From NCBI RefSeq assembly GCF_000337895.1, contig NZ_AOMA01000125.1, positions 1-50,209 on the forward strand: a stretch of DNA of 50,209 bases. The letters run 5' to 3'. A program made the position numbers and the translations under genes. The notes beneath the pieces are model-generated. The model was not told where the DNA came from. It was given only the letters and a program-made list of their open reading frames with translations, and did not search any database. How positions within the stretch are numbered: the first letter of the stretch is position 1; every line of letters begins with the position of its first letter. This DNA comes from Halobiforma nitratireducens JCM 10879 (lineage in GTDB: Archaea; Halobacteriota; Halobacteria; Halobacteriales; Natrialbaceae). This document shows, one piece after another, positions 1 to 50,209 of the stretch.

Positions 1-102
1 GTCCCTGATCTCTCGGCGCTGAAAGACTACATCTCACGAGGAGTGAACACGATCAACGAACCAAACATTTGGCCGTCTCTTACCGGTAAAGATTCGACCT
101 AA
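1..102 (+). CDS. possible C-terminal tail of a gene starting upstream
   Basis: The first frame stays open from base 1 to a TAA at 100-102 and would encode the last 33 residues of a protein, ending in PSLTGKDST. The stop lies ten bases before the next gene. I do not recognise the peptide. A 33-codon open stretch is not strong evidence in itself, and the base composition is less GC-rich than in the next gene, so this could equally be intergenic sequence carrying the promoter of the sulfurtransferase. Confidence 0.3.
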   Translation, partial: VPDLSALKDYISRGVNTINEPNIWPSLTGKDST

Positions 103-111
103 ACACTACGT

Positions 112-999
112 ATGATGGAGCACGACACCGACGTTCTGGTTTCGGCAGAGTGGGTCGAAGACCACCTCGAGGAGTTTCAGTCCGACGATCCGGAGTATCG
201 TATCGTCGAGGTCAACAGCCCCGAATCACCGGCGGAGAGTGACTTCCCCTCGAGATACGACGAAGGGCACGTCCCGGGTGCGATCGGGCTTCAGTGGGAC
301 GAGGACCTCTCGGATCAGGACCAGCGCGACATCCTGAAAAAAGACGAGTTCGAGGACGTGGTCGGCGAACACGGCATCAGCGAGGACTCGACGGTCGTCT
401 TCTACGGCGACGGCTGGATTCCGAACTGGTTTGCCCTGTTTGCCTACTGGGAGTTCAAATACTACGGCCACGACGATGTCCGCGTCCTCGATGGCGGGAA
501 AGACTACTGGGTCGACGAGGAGTACCCGCTGACCGACGAGGTACCGGCGTTCCCCGAGCAGGAGTACGACGCGAACGGCCCCTTCGAGAGTATCCGCGCC
601 TACAAGGACGACGTGGACAAGGCCCGCGAGGCCGGCATCCCGATGGTCGACGTCCGCTCGCCGGAGGAGTTCTCCGGGGAGATCATCGCCCCCGAGGGAC
701 TGCAGGAGACCGCCCAGCGGGGCGGGCACATCCCCGGCGCGTCGAACGTCCCCGTCAAGACGAACCTGCGTGACGACGGCCGGTTCAAGGACCCCAACGA
801 ACTCGAGGAACTGTACGCCGAGGCGGGGATCGACGGCGACGAGACGGTTGTCACCTACTGTCGGGTCGGCGAGCGGTCGGCGATCGCCTGGTTCGCACTC
901 CACGAGTTGCTCGGGTACGAGGACGTCCACAACTACGACGGCTCCTGGACCGAGTGGGGGAACCTGATCCGCGCACCGATAGAGAAAGGCGAGGGGTAA
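112..999 (+). CDS. two-domain rhodanese-type sulfurtransferase
   Basis: Thiosulfate/3-mercaptopyruvate sulfurtransferase family, moving sulfane sulfur from a donor to cyanide or a thiol acceptor in the cytoplasm. The 295 residues form two tandem rhodanese domains (about 8-135 and 160-290). The C-terminal domain keeps the active-site loop CRVGERS with the persulfide cysteine at residue 250. The N-terminal domain has glycine/aspartate where that cysteine would be (FYGDGW), as usual in this family, so only the second domain should be catalytic. The start is a double ATG (112 and 115), and either could be used. The protein is strongly acidic. It stands alone, with a convergent lipid gene downstream. 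Its physiological acceptor cannot be told from sequence. Confidence 0.93.
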   Translation: MMEHDTDVLVSAEWVEDHLEEFQSDDPEYRIVEVNSPESPAESDFPSRYDEGHVPGAIGLQWDEDLSDQDQRDILKKDEFEDVVGEHGISEDSTVVFYGDGWIPNWFALFAYWEFKYYGHDDVRVLDGGKDYWVDEEYPLTDEVPAFPEQEYDANGPFESIRAYKDDVDKAREAGIPMVDVRSPEEFSGEIIAPEGLQETAQRGGHIPGASNVPVKTNLRDDGRFKDPNELEELYAEAGIDGDETVVTYCRVGERSAIAWFALHELLGYEDVHNYDGSWTEWGNLIRAPIEKGEG

Positions 1000-1084
1000 T
1001 CGGTTCTCCCGATCGAGAGCGATCTCGAGCAGTCGATCGACTACCGACCGGCCGCGGATAGCCAACTCCCCAGTCGGAGAGTCG

Positions 1085-1630
1085 CTACCACGGCTCGTCT
1101 TTCAGCCCGAGCTTGTACGCGATGACGTTCGTCGTCACGTGCAATACGGGCGTGAGCACGACCACCACGAGGATCACGTCCCAGGTGAACCACTCGAGGA
1201 ACCACTCGGTCGCAAGCAACGCAGTCAACGGCAGCGAGACGACGACGAAGTCGAGTTGGTCCACGCCGGGGAACATCGCTCCGCGCTGGCGGCCGGTTCG
1301 GCGCTTCAGGAAGGACGCGAGAATGTCCCCCAACATCGCCCCGGCGGCCAACCCGATCGCAGCGAGCGGCTCGAACGCCGGGAGTTCGAACCCGAGTGCG
1401 GCGCTGACGTCGTCTGATAGCAGCGTAAGCACGGCTGCGAGCGCGAGACCAGCGGTGATTCCCGCGGCGGTGCCGCGCCAGGTTTTCCCGTCCCCCAGCA
1501 CCCGTTTGTCTCCCCAGGTGCGACCCCTGTCGATCGGGCGGCCGCCGCCGGCGAGGACGGCGGCGTTGTTCGGTACGTAGGCGGGCAACATCGCCCAGAA
1601 CGCGATCACGACTGTCTCGAGCAGTGTCAT
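1085..1630 (-). CDS. carS: CDP-archaeol synthase (CTP:archaetidate cytidylyltransferase)
   Basis: Activates 2,3-bis-O-geranylgeranylglycerol phosphate with CTP, giving CDP-archaeol, the precursor of archaeal polar lipids. The 181-residue protein has about five membrane segments. Two conserved cytoplasmic loops identify the family: GDKRVLGDGKTWRG near residue 40, and GDILASFLKRR followed by RGAMFPGVDQLDF near residues 100-128. Length is normal for archaeal CarS. The ATG is the only reasonable start and is followed at once by the first hydrophobic segment. It is convergent with the sulfurtransferase and co-directional with the dehydrogenase gene behind it, 126 bases away, so it probably has its own promoter. 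Confidence 0.93.
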   Translation of the reverse strand: MTLLETVVIAFWAMLPAYVPNNAAVLAGGGRPIDRGRTWGDKRVLGDGKTWRGTAAGITAGLALAAVLTLLSDDVSAALGFELPAFEPLAAIGLAAGAMLGDILASFLKRRTGRQRGAMFPGVDQLDFVVVSLPLTALLATEWFLEWFTWDVILVVVVLTPVLHVTTNVIAYKLGLKDEPW

Positions 1631-1756
1631 ATCGGCCGGGACGAACTGACGGGTCTTAACCTGCGGTGGTTTTCGATCACCGTGGTCGGGGTGGAGAGAA
1701 CGGAACGACAGCGGGTTGCGACGCCGGGTCGGTCGTTTCCGGACAGTTACGGACAG

Positions 1757-2740
1757 TTACGGTGACTGAACGACGTTCTCGAGCCGTCCGTCCGTCTCGA
1801 GTGCGTCGGCGTTGTGCGCGACGATGTCGGCCATCCGATCCCAGTGTTTCGGGGTGTGGCCTCCGGTGTGTGGCGTAATGAGGCAGTTCTCGAGGTCCCA
1901 CAGCGGGTGGTCGTTCGGCAGCGGCTCGGGATCGGTCACGTCCAGTGCGGCTCCGCGAATCTTGTTCTTCTGCAAGGCCGAGAGCAGCGCGTCCGTCTCG
2001 ACGATCCCCCCGCGAGCGACGTTGACGACGACGGCCTCGGTCGGCAGCGTCGCGAGTTCGGCCTCGCCGATCAGCCCGCGAGTCGTATCGGTTAGTGGGC
2101 AAGCGACGACGACGTACTCGCTACGGGCGAAGGCGTCGTGAATCGCCGCCTCGTCGAAACCGACGACCTCGTCGGTCGGACCGCCTTTCTCGGGAGTGTA
2201 ACGAACCCCGATCGTCTCCACCTCGAACCCCTCGAGACGCTGGACGAGTGCCTGTCCGATCGAGCCCAGTCCGAGGATCGTGACGGTGCTGCCGGTAAAC
2301 TCGCGGGACTGGAAGTGCCGCCACTCGTTGTTCCCCTTGCGTCGCCACCCCTCGTGGAGTCTGCGAGCGAAGACCAGCATGTTGCCAAGCGCCTGTTCGG
2401 CGAGCCCCGGTGCGTGGATTCCGCCGGCGTTGGTAACGGTGACGCCTCGGTCGGCGAGTGCGTCCGTCGGCAGGTGTTCGGTCCCCGCGGAGGTAGCGGC
2501 GAACAACTCGAGCCCGTCGGTGGCCTCGAGCAGGTCCTCGTCGATTCCGATGCCGGTGACGATCGACGCGTCGGCGACGAGTTCCCGTTCTTCGCGGGGT
2601 GTCCGCGCGAGCACGACCTCGTGATCCGGCAGTCGCTCGCGGATGGCGTCGGCGTACGCCGCCATCGATAGCCCCTCGGTTCCTTCACGGAGGACGACGA
2701 TGTCTGGCTCGGTTCCGTCGTCGGTCGAACGTTCGCTCAT
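1757..2740 (-). CDS. D-isomer-specific 2-hydroxyacid dehydrogenase
   Basis: NAD(P)-dependent reduction of a 2-keto acid to a D-2-hydroxyacid, or the reverse. The 327 residues show the discontinuous substrate domain at both ends and a central Rossmann fold with LGLGSIGQ (about 157-164). The catalytic set is visible: arginine in NVARGG, glutamate in the DPEPLP segment and histidine in ITPHTGGHT near the C-terminus. The family (formate, glycerate, phosphoglycerate and lactate dehydrogenase-like enzymes) is clear, but substrate cannot be assigned. It is shorter than SerA and lacks an ACT domain, so it is not a typical phosphoglycerate dehydrogenase. The neighbours, carS and proline dehydrogenase, give no pathway hint. 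Confidence 0.88.
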   Translation of the reverse strand: MSERSTDDGTEPDIVVLREGTEGLSMAAYADAIRERLPDHEVVLARTPREERELVADASIVTGIGIDEDLLEATDGLELFAATSAGTEHLPTDALADRGVTVTNAGGIHAPGLAEQALGNMLVFARRLHEGWRRKGNNEWRHFQSREFTGSTVTILGLGSIGQALVQRLEGFEVETIGVRYTPEKGGPTDEVVGFDEAAIHDAFARSEYVVVACPLTDTTRGLIGEAELATLPTEAVVVNVARGGIVETDALLSALQKNKIRGAALDVTDPEPLPNDHPLWDLENCLITPHTGGHTPKHWDRMADIVAHNADALETDGRLENVVQSP

Positions 2741-2944
2741 TCTATCGGGCGTGTCGTCCGACGGGGCTTTGAGTTACCGGTCGCGGCTGGCGCTGCGTGA
2801 CGTGTGGGCTGTCACGTCTCTCGTCGGGACCGTCACGAACCTCGTCACTTGGGCACGAATCCGTCCGTACGTGGACGACATCGGCGGCCGACGAACGACG
2901 CCGGTATACCAAATTCCTTATGACTGGCGTTCCTTCTCTCGCGT

Positions 2945-3781
2945 ATGATCCCGCCGATCGCGAACCGGTTCGTCGCGGGGGAGTCGCCCGCCGAGGCGCT
3001 CGACCACGTCCGATCGCTCAACGAGCGCGACGTGGAGGCGATCGTCAACCTGCTCGGCGAACACTACGACGATCGCGAGCCGGCAAGCCAGGACGCAGCG
3101 GCGTATCGCTCGCTCGTCGACGATATCGCGGACGCCGACCTGGGAGGCTGTCTCTCGGTCAAACCCTCCCAGCTCGGGCTCGATCTCGGTGAAGAGGTCT
3201 TCCGCGAGGAACTCGACCCGATCGTCGAGGCCGCACAGGACCGCGATGTCTTCGTCTGGATCGACATGGAGGATCACACGACGACGGACGTGACCCTGGA
3301 CGCCTACGAGGAGCTGGCCCGCGAGTACGGCGGTGGCGTCGGGGTCTGTGTCCAGGCCAACCTCAAACGCACCCGCGACGACGTCGAACGGATCGCGGAC
3401 GTGCCCGGGAAAGTCCGGTTCGTCAAGGGAGCGTACGACGAGCCCGCGGACGTGGCCTACACCGACCGCGAGCGTGTCGACCGCGAACTCGAGGAGTTAC
3501 TCGAGTACGCCTTCGAACACTTCGAGGGCGGTATCGGCGTCGGGAGCCACGACCCCGAGATCGTCGAACACTCGATCGACCTCCACGAGGAGTACGGCAC
3601 CGACTTCGAGATCCAGATGCTGATGGGCGTCAGGACCGACACACAGTACGAACTCGCCGAGGAGTACGATGTCTACCAGTACGTTCCGTACGGCGATCGC
3701 TGGCTGTCGTACTTCTACCGCCGGATGATGGAGCGAAAGCAAAACGTCCGGTTCGCGCTCCGAGCCATCCTGGGGCGATGA
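2945..3781 (+). CDS. proline dehydrogenase
   Basis: FAD enzyme oxidising L-proline to 1-pyrroline-5-carboxylate, the first step of proline catabolism. At 278 residues it is a stand-alone single-domain PRODH with a TIM barrel, not the bifunctional PutA. Family marks include the strand DVFVWIDMEDHT, VKGAYDEP carrying the conserved lysine, GVGSHDP, EIQMLMGVR, and the C-terminal YVPYGDRWLSYFYRRMMER, which supplies the arginines that grip the proline carboxylate. The ATG is preceded by an AT-richer stretch (around 2907-2921) that could be a TATA element, suggesting a short leader. No delta-1-pyrroline-5-carboxylate dehydrogenase gene is adjacent, so the second step must be encoded elsewhere. Confidence 0.9.
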   Translation: MIPPIANRFVAGESPAEALDHVRSLNERDVEAIVNLLGEHYDDREPASQDAAAYRSLVDDIADADLGGCLSVKPSQLGLDLGEEVFREELDPIVEAAQDRDVFVWIDMEDHTTTDVTLDAYEELAREYGGGVGVCVQANLKRTRDDVERIADVPGKVRFVKGAYDEPADVAYTDRERVDRELEELLEYAFEHFEGGIGVGSHDPEIVEHSIDLHEEYGTDFEIQMLMGVRTDTQYELAEEYDVYQYVPYGDRWLSYFYRRMMERKQNVRFALRAILGR

Positions 3782-3849
3782 TCCCGCTTTTCGGTGCCCG
3801 AAGCCGATAAAGGAAAGCGCTCTTTATCCCCTGGTGTGAGTTGTCCTAC

Positions 3850-4533
3850 ATGGCTTCGTGGAAGCGGGACTTCGCGAGCGGGCTGATCGTCCTCGGCCCG
3901 ATCCTCGTGACCCTTTACGTCCTTTACTGGCTCTACGGACTCGTGGCCGGGATCTCTCCCGACCTCATCCTCGATGCCGAGTCTCTAGAGGCACTCACTT
4001 TCATCGATGGCGAGCAGACCCGCGAGGAACTCGCCCAACTGCTTCGCGTGCTGATCGTGTTGACCGTCGTGACGGTACTGACCTTCTCGGTCGGCTATCT
4101 CATGCGAACGACCGTCGGCGGCCTCGTCGAACGCGTCGTCGACAACGTCGCCAACCGCGTGCCGGTGATGCGGGTCATCTACAACGCGTCGAAGATGGCC
4201 GCCGAAACGGCGTTCGGTGAACAGGAATCGCTCCAGACGCCGGTCAAACTCGAGGTCTGGGACGGGCTTCGAATGACGGCGTTCAAGACCGGAAAGACGA
4301 CCGACGACGGACGACACGTCCTCTTCCTGCCGACCTCGCCGAACATCACGACCGGGTTCGTCCTCGAGGTCCACCCCGACAGATTCACCGAACTCGACGA
4401 GGACGTCGAGGACGCGCTGACTCGCGTGTTGAGTGCCGGCTTCGGCGACGCGGATCGGCGCGGCATGGATGCCGGCGTCCCGATCGATGTCGTCGACGAG
4501 CGGTCGGTGAAACGGTCCGAGGACGACGACTAG
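3850..4533 (+). CDS. DUF502 family membrane protein
   Basis: About 227 residues. It opens with the family signature of a basic segment followed by a transmembrane helix (KRDFASGLIVLGPILVTLYVLYWLY). A second helix lies near residue 75 (VLIVLTVVTVLTFSVGYLM), then a soluble C-terminal domain with NRVPVMRVIYNASKM and FLPTSPNITTGFVLEV. DUF502 proteins occur in bacteria and archaea and have no settled biochemical role. I chose the ATG at 3850; the frame could also begin at a TTG nine bases upstream, but ATG fits haloarchaeal relatives better. The gene is about 70 bases downstream of proline dehydrogenase, on the same strand. A short AT-rich element (3825-3832) just upstream may be its own promoter. 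Confidence 0.82.
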   Translation: MASWKRDFASGLIVLGPILVTLYVLYWLYGLVAGISPDLILDAESLEALTFIDGEQTREELAQLLRVLIVLTVVTVLTFSVGYLMRTTVGGLVERVVDNVANRVPVMRVIYNASKMAAETAFGEQESLQTPVKLEVWDGLRMTAFKTGKTTDDGRHVLFLPTSPNITTGFVLEVHPDRFTELDEDVEDALTRVLSAGFGDADRRGMDAGVPIDVVDERSVKRSEDDD

Positions 4534-4616
4534 CCCGCTTATGTCCGGCGGTTAGCACGCCCCGATAGTTCGTAAACCTATATGTGGCGGCGGAAGAAAG
4601 ATCGCACACTCCCGCC

Positions 4617-5927
4617 ATGACGACCGACGATCCGCCCGCCCCCGAGCCCGACGCCGACGCGACGACCTCCGATTCGGAGGAGACGCAGGGTCCGACCGAT
4701 CCCGGGGATCGGATTTTGAGTCTCGACGTGCTCAGAGGATTCGCGTTACTCGGTATTCTCGTCATCAATATCTGGCTGTTCGGGCTGCCGATGGCCGGCG
4801 CGCTCAACCCGACGTTGTACGGGGACTTCTCCGGGGGCAACTACGTGGCCTGGTTCGTCAGCCACGTTTTCTTCGAACGGAAGTTCGTCACGCTGTTTAC
4901 GTTTCTCTTCGGGGCCGGCGTGGTCCTGTTCATGGAGTCCAAAGAGCGCAAGAACCAGCCTGCACGGCGGCTCCAGTTCCGTCGGCTCTTCTGGCTGCTC
5001 GTGATCGGGCTCGGCCACGCCTACCTGCTGTGGCACGGCGACATCCTCGTTGCGTACGCGCTCTGTGGCTTCGTCATCGTCTTCGTCCGTCACTGGTCGC
5101 CGAAGCGCCTGCTCGTTCTCGGTCTCGTCATGTTCGCGCTCCCGTCGCTGCTGTATCTGCTCGGTGGAGCCGGCTACGCGATGGCCGACGCCGACCTCCA
5201 GGCGGAGATCGAGGACGACATCCTGGTCGGGTTCGGTGCCGACGACATCCAGAACGAAATCGACACCTACCAGGGCGGCTGGCTCGAGCAGATGGACAAC
5301 CGAGCCTCGACCGTGCTCACGCTCCAGACGGTCGGGTTCGTCTTCGAGTCGTTCTGGATCTACGGGGGGCTGATGATCGTCGGCATGGCCCTCTACAAGT
5401 GGGGCGTGCTCTCGAACGAGCGGAGTAGCCGGTTTTACCGACGGCTGCTCGTCGCGGGCAGCACCACCGGCCTCGCGTTGATCCTGACTGGGGTCTGGTA
5501 CCGGGAACTGGTCGCCTGGGATACGGCGTACGTGCTGTTGATAGCCCACCAGTTCAACTACTGGGGATCGCTGTTGCTTGGGCTCGCGTACGTATCCGCC
5601 ATCATGTTGCTGTGTCGCGTCGCTGCTGGCGGCCTCGTGACGGATGCGCTCTCGGCCGTCGGCCGGACCGCCTTCTCGAACTACCTGTTACAGACCGTCC
5701 TCGCAACGTCGATCTTCTACGGCCACGGGCTCGGGCTGTTCGGCCAGTTGAGCCGACTCGAGTTGCTGGGCGTGGTCGTCCTGATCTGGGCGATCCAGAT
5801 TCCGCTGTCGGTGGCCTGGCTGAACCGGTTCCGGTTCGGTCCGGTCGAGTGGGTCTGGCGGACGCTCACCTACGGCGAACGACAGCCGTTGCGACTCGAG
5901 GAAGATACAGAGCAAGACGAAAGGTAG
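4617..5927 (+). CDS. DUF418 domain multi-spanning membrane protein
   Basis: About 436 residues. The N-terminal 35 residues are acidic and low in complexity. They precede the family hallmark RILSLDVLRGFALLGILVIN and a string of roughly ten membrane helices, with the DUF418 C-terminal half (TAFSNYLLQTVLATSIFYG, then PVEWVWRTLTYG). The family resembles acyltransferase-3-like membrane enzymes in its LDxLRGxA opening, but no reaction is established. I prefer the ATG at 4617; an in-frame GTG at 4584 would add 11 unremarkable residues. The gene ends just before a hexanucleotide repeat and is convergent with the branched-chain aminotransferase gene. Confidence 0.85.
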   Translation: MTTDDPPAPEPDADATTSDSEETQGPTDPGDRILSLDVLRGFALLGILVINIWLFGLPMAGALNPTLYGDFSGGNYVAWFVSHVFFERKFVTLFTFLFGAGVVLFMESKERKNQPARRLQFRRLFWLLVIGLGHAYLLWHGDILVAYALCGFVIVFVRHWSPKRLLVLGLVMFALPSLLYLLGGAGYAMADADLQAEIEDDILVGFGADDIQNEIDTYQGGWLEQMDNRASTVLTLQTVGFVFESFWIYGGLMIVGMALYKWGVLSNERSSRFYRRLLVAGSTTGLALILTGVWYRELVAWDTAYVLLIAHQFNYWGSLLLGLAYVSAIMLLCRVAAGGLVTDALSAVGRTAFSNYLLQTVLATSIFYGHGLGLFGQLSRLELLGVVVLIWAIQIPLSVAWLNRFRFGPVEWVWRTLTYGERQPLRLEEDTEQDER

Positions 5928-5945
5928 GGGACCGAACGCGAATAC

Positions 5946-5981
5946 GAGTGTGCGTGTGAGTGCGAGTGCGAGTGCAAGTGC
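5946..5981. repeat. hexanucleotide repeat, GAGTGC type
   Basis: Six hexamers in a row with consensus GAGTGC and one or two changes in some units, lying 18 bases after the stop codon of the DUF418 gene. Similar six-base repeats occur near other gene ends in this window. It is likely replication-slippage DNA with no coding role here. Confidence 0.75.
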
Positions 5982-6107
5982 GACCGTACGAGACGCTCGT
6001 ACTACTGGACGACAGTCAGGACACACCCGATCGCGTCTCGACGCTCGGCGCGGAAGGCGACGACGTCTCGAGTGCGATCGGTGTGTGCAGTGTTTCGTCC
6101 GGCAGTA

Positions 6108-7037
6108 TCAGACGTACTGGAACCACTCGTCGTACTCGTCGGTTTCCCGCTCGACGACCTCGAAGAACGTCGACTGAATCTCTTCGGTGACCGGTCCGCG
6201 GGAGCCGTCGCCGACGACGACGTTGTCGACCTTGCGGATCGGGGTCACTTCGGCTGCGGACCCGGTGAAGAACAACTCGTCCGCCGTGTTGAGTTCGCCA
6301 CGGGAGATCGAAACGTTGTCGTGGACGGTGTATCCGAGGTCTTCGGCGAGCGTGATCACGGTGTCGCGGGTGATGCCGTCGAGGATCGACTCCGAGAGCC
6401 CGGGCGTGTAGATTTCGCCATCCCGGACGAGAAAGAGATTCTCCCCAGGGCCTTCCGCGACGTCGCCTTCCTTGTTGAGAACGATCGCTTCGGCGTAGCC
6501 GTTCCGGCGTGCCTCCTCTCCAGCGAGCATGCTGTTGACGTACAACCCAGTCGTCTTGGCGTTGGTCGGAATCTGGCTCGAGGCGTGTTTCCGCCACGAG
6601 GAGACCATCACGTCGATACCGTTCTCGAGTGCGTCCTCGCCGAGGTAGGTCCCCCACGGCCAGGCGGCGATAGCGGTCTTCGTCGGACAGTCGCCCGGAC
6701 TCACTCCCAGCGACTCGTAGCCGTAGAAGGCGATGGGCCGGATATAACAGGAAGCGAGATCCTGACGGCGGATGAGCTCGAGGGTCGCCTCGGTGAGTTC
6801 CGCCGCCGTAAACTCGATCTCCATCTCGTAGGGCTTCGCGGACTGGAAGAACCGCTCGAGGTGTTCCTCCCAGCGGAAGATGGCTGGCCCCTCGGCGGTG
6901 TCGTAGCATCGAGCACCCTCGAAGATGCCGCTTCCGTAGTGAAGGCCGTGGGTCAGCACGTGGATCTGCGCGTCGTCCCAGTCGACGAACTCCCCGTCCA
7001 TCCAGATCGTGTCGACATCCATCTCGTCGAATCCCAT
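6108..7037 (-). CDS. ilvE: branched-chain amino acid aminotransferase
   Basis: PLP enzyme that transfers the amino group between glutamate and the keto acids of leucine, isoleucine and valine. It is 309 residues long, a typical length for a class IV aminotransferase. Recognisable parts are the opening MDVDTIWMDGEFVDWDDA, HGLHYGSGIFEGARCY, the PLP lysine in AKTTGLYVNSMLA, GPGENLFLVRDGEI and the phosphate-binding region DGITRDTVITLA. The ATG start gives the standard IlvE N-terminus. It is divergent from the lipoprotein gene downstream in coordinate order, with 181 bases between the two starts. Confidence 0.94.
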   Translation of the reverse strand: MGFDEMDVDTIWMDGEFVDWDDAQIHVLTHGLHYGSGIFEGARCYDTAEGPAIFRWEEHLERFFQSAKPYEMEIEFTAAELTEATLELIRRQDLASCYIRPIAFYGYESLGVSPGDCPTKTAIAAWPWGTYLGEDALENGIDVMVSSWRKHASSQIPTNAKTTGLYVNSMLAGEEARRNGYAEAIVLNKEGDVAEGPGENLFLVRDGEIYTPGLSESILDGITRDTVITLAEDLGYTVHDNVSISRGELNTADELFFTGSAAEVTPIRKVDNVVVGDGSRGPVTEEIQSTFFEVVERETDEYDEWFQYV

Positions 7038-7218
7038 GGTGGAGTGTGTCGAAAGCCACCGTACTAAGTGTTCGCTATTTTCGTGACGGAAACGGTCGCG
7101 GGAAACCGTCCACCGTTCGCTCGAGCGGCCGGTCGCTTGCTTCCGTCGTGAGTCTGCTGGGACGTTTTTTACAATCGCACCAGAACCCCCAATATGGCGG
7201 GTACTCTCTCATCATCGT

Positions 7219-8508
7219 ATGAACGACTCGATCGACCGGCGACGGTTCGTCCAGGTAGCGACCGGTGGAACAGTGATCGCTCTCGCCGGTTGTCTCTCGG
7301 ATGACGGTGACGGTGACGGTGACGGTGACGGGAACGAGGGCGAGGACGAGGGCGAACCCGACACCGGAGACAGCACCGACGAAGACGAGAACGGTGATGG
7401 CGAGTCACCTGGGGACGACGCCGACGGGAGCGAGGGACTCGTCTACGCGTTCGCCCCGAACACGATCGCAGTCATCGATCCCGAGGAGGGAACAGTCGTC
7501 GACGAGATCACGGAGGACCTCTCCGACGAGAGCTGGGCCGATCCACGGATCACGGCTGCGTACGACGAAATCTACGTCGTTCGGGAATCTCCCTCGCAGG
7601 TAGTCGTCATCGACACCGATGCCCGCGAAATCGTCGACGAGGTGGATATCGGGCCGAACCCGACCCACATGTACCATCCGAACGACGACGAAATGTGGGT
7701 CCACTCCGACGAGGAGGGGACGTTCTACGTCGTCGACACCGATACTCACGAGGTGACCGAAATCGTCGAGTCCGGACTCGAGAACGAAGGCCACGGCAAA
7801 CTCCTCTATCACGAGGACTTCGGCTCGATGGGGTACGCGACGAACGTCAACGACCCTGCGACACTGCTCATCGACCTCGAGTCCTACGAGCGAACCGACT
7901 ACGTCGAACTCGAGAACGAAGACGAGGGGACCCACTACAAGGCCTACGCGCCCGAGACGGGACTCGCGTACTTCGAGCACGGCGACGAAACCGCCGTCGT
8001 CGACACAGAGAGCGACGAGGTCGTCGAGTACCTCGACTTCGCCGGCGGCATGTATCTCTCCCCCGACGAGACGGTGCTGGGCGTCCTCGACGGGAACAGC
8101 ATCCGATTCATCGACGCGACGACCGCGGACAGCGAGGAACACGGCGTCGTCGACGTCGACGAAGGCCCGGACGCGCTCCGGTACTACGAGGCCGACGACG
8201 GCACGCTGTACGCCTTCACTGCCCACACTCAGACCGATCAGGCGTCGATCATCGACGTCGAGGCACTCGAGATCGTCGAAACGGTCGATATCGGCGATAT
8301 CGTCCGGCCCGAGGGTGCGCCCTTCCTCTACCGTAGCGGCGTGGCCGGCGGTGGCTACTTTATCTCCCCGGCGGACGACGACGGGATCGTCGCGATCGTC
8401 GACATGGCCTCACAGGAGGTCGTCGACCACGTCGAGGTCGAAGAGGGAGTCGACACGGTCCAGTTCGTCGGCGATTCCGGCGTCGGATACACGGGCACCC
8501 TTCGGTAG
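7219..8508 (+). CDS. Tat-exported lipoprotein with beta-propeller repeats, possibly metal-related
   Basis: 429 residues. The N-terminus has a twin-arginine signal (DRRRFVQVATGG) running into a lipobox LAGC, so the mature protein should be lipid-anchored on the outer face of the membrane at Cys25. An acidic Asp/Gly/Glu linker of about 45 residues follows, encoded by a GACGGT hexamer repeat. The rest is a YVTN-like propeller with repeats such as VIDTDAREIVDEVDIG, VVDTDTHEVTEIVES and IIDVEALEIVETVDIG. Histidines and methionines cluster around THMYHPNDDEMWVH. The gene ends three bases before the copC-copD fusion, so they are very probably cotranscribed. A metallochaperone role resembling AztD-type propellers is inference from that context, not from a diagnostic motif. 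Confidence 0.8.
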   Translation: MNDSIDRRRFVQVATGGTVIALAGCLSDDGDGDGDGDGNEGEDEGEPDTGDSTDEDENGDGESPGDDADGSEGLVYAFAPNTIAVIDPEEGTVVDEITEDLSDESWADPRITAAYDEIYVVRESPSQVVVIDTDAREIVDEVDIGPNPTHMYHPNDDEMWVHSDEEGTFYVVDTDTHEVTEIVESGLENEGHGKLLYHEDFGSMGYATNVNDPATLLIDLESYERTDYVELENEDEGTHYKAYAPETGLAYFEHGDETAVVDTESDEVVEYLDFAGGMYLSPDETVLGVLDGNSIRFIDATTADSEEHGVVDVDEGPDALRYYEADDGTLYAFTAHTQTDQASIIDVEALEIVETVDIGDIVRPEGAPFLYRSGVAGGGYFISPADDDGIVAIVDMASQEVVDHVEVEEGVDTVQFVGDSGVGYTGTLR

Positions 8509-8511
8509 CCG

Positions 8512-10557
8512 ATGGAACAGCACGCGTCGTCCAGTGGCGTCGATTCGTCCCCTCGCAAGACGCTACTGGCGTCGGTTCTCGTCGTGTTCGTCGTTGTACT
8601 TGCGGCCGGGCTCGTCGCAACCCCTGTCACAGCCCACGCGTATCTGAGCGAGTCGGACCCGGCAAACGGCGAACAGATCGACGACGTGCCCGACGAGATC
8701 ACTCTCTCCTTCTCCGGCGACGGTATCGTCAACGCCGATGTCGCCATCGAGAATCCGGACGGTGAGATCGTCTCGAGCGAGCCCGAGATCGTCCCCGAGG
8801 ATAGCCAGATCGTCCGCGTGCCGATCGAAGCGAGCGAGGACGACGCCGATCTAGAGGGGATGTACACCGTCGACTGGGAGGTCCTCGCCGACGACGGGCA
8901 TACCACGTCGGGATCGTTCTTCTTCGCCGTCGGCGACGAACCACTCGATCGTGACGCCGTCCTCGAAGCCTACGAGGAGGGTGACGACGGCGAAGAAGAC
9001 GAATCGATGTCGCCGCTCGAGGCCGGAGCGAAGTCACTGTTGCTCGTCGGGGTCGCTGGCCTGATCGGTATTCCCGCGATCGCAGCCGTCGCAGTCGGTC
9101 CCGTCTTCGCTCGGGCAGCGCCACAGCGACGTGACCGGGCCGACGACCGACTCGGACCGCTGCTTGCCGGCGCTGCTTTGCTCACCTCGGTCGGCGCGCT
9201 CGGGCTCGGGCTCGCTCGAAGCACAGCATTGGGACCACTCTCGGTCGGGACGATCGTCGAGTTCGGCGGGACGCCGCTCGGACGGGCCTGGCTCTTACAG
9301 GTAGTGCTCGCCGTCGGCGTTGCCGCTCTCGTCGCGGGACTGGTTTGCGGGTACCTGTCACGGCGCGAGTCGCTCGCTGGAACGTGTCTCGGAGCACTCG
9401 CCGTCGCGGGAACGATCGCGTGGACGAGTCACTCCGCGACCGCGATCGACCGGCTGACCGGGGCAGTCGTCGACTTCGTGCACGTCGTCGGCGCTGGTCT
9501 CTGGGTCGGCGGGCTGGCAGTCCTCGCGTTCGTCGTCGTTCCGACGGTTCGCGAGGCCGCCCCTGCCGACCGACCGGGCCTGCTCGCGGCCGTGATTCGC
9601 CGGTTCTCGGTTCTCGCGCTGGTCGGCGTGACGTTCGTCGTCACGACGGGATTCGTCCTCGCGTCGTGGCACGTCCCGACCGCCAGCGGGCTCACCGAGA
9701 CGGTCTACGGTCTCGTGTTGGTGGTCAAACTGCTGGTCGTTGCCGTCGCACTCGCGCTTGGCGGGCTCACCAGGGTCGTCCTCCTGGGACGGCTCGAGTC
9801 GACCACCGCCACGGAATCGACCGCAGGCTCACGCCCGACGAGTGCTGACGGCGGGCGAAACGAGGGGGAGCCGTGGGTTTCCCGGATCGCTCGATCCGTC
9901 AGACTCGAGGTCACGCTGCTTGTCGTCGTCCTGCTGCTCTCGGGGATTCTCACCTCCGCGCCGACGGCCGCGGTCGCGGGGGTCGGTGCTGACGGCGACG
10001 AACCGATCGAGGCGACCATCGAGTACGAGTACGACGACGTGCTCGTCGAACTCACGGTGCTTCCGGCTGTGGCCGACTCGACCGACGACTCGTTCGAGCT
10101 TCGAAGCGACGAACCGACCGTCTTCGAGATCGGCTTTCTCGAGAACGAGACGCCGATCGAATCCGAACAGCCGGTTCGGCTGCTGGCGAGCGATCGGGAG
10201 GGCACGGAGATCGAACTCGAACTCGAGGAGACCGACGACGGTACGTACGCGACGGTACAGCCGCTCCCGGACGCCGGCGACTGGGAGCTTCGTATCACCG
10301 GCGCGCCCGATGGTACCTACATTAGTGAGTGGATCGAGACGACCGTCGTTTCGGCGCAAGCGGACTCGACTCACGAGCACGATCACGGCGGCAGAGAGGA
10401 GTCCCACGGCAGTTCCGGACACGACCACGACCGCGAGCCTGCCGACACGTCATCACCGTTCCGAACACTGCTCGAGTTCGCTGCCGTCGTGACCGCGATC
10501 GCCGGATCGCTCGCTGTCGTCGTCGACGCGCTCCAAATTCGAAGCAGGAGCGACTGA
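8512..10557 (+). CDS. CopC-CopD fusion, copper handling membrane protein
   Basis: 681 residues. A signal segment ends ...VTAHAYL. In CopC proteins the mature N-terminal histidine after such a cleavage is a copper ligand. The CopC domain (about 43-140) keeps LSESDPANGEQID and a second histidine in DDGHTTSGSFFF. CopD-like helices follow (about 170-430), including SHSATAIDRLTGAVVDFVHVVGAGLWVGGL with conserved histidines. Next come an extracellular beta domain of roughly 500-610, a histidine-rich stretch (HEHDHGGREESHG, then HDHD) and a last helix. The family is linked to copper uptake or resistance at the cell surface. It forms an apparent two-gene unit with the lipoprotein upstream. The histidine-rich tail suggests an extra metal-binding site. 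Confidence 0.85.
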   Translation: MEQHASSSGVDSSPRKTLLASVLVVFVVVLAAGLVATPVTAHAYLSESDPANGEQIDDVPDEITLSFSGDGIVNADVAIENPDGEIVSSEPEIVPEDSQIVRVPIEASEDDADLEGMYTVDWEVLADDGHTTSGSFFFAVGDEPLDRDAVLEAYEEGDDGEEDESMSPLEAGAKSLLLVGVAGLIGIPAIAAVAVGPVFARAAPQRRDRADDRLGPLLAGAALLTSVGALGLGLARSTALGPLSVGTIVEFGGTPLGRAWLLQVVLAVGVAALVAGLVCGYLSRRESLAGTCLGALAVAGTIAWTSHSATAIDRLTGAVVDFVHVVGAGLWVGGLAVLAFVVVPTVREAAPADRPGLLAAVIRRFSVLALVGVTFVVTTGFVLASWHVPTASGLTETVYGLVLVVKLLVVAVALALGGLTRVVLLGRLESTTATESTAGSRPTSADGGRNEGEPWVSRIARSVRLEVTLLVVVLLLSGILTSAPTAAVAGVGADGDEPIEATIEYEYDDVLVELTVLPAVADSTDDSFELRSDEPTVFEIGFLENETPIESEQPVRLLASDREGTEIELELEETDDGTYATVQPLPDAGDWELRITGAPDGTYISEWIETTVVSAQADSTHEHDHGGREESHGSSGHDHDREPADTSSPFRTLLEFAAVVTAIAGSLAVVVDALQIRSRSD

Positions 10558-10575
10558 ATAGTGATCCCGACTTCT

Positions 10576-10595
10576 CCCACGACTGAACTCGTGGG
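10576..10595. other. 7-bp hairpin after the copC-copD gene
   Basis: CCCACGA at 10576-10582 and TCGTGGG at 10589-10595 form a perfect stem with a six-base loop, 18 bases after the stop codon. Hairpins of this kind also mark the ends of IS200/IS605-type elements in haloarchaea, which fits the decayed sequence next to it. A role in 3' end formation is equally possible. Confidence 0.6.
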
Positions 10596-10789
10596 GGTGT
10601 ACTGGCCACAGACCAGCGTCGGTCACAGATCGGCATCTTCACGTAGACGGTCGCCGGTCGGCTGCCGGCGTTCTGAAGTCAGTGTAGCTCCCGGGCGGGA
10701 CACGCTGGGCTTGCCCCCACCTCCGCAGGCCACCCTACGGGCGGCCTGCCACTCGAGCGTACGCGCGTTATCCCAAGTGAGCGTTCGCG
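10576..10789 (-). mobile_element. possible decayed IS200/IS605-type (tnpB-like) remnant
   Basis: There is no intact gene here, but on the minus strand short coding-like segments appear in changing frames: KSAVGTARTLTWDNARTLE in one frame and RPVGWPAEVGASPACPARELH in another. This is what a frameshifted 3' end of an insertion-sequence gene would look like. The stretch also holds the hairpin at 10576-10595 and a 7-bp inverted repeat (10725-10731 with 10743-10749). It is bounded on the other side by the palindromic repeat. The assignment is by impression of haloarchaeal TnpB tails, not a firm motif, since no complete zinc-ribbon or RuvC motif is visible. Confidence 0.33.
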
Positions 10790-10869
10790 CTGTACCGACT
10801 GCGGATTTGACACTGATCGCCGATCCGTCTGGCGAGTCGGTGTGCACTGACTTGCAGTGGTTGCTATAG
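10790..10869. repeat. long imperfect palindromic element, copy 1
   Basis: About 80 bases. The two arms are imperfect inverted repeats centred on GATCGCCGATCCGTCTGGCGA, ending in a TTGCTATAG terminus. The reverse complement aligns base by base, with a handful of changes and one-base indels, to a second copy at 30132-30215. It is noncoding, intergenic and could fold into one long hairpin. A REP- or MITE-like dispersed element is the best description. Confidence 0.75.
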
Positions 10870-10923
10870 AAGGAGCGCTTTTCAACACGCTGATCAGGGA
10901 GATCGACCCGTCACTGACTTTGG

Positions 10924-11457
10924 CTACCGCGAACTCGAGCCTGCCGATCCCTCGAGTAGTTCGTCGATCAGCCGCGTGAACCGATCGACCAGCCGGTCGG
11001 GCACTGTGGGTTCGACCTCGCTCAACAGTCGCCCGACCCGTCCGGGCTCGACGAGTTCGAGTTCGACTCGGTTGCTCTCGTCGTATCGTTTCCTGACGAT
11101 GTCGTGTTCGCCGAGCCGATCGAGGTGGTATTCGAGCGTGCTGCGTGCGATGCCGATCTCGGCTGCGACCGAACTCGGATCGGCGGGTTCGTTTTCGATC
11201 AGGTAGACGACGATCTCCCTGGTCGTCTCTCGCCGAAAGAGAGCGAGCGCGGCGCGTTCCCGGTCGTCGTACTCCGGCGGGTAGTAGTGAGTCCGGCCGT
11301 AGAACTCTTCACGGACGAGGTCTCCCCGGCTGATCAGCCGACGGACGTGATACTGTATCTGCCCCGGCGCGAACTCGGACTCCCGGACGAGTTCGTTGAA
11401 ATGAATGCCGGCGTTTGCCTGCACGTGGGTTTTGATCTGGCGTCGGGTGTCGGTCAT
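10924..11457 (-). CDS. double winged-helix transcriptional regulator
   Basis: 177 residues with two winged helix-turn-helix units. The first (about 1-60) contains IHFNELVRESEFAPGQIQYHVRRLISRGDLV. The second (about 72-135) contains ADPSSVAAEIGIARSTLEYHLDRLGEHDIV. A C-terminal tail resembles a dimerisation helix. This is a common haloarchaeal ArsR/MarR-like architecture. It is divergent from the small membrane protein gene at 11687, and two palindromes lie in the shared upstream region, so autoregulation and control of that neighbour are plausible. No cysteine metal-binding motif is visible, so its position beside the copper genes does not make it a copper sensor by sequence. Confidence 0.85.
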   Translation of the reverse strand: MTDTRRQIKTHVQANAGIHFNELVRESEFAPGQIQYHVRRLISRGDLVREEFYGRTHYYPPEYDDRERAALALFRRETTREIVVYLIENEPADPSSVAAEIGIARSTLEYHLDRLGEHDIVRKRYDESNRVELELVEPGRVGRLLSEVEPTVPDRLVDRFTRLIDELLEGSAGSSSR

Positions 11458-11518
11458 TGGTATCGATTCCAGTCAGTTAGCTGCGTCTAGTCCGGGTACA
11501 CTGATAACGGCTTTTGCT

Positions 11519-11551
11519 CGTTCCTGCATATTGGGAACGGGTCATATGACC
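11519..11551. promoter_or_regulatory. two adjacent palindromes in a divergent promoter region
   Basis: The first is CGTTCC (11519-11524) and GGAACG (11534-11539) around a nine-base spacer. The second, overlapping it by a base or so, is the perfect 12-bp palindrome GGTCATATGACC (11540-11551). Both lie 60-95 bases upstream of the winged-helix regulator start and about 136 bases before the divergent membrane-protein gene. They are candidate operators for the regulator; binding is inferred. Confidence 0.5.
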
Positions 11552-11686
11552 GGTCTACTGGCTATTGTATGCGGATCGGGGGTGAAAGGCGGAAGGGAGT
11601 CACGACTCGAGGTCGGACAGCGTACCCGATCGTTCCGTCCGACCGAAGCACATACGTAGCGTTCTCACCGACGTACAGTCCGGACG

Positions 11687-12082
11687 ATGGATCACACGAG
11701 TCCGTTTCGGGTCGAGTGGGTCGATCCACAGCTCGCGCCGGTGTTGCTCGGGATCATCGTGTTAGCAGCGCTCGGAACCGCGGTCCTCTTTGCTTGTGGG
11801 CTCGTGGCCTATTCTCGCCGGCGCTCGATCCGGTACTTGCTCGTGACGGTCGTACTCGGCCTGCTCGTGGTTCGATCGGTGGTCGGGCTCGGGACGGTTT
11901 TCGGGGTCGTACCGATGACGTTTCACCACCTCCTCGAGCACGGGGTCGACTTCACGATCGCAGTGTTGATCCTGTATGCGGTGTATCGAACCGGATCGGA
12001 CGGCTCGACCGACCCAGAATCGGAACCGGAAGCTGACACGGAAGAAGAGCCGAGCGAGCGGCGTTTCGAGACCGACGCCTGA
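11687..12082 (+). CDS. small haloarchaeal membrane protein
   Basis: 131 residues with three to four predicted membrane helices: LAPVLLGIIVLAALGTAVLFACGLVAY, YLLVTVVLGLLVVRSVVGLG and a last helix around DFTIAVLILYAVY. An acidic cytoplasmic tail of about 30 residues follows. HHLLEHGVDF between helices two and three carries three histidines. I do not recognise a characterised family. The gene is divergent from the double winged-helix regulator at 10924-11457, a pairing that suggests regulator and target. The ATG lies 36 bases after an in-frame region with no better start. Confidence 0.7.
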   Translation: MDHTSPFRVEWVDPQLAPVLLGIIVLAALGTAVLFACGLVAYSRRRSIRYLLVTVVLGLLVVRSVVGLGTVFGVVPMTFHHLLEHGVDFTIAVLILYAVYRTGSDGSTDPESEPEADTEEEPSERRFETDA

Positions 12083-12179
12083 GACGGATCGCTGTAACTA
12101 GTTACCATCGATCGACAGAACGAGGTCGGCAATCGGCGGTAAGTGACTACAGTAAGCCGTGTGAGAGGAGGAACTCGGC

Positions 12180-12881
12180 TTACTCGAGTCGTTCGAGCAC
12201 GTCCCGGCCCTCGAGGTAGGTAAAGTCGTGACGCTCCGCGTAGGTTCGGGCGTCGACGGGCGAGAGGGCGTCGCCGGTTTCGTCGTCGAGCATCTCGCAG
12301 ACGACAACCGCCGGCGGGAGATCGGCGGCTTCAGCGAGCGCGACGCCCAGTTCGGTGTGTCCTTCGCGTTGCTCGAGCAGTTCCGGAGCCGCCTTCAGTA
12401 GGTGAACGTGTCCGGGGACCCGAAACTCGTCGCTGAACGCCGTCTCTTCGGGAGCGGCCGCGGCCGAACCGAGCGCCCGGATCGTCTGCGAGCGGTCGTT
12501 GTCAGTAATCCCGGTGTAAGTGTCCCGATGATTGACCGTCAGAGAGAACGAGGAGCGCTCGTCGTATCCCAGGTCGTGGCTCCCAGCGGCGGGGTGGTCG
12601 ATCTCCTCGGTGTAGAACGGCAGGTCGAACGCCTCGGCGATCCCGTGACCGAGCGCGACACAGACCAGCCCGCCGGCGTCGTTTCGCAGGCGGGAGACGG
12701 CCTCGGGTGTCACCGCGTCGGCGTGGTAGATCAGGTCCGTCTCCCCCTCGCGGTCGGCCGCGTCGTGGACGAGGATCGGCTCGCCGGCCTGCAGCGACTC
12801 GAGGGCGCGGTCGACGGTGGCGGTCGTCGACGTCTGTGGGTTCGATCCGCGGGAACGTACGTGACGGTCGGTTCCGGTCAT
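12180..12881 (-). CDS. ribB: 3,4-dihydroxy-2-butanone 4-phosphate synthase
   Basis: Converts ribulose 5-phosphate to 3,4-dihydroxy-2-butanone 4-phosphate and formate, a branch of riboflavin synthesis. The 233 residues show all family motifs: the acidic metal site DREGETDL (about 45-52), [15 protein letters not shown] with the catalytic residues, PGHVHLLKA, and [26 protein letters not shown]. It is a single-domain RibB with no fused GTP cyclohydrolase. Its start overlaps the stop of the riboflavin kinase gene by four bases (ATGA at 12878-12881), so the two genes are translationally coupled and share a promoter upstream of the kinase gene. Confidence 0.94.
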
Positions 12882-13585
12882 CGGCGATCACCCACCGAGA
12901 CGGTGACGTGCTCTCCGTCTTCCAGGTCGAGTTCCTCCCGGAGTTTGTCGGGGGCGATAACCTCGAGTTGGTCCTCGTCGTGGTGGGTTCGCTCGGGGGC
13001 GATCGTGTGTGCTTTCTCGTAAGTCCGCCCGTCGCCCGTTTCGATCGTCGCGGGGTAGCAGACGGCGGGGCCGTAGGTGCGCTCTTCGTCTTCCCAGCCG
13101 TCGATCGGCACCGGCTCGAGCGACGAAATGGCGCTGCGCCGGCGGACGCTGTCGTCCCGGAGGTCGACGTTCAGCGTGCCCGGGAATGGTTCGTAGCCGA
13201 GTCGATCCTCGAACTGTCGCTGGTAGCCCGACAGCGAGATGTAGTGGCGACCCTCTCCCATCCCGCTCGTGACGACACCCTCGAGTTCCACCTCGGCGTC
13301 GCTTTCGAACACGCGGCGGTAATCCTCGTACTCTGCGCGGAGGGCCCGTTCGCCGTCGTCGGTGATCGCAACCCACTGGCCGTCGCTGACGGTGTCGCGC
13401 TCGAGGAGGGCCTCCGACTCGAGACGCTGGAGCCGCCGCGAAGCAGTCTGGTTGGACGCCTCGAGGCGATCCGCGAGCTGTGAGCAGGAGACCTTGACGT
13501 CACCCGCGAGCCCACCCTCGAGTGCGAGAAGCTTCAACACGGCGAGTTCGTCGGGGCCGACGGCGGACTCCGTTGTCACTGACAT
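12878..13585 (-). CDS. ribK: CTP-dependent riboflavin kinase fused to a winged-helix domain (RbkR type)
   Basis: Phosphorylates riboflavin to FMN using CTP, the archaeal replacement for the ATP enzyme. Residues 1-90 form a winged helix-turn-helix ([27 protein letters not shown]). Residues 97-232 are the DUF120/RibK kinase with [17 protein letters not shown] near 100 and [11 protein letters not shown] near 135. Fused regulators of this design are known in archaea as RbkR, bifunctional riboflavin kinase and transcription factor for riboflavin genes. The gene heads a two-gene operon with ribB. A perfect inverted repeat about 50 bases upstream (13633-13652) is a natural candidate for autoregulation. 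Confidence 0.93.
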
Positions 13586-13632
13586 ACTGGCGACTTCGGA
13601 CTATCCACCCAAAAGCGTATCGAATGTGGTAT

Positions 13633-13652
13633 GCATCACAAAGCCGTGATGC
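13633..13652. promoter_or_regulatory. perfect inverted repeat, candidate operator of ribK-ribB
   Basis: GCATCAC at 13633-13639 and GTGATGC at 13646-13652 flank a six-base spacer. The site is 48-67 bases upstream of the ribK start on the minus strand, just behind the expected promoter position. RbkR-type proteins bind palindromic sites upstream of riboflavin genes. That this repeat is the site is inference. Confidence 0.5.
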
Positions 13653-13752
13653 TGTTTCCGATCGTTTACTCCGTACCCGATGGTTCGGCCTGTGGGGGAA
13701 AAACGCACCGATGTCGGAAGCCGGCGACCGCGGTCGTTCTCCGGCGGTCCGC

Positions 13753-14541
13753 TCACAGCCCCGTCGCGACGTACTCGTCGATCCTGGCTACCCGGTCGGC
13801 GTCGAACGTCCAGAACCCGTCCCAGACCCGCGGTTCGGTTTCGTACGAGACCAGCGCCGCGGGCGTCTCGTCGGCTGCATCCGGGTCGGACGGTCGGTGG
13901 ACGACGAACCATCCCTTCCGGTACTCGTGGTCGTGGCCCGTGTGCATCGTCACGTCGAGGTCCGGCCGGCCGCCGTCGGGAACGCCGTAGACGTGAACCT
14001 CCACCGGGGCACGATCGAGTTTCTGGTATACCCTTCGTGTTCCCACTTCGTCGTTGAGCCGGGAGAGGGTCTGAAACGACGATCGAAGCGTACCGCCCGC
14101 GGCTGCCCACGCCTGGCGCTCGATGTACCGGGAAATGACGATCAACAGAAGCTTCTCCTTGTGAGCTAACGGATAGCCGCGAAGGCGGAGTCGCGTCTCG
14201 TCGAGATTCGCGAGCAAATCCGGCAGTTCGACGTCTTCGAGGCCGCGAGCGCCGGTGACGAACAGATCGGAGTTGATCGCCAGGATCGACTCGTACAGCT
14301 CCGGCAGTGGCGAAGCGGCCACCGGCGTCCCGTCTTCCAGGAGCACGGCGACGTCCGCGTCCGGATCGTCCATCGTCGCGGGATCGACGAGATCGCTCTC
14401 ACCGTCACGCTGTACGGCGATGGGACTCTCGTCGAACGTCTGGGCGAGCATTCCGGTCAGCGGGTCGGCCGACTCGTCACCGACGATCGCAATCGCGTGA
14501 TCGGGAGACCCCGCCGACTCGATGAACGATCGAAGACTCAC
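13753..14541 (-). CDS. tbsP: TbsP-like (DUF5821) transcriptional regulator
   Basis: 262 residues matching the haloarchaeal DUF5821/TbsP type. There is an N-terminal alpha/beta part (about 1-120, opening RSFIESAGSPDHAIAIVGD) and a middle helical segment with KEKLLLIVISRYIERQAW and a helix-turn-helix-like GTLRSSFQTLSRLNDEVGTRRVY. A beta-rich C-terminal part has DLDVTMHTGHDHEYRKGWFVVHRP. In Haloferax TbsP was described as a regulator acting with TrmB on gluconeogenic and glycolytic genes. The start is a GTG, preceded by a TATA box about 30 bases upstream, so the transcript is probably leaderless. The name is from memory of the family and should be read as likely, not certain. Confidence 0.7.
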   Translation of the reverse strand: MSLRSFIESAGSPDHAIAIVGDESADPLTGMLAQTFDESPIAVQRDGESDLVDPATMDDPDADVAVLLEDGTPVAASPLPELYESILAINSDLFVTGARGLEDVELPDLLANLDETRLRLRGYPLAHKEKLLLIVISRYIERQAWAAAGGTLRSSFQTLSRLNDEVGTRRVYQKLDRAPVEVHVYGVPDGGRPDLDVTMHTGHDHEYRKGWFVVHRPSDPDAADETPAALVSYETEPRVWDGFWTFDADRVARIDEYVATGL

Positions 14542-14564
14542 TCGGTCTCGAGTTGGAACGACCC

Positions 14565-14577
14565 TACTATAAAAATT
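14565..14577 (-). promoter_or_regulatory. TATA box of the tbsP-like gene
   Basis: On the minus strand this reads AATTTTTATAGTA, the only AT-rich stretch near the gene, centred about 30 bases before the GTG start at 14541. That spacing predicts transcription beginning at or within a few bases of the start codon. Confidence 0.6.
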
Positions 14578-14891
14578 CTCGCCATCTAGACGGTTCAGGC
14601 CGTCCTTGTCGACGGTACGGCCAGTACAAGCGGTCCCTGAACGGGATCAGGCGGGAGTGATCGACGGACAGCCGATTCGGAGAACCGTCGGGAAACCCGG
14701 AGTGACTGCGGTTTTGGTGGAACGCCGTCCAACGACCCACCCCACACGGTCGACCTATCGGCTTCCCGGCTCGACTGTGCGGTGTTCGAGTCTGGCAACC
14801 GACCGACAGGCGTCCACCACATACGGTTTCCTGTCGGTCGTTTCCGTCGCAACGCACCCGGTGGCGGTTGTGCCAGGAAATCGTTACAGTA
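14578..14891. other. intergenic region without a recognisable gene
   Basis: Between the TYW1 stop and the TbsP promoter I see no protein-like frame, RNA gene or repeat. An open frame of 96 codons on the minus strand (14567-14857) is rich in Arg, Cys and Trp and does not look like a haloarchaeal protein. Confidence 0.5.
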
Positions 14892-15890
14892 TCAGTCGTC
14901 AGCTGTGCCAGTGACCGAGTCTCGCTCCCAGAACTCGCTGTCTTTCTTCAGCTTGGGAACCCAGGTGTCGCCGGTCTTCGAGAGCAGGGCGACTCGGGAA
15001 GGCGGTACCTCTTTGATCTCGGTGAACTCGGGCATGTGTTCGCCGACGGAACGGGCGAACGCTGCGACCTCCTCGTGGTCGGGCATCGACGAGCGGTCGA
15101 GGCGTCCGCGAGAGTGGCCGACGTGCATGTACGCCTTCAACTCGACGAAGTCCGGATCGGCCTGCCCGTAAAAGCCCGCGTACCAGTCGGGGTGGTGCAT
15201 GTTCTCTCCCTTGATCAGCGTCGTCCGGAGAACGGTCCGGGTTTCATCCTTGTCGGCCAGGACATCCATCGTCTCGAGGTGGCGTTCCCAGGCGTCGTCT
15301 TCGACTGCCTTGACAACTTCGTCGAAGGTGTGGCGTTCGGGAGCGTCGACGCTGACGTACAACTGGGTCGGCTCACACTCCCGGAGAACGTCCGGGTTGG
15401 TTCCGTTCGAAACGAGGAAGGTGGTGATATCCCGCTCGTGGAAGGCCTCGATGAGTTCGGGCAGGTAGGGGTACAGCGTCGGTTCGCCGTCCAGCGAGAT
15501 GGCGACGTGGCGAGGCTCCATCGCCTCCTCGAAGACCTCGCGCGGGACCTCGTCGTTGCCGCCGAATCCCGAAAGGAGCTTCTTCTGGAGTTCGATGGAA
15601 GCGTCGACGACTGCTTCGGGGTCGTCCCACTCGACGTCGTCTAACTCGTAGGCGTGGCCCTGGTGGTCCCGCCAGCAGAAGACACATCGCTCGTTGCACT
15701 TGACGACGGGCGTCATCTGGATACAGCGATGGGACTCGATTCCGTACCAGATGTTCTTGTAGCACTTGCCCTCGCCGCGTAAGGCGTTTGCCGTCCAGCC
15801 GCAGGTCTGGGCTGCCGTGTGGTTCTCGCTGTGGTAGTCCGGCGAGTCGACCTGACTGGGCTGACTCGGACTCCCGTCGGAATCGCTCAT
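14892..15890 (-). CDS. twy1: 4-demethylwyosine synthase, radical SAM
   Basis: Radical S-adenosylmethionine enzyme that builds the tricyclic 4-demethylwyosine on guanosine 37 of tRNA-Phe from N1-methylguanosine and pyruvate. The 332 residues contain the radical-SAM cysteine motif CNERCVFCW (about 64-72), preceded by SHRCIQMTPVVK. Other conserved parts are LLSGFGG, HVAISLDGEPTLYPYL, TFLVSNGTNPDVL, LYVSVDAP, FVELKAYMHVG and a tail with REIxxL-like basic residues. An N-terminal CGWTANALRGEGKCYKNIWYG supplies two further cysteines thought to bind the second cluster. Length fits archaeal TYW1 without the flavodoxin domain of eukaryotes. It is monocistronic here by spacing. Confidence 0.93.
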   Translation of the reverse strand: MSDSDGSPSQPSQVDSPDYHSENHTAAQTCGWTANALRGEGKCYKNIWYGIESHRCIQMTPVVKCNERCVFCWRDHQGHAYELDDVEWDDPEAVVDASIELQKKLLSGFGGNDEVPREVFEEAMEPRHVAISLDGEPTLYPYLPELIEAFHERDITTFLVSNGTNPDVLRECEPTQLYVSVDAPERHTFDEVVKAVEDDAWERHLETMDVLADKDETRTVLRTTLIKGENMHHPDWYAGFYGQADPDFVELKAYMHVGHSRGRLDRSSMPDHEEVAAFARSVGEHMPEFTEIKEVPPSRVALLSKTGDTWVPKLKKDSEFWERDSVTGTADD

Positions 15891-15986
15891 TGCTGACGGC
15901 CTATGCCTTCGACGACAAAAACCTCCGCGTTCGACGGAGCCCGTGGAACGGCGAGGTTCACGGGCGAGCGCTCTTTCACTCCACAG

Positions 15987-16274
15987 CTACTGCTCCGGGA
16001 GCCTGCCGGGTTCGGACGCATCGTCGTCTTCGGTCGTCACCTCGCGCTCGAAGCCGTACAGCACGAGCCCCGTGTTCGCAGTCATAATGATGCCAGTCGT
16101 CGGCACCGTCGCGAAGAGATGGAGTCCGACTCCGACGGCGAACGCGCCGGCAACGGCCGCGGCCCACAGCAGCGGCCGCGACACGGGAACACGGTTCGCA
16201 TCCCAGTAGGTGCCGGCGAAGAGCCCAGCCGTCCCCACGACGCCGAGGACGGCCACGAAGGCGTCGAACATCAT
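15987..16274 (-). CDS. small membrane protein, two to three helices
   Basis: 95 residues from the preferred ATG at 16274 (a second ATG follows directly). The helices are FDAFVAVLGVVGTAGLFAGTYW, LLWAAAVAGAFAVGVGLHLF and GIIMTANTGLVLYGF, ending in an acidic tail REVTTEDDDASEP. The frame continues upstream to 16325, but those residues are not membrane-like and the double methionine is the better start. I do not recognise the family. It lies between twy1 and phosphoglycolate phosphatase, all on the minus strand. Confidence 0.6.
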   Translation of the reverse strand: MMFDAFVAVLGVVGTAGLFAGTYWDANRVPVSRPLLWAAAVAGAFAVGVGLHLFATVPTTGIIMTANTGLVLYGFEREVTTEDDDASEPGRLPEQ

Positions 16275-16345
16275 ACTGCCTAGTTGGCCGGCCGGGGCAA
16301 AAACGTTCTGAGAGCGGCGACACACGCGACCCCAGGGCGAAGCAG

Positions 16346-17029
16346 CTACTCGCCCCTTCGAACCCGCTCGAGGACCGCCAGGGTTCCGTCGGCGTGAGCG
16401 TCCTCGAGCAGTTCGTCGGCGGCTGTCGTCGCCGCCTCGTCGGCGTTCGCGACCGCGAAGCTCCGACCGACCCGTTCGAACGTCGAGACGTCGTTGATCG
16501 AGTCGCCGACCGCAACCGCATCCGCGAGGTCGAACCCGACGTGGGCGGCGATCCGTTCGATCCCGTCGCCCTTGTTCGGTTCGGCGTCTTTGACGTGGAA
16601 GGCGTAGCCGGTGTCGATCACCTCGAGGCCGTAGTCGGCGGCGATCTCCCGGAGCGGTTCGACGGGCTGGTCTAAGCTGACGGCGATCTCGGTTTCACGC
16701 CAGCGATTGACCGTGTCTTCGTCGCCCCAGCCCAGGTCGTAGCCGGCCGCACGGTACTCCTCGGCGACGGCCTGGGCGGCCTCGCGGTCCGCGGTGAAGA
16801 AGACGTCGTCACCGGTGTAGACGACGCCGCCGTTCTCGGCGACGACGAGTTCCGGAATGCCGACGAAGTGACAGAGTGAAACGGGATAGGGAAACGCTTT
16901 CCCGGTCGCGACGACGACCGGCGCGTCCCACTTCCGGAGCGGGTCGAACACCCTCGGGTCGATACCCCACCCGTCGGGTCGAGTGAGGGTGCCATCGATG
17001 TCCAACACGAGCGGCGGATCGGAGTCCAT
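16346..17029 (-). CDS. pgp: phosphoglycolate phosphatase, archaeal HAD type
   Basis: Hydrolyses 2-phosphoglycolate to glycolate in the cytosol, with Mg2+. The 227 residues follow the HAD subfamily IIB order. They begin with the nucleophile motif VLDIDGTLTRPDG (residues 8-20), then VATGKAFPYP as motif II, HVKDAEPNKGDGIERI carrying the motif III lysine, and VAVGDSINDVSTFE as motif IV. Length and motif order match archaeal phosphoglycolate phosphatase closely; sucrose- or mannosyl-phosphate phosphatases are the nearest alternatives. The start is an ATG followed by DSDPPLVLDID. Confidence 0.85.
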   Translation of the reverse strand: MDSDPPLVLDIDGTLTRPDGWGIDPRVFDPLRKWDAPVVVATGKAFPYPVSLCHFVGIPELVVAENGGVVYTGDDVFFTADREAAQAVAEEYRAAGYDLGWGDEDTVNRWRETEIAVSLDQPVEPLREIAADYGLEVIDTGYAFHVKDAEPNKGDGIERIAAHVGFDLADAVAVGDSINDVSTFERVGRSFAVANADEAATTAADELLEDAHADGTLAVLERVRRGE

Positions 17030-17136
17030 ACCGGAGGTGAGAATCCCCTCACCTAACAGTTGTTGGTAACGCGATTTTTCTCTCAGTCTGTGCGATGTTT
17101 GTCGGGCGAGTCATTCCGTCACGTCCCCTTCGATCG

Positions 17137-17337
17137 CTAGTACGCGGGTTTGACGGCGTTGATAAGGATCGTCACCACCAAGAAGACGACCGCACTGACG
17201 AGACCGACGACGAGACCGACGACGAGGCTGACGACGACGGTCTCGTCGACCTGCAACGTCGTCATCGCCGCCACGATCGCGGCGACGACGACGAGATTGC
17301 GAAGATCGCGGGACTCGATGCCGAATCGCTCGAGCAT
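17137..17337 (-). CDS. 66-residue two-helix membrane protein
   Basis: A short polar start MLERFGIESRDLRN is followed by LVVVAAIVAAMTTLQVDE and a long valine-rich helix VVVSLVVGLVVGLVSAVVFLVVTILI, then a basic-aromatic end NAVKPAY. The high hydrophobicity in two blocks supports a real membrane peptide. Function unknown. It lies 75 bases downstream of the next small membrane protein gene on the same strand, so they may share a transcript. Confidence 0.55.
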   Translation of the reverse strand: MLERFGIESRDLRNLVVVAAIVAAMTTLQVDETVVVSLVVGLVVGLVSAVVFLVVTILINAVKPAY

Positions 17338-17411
17338 GGGTACTCCGATTCAGTGCGATCACATAACGTTGTTGTCTCGACCGGCCGTACGGCTGCTTCG
17401 GAACCAGCCTC

Positions 17412-17810
17412 TCACGATGGGAGAACGTATCTGAGAAGCACGAACGAGACGAGCCCGACACCACCACCAGCGAGGTACGCCTGGGTGGAGTTCGGTTTCG
17501 ACACCATGACCGCGAGTGCCATAGCGGAGGCGATCACCACCGCTGCACCGACCGCACCCTGATGGTAGTTTCCGGTACCCTCGTAGTCCTGAATCGACCC
17601 GTCTTCGGGGTCGGTGACTCTAATACTGGCGTGGTACGGAATGTAGAGACGGACCCCGATGCCGGCAAACGCCGCGACGATCATGTTGAACTGAACCTCG
17701 CCGGTCAACTGTTCGGCGAGTAGAAAGGTCCCGATCGCGAGAAACAAGGCGACGATCCTGCTCCACTTGTCGGCTTTGAGAACCGACTCGTCGATCTGCT
17801 GTTCCGCCAT
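17412..17810 (-). CDS. haloarchaeal membrane protein of unknown function
   Basis: 132 residues. The acidic N-terminus MAEQQIDESVLKADKW leads to four hydrophobic segments: IVALFLAIGTFLLAEQL, MIVAAFAGIGVRLYI, GAVGAAVVIASAMALAVMV and YLAGGGVGLVSFVLLRYVL. The loop between the second and third contains YHASIRVTDPEDGSIQDYEG. No characterised family comes to mind. The ATG start gives a clean soluble-to-membrane pattern and the spacing upstream suggests its own promoter. Confidence 0.65.
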   Translation of the reverse strand: MAEQQIDESVLKADKWSRIVALFLAIGTFLLAEQLTGEVQFNMIVAAFAGIGVRLYIPYHASIRVTDPEDGSIQDYEGTGNYHQGAVGAAVVIASAMALAVMVSKPNSTQAYLAGGGVGLVSFVLLRYVLPS

Positions 17811-17922
17811 ACCAACAGCACGCTGCCGAACCCGCTTAACTGTTCAGTGTCGGCGAGCCACGACGGTCTCGAGTTCGGACTCTGGGATCGACTCGGTGGA
17901 CCGCGACTCGGTCGGGTGGCCG

Positions 17923-18438
17923 TTACGCCGCGTCCGCGACTGGAACGGTCAGCACCGGTACGTCGGACGCTCGAACGACTTTCTCGGTCAGGCTGCCGAT
18001 CAGGTAGCGCTCGAGGCCGGTCCGTCCGTGTGTCCCCATTACGATCAGGTCGATGTCGTTTGCGTCGGCGTACTCGAGGACGATCTTGTGGGGAGTGCCG
18101 CTCCGGACGACACCGTGCGTGTCGATATCGGGGAGTCGTCCGACGGCGTCTTTGACGACGTTCTCACCGTACTCTTCTGCCTCCGCTCGAATCTCTTTGG
18201 GTGACTCGCGGTCGCCGCCCATCGGCGTATCCGCACCCTGGGGATCGCCCACCATTCCAGGACTGGATTCTCTGTTCGGGTCCTCGCCGAGCCCGAACGC
18301 TGGATGTAACGTATCGACCACGTGGAGCACGTGGACAGTCGCGTCGTACGTCTCGGCCAGGTCGCGTACCTTCTCGAGTGCCACGCCCGCGCCTTCGCTT
18401 CCGTCGGCCGGGTAGAGGATGGTATCGAACCCAGACAT
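17923..18438 (-). CDS. universal stress protein, UspA family
   Basis: 171 residues with the UspA alpha/beta fold. It starts FDTILYPADGSEGAGVALEKV and ends with the ATP-binding signature GTHGRTGLERYLIGSLTEKVVR and VPVLTVPV. Proteins with this glycine pattern bind ATP and accumulate under starvation or stress; the exact role is unknown. The insertion between strands (about 50-82, rich in Gly, Pro and Asp) makes it longer than the 140-residue norm. The gene is monocistronic, divergent from nothing obvious, and lies 122 bases from the glycerol membrane-protein stop. Confidence 0.88.
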   Translation of the reverse strand: MSGFDTILYPADGSEGAGVALEKVRDLAETYDATVHVLHVVDTLHPAFGLGEDPNRESSPGMVGDPQGADTPMGGDRESPKEIRAEAEEYGENVVKDAVGRLPDIDTHGVVRSGTPHKIVLEYADANDIDLIVMGTHGRTGLERYLIGSLTEKVVRASDVPVLTVPVADAA

Positions 18439-18519
18439 CTGTAGATCAGACTAGCCGTACCACGACCAGGAGTTTAGCTATTCGCCTTGCTACGCCGACG
18501 GTCGTCGACCGATGCTGTC

Positions 18520-18526
18520 AAAAAAA
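18520..18526 (-). terminator. T7 tract after the glpK operon
   Basis: Seven consecutive A on the plus strand, read as T7 on the minus strand, 35 bases beyond the stop of the membrane-protein gene. Oligo-T tracts without a hairpin are the usual archaeal transcription stop signal. Confidence 0.5.
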
Positions 18527-18560
18527 GAGGCGAACGGCCGATTCGATCGGACCGGTTCGA

Positions 18561-19670
18561 TCAGCCGGTGAAGCCGGGCACCCAGACGCCGGTCTGGAAG
18601 ATGCCCAGGAACACCAGTCCGCAGATGAGTGTGTGCGTGATGAAGATCGATGCGGCAGGCGGGTCGACGTGGGTGTCCCCGTGGGCGTAGAAGACCCGCT
18701 GGAACGCCTCACCGATGAGCGCACCGAGGAGGCCGAAGAGGCCGGCGATAAACACCGCCGCCCCGGAACTCAACCCGGCAAGGACTGCACCCCCGGGCGC
18801 AACTGCCGCGAGATAGACCGTCCCTGCGGGGAGCGTCATGTGGTGGGTAACCGGAATCCGCTCGATTCCCAGGTTCAGGAACAGCAGGGTCGCGGCACTG
18901 ATACCGAACCCGATGAACGGACTCCCCGTCTGCAAGGTCATGTACGCCGACGCGAGTCCGGCGAACAGCCCGATCGTGGCGACGTGGGACCACTTGTACA
19001 TCTCGCCAAGCCACGGCTCGACAGCGAGCCGGTCTTCGGCCGCCATGCCGCCGTCGGCCACGACCTCACCGGGCTCTCTGTACTCTTCGCGCTCGAACGG
19101 GGTCATGTCGAAGTAGCCGTCGGCTTTGTCGCTGACGACGCCGACGATGCTGTACCCGAACACGATCCGGTGTAGGAACGCGCTTGCGACGACGGTAAAC
19201 GCGATCGGATCGGTCGGCACCGCGAGATGCCGGAGTGTCTGTTCGAGCGCCATGCCGAACATACCGAACGCCGCACCGACGGCCAGAATATCGGGTCGAC
19301 TACCCAGCGCGAACGTGATGTCTTTCCCGTTGTGGTAGTCGAACCCGGATTGCATCGTGCCCTTTTTCGCGGCGTACGCGGCAGCTGCAGCACCCGCGGC
19401 GAACGCGACGTGCGGACCGAACACTGGACCGAAGCCGAGGTCGACGCCGATCCCGTCCGCTGCCTCGCCGCCGAACACGCCGATGGTAACGAGGAAGCCA
19501 GTGAAGATGAACGCCGGCAGTGCACCGAGCGCCGCTCCGAAGGCCCCACCGGCGGCGGCACCGAGCCAGATTTCCGGATCGCTGAGGGCTTCGATTACGT
19601 CTGTGAACGACCCTGGATCGTAACTCACCTGCAACACGAGGTCAGCCGCGAGTGCACCCTCCACCGCCAT
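18561..19670 (-). CDS. polytopic membrane protein next to glpK, candidate glycerol transporter
   Basis: 369 residues with nine to ten predicted membrane helices. Examples are WLGAAAGGAFGAALGALPAFIFTGFLVTIGVFG near the N-terminus, AFAAGAAAAAYAAKKG, TVYLAAVAPGGAVLAGLSSGAAVFIAGLFGLLGALIG and a last helix ending LGIFQTGVW. Many glycines and alanines within helices and a conserved YHNGKDITFALGSRPDILA loop are notable. It is not an aquaglyceroporin: I see no paired NPA motifs. Its start is two bases from the glpK stop, so it is cotranscribed with glycerol kinase. That supports, without proving, a role in glycerol entry. Confidence 0.75.
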   Translation of the reverse strand: MAVEGALAADLVLQVSYDPGSFTDVIEALSDPEIWLGAAAGGAFGAALGALPAFIFTGFLVTIGVFGGEAADGIGVDLGFGPVFGPHVAFAAGAAAAAYAAKKGTMQSGFDYHNGKDITFALGSRPDILAVGAAFGMFGMALEQTLRHLAVPTDPIAFTVVASAFLHRIVFGYSIVGVVSDKADGYFDMTPFEREEYREPGEVVADGGMAAEDRLAVEPWLGEMYKWSHVATIGLFAGLASAYMTLQTGSPFIGFGISAATLLFLNLGIERIPVTHHMTLPAGTVYLAAVAPGGAVLAGLSSGAAVFIAGLFGLLGALIGEAFQRVFYAHGDTHVDPPAASIFITHTLICGLVFLGIFQTGVWVPGFTG

Positions 19671-19672
19671 CG

Positions 19673-21211
19673 TTAGTCACCACCATCGCGCGCCCAATCG
19701 AGCGAACGGTCGACTGCGTCCATCCAGCGGTCGTACCTCGCGTCGACGTTCTCGTCGGGATCGGGCTGGAACTCCCGGTCGATCTGCCAGTTGTTCCGCA
19801 GCTCTTCTAGGTCGTCCCAGTAGCCGACGGCCAGGCCGGCAGCGTAGGCCGATCCCAGCGCCGTCGTCTCGTCGACGACGGGACGGGCAATCTCCGAGCC
19901 GATGATGTCGGACTGAAGCTGACAGAGGTAGTTGTTCTTGACCGCGCCGCCATCGACTTTCAGGCTCGTCATGTCGATGCCCGAATCGGCTTCCATCGCC
20001 TCCGCCACGTCTCGGGTCTGGTAGGCGATCGACTCGAGGGTCGCACGGATGATGTGTTCTTTCCGGGTGCCACGAGTCATGCCGACGATGGTCCCGCGTG
20101 CGCGCTGGTCCCAGTGTGGTGCGCCCAGTCCCGTGAACGCGGGGACGACGTAGACGCCGTCGGTCGAGTCGACGCTGCGGGCCAGCTCCGCGGTTTCGGA
20201 GGGGTCGTCGATCAGATCGACGTCCTCGAGCCACTCGACCGCGGCACCGGTGACGAAGATCGATCCCTCGAGGGCGTACTGGACGTCCTCACCCGAGCGC
20301 TGGAAGCCGATCGTCGTCAGCAGGCCGTGGTCTGACTCGACGGCCTCGTTGCCGGTGTTCATCAGGAAGAACGAACCGGTGCCGTAGGTGTTCTTCGCGT
20401 CGCCGGCGTCGAAACAGGTCTGACCGAACAGCGCGGCCTGCTGGTCACCCAGCGCGCCCGCGACGGGGACCTCGGCCTCGAGGAACCCGTCGGGGTCGGT
20501 CGTCCCGTAGGTCTCTTCGTCGCTGGAGGGGCGCACCTCCGGTAGCATCTCCCGCGGGACGGAGAACTCCTCGAGGAGGTCGTCGTCCCACTCGAGGTCG
20601 TGGATGTTGTACAGCATCGTCCGCGAGGCGTTCGTGACCTCGGTGATGTGGTTGCCAGTGAGGTTGTAGATCAACCACGTATCGATCGTTCCGAACAGGA
20701 TCTCGCCCTGCTCGGCGCGATCGCGAACGTCCTCCGGACGGGCGCGTTCCATCTTGATCGGGTCGCCTTCCTCGAGTAACCACTCGGCTTTCGTTGCAGA
20801 GAAGTAGGCGTCGGCCTCGAGACCGGTTTTCTCGCGGATCTCGTCGACCTTCCCCTCTTCCTCGAGTTGTTCGACGCGTTCGGTCGTTCGTCGGTCCTGC
20901 CAGACGATGGCGTTGTAGACCGGTTTGCCGGTCTCGGCGTCCCAGAACACCGTCGTCTCGCGCTGGTTGGTGACGCCGATGGCCTCGAGCTGGTCGGCCT
21001 CGATCTCGGCCTGTGCGAGTGCGTCCGAGATGACCGTCTTGGTATTCTCCCAGATCTCCATCGCGTCGTGTTCGACCCAGCCCGGCTCCGGGTAGATCTG
21101 TTCGTGTTTCTCGTAGGCGTTCGAAACCACCTGCCCTTCGTGGTCGAAGACGATGAACCGTGTCCCCGTCGTGCCCTGGTCGACCGCGCCAACGTACGTT
21201 CGTGCTGTCAT
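19673..21211 (-). CDS. glpK: glycerol kinase
   Basis: Phosphorylates glycerol to sn-glycerol 3-phosphate with ATP, the entry step of glycerol use, a major carbon source for haloarchaea living beside Dunaliella. At 512 residues it is full-length FGGY family. The N-terminal phosphate motif is VGAVDQGTTGTRFIVFD, followed by WVEHDAMEIWENT, ATNQRET-like GVTNQRETTVFWD, FGTIDTWLIYNLTG, and DQQAALFGQTCFDAG. The second domain signature is YVVPAFTGLGAPHWDQRARGTIVG with ESIAYQTRDV and LKVDGGAVKNNYLCQLQSDI. It precedes the membrane-protein gene by two bases and is divergent from glpABC, so the whole catabolic set centres on the 275-base region 21212-21486. Confidence 0.97.
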   Translation of the reverse strand: MTARTYVGAVDQGTTGTRFIVFDHEGQVVSNAYEKHEQIYPEPGWVEHDAMEIWENTKTVISDALAQAEIEADQLEAIGVTNQRETTVFWDAETGKPVYNAIVWQDRRTTERVEQLEEEGKVDEIREKTGLEADAYFSATKAEWLLEEGDPIKMERARPEDVRDRAEQGEILFGTIDTWLIYNLTGNHITEVTNASRTMLYNIHDLEWDDDLLEEFSVPREMLPEVRPSSDEETYGTTDPDGFLEAEVPVAGALGDQQAALFGQTCFDAGDAKNTYGTGSFFLMNTGNEAVESDHGLLTTIGFQRSGEDVQYALEGSIFVTGAAVEWLEDVDLIDDPSETAELARSVDSTDGVYVVPAFTGLGAPHWDQRARGTIVGMTRGTRKEHIIRATLESIAYQTRDVAEAMEADSGIDMTSLKVDGGAVKNNYLCQLQSDIIGSEIARPVVDETTALGSAYAAGLAVGYWDDLEELRNNWQIDREFQPDPDENVDARYDRWMDAVDRSLDWARDGGD

Positions 21212-21486
21212 TGGAAATCACCAAGCCAGACCATACTTTATCGATGGCCTTGACTTAGGAGTAAACGTGAGTAACGATCATAATAAATGTTACCGCTGAA
21301 CGCCACCAACTACCAAAACTGATTACCGGTAGCAGACCCCTCTAGGTCGGTCGGAGATCGTGTGTAGCATCACGATCCGGTTACACCTGGTGAACTCATT
21401 AAGGGGTTGACTGTACAGATTCGTAACAATGGCTGCGCCGCCGTCGATAAAATAAAGATGCGGGCGACTAATCCTCCAATGAAGGA
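21212..21486. promoter_or_regulatory. divergent promoter region between glpK and glpA
   Basis: On the plus side, GATAAAATAAAG (21446-21457) lies about 30 bases before the glpA ATG and is a good TATA box. On the minus side, GATAAAGTATGG (read from about 21238 back to 21227) lies about 20-27 bases before the glpK start. Between them is an inverted repeat GTAAC (21271-21275) and GTTAC (21289-21293) with a 13-base AT-rich spacer, a possible regulator site. In Haloferax the equivalent genes respond to a GlpR repressor; no known consensus could be matched here. Confidence 0.6.
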
Positions 21487-23211
21487 ATGGCACGGGATAC
21501 GGACGTCCTCGTTCTCGGGGGCGGCTCGACGGGCTGTGGCATCGTTCGGGACCTGGCGATGCGCGGCCTCGACGTCACCCTCGTCGAACGGGGCAACCTC
21601 ACCGACGGGACGACCGGCCGAATGCACGGCCTGCTCCATAGCGGCGGCCGATACGCCGTCTCGGATCAGGCGAGCGCGCGGGAGTGCATCGAAGAGAATC
21701 GAGTCCTGCGCGAGATCGCGGGACACTGCGTGGAGGAGACCAGCGGGCTGTTCGTCAAACGGCCCGAAGACTCCGACGAATACTTCCAAAAGAAACTCGA
21801 GGGGTGTCGGGACTGTGATATTCCGGCCCAGGTCCTCTCGGGGCGGGAAGCCCGCGAGATCGAACCGTACCTCGCGAAAGACATCGATAGAGCGATTGAG
21901 GTCCCCGACGGCGCAATCGACCCGTTCCGGCTCTGTGTCGCCAACGCCGTCGACGCCGAGCGCCACGGCGCGCGGGTCGAGACCCACGCCGAGGTGATCG
22001 ACCTGCTTCGCGAGGGCGACGACGTCTACGGCGTCGAGGTACGCCACGACTCCGGGCCGGGGAAACGGACCCATCGAACACCGGGAACGACCGAGGAGAT
22101 CACGGCCGAGTACGTCGTCAACGCGACCGGCGCGTGGGCCGGGCAGATCGGCGCGATGGCGGACCTGGACATCGAGGTCCGGCCCTCGAAGGGCGTGATG
22201 ACGATTATGAACGTCCGGCAGGTCGACACGGTCGTCAACCGCTGCCGGCCGAAAGGCGACGCCGACATCATCGTCCCACACGAGACGACGGCGATCCTCG
22301 GGACGACGGACGAAGAAGTCGAGGACCCGGACGACTACCCCGAAGAGCAGTGGGAAGTCGACCAGATGATCGACACCCTCACGGAGCTCGTTCCCATCCT
22401 CGAGGAGGCACGGACGGTCCGCTCGTTCTGGGGCGTCCGGCCCCTCTACGAGCCGCCGGGAACCGGCACACAGGACCCGACGGACATCACGCGGGACTTC
22501 TTCCTGCTGGATCACGACGAGCGGGACGGCGTCGCCGGCATCGCAAGCATCGTCGGCGGCAAGTTCACTACCTACCGCGCGATGGCCGAGGAGATCGCAG
22601 ACCACGTCTGTGACGAGCTCGGTGTCGACACACGCTGTCACACGGCCGACGAAGCCCTGCCCGGCAGCGAGAACCTCGCCGAACTCGAGGACGCGATGGA
22701 CGACTTCGGTCTGCGGTCGCCGATCGCCCGCCGGAGCAAGCAGCGACTCGGCAGTCGCTCACGAGAGGTCCTCGAGACCGACGAAGCGAACCCGGTGATC
22801 TGTACCTGCGAGGGAGTCACCCGCGCCGAAATACAGGACGCCATCGAGCAGTCGGGTTCGGACCTGAACTCGGTTCGTATCCGCACGCGGGCGTCGATGG
22901 GGAACTGCCAGGGCGGCTTCTGCACCCAGAAGATGGCTCACGAACTCCACCCCGAGTACGACGAACCGACAGCACGAGCGGCACTCGATGAACTCTACCA
23001 GGAACGCTGGAAGGGACAGCGTCACGCGCTGTGGGGCGAACAGCTCTCGCAGGCGATGTTGAGCTACGCCTTGCACGCGACGACGTTGAACCGCGATGCG
23101 GACCCCGCAGGGGTCGAGGATAGCCTCGAGTTCGAAGCCTTCGATTCGGGGCCCGACACGGCAACTGGAACCGCCGCGAACCGCCGCACAGACGGCGGGG
23201 AGGGCCGTTGA
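21487..23211 (+). CDS. glpA: glycerol-3-phosphate dehydrogenase subunit A
   Basis: Catalytic FAD subunit of the GlpABC (GpdABC) complex, which oxidises sn-glycerol 3-phosphate to dihydroxyacetone phosphate and feeds electrons to the membrane quinone pool. 574 residues. The FAD motif [16 protein letters not shown] is at residues 6-21, followed by [25 protein letters not shown], with [12 protein letters not shown] further on. A C-terminal BFD-like [2Fe-2S] domain contains [11 protein letters not shown] and [13 protein letters not shown]. An acidic tail of about 40 residues ends the protein. The ATG at 21487 gives the standard N-terminus. The next gene starts two bases after its stop. Confidence 0.95.
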
Positions 23212-23212
23212 G

Positions 23213-24649
23213 ATGGCGATCGAAGACGACGTGCTCGTGATCGGGGGCGGCATCGCCGGCGTGACCGCGGCGCTGTCGGCGGCCGACGGCGGCGCTGACG
23301 TTCGGCTCGTCACCCACAAACAGAGTACGTTGCGCAGTGCGAGCGGACTCATCGACGTGCTGGGCTATCTGCCTGCGAGCGCGGGTACGACCGGCACAGA
23401 CGAAGAGAACGAACAAAAGGCGGGCGCAGGCACGGCCCTCGAGGGGCCCGTCGTCGATCCGTTCGAGGCGATACCGCAACTCCCGGAGAGCCATCCCTAC
23501 CGAACCGTCGGCGTCGACACCGTCCGCGAGGCACTTGCGTTCTTCGACGAGATGCTCGGCGACGACTACGTCGGCGCTCACACCGACGACAACGCGCTCG
23601 TTCCGACTCACGGCGGGAGCGTCAAGCCGACTGCACGCTACCCGACGTCGACGGCTGCGGGGCTGGCAAGCGACCCACGGGACGTGCTGCTGGTCGGCTT
23701 CGAGACCCTGCCGAGCCTGGAAGCGCCGCTTGCGGCTGCCCACCTCGAGGCCGCGGGCGCTCCCTTCGAGGCCCGTGGCGTGACGCTGTCGTTCCCCGGT
23801 ATCGTCCGGGACGACGCGAAGGTGACTCGGTACGCCCATCTGTTGGATCACGACGAGGCCGTCCCGACCGACAGCGGCGAAACGGGTGCTCGCGAAGCAC
23901 TCGCGGCCGCCGTCGAACCCCACATCCAGGGAGAGTCGCGGGTCGGTTTCCCTGCCGTGTTGGGTGACGATCATCCCGACGACGTTCGAGCCACCCTCGA
24001 GGAGGCCCTCGGCGTCGACGTCTTCGAGGTGCCGATGGGGCCGCCGAGCCTCCCGGGGTTGCGTCTCGAGGATCGGTTGTACGCCACACTCGAGTCCGCA
24101 GGCGTAGAGGTGCGATCCGGCGTCCCGGTGATCGACTACGAGACCGACGAGAGCGAGGGCGACAGCCGGCGGATCGACCGCGTCGTCGTCGACCGCAACG
24201 GCGCGAAGCTCCCTCACCGAGCGACGGAGTACGTCCTCGCGACGGGCGGCTTGGTCGGCAAAGGAATCGGCTCGAACCGCGAGCGAGTGACCGAACCGAT
24301 CTTCGACTGTCACGTTCCTCACGCGACGGACCGGTACGACTGGTTCAGCGAGGACGCGTTCGGCGATCACCCGTTCGCCCGGTTCGGCGTCGTCCCGGAC
24401 GACGGGTTGCGGCCGCTCGACGGTGACGGCGATCCGGAGTTCGTCAACCTGCGGGCCGCGGGAGCCGTGCTCGGCGGCTACGACTACGCGGCCGAAAAAT
24501 CCGGCTCGGGCGTCTCGATCGCGACCGGGTATCTGGCGGGACGGCGTGCGGCCGAACGGGTAGCCGAAACGAGAAACGCGGATGCAAACGGGGCGAGTGA
24601 GAACGCGAACGCGAACGCAAGCGACGCGGAGGTAACTGGAACGCAATGA
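23213..24649 (+). CDS. glpB: glycerol-3-phosphate dehydrogenase subunit B
   Basis: Second flavoprotein of the GlpABC complex, thought to carry FMN and relay electrons from GlpA to GlpC. 478 residues from the ATG at 23213. The frame is open from 23096, but that part overlaps glpA and the dinucleotide-binding motif VLVIGGGIAGVTAALSAADGG begins six residues after this ATG. Other marks are HKQSTLRSASGLIDVLGYL, RYPTSTAAGLA, LSFPGIVRDDAKVTRYA and, near the C-terminus, ENLRAAGAVLGGYDY-type VNLRAAGAVLGGYDYAAE with GVSIATGYLAG. The last 25 residues are Asn/Ala-rich and arise from a GAACGC hexamer repeat at 24601-24618. It overlaps glpC by four bases. Confidence 0.94.
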   Translation: MAIEDDVLVIGGGIAGVTAALSAADGGADVRLVTHKQSTLRSASGLIDVLGYLPASAGTTGTDEENEQKAGAGTALEGPVVDPFEAIPQLPESHPYRTVGVDTVREALAFFDEMLGDDYVGAHTDDNALVPTHGGSVKPTARYPTSTAAGLASDPRDVLLVGFETLPSLEAPLAAAHLEAAGAPFEARGVTLSFPGIVRDDAKVTRYAHLLDHDEAVPTDSGETGAREALAAAVEPHIQGESRVGFPAVLGDDHPDDVRATLEEALGVDVFEVPMGPPSLPGLRLEDRLYATLESAGVEVRSGVPVIDYETDESEGDSRRIDRVVVDRNGAKLPHRATEYVLATGGLVGKGIGSNRERVTEPIFDCHVPHATDRYDWFSEDAFGDHPFARFGVVPDDGLRPLDGDGDPEFVNLRAAGAVLGGYDYAAEKSGSGVSIATGYLAGRRAAERVAETRNADANGASENANANASDAEVTGTQ

Positions 24650-26118
24650 GCGACGCCGAACGACCGATCGACGAGACGAGCAGCACCGACACGAACGACG
24701 AGACCAACCTCGAGCGCGCCGGCGGCGTCGGAACCGCCGGCCCTGAGGAGGAGTTCGAACCGGTCGACGTCTTTCCCGAGAGCGAGGAGATGGACCTCCG
24801 GCCCGGGGCCGACGACTGTTACAAGTGCTCGACTTGCGACACGAACTGTCCCGTCGCCGAGGTCGACGACGAGTTCCCCGGACCGAAGTTCCAGGGTCCC
24901 GAACAGTGGCGGCTCAAACGTCAAGAGGACAAAGACGTCGACGACTCGGTGATGAAGTGCTCGAACTGCATGCGCTGTGACAGCGCTTGCCCCTCGAGTG
25001 TTCCTCTCTCGCAGATGCACAACACGGCCCGCGGGGAGTACGTCGAAGAGCAGATGAACAAGCTCTCGCGGGAGTACTGGCGCAACCGGATGCTCGCAAA
25101 CTACCGGCGGCTTGCGCCGCTTGCTGCCATGTTCCCCCGGACCTCGAATTTCGTCATGGGGCTGTCGCCGGTCCGCTGGCTCGGCGAGAAGCTACTCGGG
25201 GTTACGAGCGAGCGGGAGTTCCCCGACTTCGCGACCGAGACGTTCCACGCCTGGTGGGCCAAACGCGGCGGCAACGAAACCTCGAGGGAGCGAGCCAAGC
25301 AGGCCCGTGCCGAACGCGGCGAAGAGGGAACGGAAAAGCGCATCGCTTACTTCCACGGCTGCTATGCCAACTACAACACGCCCGAGGTAGCGAAGGCTCT
25401 CGTCCGGGTGTACGAACACTTCGGCTACGAGATTATGATCCCCGAACAGCGCTGTTCCGGCACGCCGATGTTTGCAAACGGCATGCTCGCGGACGCGCGC
25501 CGGGCCGCCGAGACCAACGTCGAAGAGCTCGCGGCCGCCATCGAGGACGGTGCCGACGTGATCGCTTCGTGTAGCTCCTGTTCGATGTCGCTTCGCCAGG
25601 AGTATCCCGAACTATTCGATATCGAGGGCATCGACGACGTAGCCGAAAACACCTGGGACGCCGTCGAGTACCTGCGGGTACACGAGGACCTGAAAACCGA
25701 ACTCGAGGGAACGAGCGTCGCGGACGTCGAGGGAATGGAGGACTTCGCTTACCACGCGCCCTGTCACGCCCGCAATCAGGGCCTCGCTGGACAGACCCGT
25801 GAAGTACTCTCGCCGATCGACGGCGTCGACGTTCACGACGTGGGCGACTCCTGTTCCGGCATCTCGGGCACCTACGGCTGGAAGGAAGAACACTACGATA
25901 CTTCCATGAAGATCGGCGAGGAAATGTTCGAACACATGGAAACTGCAGATGCCGAGGCCGGACTCACCGAGTGTCCGACCTGTTCGATGCAGATGGGTCA
26001 CGGAACCGGGTACGAAATCACGCACACGCTCGAGGTACTCGAAGCAGCGCTGACTACGGGCAGTGAGAGCCAGGGGCGGCCGGTGGCGACCGACGGGGGT
26101 CCCGACGGGAATAAATGA
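24646..26118 (+). CDS. glpC: glycerol-3-phosphate dehydrogenase subunit C, iron-sulfur
   Basis: Membrane-associated electron-transfer subunit that passes electrons from GlpAB to menaquinone. 490 residues. Two [4Fe-4S] motifs lie at residues about 59-70 (CYKCSTCDTNCP) and 105-116 (CSNCMRCDSACP). Two CCG domains follow with CYANYNTPEVAKALVRVY, EQRCSGTPMFANGM, SCSSCSMSLRQEYP, HAPCHARNQGL, DSCSGISGTYG and CPTCSMQMGHGTG. These CCG domains bind further clusters. An acidic 45-residue leader precedes the first cluster, typical of haloarchaeal versions. The start overlaps the glpB stop by four bases and its own stop overlaps the next gene by four, so glpB, glpC and the ATPase-like gene are translationally coupled. 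Confidence 0.95.
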   Translation: MSDAERPIDETSSTDTNDETNLERAGGVGTAGPEEEFEPVDVFPESEEMDLRPGADDCYKCSTCDTNCPVAEVDDEFPGPKFQGPEQWRLKRQEDKDVDDSVMKCSNCMRCDSACPSSVPLSQMHNTARGEYVEEQMNKLSREYWRNRMLANYRRLAPLAAMFPRTSNFVMGLSPVRWLGEKLLGVTSEREFPDFATETFHAWWAKRGGNETSRERAKQARAERGEEGTEKRIAYFHGCYANYNTPEVAKALVRVYEHFGYEIMIPEQRCSGTPMFANGMLADARRAAETNVEELAAAIEDGADVIASCSSCSMSLRQEYPELFDIEGIDDVAENTWDAVEYLRVHEDLKTELEGTSVADVEGMEDFAYHAPCHARNQGLAGQTREVLSPIDGVDVHDVGDSCSGISGTYGWKEEHYDTSMKIGEEMFEHMETADAEAGLTECPTCSMQMGHGTGYEITHTLEVLEAALTTGSESQGRPVATDGGPDGNK

Positions 26119-27371
26119 ACCTCCGCGACCGGATCGATCGCCGGCACAACGCACACGGCGACCGTCAACTGGCCGTCGATCGGGACCTCCTCGCGCCGAC
26201 CGTCCATCGGAGTGAACCCGTCGGCAGGGGGCCGGCACTCGAGCAACTTCTCGACGCTCTCGAGCCGGTTTTCGACGGCGATCTGCCGCCGCCGCTTGCC
26301 GTTATCGGTCCACACGGTGCCGGTACGTCGGCCCTGGTCGTTGCCCTGTTCGACGCGTTGAACGATCGGTTCGGCGGAGCGGGTGGAGCGGTCGGCACGA
26401 CGACGCGTGCCAGACCGTCGGAACCGACGGCCTGGTTCGTCCACGTCGACGGTCGTCGCGTCGACAGCGAGTTCTCGTTCTATCGGTCAGTTCTCGACGT
26501 TCTGTCGCCGGAACCGGTCCCCGAAAGTGGAATCGGGACCGACGACCTGCAAGCGCGGGTCCAGGACCGGTTGGCTGGGAACCGGCAGGCGGTCGTCGCG
26601 ATCGATCACCACGACGAACCCGAGACGCTCGACTACGGCCGCGTTCGCGACCTGCTGAAGGTCGCCGACGTGACAGACAGCATCGCGACAGTCGCAGTTG
26701 GACGCCACAAACCCGACGACTGGGGCGGCGCAACCGTCTCGCTGCCGGCCTACCGGAGCCACGAACTCGTCGACATCGTCACCGACCGCGCGTCGTCCGG
26801 GCTGGTGGCGGGCGGCTTCGATCACGAATCTATCCGAACCCTAGCGGAGTGGGCCGACGGAAACGCCCACGACGCGCTGGCCGCACTGTTCGTCGCGACC
26901 ACGGTCGCAGAGCGTGAAGACGCCGATCGGATTACCGAACGCCACCTCGAGTACGGCCGTATGGACGTTCACGAGAACGGCGTCCACGTCGACCGGGCGC
27001 TTGCGCTGTCGGAGACGCGTCAGCAGGCCCTCGCTCACCTGGTCTCGCTCGATCTCGACGTGACGACGACGCCGATCGGCGATCTCGCCAACGCCGTCGC
27101 CGAACGCTCGTCGCTCACGACAGGAACCGTCAAACGGTTCCTCTACGAACTCGCCGAGCGCGGTGTTCTCGAGCGCATCGAACTCGAGGCCGACGGCACT
27201 GGCCGAAATCCGAGCGCACTCGACCCACTGATTCCCCCGGCGGCGTTTCGAGAGCTCGCGGCGGTATCGTTCGACGCGAACGGGCCCACCGAGCTACCGG
27301 TGAACCACGACACCGACGCCGACGCGAGGCTGGAAGCACGACCGGACCGAGAACCGGATTCGGGGTCGTAG
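26115..27371 (+). CDS. Orc1/Cdc6-like AAA+ protein with degenerate ATP site
   Basis: 418 residues shaped like Orc1/Cdc6 initiators. The opening VHRSEPVGRGPALEQLLDAL is followed by a Walker A-like GPHGAGTS (residues 65-72), a Walker B-like VVAIDHHDEPE, a sensor-2 position GNAHDALAALF, and a C-terminal winged helix (IGDLANAVAERSSLTTGTVKRFLYELAERGVLERIEL, about 315-350). Two key residues differ from active members: the Walker A lysine is threonine (T71), and the sensor-2 arginine of the usual GDxR is histidine (H252). It probably does not hydrolyse ATP normally. Its ATG sits in the glpC stop (ATGA), so it is made with the glycerol dehydrogenase. A regulatory rather than replication role is my inference. 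Confidence 0.7.
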   Translation: MNLRDRIDRRHNAHGDRQLAVDRDLLAPTVHRSEPVGRGPALEQLLDALEPVFDGDLPPPLAVIGPHGAGTSALVVALFDALNDRFGGAGGAVGTTTRARPSEPTAWFVHVDGRRVDSEFSFYRSVLDVLSPEPVPESGIGTDDLQARVQDRLAGNRQAVVAIDHHDEPETLDYGRVRDLLKVADVTDSIATVAVGRHKPDDWGGATVSLPAYRSHELVDIVTDRASSGLVAGGFDHESIRTLAEWADGNAHDALAALFVATTVAEREDADRITERHLEYGRMDVHENGVHVDRALALSETRQQALAHLVSLDLDVTTTPIGDLANAVAERSSLTTGTVKRFLYELAERGVLERIELEADGTGRNPSALDPLIPPAAFRELAAVSFDANGPTELPVNHDTDADARLEARPDREPDSGS

Positions 27372-27504
27372 GCCCGGGAACCGAACCCGTCGCCGAGCGT
27401 GTTGCTATCGAAGATCGGGGAACGGACCGACAACCCCAGGGCAGTGAAGAACCCTTTTTGGTCGTGCAGCCGAATAGTTCCGTCATCGACGACGGCTCTC
27501 ACTC

Positions 27505-29745
27505 ATGATCGACTTCGACGCGACGACGAACCCGCCGGGGATCGAGGTGTACGACTCGATCGAGCAGCGGCGACTCCGCATCGGAACGGGTTCGACGCCC
27601 TCCCTGCCGACCGACACCGACGCCGCGACCGACGACGGCACCACGCTTCCAGCGGAGTTCCCGTTTCCCGTCGACACGACGTGTCGGATCGACACCGACG
27701 AACTCGTGTTCGACCAGCCGTACGCTGTCAAACTCCACGACGCCGAAGGCGTCACCGTCGATATACTCGAGATGGGAGAGACCGCTCGGATCGACGAAGA
27801 AACGAAGTTCCTGGGAGTCAGTGGCCCGATAAAGCTCTATTTCAGAATCGACGCGAGCGGAACGATCAAACGACAGGTCACGTCGCTGCGCATCTCCCTC
27901 GAGGAGGAGACGACGACGGTCGTCGGTGCCCGCTCGCTACACGATCGACCCGCGGGCACGATTACGACCACGACCGATCTCGAGTCGATGCTGTCGGCCG
28001 TCTCCGCTGCGGCTTCCGCGCTGAAGACGACCTCCCCCGAACGTACCTGGCCGACCCTCCGGGGTCACCCGCCCCTGATCGAACTCGGCGACCGCCTCGA
28101 GATTCCACCCGAGATCGAGCAACAGCGTCCGGACTCGGACGTGACGATAGTGATCCCGCCGAACCGCTCTGCGCTGTTTTCGGCGGCATCGCTTGCGTTT
28201 TTCCTCGGGGCAGACGTTCGTACTGCGGAACTCGAGAACGGACGTGACGACGCTGGTGAAGACATCCGAGCGCAGGCCCAACCCGGAACTGGAACCGGAC
28301 CGGACGAACGCGTCTCGTCGGAACCCGCGCTTCTCACGGCTGACCTCGAGTATCCGCTCCCTGCTGGCGACGCGTTCGAAGACGCCGTCGCACGCTTGCT
28401 CAAGCGGTTCTTCCTCCTCGACTGTCTCACCCGGACGGAGGGCATCTTTCGGGACGATCTTCACGAGCGAGCAGCGCTCGAGGACGAACTCCCGTTCGAC
28501 ATCGAGGAACTGTACGACGCGCCGCTGTCCGTACGAGTCGAGCGCTACCTCGAGGTGTCCTATGACCGCCTCGAGCCACACGTCCCGCGGTGGCCGCTTA
28601 CCGCTCACGTCCCGGCCGAACCCGAGACCGTCGAACTCCTGCCGTTTCTGATCAACGAACTCGGCATCGTCCGGACGGCGCGGGGAACCGAACGACCTGC
28701 CGCCGGTCCCGGCTCCGATCTCGAGGCGGCCTCGGTTCCGACCCCGGAGTCGGACGGTCAACTCGCACGTGCAGCGACCGACGGTGCTCTGACCCTCGAT
28801 CGGGCCCCGAATCCGACGGACGATGCTCCCTCGCTCGTCGAGCCCGACGTTACGAGCGAATCGGTCGAACACGCCTGGTTCTGCGATGCGATTCCACGGG
28901 GAGCCTCGAAAGCGACCGTCGAAGCGTACCGAAACCAGCTCGGACGGGGCTCTCGGAAAGAATCGATCGACATCCTGCTGGTCTGTAACGACGTTCGGAT
29001 GATAGAGGAGCACGACCTACTGGACGAAACCTACGGGAACCACGAACGAGTGCCGTTCGACGTCGACTCGGAGTTCGGCGTCGACACGGACCGGTTGGCC
29101 ACGCTTCTGACCGACGAGGATTACGACTTTTTCCATTACATCGGTCACGCGACACCCGACGGACTGCGCTGTTCGGACGGCAAACTCGACGTTCGGGACC
29201 TCGAGTCGGTCGACGTCAGCGTGTTCTTCCTGAACGCCTGCCAGTCCTACGAACAGGGACTCGCGATGACTCGACGGGGAGCCTACGGCGGCGTCAGCAC
29301 CTACAGCGACGTCGAAAACGAACTGGCCGTCGAGGCAGGCGAGACGATGGCCCGGCTGTTGAACCAGGGGTTCCCACTTCGCGGGGCCGTCGACATCGCT
29401 CGCGAGAACGCGTCGCTCGGGGATCAGTATCTCATTATCGGCGACGGATCGACCGACATCGCCCAGTCCGACGGCGGTGCGCCAGCACTGATCGAACTCG
29501 ACCGCCGAGCAGACGGGTACGCCTTCGCCGTACAGTCGTATTCGACCAAAGAGTTTAGACTCGGAACAGCGACTGAGTCGACGTTACCGACAGTGTCTGA
29601 TCGCCACCTTGGCCCCGGACAGACGACCTTCACCGAAGTCGATCGGCAGTCGCTTCAGGAGTACTTCACGTGGAACGAACCGCCAGTTCGTCTGAACGGA
29701 GAACTACGCTGGTTTCACGGTGTCGGATCGACTCCGCTCGAGTAA
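27505..29745 (+). CDS. CHAT-domain (caspase-like peptidase) protein
   Basis: 746 residues. The C-terminal third is a CHAT domain, the clan CD caspase-related peptidase fold: FHYIGHATPDGLRC supplies the catalytic-type histidine (H548 in GH) and VFFLNACQSYEQGLA the cysteine (C579), followed by GAYGGVSTYSDV and a substrate-pocket-like segment to residue 660. The first 480 residues contain no domain I know, only beta-rich acidic sequence (IDFDATTNPPGIEVYDSIEQRRLRIG, RGHPPLIELGDRL, DVTIVIPPNRSALFSAASLAFFLGADVRTAEL). The tail WFHGVGSTPLE is typical of haloarchaeal relatives. It follows the Orc1/Cdc6-like gene by 133 bases on the same strand. Its substrate and trigger are unknown. Confidence 0.75.
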   Translation: MIDFDATTNPPGIEVYDSIEQRRLRIGTGSTPSLPTDTDAATDDGTTLPAEFPFPVDTTCRIDTDELVFDQPYAVKLHDAEGVTVDILEMGETARIDEETKFLGVSGPIKLYFRIDASGTIKRQVTSLRISLEEETTTVVGARSLHDRPAGTITTTTDLESMLSAVSAAASALKTTSPERTWPTLRGHPPLIELGDRLEIPPEIEQQRPDSDVTIVIPPNRSALFSAASLAFFLGADVRTAELENGRDDAGEDIRAQAQPGTGTGPDERVSSEPALLTADLEYPLPAGDAFEDAVARLLKRFFLLDCLTRTEGIFRDDLHERAALEDELPFDIEELYDAPLSVRVERYLEVSYDRLEPHVPRWPLTAHVPAEPETVELLPFLINELGIVRTARGTERPAAGPGSDLEAASVPTPESDGQLARAATDGALTLDRAPNPTDDAPSLVEPDVTSESVEHAWFCDAIPRGASKATVEAYRNQLGRGSRKESIDILLVCNDVRMIEEHDLLDETYGNHERVPFDVDSEFGVDTDRLATLLTDEDYDFFHYIGHATPDGLRCSDGKLDVRDLESVDVSVFFLNACQSYEQGLAMTRRGAYGGVSTYSDVENELAVEAGETMARLLNQGFPLRGAVDIARENASLGDQYLIIGDGSTDIAQSDGGAPALIELDRRADGYAFAVQSYSTKEFRLGTATESTLPTVSDRHLGPGQTTFTEVDRQSLQEYFTWNEPPVRLNGELRWFHGVGSTPLE

Positions 29746-29807
29746 GGAATCAGTTGTACTGTAGTATCGATACGGCTATTCTGGTGGCAGTTGACGTGGA
29801 TGAACTG

Positions 29808-29942
29808 TTATGGTCCAACCTCGGATGCAGTGGACGCTGCCGCCGTTCCTGCCTGACTCAGAAGGACGAACAGCGTGAACAGGACGCCGATCATTCGTGG
29901 GTGCTGTGCGAGGTAGTCGGACATGCTGTCTGCGTCGGACAT
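29808..29942 (-). CDS. 44-residue single-helix microprotein (DUF7503-like)
   Basis: Reads MSDADSMSDYLAQHPRMIG, then a single hydrophobic stretch VLFTLFVLLSQAGTAAA and a short polar end SEVGP. The pattern (S-x-YLxxHPRMIGVLF, then one helix ending SQAG-Ala-rich) is one I associate with a widespread family of tiny haloarchaeal peptides, DUF7503; the family name is from memory. A TATA-like TTATCTTATACTT (29977-29989 on the plus strand) lies upstream on the minus strand. It is easily missed because it is under 50 residues. Function unknown. Confidence 0.7.
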   Translation of the reverse strand: MSDADSMSDYLAQHPRMIGVLFTLFVLLSQAGTAAASTASEVGP

Positions 29943-30131
29943 TACATTCTATCGGTTGTTTCCAAAGGTAATCAAATTATCTTATACTTCCATATGTTAT
30001 TAGTATGGAATGATGTGGCGAGAGAACGCGGATACGTCTCGAAAACCGACTCTCCCCACGACCAACTGGTGACTCGGCGTGTTCGGCTGGCCAAACAGCG
30101 ACGGATCAGCAATCGGAACTGCTCGCTCGAG

Positions 30132-30215
30132 CTATAGTAGCCACTACACGTCAGTGTGCACCTGATCGCCAGACGAATCGGCGATCAGTGTGCAAATCGT
30201 TGCAGTTGTTACTAG
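30132..30215. repeat. long imperfect palindromic element, copy 2
   Basis: About 84 bases beginning CTATAGTAGCCACTACACG and ending in GTTGTTACTAG. The left and right arms are imperfect inverted repeats around AGACGAATC, with GATCGCC and GGCGATC as the innermost stems. It matches the reverse complement of copy 1 (10790-10869) along its length. It sits alone between the microprotein and aglB with no transposase remnant. Confidence 0.75.
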
Positions 30216-30304
30216 TCACAGCGAAAACAGAAGGCACACGACTGCGCTCGTCCCAGACGCCAGGAGTCCGGACATCCGGGACGAAGAAAGACTGCAAGAA
30301 GCCG

Positions 30305-30310
30305 AAAAAA
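30305..30310 (-). terminator. T6 tract just after aglB
   Basis: Six A on the plus strand (T6 on the transcribed strand), six bases beyond the aglB stop at 30316-30318. It fits an archaeal oligo-T stop. Confidence 0.45.
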
Positions 30311-30315
30311 GCTAG

Positions 30316-33189
30316 TTACTCGTCGTCCCCGTCGGTCTCACCGTCCGTCTCGTCGTCTGCCGTGTCGTCGTCCGTCTCTTCGTCGTTCGCTTGTTCGTCA
30401 TCCGTTTCGTCAGTCGGGTCCTCGATTTCGACTTCCTCGAGATCGACGTCGACGGTCTCACCGTGGACGACTGCGGACTCCGGAACCTCCGTCTGGCCCT
30501 CGTAGAACACGAGTTCCTCGTCCGGTGCGTCGACGACGACATCGTACGCATCGGTCGCTTCGACACTCGCGTTCGTGTGTCCGTCCTCGACACCGAGTTC
30601 GTCGTTCGTCGCGTACGGCACGGTGAGCTCGAAGCTCCCGTCGGCCTCGAGTTCGGCCTCCTGAACGTAGGTGAACGACTCGCGTTCGCCCGGCGTCTCG
30701 AGTTCGACGGCAGCGGTCGCCGTCGCGTCGTCGGCATCGATGTCCGCGTCGACGCTCCCGGTGATCGTTGCCCCTTCGACGCGTTCGTAGGTCTTGACTG
30801 CCGATCCCTGTCGTTCGTCGAAGAGTTCGTAGTCGAGTTCCGGCTGTCGCTCGAGTGCCTGAAGTTGCTGTTGGGTGTTCTGATCGACGCGCTGGTTGAC
30901 GAACACCTGCGGGTCGCCGTCCTCGCCGAGCAACACTTCGTCCGTGCTCTCCTCGATCACGGCGTAGCTGACGAACGTCGACGTGTAGATGTCGTTCTCG
31001 TGGACGAGTCGGTAGTTCTCCATCCCGCTCGCGTCGTCGAAGTACAGCTGGGACAGCGTCGTGTTGTCGTACGGCAGGTCGCCGAAGCGGTCCTCGACAT
31101 CGTCACGGTCGATCCGCTCGTTTGGCTCGAGGTCGGCCGGCGTCGTGTAGTGTTCGTAGTCCGGGCCGGCCCAGGCCGAGATGGCAGCGAACTTCCCACC
31201 GGCCATCTGGTCGTCGATCATCACGTACCGCATCTCCTCGTCGAGCTCTTCGCCGTCGACCATGTCCTCGAGTTCCTCGACACTCTCGTTTTCGGGCGAC
31301 TCGCCCGCGGCGATCGCATCCAGGATCAGTTCGGCTCGCTCCTCGGACTCGGCGGTCAGGAACGCCGACGAAGACGTGGCTCCGGACTGGAACGGGTTCG
31401 AGTGTGGGATCCGTTCGCCCTGTACCGTTATCAGGTGGCCGTAGTCCCACCAGGACATGACGCCGTACGCTCCCTCGGGGTAGTCGAAGTTCTCGTCTCC
31501 GGGACGGTCGTAGGTACCGTAGTACTCGAGTTCGTCGGCGCGTTCGTGTTCACCCCAGTTGCCGGGTTCCGGCGTGTTCTCGTTCAGCCACTGGTTCGAG
31601 TCCTCCCAGATGATGGAGTCGGGATGCGGGCCCGCGCCGTCGGCGCGCTCCCACGCCGTCGAGTCGTCGGCCGCGACCGGCGGGAGAAGCGGCGCGAAAA
31701 GCAGCATGACGACCATCAGGAAGACGAGTACCTGGTAGGTCTCGACCTCTCTGAGCGAGTTGACGCCCGCTTGCAGGTCCAGATCGACGAGGCGAACGAT
31801 GTCCGCGACGAAGACCGCGTTGACGACTGCAACGGCGAGCGCGAGGTAGTACGCGAACCGGATCTGGGTCGCCGACATACTGATCAGGAACAGCGACCAG
31901 ACGAGGATCAGCGTGTACTCGGTCCGGTACTCACGACCGAAGTACGGACGAAGCGCGAGGAAGCCGAGTCCGGCGAGCATCGTGTAGAACGCGGTCCCGA
32001 ACTCGTCGAAGACGTGTGCACCGAAGTCGGCGGGTGGTTGTGCCTCCTGAATCGTCTGGGCACCGGTCCCCGGGTCGAGCGGGAGCAGCCGGCTCGTGAG
32101 GTTTCCAACGAGCGTACTGTACAGGTCGGGAACGACTACTGCCATCGCGACGAACGCGCCGACGATGAGGCCGCCGATAGCTGCCGGATAGTATCGTCGA
32201 TCGATATCGTACGCGTTCCACTGGCGTGCGAACCAGGCCATGAAGACACAGCCGATGGCGACGAGAAGGGCACTGATCGGCTGGAGATAACTGAAACTCG
32301 TCACGCTTACGCCAGGGCGTTCGATCAGAAGCGCAGTGAGAATCGCCGTTACTCCGAGGCTTACCGCGCCGACGAACGCGACGTGGTCGGGTGACACGTC
32401 TCGGACGTAATCGAGACACAGCTGAACGGTGAAAAACACCGCAAGGATGCCGATCAAGACGATGGCGGGCGGCCAGACCCAGATGTAGAGCGTGAGAGCG
32501 ATTCCAGCTAGTGCGCTGTAAATCGTTGGCTCACGGAGGGCGTCCCAATCCTGATCGGCGACGAGTTCGTATATCGGTTGTTCTCGTTCGGCCACGCGGA
32601 GGGCAACCATCATGGCCAACACTGTACACGCCATAAACAGAATCTCGGCGACGTGGTGTTGGACCTGGCCGGTCACCGTTCGAGAGAGGAACTGACCGGG
32701 GATCAACGCGAGAACGAGGACGGAAACGATCCCCCCGATGGTACCGCCGAGTCGACGGCCCATGTAGAAGACGGGTATGGCGACGAGAGCCGCCATGGCT
32801 GGAACGACGAGCAGCGAAACGGTGTAAAGCGTCTGCGTCGACGGCTCTCCGAGCCCCACGATCATCGCGACCGTTACGATGATCTGGTCGAACAGGGTCC
32901 CGAACTGACCGACGTACTCGCCGGTTGGGAAACTGGTCCAGATTTCGTAGGGCATCGTATAAGGATAGTTCTCCGCGGTCCACTGGACGGTCCGCCAGTG
33001 GTACCACGAGTCGATACCGCCGAGCGCAGGGGTTCCGTCTTCGATAACAAAATTACCGTAAGCCTGGGTCCGCACCCAGAACATAAACAGCATCACAGCA
33101 CCCAAAACGGGAATGTGATACCAGTCTTTCCACGTCTCGAGGAGGGACGTTTCGGTTTCCTCCCCGACGCGTTTAGTATCGCTACTCAT
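30316..33189 (-). CDS. aglB: dolichyl-phosphooligosaccharide-protein glycotransferase
   Basis: Archaeal STT3 oligosaccharyltransferase, which moves the lipid-linked glycan to Asn in Asn-X-Ser/Thr sequons on the outer face of the membrane, for example on the S-layer glycoprotein. 957 residues. About thirteen helices (residues 28-500) carry the first acidic catalytic motif GGIDSWYHWRTVQW. The soluble domain has the hallmark WWDYGH (W580-W581). A beta-rich C-terminal part ends in a 35-residue acidic low-complexity tail (DETDDEQAND and similar). It stands alone on the minus strand, divergent from the glycosyltransferase cluster, and marks the left edge of the glycosylation island. Confidence 0.95.
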   Translation of the reverse strand: MSSDTKRVGEETETSLLETWKDWYHIPVLGAVMLFMFWVRTQAYGNFVIEDGTPALGGIDSWYHWRTVQWTAENYPYTMPYEIWTSFPTGEYVGQFGTLFDQIIVTVAMIVGLGEPSTQTLYTVSLLVVPAMAALVAIPVFYMGRRLGGTIGGIVSVLVLALIPGQFLSRTVTGQVQHHVAEILFMACTVLAMMVALRVAEREQPIYELVADQDWDALREPTIYSALAGIALTLYIWVWPPAIVLIGILAVFFTVQLCLDYVRDVSPDHVAFVGAVSLGVTAILTALLIERPGVSVTSFSYLQPISALLVAIGCVFMAWFARQWNAYDIDRRYYPAAIGGLIVGAFVAMAVVVPDLYSTLVGNLTSRLLPLDPGTGAQTIQEAQPPADFGAHVFDEFGTAFYTMLAGLGFLALRPYFGREYRTEYTLILVWSLFLISMSATQIRFAYYLALAVAVVNAVFVADIVRLVDLDLQAGVNSLREVETYQVLVFLMVVMLLFAPLLPPVAADDSTAWERADGAGPHPDSIIWEDSNQWLNENTPEPGNWGEHERADELEYYGTYDRPGDENFDYPEGAYGVMSWWDYGHLITVQGERIPHSNPFQSGATSSSAFLTAESEERAELILDAIAAGESPENESVEELEDMVDGEELDEEMRYVMIDDQMAGGKFAAISAWAGPDYEHYTTPADLEPNERIDRDDVEDRFGDLPYDNTTLSQLYFDDASGMENYRLVHENDIYTSTFVSYAVIEESTDEVLLGEDGDPQVFVNQRVDQNTQQQLQALERQPELDYELFDERQGSAVKTYERVEGATITGSVDADIDADDATATAAVELETPGERESFTYVQEAELEADGSFELTVPYATNDELGVEDGHTNASVEATDAYDVVVDAPDEELVFYEGQTEVPESAVVHGETVDVDLEEVEIEDPTDETDDEQANDEETDDDTADDETDGETDGDDE

Positions 33190-33398
33190 TATCCCCCACC
33201 AGACGGATACGGTGAATAAACTTTATCATCTGACTATCGTATTTCGGACGACGTGACAGCCTTCTGGGCCGGAAAGTCAGTCCAGTTCTGGCGGACCGTT
33301 CCCCGATCTCGAGATCGGCAACCACCCGGACCAACAGCCGGCTGTGGAAGCCGCCGCTTCGTCAATATTTATGTCCGAACGGACGTACCGGCGAGACG
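33190..33398. promoter_or_regulatory. divergent promoter region of aglB and the glycosyltransferase cluster
   Basis: AT-rich elements lie just upstream of each start: CGTCAATATTTATGTCC (33360-33376) about 25-38 bases before the plus-strand ATG, and an AT stretch near 33217-33242 for aglB. No further repeat is evident. Confidence 0.45.
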
Positions 33399-34538
33399 AT
33401 GCTGCTACTCTGGATCGGGCTGGCCGTCCTCGTGGTCGCTGCTATCCCGTATGCGCTCTATCTCGTCGGGTTTCGAATCGCCTCTCCAAGCGGCTCCCCC
33501 GCCCGAAAAGACGACACCGTCGAACCGGTAAGTATCGTACTGCCGACCTACAACGAGAGCGATATCGTTCGGAACACTCTCGAACGGCTCTGCTCGCTCG
33601 AGTATCCAGCTGACGAGTTGGAGATCGTCGTCGTCGACTCGAGCGACGACGATACCGCAACAGTCGTTCGCGACTTTTTCGAGGGAAAAGAACACCCCGA
33701 GTCGAGGCTCATCGAGGAAACCGATCGAGGTGGCGTCGCTCGAGCGGTCAATCGAGGAGTCGACGCCGCGAGTCACGACGTGATCTTCCGGACCGATTGT
33801 GACTCCCGTCTCCACGAAGACGCGATTACACATGCGGTAGCGAACCTCCAGGATCCGTCGGTCGGTGCCGTTACCGGTCGGCAAAAAGAGGTGCTCGGCG
33901 ACAGCGATGTCGAAGAATCGTACCGCGACATGCAGGCTCGAAATCAGGCCCTAGAGTCACATCTCGATTCGACCTTCATCGTTCACGGGCCGTGTTTCGC
34001 GTTCCGCAAAGAGTACTTCGCCCCTATCGAAGAGGACTCGCTGGCCGACGATACGGAGATCGCTATCGGGGTTCGAAAACGGGGAAAGCGCGTTCTCATG
34101 GACCCTGCAATGCAATTTACGGAGGTCGGCGTCTCGGATATCCGTGACCGACGCGAGAGAAAAGACCGTCGAGCGATGGGGTTGTTGCAATTATTGGACA
34201 GAAACCGAGACATATTCGGAGGATACGGGCTCTACGGCTGGATCGTCGTTCCCTTCAACTGGTGGTTTCTCTCCGTCTCACCGTGGCTCTCGGTCGGCGG
34301 TGCCGCCCTCTCGTTGCTCGGGTTACTGACGACGGTGCCGGTGCTCGGTGGCGCTGTGGCCGCTGCGTTCCTCGGGTTCGTCATGCTCGGTCAACGAGAT
34401 CGACTCGGACCGCTGCAGGCCCCGTACGCGGTTTTCGACTCGCATCTTTCGCTCGTCATCGCACGCGTTCGGCTTCGACGAGGGGACGAAGACGGCACGT
34501 GGTCGATCGACACGTCGTCTCGAGAGCTACTACGTTGA
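33399..34538 (+). CDS. membrane GT2 glycosyltransferase
   Basis: 379 residues. An N-terminal helix (LLLWIGLAVLVVAAIPYALYLVG) precedes a GT-A fold: VSIVLPTYNESDIVRNTLERL, then EIVVVDSSDDDT, then the DxD-type VIFRTDCDSRLHEDA, then GAVTGRQKEV. The acceptor part has ADDTEIAIGVRKRG, matching the TED-like position, and RRERKDRRAMGLLQLL. Two or three C-terminal helices follow (VGGAALSLLGLLTTVPVLGGAVAAAFLGFVMLG). It resembles GT2 enzymes of haloarchaeal agl clusters that add sugars to dolichol phosphate glycans, or processive synthases of the same architecture. Donor and linkage cannot be told. Confidence 0.8.
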   Translation: MLLLWIGLAVLVVAAIPYALYLVGFRIASPSGSPARKDDTVEPVSIVLPTYNESDIVRNTLERLCSLEYPADELEIVVVDSSDDDTATVVRDFFEGKEHPESRLIEETDRGGVARAVNRGVDAASHDVIFRTDCDSRLHEDAITHAVANLQDPSVGAVTGRQKEVLGDSDVEESYRDMQARNQALESHLDSTFIVHGPCFAFRKEYFAPIEEDSLADDTEIAIGVRKRGKRVLMDPAMQFTEVGVSDIRDRRERKDRRAMGLLQLLDRNRDIFGGYGLYGWIVVPFNWWFLSVSPWLSVGGAALSLLGLLTTVPVLGGAVAAAFLGFVMLGQRDRLGPLQAPYAVFDSHLSLVIARVRLRRGDEDGTWSIDTSSRELLR

Positions 34539-34548
34539 GACTCGTCCA

Positions 34549-35457
34549 TCACGAGTCCGAACTACGACCGACGGCCGCTCCGAGTGTCGTTTTCAATCGA
34601 TCCCGGAGTATCCGCGAACACTCACGATAGTACCCGAATCCCCGTGCTGCAGTCATCGCTACAGAGATAGCGGTGTAGAGCCCTCGGTTCATCGATTCGT
34701 CGTACTGCTCTCGTCGAATTCCGCTCGGCCGCGGCGGGATGCCGACCCGTCCGTACCGATCGGGATAGTAGCGCTGGAGCTGACAGTGCCCACGGCCGAT
34801 CCGAACGTTTCGACTGAAAAGAGACCGAAACGAATCCCGCGTCGGATGGATTACCGTCGACTCGGGTGCGTATTCGAGATCGTATCCGGCTCGATAGACG
34901 CGGTTCCCGAACTCGAGATCGCCGCCCGAGACGAGTCGTTCGTCGAACTGTCCGACCTCCTCGAGGAGGTCGCGAGTAACGAACAGACACGATGTCGGGG
35001 CGTAATGGTGGTGTTCGAGGAAATCTTCGATCGGAAAGCCGGACACGAGGTTGTACTGAGCGACCGGCGACGGGTCGTCGGGTGCCTCGAGTTCGACATT
35101 CGGTGCGAGGTAGTGTGTGCCGCGGTCGGTTAGCCGATCGATCGAGTTCTCGAGCCAGCCGTCGGTGACCCGTTGGTCGGCGTCAAGAAAACAGAGACGG
35201 TCGCTCTCGGCGTGGTCGATGCCGGTGTTGCGGGCCGCATAGGACGATTGAACGTCACGCTCGAAGACGAGCGAGACCTCCTCGTGAGCGTGCGTGTAGT
35301 TGTCGACGACAGTCGGCGTGTCGTCACTCGAGTCGTTATCGACGACGACGATCTCGATGTCCCGGGACGGACGAGATAGTAGGGACCGTAGCGTCCTGTC
35401 GATCCCACGGGCATCGTTGTAGACGGGGATTATTATCGAGATGTCCGCAGTGGTCAT
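34549..35457 (-). CDS. GT2 glycosyltransferase, soluble type
   Basis: 302 residues from the preferred ATG at 35457, where the frame opens MTTADISIIIPVYNDARGIDRT. A longer frame reaches 35511 without similarity. The GT2 core shows EIVVVDNDSSDDTPTVVDNY, SSYAARNTGIDHA and RLCFLDADQRV with the DxD metal site. GGDLEFGNRVYRAGYDLEYAPE-type GDLEFGNRVYRAG supplies the catalytic-base region. No membrane helix is evident. It is antisense to both neighbours and convergent with the GT2 gene before it, overlapping neither. It likely adds one sugar of the surface glycan. Confidence 0.8.
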   Translation of the reverse strand: MTTADISIIIPVYNDARGIDRTLRSLLSRPSRDIEIVVVDNDSSDDTPTVVDNYTHAHEEVSLVFERDVQSSYAARNTGIDHAESDRLCFLDADQRVTDGWLENSIDRLTDRGTHYLAPNVELEAPDDPSPVAQYNLVSGFPIEDFLEHHHYAPTSCLFVTRDLLEEVGQFDERLVSGGDLEFGNRVYRAGYDLEYAPESTVIHPTRDSFRSLFSRNVRIGRGHCQLQRYYPDRYGRVGIPPRPSGIRREQYDESMNRGLYTAISVAMTAARGFGYYRECSRILRDRLKTTLGAAVGRSSDS

Positions 35458-35579
35458 CCGATCTGTAAGAGATGGAACGGCGAAAAAAAGCCGTTGGTTG
35501 GTCGACCTCAACTGTTACGCGATTGGTAGGCTACGTGACGGGACATTCTTCACCTCCGGCCACGATACGCCAGAGTATC

Positions 35580-36728
35580 ATGGTTGATCTGTACGATGTT
35601 CTGACCGAGTGTGCGGATGCCGCTCTGGACGAAATATCCGAAGACGGATCTCTTCCTGCGGGAACGAACGGTCCGTGGAACGACCCGGAGACCCCAGTTC
35701 GGAACACCGGTCACTGGCTCCAGACGTTTCTCAAAGTCTACGAGGTCACTGGTGACGACCAGTACTACGCTGCTGGCGAGCAGGCGCTTGCATATTTGCT
35801 CTCTTCTACAGCCCGGCCCTACGAAAAAACGTTTCACCACCGAAAAGACAGCGAGCAGGATCGGTGTAACGGATTAATCGGCCAGGCGTGGTCCATCGAA
35901 GCTCTCGTTGCTGCGGCGTCAGTATTCGACCGAAGCAAACCGATCGAGACCGCGGAATCGATCTTCCTGAACCACCCGTTCGACGAACGGTTGGCAGCGT
36001 GGAAGATCGTCGACATCGATGGGAGCGTGGTTGGGTTCGACATGACGTTCAATCATCAGCTGTGGTTTGCTGGCGCTGGCGCGTTGCTGGCGGAGCATCC
36101 GGAAACGAGCGAGCGCGTCGAGGACCGAGTTCGACGCTTTCTCGACGAACTCGAAACGAACATGACTGTTCACGACTCGGGGGCGATCAAACACTTGCTG
36201 AAACCGGAGTTCGACGTACCGAAGTACGCGACGGTTTTCGTCGATGGCGTTCGCCGAGGGACCGCACACAAGATGGTCGCCGGGCAACTTCGGTCGCTTT
36301 TCGATCGGAGTGAGTCGGCAGAGTCAGCCGACGAGTGGTACGAGCGGGCGATCGGGTATCACTCGTTCAACCTGTACGGACTGGGAATTTTACACGAGTG
36401 GGACCCAACACACGAATTCTGGGAATCCGAAAAATTCGACCGAGCACTCACGTTTGCGACGAGTGAGACGTTCCGTACGTGTCTCGATGGGAACCCATAC
36501 GGTTATCCATACAACTGTTCGGGCATCGAGTTAGCATACGCTCTCGGCGAGTTCGATGCGGCAACACGGTCCGAACAGCAGGAGTGGCTACGGCGGCAGT
36601 TTGCCCGTACGTACGATCCAGAAACAAACGCACTCTGTCGAAATACGGACGACCCAACGACGCTGACGGCACGGCTCTACGAGGCAACGCGGCTCCCGAA
36701 CGTCCGAATCCCCGAGTCAGCGCTCTAG
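35580..36728 (+). CDS. aglQ: AglQ-like protein, alpha/alpha-toroid type
   Basis: 382 residues from the ATG at 35580; the frame begins at 35472 but the first 36 residues are basic and untypical. The sequence DLYDVLTECADAALDEI, LPAGTNGPWNDPETPVRNTGHWLQTFLK, YLLSSTARPYEKTFHHRK, RCNGLIGQAWSIEALVAAA and GFDMTFNHQLWFAGAGALL has the helical Trp/His-rich pattern of an alpha/alpha-toroid hydrolase-like fold. It agrees with my memory of AglQ in haloarchaeal agl clusters. Haloferax AglQ is needed for a complete N-glycan and was proposed to act as an isomerase or hydrolase on a sugar. The biochemical reaction remains open. Codons look less GC-biased than in core genes around it. Confidence 0.6.
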   Translation: MVDLYDVLTECADAALDEISEDGSLPAGTNGPWNDPETPVRNTGHWLQTFLKVYEVTGDDQYYAAGEQALAYLLSSTARPYEKTFHHRKDSEQDRCNGLIGQAWSIEALVAAASVFDRSKPIETAESIFLNHPFDERLAAWKIVDIDGSVVGFDMTFNHQLWFAGAGALLAEHPETSERVEDRVRRFLDELETNMTVHDSGAIKHLLKPEFDVPKYATVFVDGVRRGTAHKMVAGQLRSLFDRSESAESADEWYERAIGYHSFNLYGLGILHEWDPTHEFWESEKFDRALTFATSETFRTCLDGNPYGYPYNCSGIELAYALGEFDAATRSEQQEWLRRQFARTYDPETNALCRNTDDPTTLTARLYEATRLPNVRIPESAL

Positions 36729-36842
36729 GACAGAAATCGAGGACGGATACCCACTGGCAGTTGTCCACTCGAGGTAAACCGTAATGTGAGCACTCCCTAT
36801 AGCTCGAAAGATTTTTTCGACTCTCCGCGAATTTGATTCGCA

Positions 36843-37661
36843 GTGACATCGAGAGACTCTCCGAATCTATTGCGGCAAGGTGTTACTGTTCTCAGGCGGG
36901 ATGGGTTCGGTGCTGCAGTGAGGGCTGCGCTTCGGGTACTGAACCTCAACTATCGTGGGTTTTGGTGGTACGCTCAATACCTCTATCGGAAGAAAGTCTG
37001 TCGAGACTGCCGAACGACTGATCCGTTTTCCGTCATCCGCGTCTCTCCCGACCGAATCAGTCGACAGCCAGCCCCCCCAGTCCGTCGTTGGGGTGACTTC
37101 GGTGCCGTGTTAGACGGTGACTGGGACCAGCCGGGGAAACCACTCGAATCCTCGCTCAAGTACCGGAGCGTAGTCGATCACTTCGAAAACGAAACGCCGT
37201 GGGCGGACACCGAGCTCTATCAGGTCGCTATCGAACACGTAGAAAACGGCGACCCCTTCTGGAACGGGTCACTGACGACGGACGACGTCGAACGACGAAC
37301 GAATCACGTCGATGAGCTTTACGAAACGATCCGGGAAGAGGGGTACAAATCACAGGCGGAGCGACACGGGAAGCCGCTTCGGGAGATCGTTCTCAGCCGC
37401 ACCTTCGATCGCTCCATGGAAGAGGTCGCAGTCGCGATCGGAAGGGACGGAGAGATACTGTTCGTCGACGGAAATCATCGATTGGCGATCGCACACGTTC
37501 TTGATCTCGAGGAAATACCCGTACACGTCGTCGCGAGACACGAACAGTGGGAAGAGATCCGGAACGCCGCGCGAAACGCAGCGAGCCCGGAGGGGCTCGA
37601 CGACCGCGCCGCCCAGTATTTCCCTCACCCCGATCTCGTTCACCTAGTTGGCGATACGTAG
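36843..37661 (+). CDS. ParB/sulfiredoxin-fold-like protein, paralogue 1
   Basis: 272 residues, GTG start. The N-terminal half has a basic amphipathic region and the shared blocks TTDPFSVIRVSPDRI and FGAVLDGDWDQ. The C-terminal half has EEGYKSQA, then EVAVAIGRDGEILFVDGNHRLAIAHVLDLEEIPVHVV, with the H-R pair at 212-213 and a final HPDLVHLV. The G-x-H-R-L-A-I-A motif after a GRDGEI hairpin is the box found in ParB- and sulfiredoxin-fold proteins (GERRxRAA in ParB), a fold that also includes the archaeal free-serine kinase SerK. No DNA-binding helix-turn-helix follows. It is embedded in the glycosylation island, upstream of two paralogues. Function unknown. Confidence 0.65.
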   Translation: MTSRDSPNLLRQGVTVLRRDGFGAAVRAALRVLNLNYRGFWWYAQYLYRKKVCRDCRTTDPFSVIRVSPDRISRQPAPPVRRWGDFGAVLDGDWDQPGKPLESSLKYRSVVDHFENETPWADTELYQVAIEHVENGDPFWNGSLTTDDVERRTNHVDELYETIREEGYKSQAERHGKPLREIVLSRTFDRSMEEVAVAIGRDGEILFVDGNHRLAIAHVLDLEEIPVHVVARHEQWEEIRNAARNAASPEGLDDRAAQYFPHPDLVHLVGDT

Positions 37662-37722
37662 TCGCCACTGATAGTGGACCGATACGTTCAAACAGAAGTC
37701 GTGACATTATAGACGTAGAGAA

Positions 37723-38511
37723 GTGCCGAACCAATTACGTTCTCTCTGTGGAACGGTTATCCACTATCCGCGTGCAGTCTCTCGAATTTTCCGGCAAAAG
37801 GGTCCCGGAGCTGTCTTACAGGAGGGTAGAGAACACCTCTGGTGGCGCTGGTACCGGATACGGATGCATCCACGATTCAGACGAGTGTATGCAACTGGAC
37901 TCCGTACCGGTCGTCTCGTTCGGCGGTCACGGTTTACGGATGCAGATCCGTTCAAAGTGATCTATGTAGACCCCACGGCGATCGAACACCATGCAACGGA
38001 CCTCCCGAAGGTATGGGGCCGCGTAGTTGGCGGGGAGTGGGAAACGGTTCCGTTCGAGGAAGATACTGCGTATCGGGCGATGAAAAAGCGGTTTGTCGAC
38101 GACAAAGAGTGGGACGAAATTGACGAAAGGATAACTGACCCACAGGTATGGGAGACGCTCTATCACTCGATCAAGACTGAAGGGTACAAATCACAAGCGG
38201 AACTCGCTGCGTCGAACACGACTGACGACCTGTCCTGGGACTGTGAAATCGGTGTGGCAATCGATGCTGATGGCGACATCCACTGGGTAAAACGCGGCGC
38301 ACGTCGGATTCGAATAGCGAAACTCCTCGAGGTCGAAGAGGTGCCGGTCCAGGTCCGGATTCGGCATCCACAATGGCAGGAAGTACGCGACGAGATCCGC
38401 ACTGCAGAGTCAGTCACAGCACTGTCCGAGCGGGCACGGAAACACCTCGGCCATCCGGATTTACAGGATGTCTGTGGGACACTATCCACAAATACGAAGA
38501 GCTATGAATGA
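37723..38511 (+). CDS. ParB/sulfiredoxin-fold-like protein, paralogue 2
   Basis: 262 residues, GTG start 61 bases after paralogue 1. It keeps the family blocks TDADPFKVIYVDPTAIEH, WGRVVGGEWET, AMKKRFVDDKEWDEI, KTEGYKSQAEL, EIGVAIDADGDIHWVKRGARRIRIAKLLEVEEVPVQVRIRHPQW and a last HPDLQDV. At the key box the residues are GARRIRIA (192-199), with arginine where paralogues 1 and 3 have histidine. This makes it closer to the ParB box GERRxRA. The three copies show clear but low identity, so they are old duplications or separately acquired. The spacing suggests one transcript with its neighbours. Confidence 0.65.
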   Translation: MPNQLRSLCGTVIHYPRAVSRIFRQKGPGAVLQEGREHLWWRWYRIRMHPRFRRVYATGLRTGRLVRRSRFTDADPFKVIYVDPTAIEHHATDLPKVWGRVVGGEWETVPFEEDTAYRAMKKRFVDDKEWDEIDERITDPQVWETLYHSIKTEGYKSQAELAASNTTDDLSWDCEIGVAIDADGDIHWVKRGARRIRIAKLLEVEEVPVQVRIRHPQWQEVRDEIRTAESVTALSERARKHLGHPDLQDVCGTLSTNTKSYE

Positions 38512-38547
38512 GACGCCGTTTCCGTCGATTAACTAGCCACCGCCACG

Positions 38548-39813
38548 ATGTCTTTTCCAGCAACGCTGCTGCGTACGCGACGAAAGTATCGTTCCGATGG
38601 CGGAGCCGCGCTGCTCTCGGAAGCGATTACGAACGCTTTCGAAAGCGATCCAGTGCGGAAACTAGTGCGTCGAACGATTCTCGATCGTGCATCGATCGTC
38701 GACCAAGCACAACTGCGGGAAACCGCCGTGCGTGAGTGGGAGTGTGCACCAGAAGAGTCACCTGTGGCCTCCAGCACTGAAGTACCCATTCCCCGCAAAC
38801 GGCGTCTTCCACACAGTGGCTCGTTCGAGGGACTCGAGAGCGATCTACCGACCTCACCTTTCGTTACAGAACTCGAGGACGTAACTGTCCTGGGCCCGTC
38901 AGGACTTGCTATCACGCCCGACTCGGGACTCGTCAAAGACACTGTCGCACCTGATTCCGCATCGTCGGGGCGAATCGAGAAAATCCTGGGTCGAAGTCTC
39001 AGACAAAACGGGTTTCGTCGAACTCGGGATATCGTCCGGTCGCCAACCTCGTACAGTAATGAACAGTATTCCCTTGCAACGACTCTAGTTCCCCTGTGGA
39101 ACAACTACTATCACTGGACACTGGAATGTCTCCCAAAACTCCTCGGGATAGAGACCTACCGGAGAGAGACGGGGAACACACCGACGGTGCTCTTACCCCC
39201 GAATCCGTCGTCTTGGATGTTGGAGTCACTTGAGTTAGTAGCGAACGCGGAGATCGATACGGAACCGCTCCGGCCGGGTGCAATACGTGTGGATCGGTTC
39301 GTCGCACCTTCCTATCCGACACCATCCCGAAGGGAGTGTTTCTGGGTACGAGACCGGGTACACGACGCGGTCGATGTCGAGACTTCGGATTCCGAAGCGT
39401 ATCCGTCTCGGATCTACGTTAGCAGACGGAATGCTACCGTCCGTCGGGTAGAGAACGAACCAGCGGTACTCGAGGCTCTTTCGGAGTTCGACATCGAACC
39501 GTTCGAACTCGAGACCCTGAGCGTGAGCGAGCAAGCACGACTGTTTGCAAATGCGGAGTTCGTCGTCTCCCCTCATGGGGCGGGGTTAGCGAATATAGTG
39601 TATGCCGACGATCCAACTGTACTCGAACTCTTCGGGCAGAAAGAAAAGACGACGTTTTCGCGGCTCTCGAAGTTACTGAACAACGAGTATCATGCACTAT
39701 TCTGTGATCATACTCGAAAGGATATCGTAGTTGATACGGACGAACTCGTGTCCGTTATCACGGAGATATTGGCGGGGAACCGTGAGCCAGTCGTTCCCGG
39801 GAACGAGCAATAA
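38548..39813 (+). CDS. GT61 family glycosyltransferase
   Basis: 421 residues. The C-terminal half matches DUF563/GT61: LWNNYYHWTLECLPKLLGIE at about residues 186-205, PSRIYVSRRNATVRRVENEPAV, and the strong signature VVSPHGAGLANIVYADDPTVLELFG (about 335-360). No membrane helix is evident. GT61 enzymes include plant xylosyl- and arabinosyltransferases and bacterial homologues; an archaeal glycan role is inferred from position. It lies between paralogues 2 and 3 of the ParB-like family. The next gene starts two bases after its stop. Confidence 0.85.
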   Translation: MSFPATLLRTRRKYRSDGGAALLSEAITNAFESDPVRKLVRRTILDRASIVDQAQLRETAVREWECAPEESPVASSTEVPIPRKRRLPHSGSFEGLESDLPTSPFVTELEDVTVLGPSGLAITPDSGLVKDTVAPDSASSGRIEKILGRSLRQNGFRRTRDIVRSPTSYSNEQYSLATTLVPLWNNYYHWTLECLPKLLGIETYRRETGNTPTVLLPPNPSSWMLESLELVANAEIDTEPLRPGAIRVDRFVAPSYPTPSRRECFWVRDRVHDAVDVETSDSEAYPSRIYVSRRNATVRRVENEPAVLEALSEFDIEPFELETLSVSEQARLFANAEFVVSPHGAGLANIVYADDPTVLELFGQKEKTTFSRLSKLLNNEYHALFCDHTRKDIVVDTDELVSVITEILAGNREPVVPGNEQ

Positions 39814-39814
39814 T

Positions 39815-40672
39815 ATGTCCTCTCTCGAGCCTATCAAAGAAGCCGTCCGTGACCTCCGCGGCGTGATAACGAGAGCGATAACGACGTTGCGTGCTGGTGG
39901 TCCCGACCGTCTCCTCTTTTACAGTATGCGATATATAAGCTGGAAGGGAGAGTTCCATCGGCGTGTTCGGTCCCTTCCGGCCCCGATAGCGACGATCATG
40001 TATTCAGTGACCCGAACCGTCGTACGCTGTCTCACTCGGTTCTTCAGGATACTTTACCCCCAAAAGTATACGGATGCTGATCCATATAAATATATCCTCG
40101 CTGATCCGTCGGAAATAGAGTACACCACGGGAGAAATATATTCGAAGCGGCGTGGGTGGGTCGTCGACGGTAACTGGGACAAATGTGGCGAGCCGTATAT
40201 GCAGCGACCGTATGCCAGAGCAATCAAACAACGATTCGTCGATGGACTGTCCTGGGAAGAGACCGCTCTCTCGGAACAGTACGACGAGCCGAGAGTGAAA
40301 AAACGGGGGAACGAAATCGAGCACCTCTACAACAGTATCCGGGAATCCGGATACAAATCGCAGTACCGTCTTCTCCGAGAGGACCCCAACACTGCATGGA
40401 GCAGCCTCAACGACGCGATGCATCCGCTGGCCAACGAGATTGCCGTCGATATCGGTCGAAACGGAGAGATACTGTGGAATCTCTGCGGACAACATCGCCT
40501 TGCAATCGCGAAGGTTCTCGATATCGATCGAATCCCGGTGCAGGTATTTCGCCGACACGCCGAGTGGCAAGCTATTCGAGATCGGGCCCGACGGGGAGAG
40601 GAGATTCCAGAAGAGTTTGCCGAGCATCCGGACCTCGAGGATGTCCTCGCCGACGAGTCGGCTGACCGATAA
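39815..40672 (+). CDS. ParB/sulfiredoxin-fold-like protein, paralogue 3
   Basis: 285 residues from the ATG at 39815. The N-terminal part is very basic (REFHRRVRSL-type GEFHRRVRSLP and a hydrophobic run around PIATIMYSVTRTVVRCL). Shared blocks are TDADPYKYILADPSEIEY, RGWVVDGNWDKCGEPY, AIKQRFVDGLSWEET, ESGYKSQYRLL, ANEIAVDIGRNGEILWNLCGQHRLAIAKVLDIDRIPVQVFRRHAEWQAIRD and HPDLEDVLADES. The histidine-arginine pair is at 227-228 in GQHRLAIA. Base composition at the 5' half is clearly AT-rich for this genome. Translation is probably coupled to the GT61 gene, whose stop is two bases upstream. Confidence 0.65.
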   Translation: MSSLEPIKEAVRDLRGVITRAITTLRAGGPDRLLFYSMRYISWKGEFHRRVRSLPAPIATIMYSVTRTVVRCLTRFFRILYPQKYTDADPYKYILADPSEIEYTTGEIYSKRRGWVVDGNWDKCGEPYMQRPYARAIKQRFVDGLSWEETALSEQYDEPRVKKRGNEIEHLYNSIRESGYKSQYRLLREDPNTAWSSLNDAMHPLANEIAVDIGRNGEILWNLCGQHRLAIAKVLDIDRIPVQVFRRHAEWQAIRDRARRGEEIPEEFAEHPDLEDVLADESADR

Positions 40673-40721
40673 AACGGGAGTCTCTTAACGCTCTCTCGGA
40701 AACGCTTGGTCACGTCCCGCT

Positions 40722-42164
40722 ATGCGTCTCGGACAAACTTCCGTCATCTATCTCGTTTCAAAATTCGGTGGCTCCGTGCTTGGCTTCCTCGCCACCATTT
40801 ACTTCACCCGGACGCTTGGCGAAGAAGTATACGGCTTCTACGCGATTACACTCGCGCTCGTTTCTTGGCTCGGGATCGTCAAAAGCGTCGGTTTCGGGAA
40901 AGCGATCGTCAAGCGGATGAGCGAAGACGAGGAGCCGGACGCGTACTTGGCTGCCGGGACGACGATCAAAATCGTACTCACGACGGTGGTTTCTCTCGCC
41001 GTTCTCGTCTTTAGCGACCACGTAAACGCATATATCGGTCGACCGGTCGCCGAGTTCGTCGTACTGCTGTTGCTCGTCTCGATTTTCAGCGGGCTGGTCA
41101 ATGCTGCCCTCAAAGGGAGCCATCGCGTCCACATTTACGCCCCCCTCAGCACCGCAAAAGAGGGTGCCCGAAGCGTTGCCATGATTGCTCTCGTACTCCT
41201 CGGCTGGGAGCTAACGGGGATGCTGGTCGGTCACGCACTCGGAACCGCGGTAATCGCGGCACTCGGACTGTTGATCGTTCGACCGACGATCACGGTCCCG
41301 GAGCGGCGACACGTCGTTCGATTGTTCGATTTCGCGAAGTTCTCTTGGCTCGGAAATATGCGCAAAAAGGCGTTCAGCGATATGGATATTATGGTTCTCG
41401 GCTTGTTCGTTCCAGCCGGTCTGACGGGGATCTACGCCGTTGCATATACGCTGGCGAAGTTCCTGGATGTCTTCGGAAGTGCTATCCAGACGACCCTCTT
41501 TCCCGAGTTGAGCAAACGGTCCAAAGCTGGAGACACCGAGATGGTACGGAAGCTCACGAACGACGCGCTCTCTTATGCGGGGTTGTTCCTGATACCGGGA
41601 ATTATGGGCGCAGCGATCCTCGGAGATCGTCTCATGCTCGTCTACGGAGACGGCTTCGATATCGGTGCACGGATACTGACGATCCTGCTCGTAGGCATCC
41701 TCGCATATACCTACAACAAACAACTCCTCAACACGCTCAACGCGATCGATCGACCGGACCTCGCGTTTCGGGCAAACGGCGTCTTCATCGGTGCGAACCT
41801 GGTTCTCAATCTCGCACTCGTCTACAGTATCGGGTGGCTGGGCGCAGCGATCGCGACAGCTGCGTCCGCGACGATTGGCCTTCTCTGTGGATACTACTAT
41901 GCGCGTCAGCACGTTCGGTTTCGTGTCCCTGTCGGGGAAATCTCGAGACAGGTCTTCGCCGCCCTGCTGATGGGAATCGTCGTCTACGGTGCTCGCGCCC
42001 TCGGCGAAACTCATCCCATCGCCGCTTACAACGAGGTGTTCGTCGTCCTGCTGGTTGGTCTCGGCGCGACCATCTACTTCCTCGTCTTGCTCGCGATTTC
42101 GAGTTCCTTCCGTTCGACCGTCTCGGATAACCTTCCGTTCGACGTTCCGTACATTACGAACTGA
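40722..42164 (+). CDS. oligosaccharide flippase, MATE/Wzx type
   Basis: 480 residues with about fourteen membrane helices. The beginning LGQTSVIYLVSKFGGSVLGFLATIYFTRTLGEEVYGFYAITLALVSW and the central LFDFAKFSWLGNMRKKAFSDMDIMVLGLFVPAGLTGIYAVAYTLAKFLDVF are standard for polysaccharide-biosynthesis flippases. It should move the dolichol-linked glycan across the membrane for AglB. Haloferax AglR is the counterpart by function; whether this is an orthologue cannot be settled here. It lies upstream of aglF and its stop is 51 bases before that gene's start. Confidence 0.9.
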   Translation: MRLGQTSVIYLVSKFGGSVLGFLATIYFTRTLGEEVYGFYAITLALVSWLGIVKSVGFGKAIVKRMSEDEEPDAYLAAGTTIKIVLTTVVSLAVLVFSDHVNAYIGRPVAEFVVLLLLVSIFSGLVNAALKGSHRVHIYAPLSTAKEGARSVAMIALVLLGWELTGMLVGHALGTAVIAALGLLIVRPTITVPERRHVVRLFDFAKFSWLGNMRKKAFSDMDIMVLGLFVPAGLTGIYAVAYTLAKFLDVFGSAIQTTLFPELSKRSKAGDTEMVRKLTNDALSYAGLFLIPGIMGAAILGDRLMLVYGDGFDIGARILTILLVGILAYTYNKQLLNTLNAIDRPDLAFRANGVFIGANLVLNLALVYSIGWLGAAIATAASATIGLLCGYYYARQHVRFRVPVGEISRQVFAALLMGIVVYGARALGETHPIAAYNEVFVVLLVGLGATIYFLVLLAISSSFRSTVSDNLPFDVPYITN

Positions 42165-42215
42165 CGTGGCGGTTTCTCACAAAGTATATACCATCCCTCA
42201 AGAACCATCCAAAAC

Positions 42216-42965
42216 ATGCAAGCAGTCGTGTTGGCCGCGGGCAAAGGAACTCGCCTCCGGCCGCTGACCGAGGACAAACCCAAGGTCCTCGTCGAAGTCG
42301 ATGGCAAGCCCCTCATCGAGGACGTCTTCGACAACCTCCTCGAGGTCGGCGCGACGGAGTTTATCGTCGTCGTCGGCTACCAGAAAGAACAGATCATCGA
42401 ACGGTACGGCGACGAGTACGAGGGCGTCCCGATCACGTACACCCACCAGCGGGAACAGCTGGGACTGGCCCACGCGATCCTACAGGCCGAACCCCACGTG
42501 GACGACGATTTCATGCTGATGCTGGGGGACAACGTCTTCCGGGCGAACCTCGGTGACGTGATCAATCGCCAGCGAGAGGAACGTGCGGATGCGGCGTTTC
42601 TCGTCGAGGAAGTCCCCTACGAGGAGGCCTCCCGCTACGGCGTCCTCGATACCAACGAGTACGGCGAAATCGTCGAGGTGATGGAGAAACCCGACGATCC
42701 GCCGTCGAACCTCGTGATGACCGGCTTCTACACCTTTACGCCCGCCATCTTCCACGCCTGCCACCTCGTTCAACCCTCCGACCGCGGTGAGTACGAGCTC
42801 CCGGACGCGATCGACCTGCTGATCCAGTCGGGACGGACCATCGACGCGATTCGAATGGACGGCTGGCGCATCGACGTCGGCTACCCGGAGGATCGCGACC
42901 GAGCCGAAGAGCGACTCGAGGATGGCGACGAGATCGACGCTCCGGAGCTGCAAGCCGACAGCTGA
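42216..42965 (+). CDS. aglF: glucose-1-phosphate nucleotidyltransferase
   Basis: Makes UDP- (or dTDP-) glucose from glucose 1-phosphate, the activated sugar for glycan assembly. 249 residues. The nucleotide loop VVLAAGKGTRLRPLTEDKPKVLVEVDGKPLIE is at residues 4-35. The rest of the catalytic fold follows: FMLMLGDNVFRANL with the metal aspartate, EVPYEEASRYGVLDTNEYGEIVEVMEKP and RMDGWRIDVGYPEDRDRA. The length is that of the short archaeal AglF type, lacking a C-terminal beta-helix. A TATA-like AGTATATA (42183-42190) is 26-33 bases before the ATG, so this transcript may be leaderless. It fits directly with aglM, which oxidises UDP-glucose. Confidence 0.93.
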   Translation: MQAVVLAAGKGTRLRPLTEDKPKVLVEVDGKPLIEDVFDNLLEVGATEFIVVVGYQKEQIIERYGDEYEGVPITYTHQREQLGLAHAILQAEPHVDDDFMLMLGDNVFRANLGDVINRQREERADAAFLVEEVPYEEASRYGVLDTNEYGEIVEVMEKPDDPPSNLVMTGFYTFTPAIFHACHLVQPSDRGEYELPDAIDLLIQSGRTIDAIRMDGWRIDVGYPEDRDRAEERLEDGDEIDAPELQADS

Positions 42966-43001
42966 GATCGTGCCGGCTCCGAGTTGCCAACTCCCTGCGC
43001 T

Positions 43002-43036
43002 CCCGTCCCGTCCTGTCCCGTCCTGTTCCGTCCCGT
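43002..43036. repeat. pentanucleotide repeat CCCGT
   Basis: Seven pentamers of consensus CCCGT (also CCTGT and TCCGT) in the 120-base gap between aglF and aglM. Short tandem repeat; no coding role seen. Confidence 0.7.
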
Positions 43037-43085
43037 CTTCGAGCCAACCAAAAACGACTAACGCCGATCCGTCCTCGCATATCGT

Positions 43086-44468
43086 ATGAACGTCTCTATC
43101 GTCGGCAGCGGCTACGTCGGAACCACCGTCGCCGCCTGTCTCGCGGAGCTGGGCCACGATGTCGTCAACGTCGAGATCGACGAGGATATCGTCGCGACGA
43201 TCAACGCGGGCGACGCGCCGATCCACGAGTCCGGCCTCGAGCAGCGTATCGCCGAACACGCGGGCGACTCGCTGCGCGCGACCACGGAGTACGCCGATGT
43301 CCGCGAGACCGACGTTACGCTGCTCTGTCTCCCGACCCCACAGAGCGACGACGGCAGTCTCGACCTCGCGCCGATGCGGGCCGGGACGGAGATGCTCGGC
43401 GAGGCCCTCGCCGAGAAGGACGACGAGCACCTCGTGGTCGTCAAGAGCACGGTCCTGCCAGGGACCACCGAAGAGGTCGTCGCGCCGATCCTCGCCGAAC
43501 AGTCCGGCACCCCCATCGGCGAGGGGATCGACGTCGCGATGAACCCCGAGTTTCTCCGGATGGGGACCGCCGTCGGCGACTTCCTCGAGCCGGACAAGGT
43601 CGTGCTCGGGACCCGAACCGACGCCGCAGCGGCCACGCTCCGGAACCTCTACGCACCCATTCTCGAGACCGACGGCACTGCTCTCGTCGAGACCGACGTT
43701 CGCGAGGCGGAACTCATCAAGTACGCGAACAACGCCTTCCTCGCGTCGAAAGTTTCCCTCGTGAACGAACTCGGTAACATCGCTAAGGAGTACGGTGCAG
43801 ACGCCTACGAGGTGCTCGAGGCCGTTGGGCTCGACGATCGCATCTCGGAACGGTTCATGCGCTCGGGCCTGGGCTGGGGCGGTTCCTGCTTCCCGAAAGA
43901 CGTCGCCGCGATCCGGGCCGGCGCGCGCGAACAGGGGTACGAACCCGAACTGCTGGACGCCGTCGTCGCGGTCAACGACGAGCAACCGCGGCGGCTCGTC
44001 TCCCTGCTTGCCGACCACGTCGACCTCGAGGGTGCTCGGATCGCGGTGCTTGGCCTCTCGTTCAAACCCGGGACCGACGACATTCGGAAATCACGTGCAC
44101 TGGATACGATCGAGTCCCTCCGCGAGCGGGGCGCGACGGTCGCTGCGTACGATCCGGTCGCGGTCGATAACGTGCGGGAGTATTACGCCGGCGGCGACGA
44201 GTCCGTCCTGGTTGACCTCGAGTTCGCCGATACTGCCGCGAGCGCGCTCGAGGACGCCGACGGCGCGGTCGTCGCGACGGACTGGCCGGAGTTCGACGAC
44301 CTCGAGGCCGAGTTCGAGGGGATGGCCCGCACGGTCGTCGTCGACGGACGGCGGATCGACGTCGACGAGGACGCGCTCGAGGGGATGGCCCGCACGGTCG
44401 TCGTCGACGGACGGCGGATCGACGTCGACGAGGACGCGCTCGAGGTGTACGAGGGATTGACGTGGTAA
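43086..44468 (+). CDS. aglM: UDP-glucose 6-dehydrogenase with a duplicated C-terminal segment
   Basis: Oxidises UDP-glucose twice with NAD to UDP-glucuronic acid, the precursor of hexuronic acids in the glycan. 460 residues. Rossmann motif GSGYVGTTVAACLAELGHDVVNVEID starts at residue 7. Other signatures are CLPTPQSDDGSLDL, STVLPGTTEEVV, MNPEFLRMGTAVGDFLEPD, KYANNAFLASKVS, and the catalytic cysteine in GWGGSCFPKDVAAI. The second nucleotide-like domain starts around 320 with IAVLGLSFKPGTDDIRKS. The last 50 residues contain a 21-residue segment twice in exact succession, GMARTVVVDGRRIDVDEDALE. Relatives normally have it once, so this copy is longer by 21 residues. Reading frame is kept. Confidence 0.94.
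   Translation: MNVSIVGSGYVGTTVAACLAELGHDVVNVEIDEDIVATINAGDAPIHESGLEQRIAEHAGDSLRATTEYADVRETDVTLLCLPTPQSDDGSLDLAPMRAGTEMLGEALAEKDDEHLVVVKSTVLPGTTEEVVAPILAEQSGTPIGEGIDVAMNPEFLRMGTAVGDFLEPDKVVLGTRTDAAAATLRNLYAPILETDGTALVETDVREAELIKYANNAFLASKVSLVNELGNIAKEYGADAYEVLEAVGLDDRISERFMRSGLGWGGSCFPKDVAAIRAGAREQGYEPELLDAVVAVNDEQPRRLVSLLADHVDLEGARIAVLGLSFKPGTDDIRKSRALDTIESLRERGATVAAYDPVAVDNVREYYAGGDESVLVDLEFADTAASALEDADGAVVATDWPEFDDLEAEFEGMARTVVVDGRRIDVDEDALEGMARTVVVDGRRIDVDEDALEVYEGLTW
44314..44445 (+). repeat. exact 63-bp tandem duplication inside aglM
   Basis: Two identical 63-base units, 44314-44376 and 44377-44439, with the first six bases of a third. Each encodes 21 residues beginning around the methionine at residue 413 and again at 434. 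No base differs between the copies, so the event is recent or is kept homogeneous. Confidence 0.95.
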
Positions 44469-44579
44469 CCGCCGACATCGCCGAAAAACGACGGGAGCGG
44501 GGACAGTCCGTTCGTACTAGGGATCGAACGACGGTGATTTTCAGTAGTCTTTTGCGGCCCCAGCAGAGAGTGGCTGGCG

Positions 44580-45644
44580 ATGGAACATGACGGGACGGTC
44601 GCGCAGGCGGACCGCGACGGCGATGGGGAGGTCATCGCCATGAGCGGTACCGAAACGGCGCGCGAGATCGCGTCCGACGAGGTGTGCGTCCTCATCCCGA
44701 CGCTCGAGGAGGCCGCGACGATCGGCGACGTGATCGACGGCTTCCACGAACAGGGGTACGAGAACGTCGTCGTCATCGACGGCGGTTCCGAAGACGACAC
44801 CCAGGAGATCGCACGTGACCGCGGCGCGACGGTGCTCGTACAGTCCGGCGACGGAAAAGGCCAGGCAGTCCGCGAGGCAGTCGACTACATCGACGTTCCC
44901 TACGTCCTCATGGTCGACGGCGACGGGACCTACGATCCTGCCGACGCCGGCCGGATGCTCGAACCCCTCTCCCGGGGGTACGAACACGTCATCGGGAACC
45001 GGTTTGCCGACATGGACGACGACGCGATGAAGGCGCTGAACGGGTTCGGAAACCGGATGATCAACCGCTCGTTTCGCTTTATCCACGGGGCGGACTACGA
45101 CGACATCCTCTCGGGCTATCGGGCCTTCACAGTCGATTCGTTCGAGCGGCTCTCGCTGGACTCGGATGGGTTCACGATCGAGACCGAACTCGCCGTCGAG
45201 TGCGTAAAACACGGCGTCGACACGACGGTCGTTCCGATCAGTTACAGCGCCCGGCCCGAGGACTCGGAGACGAACCTCCACCCGATCAAAGACGGCGGGA
45301 CGATCATCCTCGCGCTGTACTCGCTTGCCAAGACGAACAACCCGCTGTTTTACTTCGGCAGCCTCGGTGTTTCCGGCATCGTCGCCGGTGGGGCCGTCGC
45401 AGCGTACGTCCTCTGGCAGTGGGTCCAGCACGGCCAGGGTCACGAGATCCTCGCGCTGGTTGCGGCCGCGGGCATTCTGCTAGGCGTCCAGCTGCTGATG
45501 TTCGGCGTCCTCTCGGACATGCTCGTGACCCTCCACCGGGAGCAGCGCCGACGCCTCGAACAGATCACACGCGAAGCCCGCGAGGGCGAAGGCGATGCTG
45601 CTTCCGGCCACGACTCTCGAGAGCGAAACCGAAAGCGAGACTGA
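44580..45644 (+). CDS. aglJ: dolichol-phosphate glycosyltransferase, AglJ type
   Basis: Loads the first sugar of the N-glycan onto dolichol phosphate at the inner face of the membrane. 354 residues. The GT2 core reads VCVLIPTLEEAATIGDVIDGF (about 32-52), VVVIDGGSEDDTQEIA, VLVQSGDGKGQAVREAVDY, the metal site VDGDGTYDPADAG, and HVIGNRFADMDDDAMKALNGFGNRMINRSF. The acceptor region has DILSGYRAFTVDSFERL, then two C-terminal helices from about 262 to 320. The start ATG at 44580 gives 20 extra acidic residues before a second ATG at 44640, which is the alternative. It ends the glycosylation run. Confidence 0.92.
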   Translation: MEHDGTVAQADRDGDGEVIAMSGTETAREIASDEVCVLIPTLEEAATIGDVIDGFHEQGYENVVVIDGGSEDDTQEIARDRGATVLVQSGDGKGQAVREAVDYIDVPYVLMVDGDGTYDPADAGRMLEPLSRGYEHVIGNRFADMDDDAMKALNGFGNRMINRSFRFIHGADYDDILSGYRAFTVDSFERLSLDSDGFTIETELAVECVKHGVDTTVVPISYSARPEDSETNLHPIKDGGTIILALYSLAKTNNPLFYFGSLGVSGIVAGGAVAAYVLWQWVQHGQGHEILALVAAAGILLGVQLLMFGVLSDMLVTLHREQRRRLEQITREAREGEGDAASGHDSRERNRKRD

Positions 45645-45672
45645 GAGCAAGACTGAGAGCGAGACTGAGAGT
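45637..45672. repeat. three-unit 12-bp repeat spanning the aglJ stop
   Basis: GAGACTGAGAGC occurs as three near-exact 12-base units (45637-45648, 45649-45660, 45661-45672), with the aglJ stop codon at 45642-45644 inside the first. One more example of short tandem repeats close to gene ends. Confidence 0.75.
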
Positions 45673-45811
45673 AGCCCCGGACTGGAGCCGAAACGGACCG
45701 AGCCGCGGACTCGAATCAGGACGGGAGCTGAATCGAGAACGAGCCGAGATCGTCAACCCGGTGCCCCGGAGCCGACGGCGAAAGCGACGATCGGTAGCGA
45801 ACGTAGTTCCG

Positions 45812-46141
45812 TTAGAAAGGAAGCATCGAGCGAACTTGTTGAAAGACTCCCCCGGAGTGTTCCTGCCGGTACTCCTCGAAGGGGCCGTGGAGTTCGTTCA
45901 GCAGTTGTTGTCGTGAGCGAAACTCCGCCTGGTCGACTTCCGCGAGCATTTCCCCAAGCGAGACGTCGTTGCCGTGGACGTCGTAAGGGATGCGTTCAGT
46001 GCCGAGTTCGGCAGCGACGTCGTCTTTCGTAGCCGGAAAGGTGAGATCACTGTCCTTGAGACGAGCGTCGACGGCCGCGATACCGAACTCGATGCTCTCG
46101 GGTTCGTCGTCGTCGCCGTTCGATGGTGGCCGGACTCCCAT
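45812..46141 (-). CDS. DUF5789 family protein
   Basis: 109 residues, a small acidic haloarchaeal protein. It reads IEFGIAAVDARLKDSDLTFPATKDDVAAELGTERIPYDVHGNDVSLGEMLAEV and then DQAEFRSRQQLLNELHGPFEEY. The family fold has no known activity. A TATA-like TTTTTATAG is on the minus strand at about 46162-46170, some 25 bases before the ATG, giving a leaderless or nearly leaderless message. It is convergent with aglJ across a 167-base gap and divergent from the ribbon-helix-helix gene. Confidence 0.75.
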   Translation of the reverse strand: MGVRPPSNGDDDEPESIEFGIAAVDARLKDSDLTFPATKDDVAAELGTERIPYDVHGNDVSLGEMLAEVDQAEFRSRQQLLNELHGPFEEYRQEHSGGVFQQVRSMLPF

Positions 46142-46323
46142 AGCCCTCTATTGCCGGGCCGCTATAAAAACCGCTACGAAGACGCTCGAGCGGTCGCTTC
46201 GCGGTCGAGGCCTGCCGGGCGACTGGCCGTCGTCGACTCCCGTTCGTCGCGTCGCCGCTCCCGCTGTCGGTTCGGACGTGACCGCGCCGACACGTCTTTG
46301 GTGACCGCGACGGACGTTCCACT
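46142..46323. promoter_or_regulatory. divergent promoter region of the DUF5789 and ribbon-helix-helix genes
   Basis: The minus-strand TATA box TTTTTATAG at about 46162-46170 is clear. The plus side is GC-rich with no obvious TATA box and a short GACGTTCCACT just before the ATG. Nothing else is visible. Confidence 0.45.
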
Positions 46324-46533
46324 ATGACCGACTACACCACGGTCTCGATCCCGAAGGAACTCGCCGACCGCGTCGAGGACACGATTGAGGGAACGAGTTT
46401 CCAGAGTACGAGTGACCTCGTCCGATTCCTGCTTCGCAGCATCGTCATCCAGCACCAGAAAGAGGGCGAGCTCACCGAGGCCGAGTTCGAAGAGATCACC
46501 GAGCAACTCCAGGGGCTGGGCTATCTCGAGTAA
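46324..46533 (+). CDS. ribbon-helix-helix protein
   Basis: 69 residues. The strand TTVSIPKELADRVEDTI is followed by TSFQSTSDLVRFLLRSIVIQHQKE, the typical ribbon-helix-helix of MetJ/Arc-type DNA-binding proteins (CopG family). The last third ELTEAEFEEITEQLQGLGYLE is a haloarchaeal extension. It probably acts as a dimer on an operator. No toxin gene is next to it, so it is not an antitoxin by context. The start is the ATG at 46324. Confidence 0.85.
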   Translation: MTDYTTVSIPKELADRVEDTIEGTSFQSTSDLVRFLLRSIVIQHQKEGELTEAEFEEITEQLQGLGYLE

Positions 46534-46614
46534 GGTGTGGCCGCGTCACGGCCCGTAGCCGAGGTGAATTTTATTCCGCTCGGGAGCGTACGTTCGGCCG
46601 GAGGTCGAAGGTGC

Positions 46615-46767
46615 ATGCCACGCATCCCGGACTTCCCACCCACATCGGACGACGACGAGGAGACGGACGACAACCGGCATCGCGGGGGCATCATCGATCG
46701 AATTATCGACGGCGGCGTTCCAACCACGTCGTCGCCGGAACCGACGCCGGCCGTGACGAGTAACTGA
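46615..46767 (+). CDS. possible 50-residue proline-rich microprotein
   Basis: From the ATG at 46615 the frame encodes MPRIPDFPPTSDDDEETDDN, then HRGGIIDRIIDGGVPTTSSPEP. A GGAGGT element at about 46600-46605 is well placed as a ribosome-binding site, and the composition (Asp/Glu/Pro) is haloarchaeal. The frame upstream of this ATG (to 46537) has no such features. I do not recognise the peptide. It could be a real small protein or chance. Confidence 0.4.
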   Translation: MPRIPDFPPTSDDDEETDDNRHRGGIIDRIIDGGVPTTSSPEPTPAVTSN

Positions 46768-46933
46768 GCGGATTCCCTCTCTTTCGTCGCCGAGTTCGTC
46801 GGTCGAGACGCTGTCTCGAGTCGCTCGCGGTGAGCAGCCGCGAGGTCTGCGTCCGTCAGATCGGCGACGGGGCGATAGACGGCACTCAGCAGGAACACCT
46901 AGTCCTAAGTATCGAGTGTCCGAACCCCGGGAT

Positions 46934-47015
46934 GCACCGCATGGGTGCGATGGGGAGCGGTGAACCACCACCTACCGATCTGCCCGCTCCCCTCGCGGTG
47001 CTTCCTAGCGGAAGC
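46934..47015 (+). ncRNA. possible structured RNA upstream of the oxidoreductase gene
   Basis: Three stems occur in 82 bases: GCACCGC (46934-46940) with GCGGTGC (46995-47001), enclosing GGGGAGCGG (46952-46960) with CCGCTCCCC (46984-46992), and then GCTTCC/GGAAGC (47000-47015) around TAGC. The first GCACC can also pair with GGTGC at 46944-46948, an alternative fold. A TTTT at about 47024 follows. This sits in a 384-base gap before the oxidoreductase (46768-47151) with no other convincing gene. It may be a leader element or a small RNA, but GC-rich DNA forms stems easily. Confidence 0.35.
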
Positions 47016-47151
47016 GTTCGACCAGTTTTATCCGAGCCTACTAAATCGCGTTGGCCATTGGCGATATCCGAACGCGTTTCGCCCGGCTGTTCGGTGGTCG
47101 CCCGCGGTCGTAGGTATTTCTGTCTGCGGACGAAACGGGCTATCGATACGA

Positions 47152-49029
47152 ATGGTCGACCGGCCGTCCGTCCTGCGTGCGAACCTCACCGCCGGCGAGG
47201 TCGAGAAAGAGCGGGTGCCGGACCAGTGGCGTCGGCGCTTTCTCGGAGGCAAAGGGCTCGGCGTGCGGTATCTCTACGACGCGCTCGAGGCGGGAGTCGA
47301 TCCACTCGGGCCCGACAACCTGCTTGGCTTTTTCGTCGGACCGCTCGCGGGGGCGTTGCCGGGTGAGTCACGGTACGCCGCGGTGACGAAATCCCCGTTG
47401 ACCGGGCTCTTTCTCGACTCGTATGCCGGCGGCGCGTTCGCGTCGCGGCTCGCCGGCTCGCTCGAGGACTGCCGTGCCCTCGTGGTGACTGGAGCCAGCG
47501 ACGACCCCGTCCGAATCGTCGTCGAGGACGGAACGGCCGAGATCGAGCCAGCCGAGACGTGGGGGGCGGATACGGTCGAGACGGGGGCGGCCCACCCGGA
47601 CGCAGCCGTCGCGTGTATCGGTCCTGCAGGCGAACGCCAGGTCCGGTACGCGACGATCGCTTCCGACGCGGGGGACCACCAGGCCGGCCGTGGCGGCGCG
47701 GGGGCCGTCATGGGCTCGAAGCGGCTCAAGGCGGTCGTCGCGGCTGGGCCGCCGGCCGATCCGCCGACACCCGAACTCGCCCGCCTCCGGGAGACCTACG
47801 CCGAGCGATACGCCACCGGCGAGACCGGCAGCTGGCAGGCGACCAGCGCGACGCTCGAGTCGATCGACTTCGCCGACGCGGTCGACGCGCTCGCCACGAA
47901 CGGGTGGCGCGAGCGGACGTTCGACGGTATCGAGGACATCGGCGTCGAGGCGGCCCGCGACGCGTCCGTCGGCCGGGAATATCCCGACGAGCCGGTCCCG
48001 GGTGGCTTCCGCGTCGAGACAGACGACGGCGAGACGGTTCCTCGCGGGGCGACCCAGATGAGTCTCGGCGCTGGCCTCGGAATCGACGACTTCGATGCCG
48101 TCGCCGAACTCGGGGCCCTGTGTGATCGACTCGGGCTCGACGTCATCTCGGCCGGTAACGCGGTCGCCTGGGTCGCCCGCGCTCGCGAGGCCGGCGCGAT
48201 CGAGGCGGCCCTCGAGTTCGGCGACGGCGAGGGGGCACGCGCGCTCATCACGGCGATCGCGGACGGCGTGCAGGCACTCGAGGATGCTGCAAGCGGTGAC
48301 CTCGAGTTGCCCTGCGATCCCGCCGTCGTCGCGACGCTGCGTGACGGTGTCGACACCGCGGCCGCCCGGTTCGGCGTCGAACCGATTCCGACGGTGAAGT
48401 CGATGGCCCTGCCCGCGTACGACCCCCGTGGGGCTGCGGGGATGGCGCTTGCGTACGCGACCAGTGATCGGGGCGGCTGTCATCGCCGGGCTCGCCCCAT
48501 CGAGGAGGAGGTGTTCGCCGCCTGGGACCGCGACGAGCGGGTCACGGCAGTCAGGGTCGCACAGGACGTTCGATCCGTGCTGTGGAGTCTCGTCGCCGAC
48601 GACTTCGCCGGCGAGACGCTGTGGCACGACTGTGGCACGGAGTTTTTCGAGGCCTTGACCGACGCCGAGACCGTCGACGTCGCTTACCCGACCGATCCCG
48701 ACGCGCTCTACCGGACGGGCGAGCGAATCTGGACGCTCGTGCGGCTGTTCAACGCTCGAGAGGGGGTCGACCGACACGACGACCGGCTGCCCGAACCCCT
48801 GTTCGCTGGGGACTCGAGCGACGAGGGAGGTGTCGACGTGGACGCAGGCATCGATCCCGATGCGTTCGAGGCTCTACTCTCGGCGTACTATCGCGCCCGC
48901 GGCTGGGGCCGCGATGGACTGCCGACGGAACGGACCCTCGAGCGGCTCGATCTCGCGCCGGTTCGGGACGAGCAGACGCCCGTCGGAACGGCGTTCGCGG
49001 CGGCAAGCGAGGGCGGCGGCAAACGGTAG
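47152..49029 (+). CDS. aldehyde:ferredoxin oxidoreductase family protein lacking the cluster cysteines
   Basis: 625 residues from the ATG at 47152; the frame is open upstream to 46945, but that part is not protein-like. Family marks are FLGGKGLGVRYLYDAL, FVGPLAGALPGESRYAAVTKSP, GRGGAGAVMGSKRLKAV, DPRGAAGMALAYATSDRGGCHRR and GERIWTLVRLFNAREG. These are the two pterin-binding domains. The CxxCxxxC segment that binds three of the cluster cysteines is replaced by DASVGREYPDEPVPGG, with no cysteine for about 60 residues. The fourth, usually LGLC-like, reads SLVADDF. The protein may bind molybdopterin-tungsten without the [4Fe-4S] cluster, or may have a changed activity. Confidence 0.8.
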   Translation: MVDRPSVLRANLTAGEVEKERVPDQWRRRFLGGKGLGVRYLYDALEAGVDPLGPDNLLGFFVGPLAGALPGESRYAAVTKSPLTGLFLDSYAGGAFASRLAGSLEDCRALVVTGASDDPVRIVVEDGTAEIEPAETWGADTVETGAAHPDAAVACIGPAGERQVRYATIASDAGDHQAGRGGAGAVMGSKRLKAVVAAGPPADPPTPELARLRETYAERYATGETGSWQATSATLESIDFADAVDALATNGWRERTFDGIEDIGVEAARDASVGREYPDEPVPGGFRVETDDGETVPRGATQMSLGAGLGIDDFDAVAELGALCDRLGLDVISAGNAVAWVARAREAGAIEAALEFGDGEGARALITAIADGVQALEDAASGDLELPCDPAVVATLRDGVDTAAARFGVEPIPTVKSMALPAYDPRGAAGMALAYATSDRGGCHRRARPIEEEVFAAWDRDERVTAVRVAQDVRSVLWSLVADDFAGETLWHDCGTEFFEALTDAETVDVAYPTDPDALYRTGERIWTLVRLFNAREGVDRHDDRLPEPLFAGDSSDEGGVDVDAGIDPDAFEALLSAYYRARGWGRDGLPTERTLERLDLAPVRDEQTPVGTAFAAASEGGGKR

Positions 49030-49053
49030 CCGTCGGCCTGGCGGCTGGAGCCG

Positions 49054-49686
49054 TCACTCCCGTTCCGGCGAGCGTCGCCAGAGGGCGCGATACAGCGTCC
49101 ACATGTCGTACTCGAACGCGAGTTCGCACTCGAGTTCGAGCCCGTCCGCCAGCGCCCGCGCGTGGTCGAGGTACATCCCGTATGCGTCGATCGACGGCGG
49201 ATCGGGGTACGCACCGAGGTTCTCGGACGGACCGTACTCGCCCAGCGCCTCCCACTCACGCTCGCCGACGACGAGACGACGGTCGGGATCGCAAAAGAAC
49301 AGGAACGCGGACGCAACCGGGACGTCGACGCCCTCGAGGACCGTCAGCCGCTCGAGGGCGTCCCGCTCGGCGGCGTCGGATTCGGCGTCCCCGCCGTCGG
49401 ACACCGACTCGAGTGCCCCGGCTGCACCGACGATCGCGTCCCGAACCGCTCGGTAGTCGTTGCGCTCGAAGGCAGCCTCACGGCGTCGGCGTTCGGCGTT
49501 GGGCACGCCACCGATCGAGCGTCGGTAGTACCATCGGACGACCCACGCGGCGTCGCGCCAGCCGAACTCGCCGCGCCGAAACGCCGCCGGCAGCGTCTCG
49601 ATTTGCTCCTGCTCGACGGGGAAGAACGGCTCGTGTTCGCGGTAGTCCTCGACGGCCGACTCGACTGTCGACTGGGAGAGCGCCAT
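49054..49686 (-). CDS. haloarchaeal hypothetical protein next to the oxidoreductase
   Basis: 210 residues from the ATG at 49686, where a fresh N-terminus starts MALSQSTVESAVEDYREHEPFF. The frame continues upstream to 49923 as low-quality sequence, so this ATG is preferred. Contents are mostly helical: WRDAAWVVRWYYRRSIGGVPNAERRRREAAFERNDYRAVRDAIVGAAGAL, and LERLTVLEGVDVPVASAFLFFCDPDRRLVVGEREW, which resembles the helix-hairpin-helix region of some glycosylase-like proteins. No catalytic residues are clear. It is convergent with the oxidoreductase gene by 24 bases, so they may be regulated together only by chance. Confidence 0.65.
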   Translation of the reverse strand: MALSQSTVESAVEDYREHEPFFPVEQEQIETLPAAFRRGEFGWRDAAWVVRWYYRRSIGGVPNAERRRREAAFERNDYRAVRDAIVGAAGALESVSDGGDAESDAAERDALERLTVLEGVDVPVASAFLFFCDPDRRLVVGEREWEALGEYGPSENLGAYPDPPSIDAYGMYLDHARALADGLELECELAFEYDMWTLYRALWRRSPERE

Positions 49687-49989
49687 CGGCGGGAGTTCGG
49701 GGACGGGCGTGGTTAGCTTTTCCCCGCCTGCCCGGGTACAACCCGGTGGCGATCCTCGACGTTCCACGCGAACGGTCCGGAGGCTGTCGACTCCCGTCCC
49801 CGCCGTAGTCGCTCGAGAGTAAGTCACGTGCCAGAAAGACTCATTCGTGTGGGCGTCGATGGTGGGACCGTCGACTGACCGCGACTCGTGTTCGTGACCG
49901 CGAGTGAGGGTGAACCCGAGCACGATCGCGGCTGCCGAGGATCGACTACGAACGCGAACGCGAACACGAACGACGACGAGAGATACACC
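49687..49989. other. intergenic region with a hexamer repeat
   Basis: Between the hypothetical protein and the formate-dehydrogenase-like gene no real gene is visible. A GAACGC-type hexamer repeat (49950-49973) lies 17 bases before the next start. No clear TATA box was found. Confidence 0.5.
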
Positions 49990-50209
49990 ATGTCAAGCGA
50001 CCAGTCAGACCCGGTCAAGACGATCTGTCCGTACTGCGGCGTCGGCTGTGGCATCCAGATCACCGGCGGTGACGAGCCGTCGGACGTCCAGTTCATGCCG
50101 TGGGGCGGTGCCCCCGTCAACGAGGGACGTGTCTGCATCAAAGGCGGCGCAGCGACGGAGGTCGTCGATCACGAGGACCGACTCACCGAGCCGCTCATCC
50201 ACGAAGACG
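49990..50209 (+). CDS. formate dehydrogenase-type molybdopterin oxidoreductase, N-terminal part
   Basis: Only the first 73 residues are in the window. They read MSSDQSDPVKTICPYCGVGC then GIQITGGDEPSDVQFMPWGG and NEGRVCIKGGAATEVV. CPYCGVGC followed by RVCIKG is the N-terminal [4Fe-4S] motif (CxxCxxxC...C) of the formate-dehydrogenase/nitrate-reductase superfamily of molybdo-bis-MGD enzymes, closest in form to formate dehydrogenase alpha subunits. The enzyme would oxidise formate or a related substrate. The rest lies beyond the window edge, so the substrate class is an estimate. Confidence 0.82.
   Translation, partial: MSSDQSDPVKTICPYCGVGCGIQITGGDEPSDVQFMPWGGAPVNEGRVCIKGGAATEVVDHEDRLTEPLIHED

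Follow-up and report, generated by a model that had tools for sequence, protein, structure and literature searches.

The window, a 50,209-nucleotide stretch of the Halobiforma nitratireducens genome, encodes three proteins that we propose, with a probability of roughly 0.4, to belong to a new ParB/sulfiredoxin-fold family dedicated to surface-glycan assembly, whose members would be membrane-located NTP-dependent enzymes, most likely phosphotransferases, working on lipid-linked glycans. The three genes (P0001–P0003) form an operon-like run between aglB and aglF–aglM–aglJ (Table 1). The three open reading frames are present as the preliminary description of this DNA had claimed, and every one of the sequence blocks it listed as shared was found, in the order given there. 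Pairwise BLASTP connects all three (P0001/P0002, E 1e-27; P0001/P0003, E 3e-28; P0002/P0003, E 1e-34) at 30–33% identity, and we regard them on these alignments as true paralogues. P0002 deviates in two blocks, having GEWE for GxWD and GARR for GxHR, and is a long branch lacking a close orthologue among the sampled sequences. In several genera, orthologues of P0003 with 61–65% identity adjoin a gene for a Wzx flippase, and one with 63% identity occurs in another haloarchaeal family. A fourth, distant homologue lies at another site in the same genome (E 5e-21).

Table 1 The three paralogues and the glycosylation genes around them
Gene	Position	Strand	Description or basis
aglB oligosaccharyltransferase	30316..33189	-	NCBIfam TIGR04154, 870 bits vs cut-off 450
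GT2 glycosyltransferase	33399..34538	+	Pfam PF00535, E 8.5e-24
GT2 glycosyltransferase	34549..35511	-	Pfam PF00535, E 2e-25
Possible uronic-acid epimerase-like gene	35472..36728	+	PF06662 (C5-epimerase), E 0.19, below cut-off
P0001 (paralogue 1)	36843..37661	+	272 aa; predicted ParB/sulfiredoxin-fold protein, VDGNHR box
P0002 (paralogue 2)	37723..38511	+	262 aa; diverged copy, GARR box, GEWE
GT61 glycosyltransferase, between P0002 and P0003	38548..39813	+	Pfam PF04577, E 4.8e-24
P0003 (paralogue 3)	39815..40672	+	285 aa; GQHR box
Wzx/MurJ-type oligosaccharide flippase	40722..42164	+	Pfam Polysacc_synt_3, E 3.8e-21
aglF UTP-glucose-1-phosphate uridylyltransferase	42216..42965	+	NCBIfam NF041313, above cut-off
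aglM UDP-glucose dehydrogenase	43086..44468	+	NCBIfam NF041297, above cut-off
aglJ dolichol-phosphate glycosyltransferase	44580..45644	+	NCBIfam TIGR04182, above cut-off

Most of the neighbours named earlier stand: AglB, AglF, AglM and AglJ are recognised by curated models and the GT61 enzyme by Pfam. The label ‘AglQ-like’, given to the gene that we list as possibly epimerase-like, found no confirmation; a phmmer search with this gene returned no match, and a gene of the same island in Natronolimnohabitans shares 68% identity with it. The flippase and the two GT2 genes had been missing from the earlier list.

Sequence searches of Pfam, NCBIfam and the PDB with single members yielded no credible match (those to oskar, PhoU and GRDA were dismissed as chance), none of these databases has a sequence entry for the family, and RefSeq labels its members hypothetical. 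The AlphaFold2 models of P0001 (pLDDT 93.8, pTM 0.88) and P0003 (pLDDT 91.3, pTM 0.86) match almost exclusively ParB/sulfiredoxin-fold proteins in Foldseek, with agreement in topology, although the individual E-values are weak (best 0.018). For P0001, ranks 1–48 are all proteins of this fold or closely related to it, Atu1540 aside, with probabilities up to 0.96. Its matches include the Pyrococcus protein 1vk1 (2.6 Å over 80 columns), the staphylococcal protein SbnI (2.7 Å over 77 columns, probability 0.91) and CTP-bound ParB, 7bm8 (2.8 Å over 77 columns). Alignment of the family with ParB domains by hhalign gave a probability of 87% and a score of 44.3, with Box I and Box II in register, against maxima of 20.4 in 100 column shuffles and 23.4 in seven unrelated families. 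SbnI also ranks first in the PDB profile search, but with an E-value of 0.6, and is counted as support only. On these predicted structures and profile comparisons we place P0001–P0003 in the ParB/sulfiredoxin fold superfamily; this is the fold that the preliminary description had expected, not an unrelated one.

The nucleotide-binding motifs that were sought are retained, namely the Box I helix-loop, whose LYESIREEGYKSQ-type sequence aligns with Box I of ParB, and the GxxR of Box II. Among 117 non-redundant members across the domains of life, G225 and R228 of GxxR are each conserved in 98%, and strong conservation extends to W121 (96%), H248 (96%), W147 (94%), D122 and R215 (92% each), H271 and D273 (85% each) and H227 (84%); the histidine position of GxHR is His in 84% and Asn in 13%. 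A family-specific insert carries GDWD and W-x-x-T, HPDL lies towards the C terminus, and the N-terminal segment of haloarchaeal members has a median net charge of +7, compared with -9 for the rest of the protein.

The CTP-binding domain of ParB, Noc, KorB and PadC (PF02195) shares with the new family the Box I helix-loop, the GxxR and the topology, but the family's genomic context is different. PF02195 (ParB_N) matches neither P0001–P0003 nor the family members in their own genome, no HTH or dimerisation domain is found among the Pfam and NCBIfam matches of P0001–P0003, and the ParA-binding motif LG(K/R)GL was absent on inspection of the three translations. The earlier statement that no DNA-binding domain is attached therefore agrees with the Pfam and NCBIfam searches, in which none is recognisable, and with neither an HTH nor a dimerisation domain found there, we reject a canonical ParB function. 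A DNA clamp gives no explanation for several of the conserved polar positions seen in the alignment.

The closest known counterparts are SerK (Thermococcus TK0378) and SbnI (Staphylococcus), which are free serine kinases and use nucleotides. Like them, the new family combines the ParB/sulfiredoxin fold with a GxHR box and lacks an HTH; SbnI is the top profile match and a 2.7 Å structural match. Unlike them, the new family has the GDWD/W-x-x-T insert, basic N-terminal helices, the HPDL motif and a glycan-cluster context. SerK and SbnI carry a catalytic Glu after strand 1; in the new family, D122 lies between strand 1 and Box I. The acidic residue of their DGxHR box is present in P0001 (DGNHR) but absent in P0002 (GARR), P0003 (CGQHR) and much of the family. 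Sulfiredoxin is similarly compact and is among the top Foldseek matches, but its catalytic Cys (GCHR) has no counterpart in the boxes here (GNHR, GARR, GQHR), ruling out sulfiredoxin chemistry, and the family has no peroxiredoxin link.

Of 392 haloarchaeal genomes sampled, about 150 carry the family, with a maximum of 12 copies in any one; it also occurs in scattered bacteria and in a woesearchaeote. The profile used for the class survey contained columns from fused methyltransferases, and 15 genomes matched at E > 1e-10 were discounted. Contigs were scanned with a 13-row subset of the alignment, the full 38-row alignment being too diverse. Glycan-assembly genes flank the family at 19 of 20 loci in Natrialbaceae, the taxonomic family of the window, at 26 of 39 other haloarchaeal loci and at 13 of 17 other loci, and were present in one of 20 fixed-position control windows; at the remaining 13 haloarchaeal loci outside Natrialbaceae, and at four of the 17 others, no glycan gene was recognised within ~10 kb. 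Homologues thus lie mostly in glycan clusters, not mostly outside them. AglB falls inside the ~20 kb around the locus in nine of the 20 Natrialbaceae cases, a single AglB island of another haloarchaeal family (L197) contains five paralogues, and islands with a flippase and AglB recur across haloarchaeal families. The original tie to N-glycosylation proved too narrow, since the family is also found in polysaccharide clusters of bacteria and next to ABC exporters, and the suggested co-occurrence with GT61 is local only (8/20 Natrialbaceae, 2/39 other haloarchaeal and 0/17 bacterial and other loci). That the family recurs beside genes for sugar assembly in both archaea and bacteria suggests that the making of cell-surface sugars includes a step not yet described; as stated earlier, no role for such proteins in archaeal glycosylation was found in the literature searched. 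That the proteins are instead DNA-acting ParB relatives serving partition, nucleoid occlusion or transcription regulation, brought into glycan islands by island mobility, we consider very improbable: the fold, plasmid-borne copies and the variability of the islands fit, but the missing domains, the blindness of PF02195 to the family, the recurrence of flippase–AglB islands and the lack of any match in phage records all speak against it (viral contigs gave two overlapping matches of one type).

We favour an enzyme of glycan assembly, which may work as follows. The basic N-terminal helices would put the protein at the cytoplasmic membrane face, where the GxHR box would bind an NTP that is spent on the dolichol-linked oligosaccharide prior to flipping. 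The likeliest reaction would be transfer of a phosphoryl group to a hydroxyl of a sugar, comparable to what SerK and SbnI do with free serine. The Asp of GDWD, which is nearly invariant, is the candidate base, and multiple paralogues in one island could serve different sugars or positions. The more specific version, in which members are membrane-associated glycan kinases that phosphorylate lipid-linked glycan sugars in archaea and bacteria and contribute to methyl-phosphate caps in some bacteria, is more tentative, at about one chance in three. Phosphorylation of sugars or lipid heads fits, by inference, with two bacterial features: several members carry a fused SAM methyltransferase domain (L063, L074, L080, L082), and WaaP/Kdo and APH-type kinase genes lie nearby. 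These neighbouring kinases could themselves provide the phosphorylation, and so point against the proposal. In the fusions, methylation of this product by the attached methyltransferase could follow, giving a two-step cap resembling that of WbdD, the kinase-methyltransferase of the E. coli O9a O-antigen, which has a eukaryote-type kinase fold (PMC3482155). The fusions share with WbdD a glycan-cluster setting and a methyltransferase joined to a possible phosphotransferase domain; they differ in that their nucleotide domain is of the ParB/sulfiredoxin type, with putative activity, and haloarchaeal members have no methyltransferase domain. We claim no homology to WbdD, as phmmer with a fused methyltransferase domain against the PDB gave a generic methyltransferase fold only. 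A 2025 survey of the ParB-CTPase fold reported that a ParB-fold/SAM-methyltransferase fusion bound ATP; it started from PF02195, which misses the new family in the genomes tested here, and its main text names no glycan-assembly clade (PMC12704722).

Further points count against the enzyme proposal: P0002 lacks the His and Asp of two motifs, the acidic residue of the SerK/SbnI-type box is not general, the single Foldseek E-values are weak, and some loci outside Natrialbaceae show no recognised glycan gene nearby. The main rival is a regulatory or assembly subunit in which a CTP, ATP or GTP switch controls or scaffolds a cognate glycosyltransferase, flippase or methyltransferase with no phosphate transfer. 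ParB itself is a CTP switch, and a glycosyltransferase or flippase gene often adjoins directly (≤300 bp at 13/20 Natrialbaceae loci); the residues missing from P0002 are ones expected of an enzyme, and ParB-fold domains fused to enzymes bind ATP, CTP or GTP in the survey (PMC12704722). We nevertheless find a switch rather unlikely, given the strong, active-site-like conservation of D122, R215, H248, H271 and D273 beyond the nucleotide box and the variety of partners (GT2, GT4, GT61, Wzx, ABC exporter), which leaves no single one to regulate. Other NTP-dependent chemistry on the same substrate, either nucleotidyl or phospho-head-group transfer or activation of a carboxylate (on uronic acids, for instance) to form an ester or amide, is less probable. 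AglF and AglM supply the island with uronic acids, sulfiredoxin phosphorylates an acid group at the expense of ATP, and the bacterial fusions carry methyltransferases, but no acceptor-specific domain is recognised and we know of no precedent for nucleotidyl transfer by this fold. An adaptor that binds glycan or lipid without catalysis, and in which the fold survived but nucleotide use was lost, would account for the basic helical N-terminal segment and the motif loss in P0002, and is of low likelihood as well, as the near-invariance of the GxxR Gly and Arg would then be unexpected.

A family unannotated in Pfam, NCBIfam and RefSeq is thus present inside glycan islands in about two fifths of the sampled haloarchaeal genomes. 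The GxHR Arg and GDWD Asp, as candidate residues, and the gene clusters themselves are open to direct test. If the glycan-kinase reading is true, haloarchaeal N-glycans would bear phosphates not yet described. More broadly, if the members are enzymes, a whole reaction class is missing from archaeal N-glycan pathways, and the ParB fold acquires a role in surface polysaccharides in two domains of life.

The ParB/sulfiredoxin-like paralogues P0001, P0002 and P0003 lie where the preliminary description placed them, with reading frames giving products of 272, 262 and 285 residues, and direct pairwise comparison confirms that they are paralogous (30–33% identity, E 1e-27 to 1e-34). They carry the described sequence blocks in the claimed order, and P0002 deviates in two of these, GEWE replacing GxWD and GARR replacing GxHR; P0002 may be a non-catalytic partner. 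The main genes of the region are on the plus strand, one GT2 gene excepted, and run in the order epimerase-like gene, P0001, P0002, GT61, P0003, flippase, aglF, aglM and aglJ, separated by 114, 61, 36, 1, 49, 51, 120 and 111 bases. The shared strand and short gaps make this run look operon-like. Upstream are aglB and two GT2 genes. AglB, AglF, AglM and AglJ were correctly identified, all scoring above curated cut-offs, and GT61, two GT2 proteins and a Wzx-type flippase exceed Pfam cut-offs in the window. At the C-terminus of aglM, 2.8 copies of a 63-base unit duplicate the peptide EGMARTVVVDGRRIDVDEDAL; this repeat could be genuine or could stem from the assembly. A separate 746-residue protein contains FHYIGHATPDG and FFLNACQSYEQG; by eye it resembles a CHAT-type caspase-like protein, and it matched no entry in Pfam or NCBIfam.

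Coordinates of the paralogues and of other features in the window and at family loci
Sequence	Coordinates	Strand	Feature
Window	27505-29745	+	746-residue protein
Window	35472-45644		operon-like region
Window	36843-37661	+	P0001
Window	37723-38511	+	P0002
Window	39815-40672	+	P0003
Window	44266-44454		63-base repeat, aglM C-terminus
Window	45619-45671		ESETESET low-complexity repeat, aglJ 3' end
L039	12493-13245		P-loop kinase-like AAA protein
L184	8691-10696		P-loop kinase-like AAA protein
L185	6839-11901		P-loop kinase-like AAA protein
L067	8386-9303		GNDVDIVVAEDD-bearing neighbour
L186 (IMG/VR viral contig)	4914-6278		454-residue member with C-terminal Methyltransf_24

The proposed ParB/sulfiredoxin fold is borne out by AlphaFold2 models of P0001 (pLDDT 93.8, from 82 sequences) and P0003 (pLDDT 91.3, from 38 sequences), whose Foldseek matches in the PDB fall almost exclusively in that class and include sulfiredoxin, Noc, KorB, ParB, PadC, SbnI and SerK. 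For P0001 the top probability was 0.96, and the model aligned with SbnI at 2.7 Å and with ParB-CTP at 2.8 Å, each over 77 columns. Single E-values were weak (best 0.018), but the match list was nonetheless filled by one fold class. By homology, P0002 probably shares the fold. An independent hhalign comparison of the family profile with ParB domains gathered by PF02195 from 17 genomes gave a probability of 87% and a score of 44.3. Controls scored lower: no more than 20.4 across 100 column-shuffled versions, 13.2 with the profile reversed and no more than 23.4 across seven unrelated families. In the alignment, ParB Box I corresponds to the LYESIREEGYKSQ helix and loop, and ParB Box II to GxHRLAIAKLL..IPV.

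Among 117 non-redundant members, Box II has its Gly and its Arg in 98% each and its His in 84%, with Asn replacing the His in 13%. Outside the nucleotide box, conservation is strongest at W121 (96%), D122 (92%), W147 (94%), R215 (92%), G217 (95%), H248 (96%), H271 (85%) and D273 (85%; P0003 numbering). The family-specific GDWD motif falls after strand 1 and before Box I; D122 may correspond to SerK E30, which follows strand 1. SerK residue 30 has been singled out for study as the E30Q mutant (PDB 5x0k). Haloarchaeal members have a basic helical N-terminal segment (median net charge +7) and an acidic remainder (median −9). Since haloarchaeal cytosolic proteins are usually acidic, we infer from this basic segment that these members are attached to the membrane. 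A ParB-fold survey states that mutation of the Box II Arg abolishes nucleotide binding in proteins of this fold generally (PMC12704722).

The family matches no Pfam or NCBIfam entry, and its members are "hypothetical protein" in RefSeq-derived plasmid annotation. A profile built from the three paralogues matched 73 of 125 Natrialbaceae genomes, spread over 25 of 29 genera; a single genome can carry as many as 12 copies. In an even class-wide sample 167 of 392 genomes matched at 1e-5, or about 152 once weak matches possibly attributable to the methyltransferase portion of this survey profile are removed. The contig scan added one woesearchaeote and, in bacteria, Pontibacter, Halanaerobium, Pelagimonas, Azospirillum, Petrachloros, Nealsonbacteria, a Chloroflexi MAG and Balneolaceae. 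A tree of 67 members places P0001 beside a gene, 66% identical to it, from the same island in Natronolimnohabitans, and P0003 among flippase-adjoining genes of Natronorubrum, Natronolimnohabitans and two other genera. P0002 forms a long branch, and the sample contains no close orthologue of it. In another haloarchaeal family, a 63% P0003 orthologue adjoins a flippase gene within an AglB island.

The family is linked to glycan genes. At least one gene matching GT2, GT4, GT61, Wzx or AglB profiles was found within about 10 kb at 19 of 20 Natrialbaceae loci (Fisher p 3e-9) and 26 of 39 loci of other haloarchaea (p 3e-6); control windows, placed at fixed positions, gave 1 of 20. The proportion at bacterial and other non-haloarchaeal loci (13 of 17) stands without a matched control. 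AglB is present at 9 of the 20 Natrialbaceae loci. Co-occurrence with GT61 was frequent only in Natrialbaceae (8 of 20 loci). L197, a locus in another haloarchaeal genome, repeats the architecture of the window, with five paralogues interspersed among genes for GT61, flippase and glycosyltransferases beside AglB, and the fourth copy in the window's own genome (L188) has glycosyltransferase genes and an ABC exporter nearby. As glycan genes occur at most loci, homologues do not lie mostly outside glycosylation clusters, the outcome named as counting against the idea. A separate recurring locus (L057, L058, L062, L070, L071 and L136) combines members, frequently two on opposite strands, with a DUF192 protein and one or two ABC exporters (ABC_membrane plus ABC_tran); no glycosyltransferase was recognised near these loci.

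Recurrent bacterial neighbours are WaaP/Kdo and APH-type kinases. Pfam detects a SAM methyltransferase domain at the C-terminus of the Nealsonbacteria, Chloroflexi and Azospirillum members, and a Nevskiales member aligns with these fusions across that region. The pairing also occurs in the viral-contig member, where the methyltransferase belongs to another family. Several loci have P-loop kinase-like AAA proteins close to members (L184, L185 and L039), PAP2 phosphatases are present at L184 and L185, and sugar transferase and O-antigen ligase genes at L185. Another recurring neighbour of about 250–305 residues (L067, L052, L078, L040, L053 and L039) contains GNDVDIVVAEDD and resembles, by eye, a nucleotidyltransferase; a Pfam scan of one of them gave no match.

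The ParB-fold survey of December 2025, which starts from PF02195, names no glycan-related class in its main text (PMC12704722), and the word ParB is absent from a 2026 paper on aglB-anchored islands, with Natronorubrum among those covered (PMC13308652). Library searches for ParB together with either haloarchaeal glycosylation or capsule and glycosyltransferase returned nothing relevant, subscription papers and preprints being outside their scope. The fold is known, the family is new and the setting is apparently new.

Of the possible chemistries, phosphoryl transfer has precedent among HTH-less enzymes of this fold, namely SerK, SbnI and sulfiredoxin, the last of which phosphorylates a sulfinic acid. 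It would also fit the neighbouring kinases and methyltransferase fusions. These fusions recall WbdD, which caps by phosphorylation and then methylation (PMC3482155). The main rival is that family members are regulatory NTP switches instead of enzymes. As enzymes, they would use an NTP at the cytoplasmic face of the membrane and act on lipid-linked glycans.

Follow-up and report, generated by a model that had tools for sequence, protein, structure and literature searches.

The window analysed here, the whole stretch of 50,209 nucleotides from Halobiforma nitratireducens JCM 10879 (contig NZ_AOMA01000125.1), belongs to a haloarchaeal assembly of 205 contigs that is 85% complete. Towards its right end lie an AOR-like gene, a gene for a 210-residue protein and the start of an FDH alpha gene, in that order. 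These genes, and the segments of the AOR-like protein that matter below, are:

47152..49029, forward strand: AOR-like gene lacking the cluster cysteines (ATG at 47152, stop at 49029), encoding 625 residues with AFOR_N and AFOR_C domains.
47683..47730, forward strand: cofactor loop AGRGGAGAVMGSKRLK (residues 178-193), retained; R180, G182, G184, G188, K190 and K193 show little or no variation in either the cysteine-containing or the cysteine-less rows of the alignment.
47959..48006, forward strand: former CxxCxxxC loop, now DASVGREYPDEPVPGG, residues 270-285, with the ligand cysteines kept in 0/68 cysteine-less rows.
48037..48054, forward strand: VPRGAT, residues 296-301, replacing the PEYE active-site glutamates (by alignment).
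48124..48141, forward strand: kept DxxGLD motif DRLGLD, residues 325-330 (by alignment).
48478..48498, forward strand: CHRRARP, residues 443-449, with His444 and the clade-fixed Arg445 (by alignment).
48586..48606, forward strand: SLVADDF, the fourth-ligand region, where Cys494 has become Asp483 (by alignment).
49054..49686, reverse strand: uncharacterised 210-residue protein (family fam7), near the cysteine-less gene in 10/47 neighbourhoods.
49990..50209, forward strand: start of the FDH alpha gene, which runs to contig position 52098 (L116 4888-7098; TIGR01591 711.5 bits, cut-off 666); 49990 is our chosen start codon in an ORF that opens at 49888.

The 210-residue protein gave no match in Pfam; it also recurs beside FDH alpha genes. 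Elsewhere in the window, a UDP-sugar dehydrogenase-like gene (43086-44468) carries a C-terminal tandem copy of about 20 residues, with GMARTVVVDGRRIDVDEDALE occurring twice (about 44328-44455, forward strand).

Pfam places AFOR_N (PF02730) at residues 7-199 of the AOR-like protein with 207 bits and AFOR_C (PF01314) at residues 217-601 with 242 bits, so that both domains of the AOR/WOR family are present at full length. These two were the only Pfam families detected in it; the FdhD-NarQ domain is absent, and no DNA-binding or signalling domain was found. The first-pass annotation, which had been made from the sequence alone, had called for a structure prediction, and the AF2 model (built from 61 related sequences) returned a confident AOR fold with a pLDDT of 94.7 and a pTM of 0.94. 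Its best structural matches (Foldseek, VIA-align 2) all belong to the AOR family, with Z scores of 36-48 and nothing else near; formaldehyde ferredoxin oxidoreductase (1B25) scored 47.5 and 1AOR 46.6, and at Z 46-48 the rmsd was 2.0-2.1 over 570-578 residues. The protein is thus predicted to share the fold of the AOR/WOR family. Its dN/dS (Nei-Gojobori) against three relatives is 0.17 (L007), 0.17 (L008) and 0.27 (L010); the gene is therefore not decaying but under purifying selection.

We aligned the window protein (P0001) with 1AOR and 170 distinct AFOR ORFs, giving 172 rows in which the window gene is represented twice (P0001 and L005). Cys288, Cys291, Cys295 and Cys494 of 1AOR, which we take to be the ligand positions of its [4Fe-4S] cluster, are all conserved in 104 rows and all absent from 68, and no row retains one to three of them. 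In the window protein Cys288/291/295 correspond to gap, gap and Gly within DASVGREYPDEPVPGG, while position 483 is Asp in 68/68 cysteine-less rows and Cys in 104/104 others. The loss of all four ligands had already been proposed from the sequence, as had the identity of SLVADDF as the fourth-ligand region, and both proposals are borne out, the latter because MVSCDF of L045 and SLVLCEF of L059 align to SLVADDF without gaps. A HMMER pairwise alignment to 1AOR had put Cys494 near DFAGET and was overruled by these cysteine-containing relatives. The annotation had further suggested an alignment-based search for other cysteines in the cluster site; none was found, and the observation stands. The protein therefore has neither the CxxCxxxC motif nor the fourth cysteine of the AOR/WOR [4Fe-4S] site, and the four other AFOR genes of the same genome retain their cysteines. 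Since the four ligands are gone, the usual [4Fe-4S] path for electrons is missing, as had been argued, but to state that electrons cannot leave goes too far as a general rule, because the DMSO reductase family includes Mo enzymes that have no Fe-S cluster at all.

The active site has changed as well, a point that goes beyond the earlier observation, and the whole clade shares both losses. Glu311 and Glu313 of AOR (PEYE) are replaced by PRGA or PRGG, residue 298 being Arg and residue 300 Ala or Gly in 68/68 cysteine-less rows, whereas 104/104 cysteine-containing rows have Glu or Asp at both positions. Glu313 of 1AOR, to which we ascribe a catalytic role in the active site, thus has no counterpart in the cysteine-less rows. 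By contrast, the claim that the pterin-binding motifs are kept was upheld. The loop pattern AGRGGxGAVMGxKxLK, which in AOR presumably binds the pterin phosphates, is retained in the window protein, and its residues R180, G182, G184, G188, K190 and K193 are present in all 68 cysteine-less rows and invariant or nearly so in the cysteine-containing ones. D330 of the DxxGLD motif is Asp in all 172 rows, and H444, the equivalent of His448 of 1AOR and by our assumption an active-site residue, is conserved in 68/68 cysteine-less rows. Next to it, R445 and R446 are found in 68/68 and R448 in 57/68 of these rows. H176, R445 and W478 are each fixed in the clade (68/68), although the position of H176 is also His in 12/104 cysteine-containing rows.

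An ordinary aldehyde oxidoreductase with its cluster ligated elsewhere would account for the AFOR domains and fold, but it is hard to reconcile with a site that offers no alternative cysteines and holds Asp at the fourth ligand in 68/68 rows. Six divergent members (L162, L163, L167, L174, L175 and L180) moreover contain long low-complexity insertions, for the most part acidic, in the former cluster loop or immediately behind it, as might be expected once the loop no longer had a cluster to bind. A sequencing or assembly artefact is contradicted by the presence of the cysteine-less gene in dozens of genomes, some of them complete. We regard either explanation as very improbable.

A maximum-likelihood tree of 85 rows (27 cysteine-less and 58 cysteine-containing), inferred by a quick method with the trait columns blanked, places all cysteine-less rows on one side of a single branch (SH-aLRT 100), and a single state change suffices. 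The nearest group comprises cysteine-containing haloarchaeal AORs (L045 from Haloferax marinum, L140, L156, L157 and L159-L161; support 99). Across our survey of the order and a search of 196 genomes of the phylum, which included members of the order, the cysteine-less clade was seen only in Halobacteriales; the best match outside the order in the latter search, judged by score, had an E value of 5.6e-81 and 39% identity. Within the order, 151/293 genomes carry the protein: 144 match P0001 at E <=1e-117, and seven (G021, G033, G120, G136, G142, G228 and G231) have divergent cysteine-less members that were read directly. G155, whose match at 1e-116 belongs to the cysteine-containing sister clade, G071 and G226 lie outside the carrier set. 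Direct reading gave the cysteine state for the 68 rows and L166; for the remaining carrier genomes it was assigned from the score.

To describe the genomic context we used 50 regions of up to 21.8 kb, namely the best 10 of at least 80 named loci from a contig scan plus 40 chosen for family spread. Removal of the duplicate L134 and of the cysteine-containing L045 and L140 left 47 cysteine-less neighbourhoods. Genes were called by a simple home-made script, which can miss or mis-start genes, and neighbours were named by NCBIfam or Pfam where scored and otherwise by reading of the sequences; the YqeC neighbour scored 169 bits, and the MobA-like neighbour 121 bits, under its cut-off of 152. Within eight genes of the cysteine-less gene we found FDH in 27 neighbourhoods, YqeC in 22, MobA in 16 and MoaA in four. 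Also recurrent among the 47 were a DUF7124 protein (16), TorD-like (11) and HdrA-like (10) proteins, the DUF7124 gene directly following the cysteine-less gene in all 16 cases. For comparison we took 20 regions around cysteine-containing AFOR genes, from the window's own genome and others of the order, in 19 of which the AFOR gene was found. FDH, YqeC, MobA, TorD, HdrA, DUF7124 and the 210-residue protein were near none of these 19 genes. At least one of FDH, YqeC, MobA or MoaA accompanies 36/47 cysteine-less genes against 0/19 cysteine-containing ones (Fisher 3e-9, with MoaA counted on the cysteine-less side only). The other 11/47 neighbourhoods contain none of the four; in L117 and L118, from relatives of the same genus, only the 210-residue neighbour is present. 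In 7/50 regions (L039, L041, L147 and others) the AOR-like/DUF7124 run is followed, at gene position +4, by a gene for a DUF7405 protein that matches Dyp-type peroxidases weakly.

The neighbouring FDH genes were of three architectures: about 700 residues; about 1000-1070 residues with a Tat leader; and about 1100 residues, mostly next to a NuoF-like gene. The Cys-His FDH signature was found directly in 19/30 FDH-cluster genes (L134 included), and the six inspected among the remaining 11 all have it as CTRMCHA. In L232 the order is YqeC, TorD-like, NrfD-like, FdhB-like and FDH, then, divergently, AOR-like, DUF7124 and HdrA-like; L231 is arranged much the same without YqeC. Such adjacent and divergent placement beside FDH operons would suit a structural accessory subunit of FDH complexes that holds no cofactor. 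Against this, occurrence with three FDH architectures is easier to explain by a maturation role that they share than by a subunit belonging to a single FDH, and the cofactor-loop residues are unchanged, so that we consider an accessory subunit improbable.

A different arrangement is seen in L230, from genome G012, where the AOR-like gene adjoins a GcvT/DMGDH-like gene, YqeC and FDH are some 11-16 kb away, and EtfAB and FolD-like genes are present too. These C1-metabolism neighbours (DMGDH/GcvT-like, EtfAB and FolD-like) also fit a catalytic role. The protein might then catalyse a step of C1 metabolism upstream or downstream of FDH, as a Mo/W enzyme that works without an Fe-S cluster. Its reaction would be either non-redox (hydration, isomerisation, or transfer of a formyl group or of formaldehyde) or a redox reaction in which electrons are exchanged directly with a partner. 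It retains the active-site His and the cofactor loop, the clade-fixed R298 and R445 could bind an anionic substrate, and in some genomes its neighbours include FDH, the genes just named and Zn-dependent ADH-like genes (named by reading of the sequences); the DUF7124 gene directly next to it in 16/47 neighbourhoods could likewise be counted here. Yet the active-site Glu is lost, YqeC and FDH recur more strongly than any metabolic partner, and YqeC and MobA are maturation-type genes. On balance we think a C1 enzyme unlikely, if still a serious candidate.

The association with YqeC holds across the order. YqeC (TIGR03172) was detected in 189/293 genomes, 187 of them over the cut-off, and was present in 149/151 carriers of the cysteine-less protein versus 40/142 non-carriers. 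The two carriers without it, G000 (85% complete) and G133 (77% complete), are both incomplete assemblies; in the window's own genome, an assembly 85% complete, YqeC was not found. As a guard against common ancestry we shuffled YqeC within genera (19 mixed genera, 126 genomes, 20000 shuffles). There, 72/73 carriers have YqeC versus 26/53 non-carriers, and 0/20000 shuffles reached 72 (mean 58.2). FDH alpha exceeds the TIGR01591 cut-off in 203/293 genomes, and at a best E value <1e-200 FDH is present in 199/293, 137 of which are carriers. Among the 14 carriers without a strong TIGR01591 match, a Tat-type FDH-N relative scoring at least 628 bits is present in 11, whereas G015, G089 and G102 have none at that level. 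This brings FDH to 148/151 carriers (137 by TIGR01591 and 11 by the FDH-N type query), but the latter query covered carriers only, and the symmetric comparison of carriers with non-carriers is that by TIGR01591 alone. In the mixed genera this comparison gave a weak signal, with FDH in 62/73 carriers versus 32/53 non-carriers and 422/20000 shuffles as high. Sixty-two of the 199 FDH genomes (E <1e-200) lack the cysteine-less protein, 38 with YqeC and 24 without.

A protein that stores the Mo/W-pterin, times its insertion or senses it, and so regulates FDH synthesis or cofactor allocation without performing a catalytic or assembly step, would be expected to show the same pattern of retained and lost residues and the same co-occurrence with FDH and YqeC. 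The lack of any DNA-binding or signalling domain speaks against it, and the strong conservation beside the metal site suggests more than storage; we rate this possibility as rather improbable.

FdhD is the usual sulfurase of the FDH cofactor. With TIGR00129 it was found in 0/293 Halobacteriales genomes, while 8/14 control genomes exceeded the cut-off; with PF02634, 0/40 genomes, nearly all of them FDH-bearing, passed the cut-off (two sub-cut-off scraps), again against 8/14 controls. The cysteine-less protein is not a universal substitute for FdhD, because 62/199 FDH genomes do without it.

Selenium offers another context for YqeC. In bacteria YqeC has been linked to selenium-dependent Mo hydroxylases, with YqeB as the marker of the trait, in the available part of that work (Haft and Self 2008, PMC2276186), and the accessible text on a C. 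difficile yqeC deletion describes no clear phenotype (PMC11448449). In our set, YqeB passed its cut-off in 26/293 genomes versus 187/293 for YqeC, and G000, G112, G145 and G235 gave no YqeB match. As the trait marker is this rare, selenium is not implied, and the selenium hydroxylase trait was rejected as an explanation for most genomes. A large YqeC group in Halobacteriales stands outside that trait; in genus g41, many genomes carry two copies of YqeC, of which one lies near YqeB.

Near-obligate co-occurrence with YqeC, together with synteny with FDH, MobA and TorD-like genes, points to FDH biogenesis or C1 metabolism. The first-pass annotation was right that the protein is altered, while its suggestion of a hydratase- or isomerase-like enzyme found no specific support in this context. 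The reading we prefer, tentatively and at somewhat less than an even chance, is that of an AOR-derived, non-redox scaffold or carrier for the bis-pterin Mo/W cofactor in FDH maturation. Judged by its sequence, the cysteine-less protein, with its AOR fold, would bind a bis-pterin (Mo or W) cofactor and would probably no longer be an aldehyde oxidoreductase. The FDH cofactor would be held on it and there finished, for example with a sulfido ligand, or handed over, with YqeC and MobA as its partners, in archaea where no FdhD was detected. We infer the cofactor binding, the hand-over to FDH, the physical partnership with YqeC and MobA, and the step performed, which is possibly that of FdhD elsewhere. 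The logic proposed here would, by analogy, resemble that of NifEN, a paralog of an enzyme that took on the role of scaffold in cofactor assembly. Several observations weigh against this reading: 62/199 FDH genomes lack the protein, 11/47 neighbourhoods contain none of FDH, YqeC, MobA and MoaA, YqeC was not found in the window's own genome, the C. difficile yqeC deletion had no clear phenotype, the FDH association is weak within mixed genera, and the C1-metabolism neighbours would suit a catalyst too. A fuller version, in which a single conversion of an AOR in an ancestor of Halobacteriales produced a NifEN-like bis-pterin Mo/W scaffold that, with YqeC, supplies chalcogen-loaded cofactor to FDHs, seems to us plausible but doubtful.

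We know of no other AFOR-fold protein without an Fe-S cluster, and the literature that we searched, in its available parts, describes neither a cysteine-less AFOR clade nor its link with YqeC and FDH. If our preferred reading is true, this would be the first such protein and a testable candidate for how haloarchaeal FDHs obtain a complete cofactor in genomes where FdhD was not detected, by a previously unrecognised maturation route that would help to explain FDH without FdhD. YqeC, a gene of uncertain role, gains a clear genetic context outside selenium. Where AFOR domains have led to annotation as aldehyde ferredoxin oxidoreductase, aldehyde oxidation by such proteins in haloarchaeal metabolic models is without support.

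Among known systems, FdhD/NarQ, the sulfurtransferase of the FDH bis-MGD, is alike only in the proposed role of finishing the FDH cofactor, and no sequence relation was found. With the YqeB/YqeC selenium trait, as set out in the available text (PMC2276186), YqeC is shared, but in Halobacteriales it goes with FDH. L230 of G012, a genome that we infer to belong to Halodesulfurarchaeum, resembles the C1 cluster of H. formicicum; the accessible part of that report describes a working FDH in Halodesulfurarchaeum formicicum and a cluster of FDH, formate-THF ligase, MTHFR, FolD, EtfAB and GcvT (PMC5437934). L001 of the window's own genome is a haloarchaeal AFOR that looks related to the WOR83 (9Q1T) type of Haloferax volcanii; unlike the cysteine-less protein it keeps all four cysteines and a Glu-bearing YEFES segment, and it sits on a separate branch of the tree. 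The cysteine-containing haloarchaeal sister clade is closer, with about 40-43% identity and the HHAGRGG and SDRGxCHxRA-like signatures of the cysteine-less clade, but it keeps the four cysteines and PEYE. Its members L045 and L140 adjoin ABC-transporter and aldehyde-dehydrogenase-like genes, and four further sister-clade regions contained no FDH, YqeC or MobA. Class I AOR/WOR enzymes (WorL) have the IPR013983 and IPR001203 domains and one [4Fe-4S] cluster, according to the available text (PMC13328260). With AOR and WorL (1AOR, 1B25, 9MQX, 9G7J) the cysteine-less protein has in common the AFOR domains, the fold, the cofactor loop and the active-site His, and it differs in lacking the [4Fe-4S] cysteines and the active-site Glu and in its context of FDH and cofactor maturation. 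It is a member of the AFOR superfamily by descent, but because the cluster, a defining feature of the AOR/WOR enzymes, is missing, it should not be filed as one of them.
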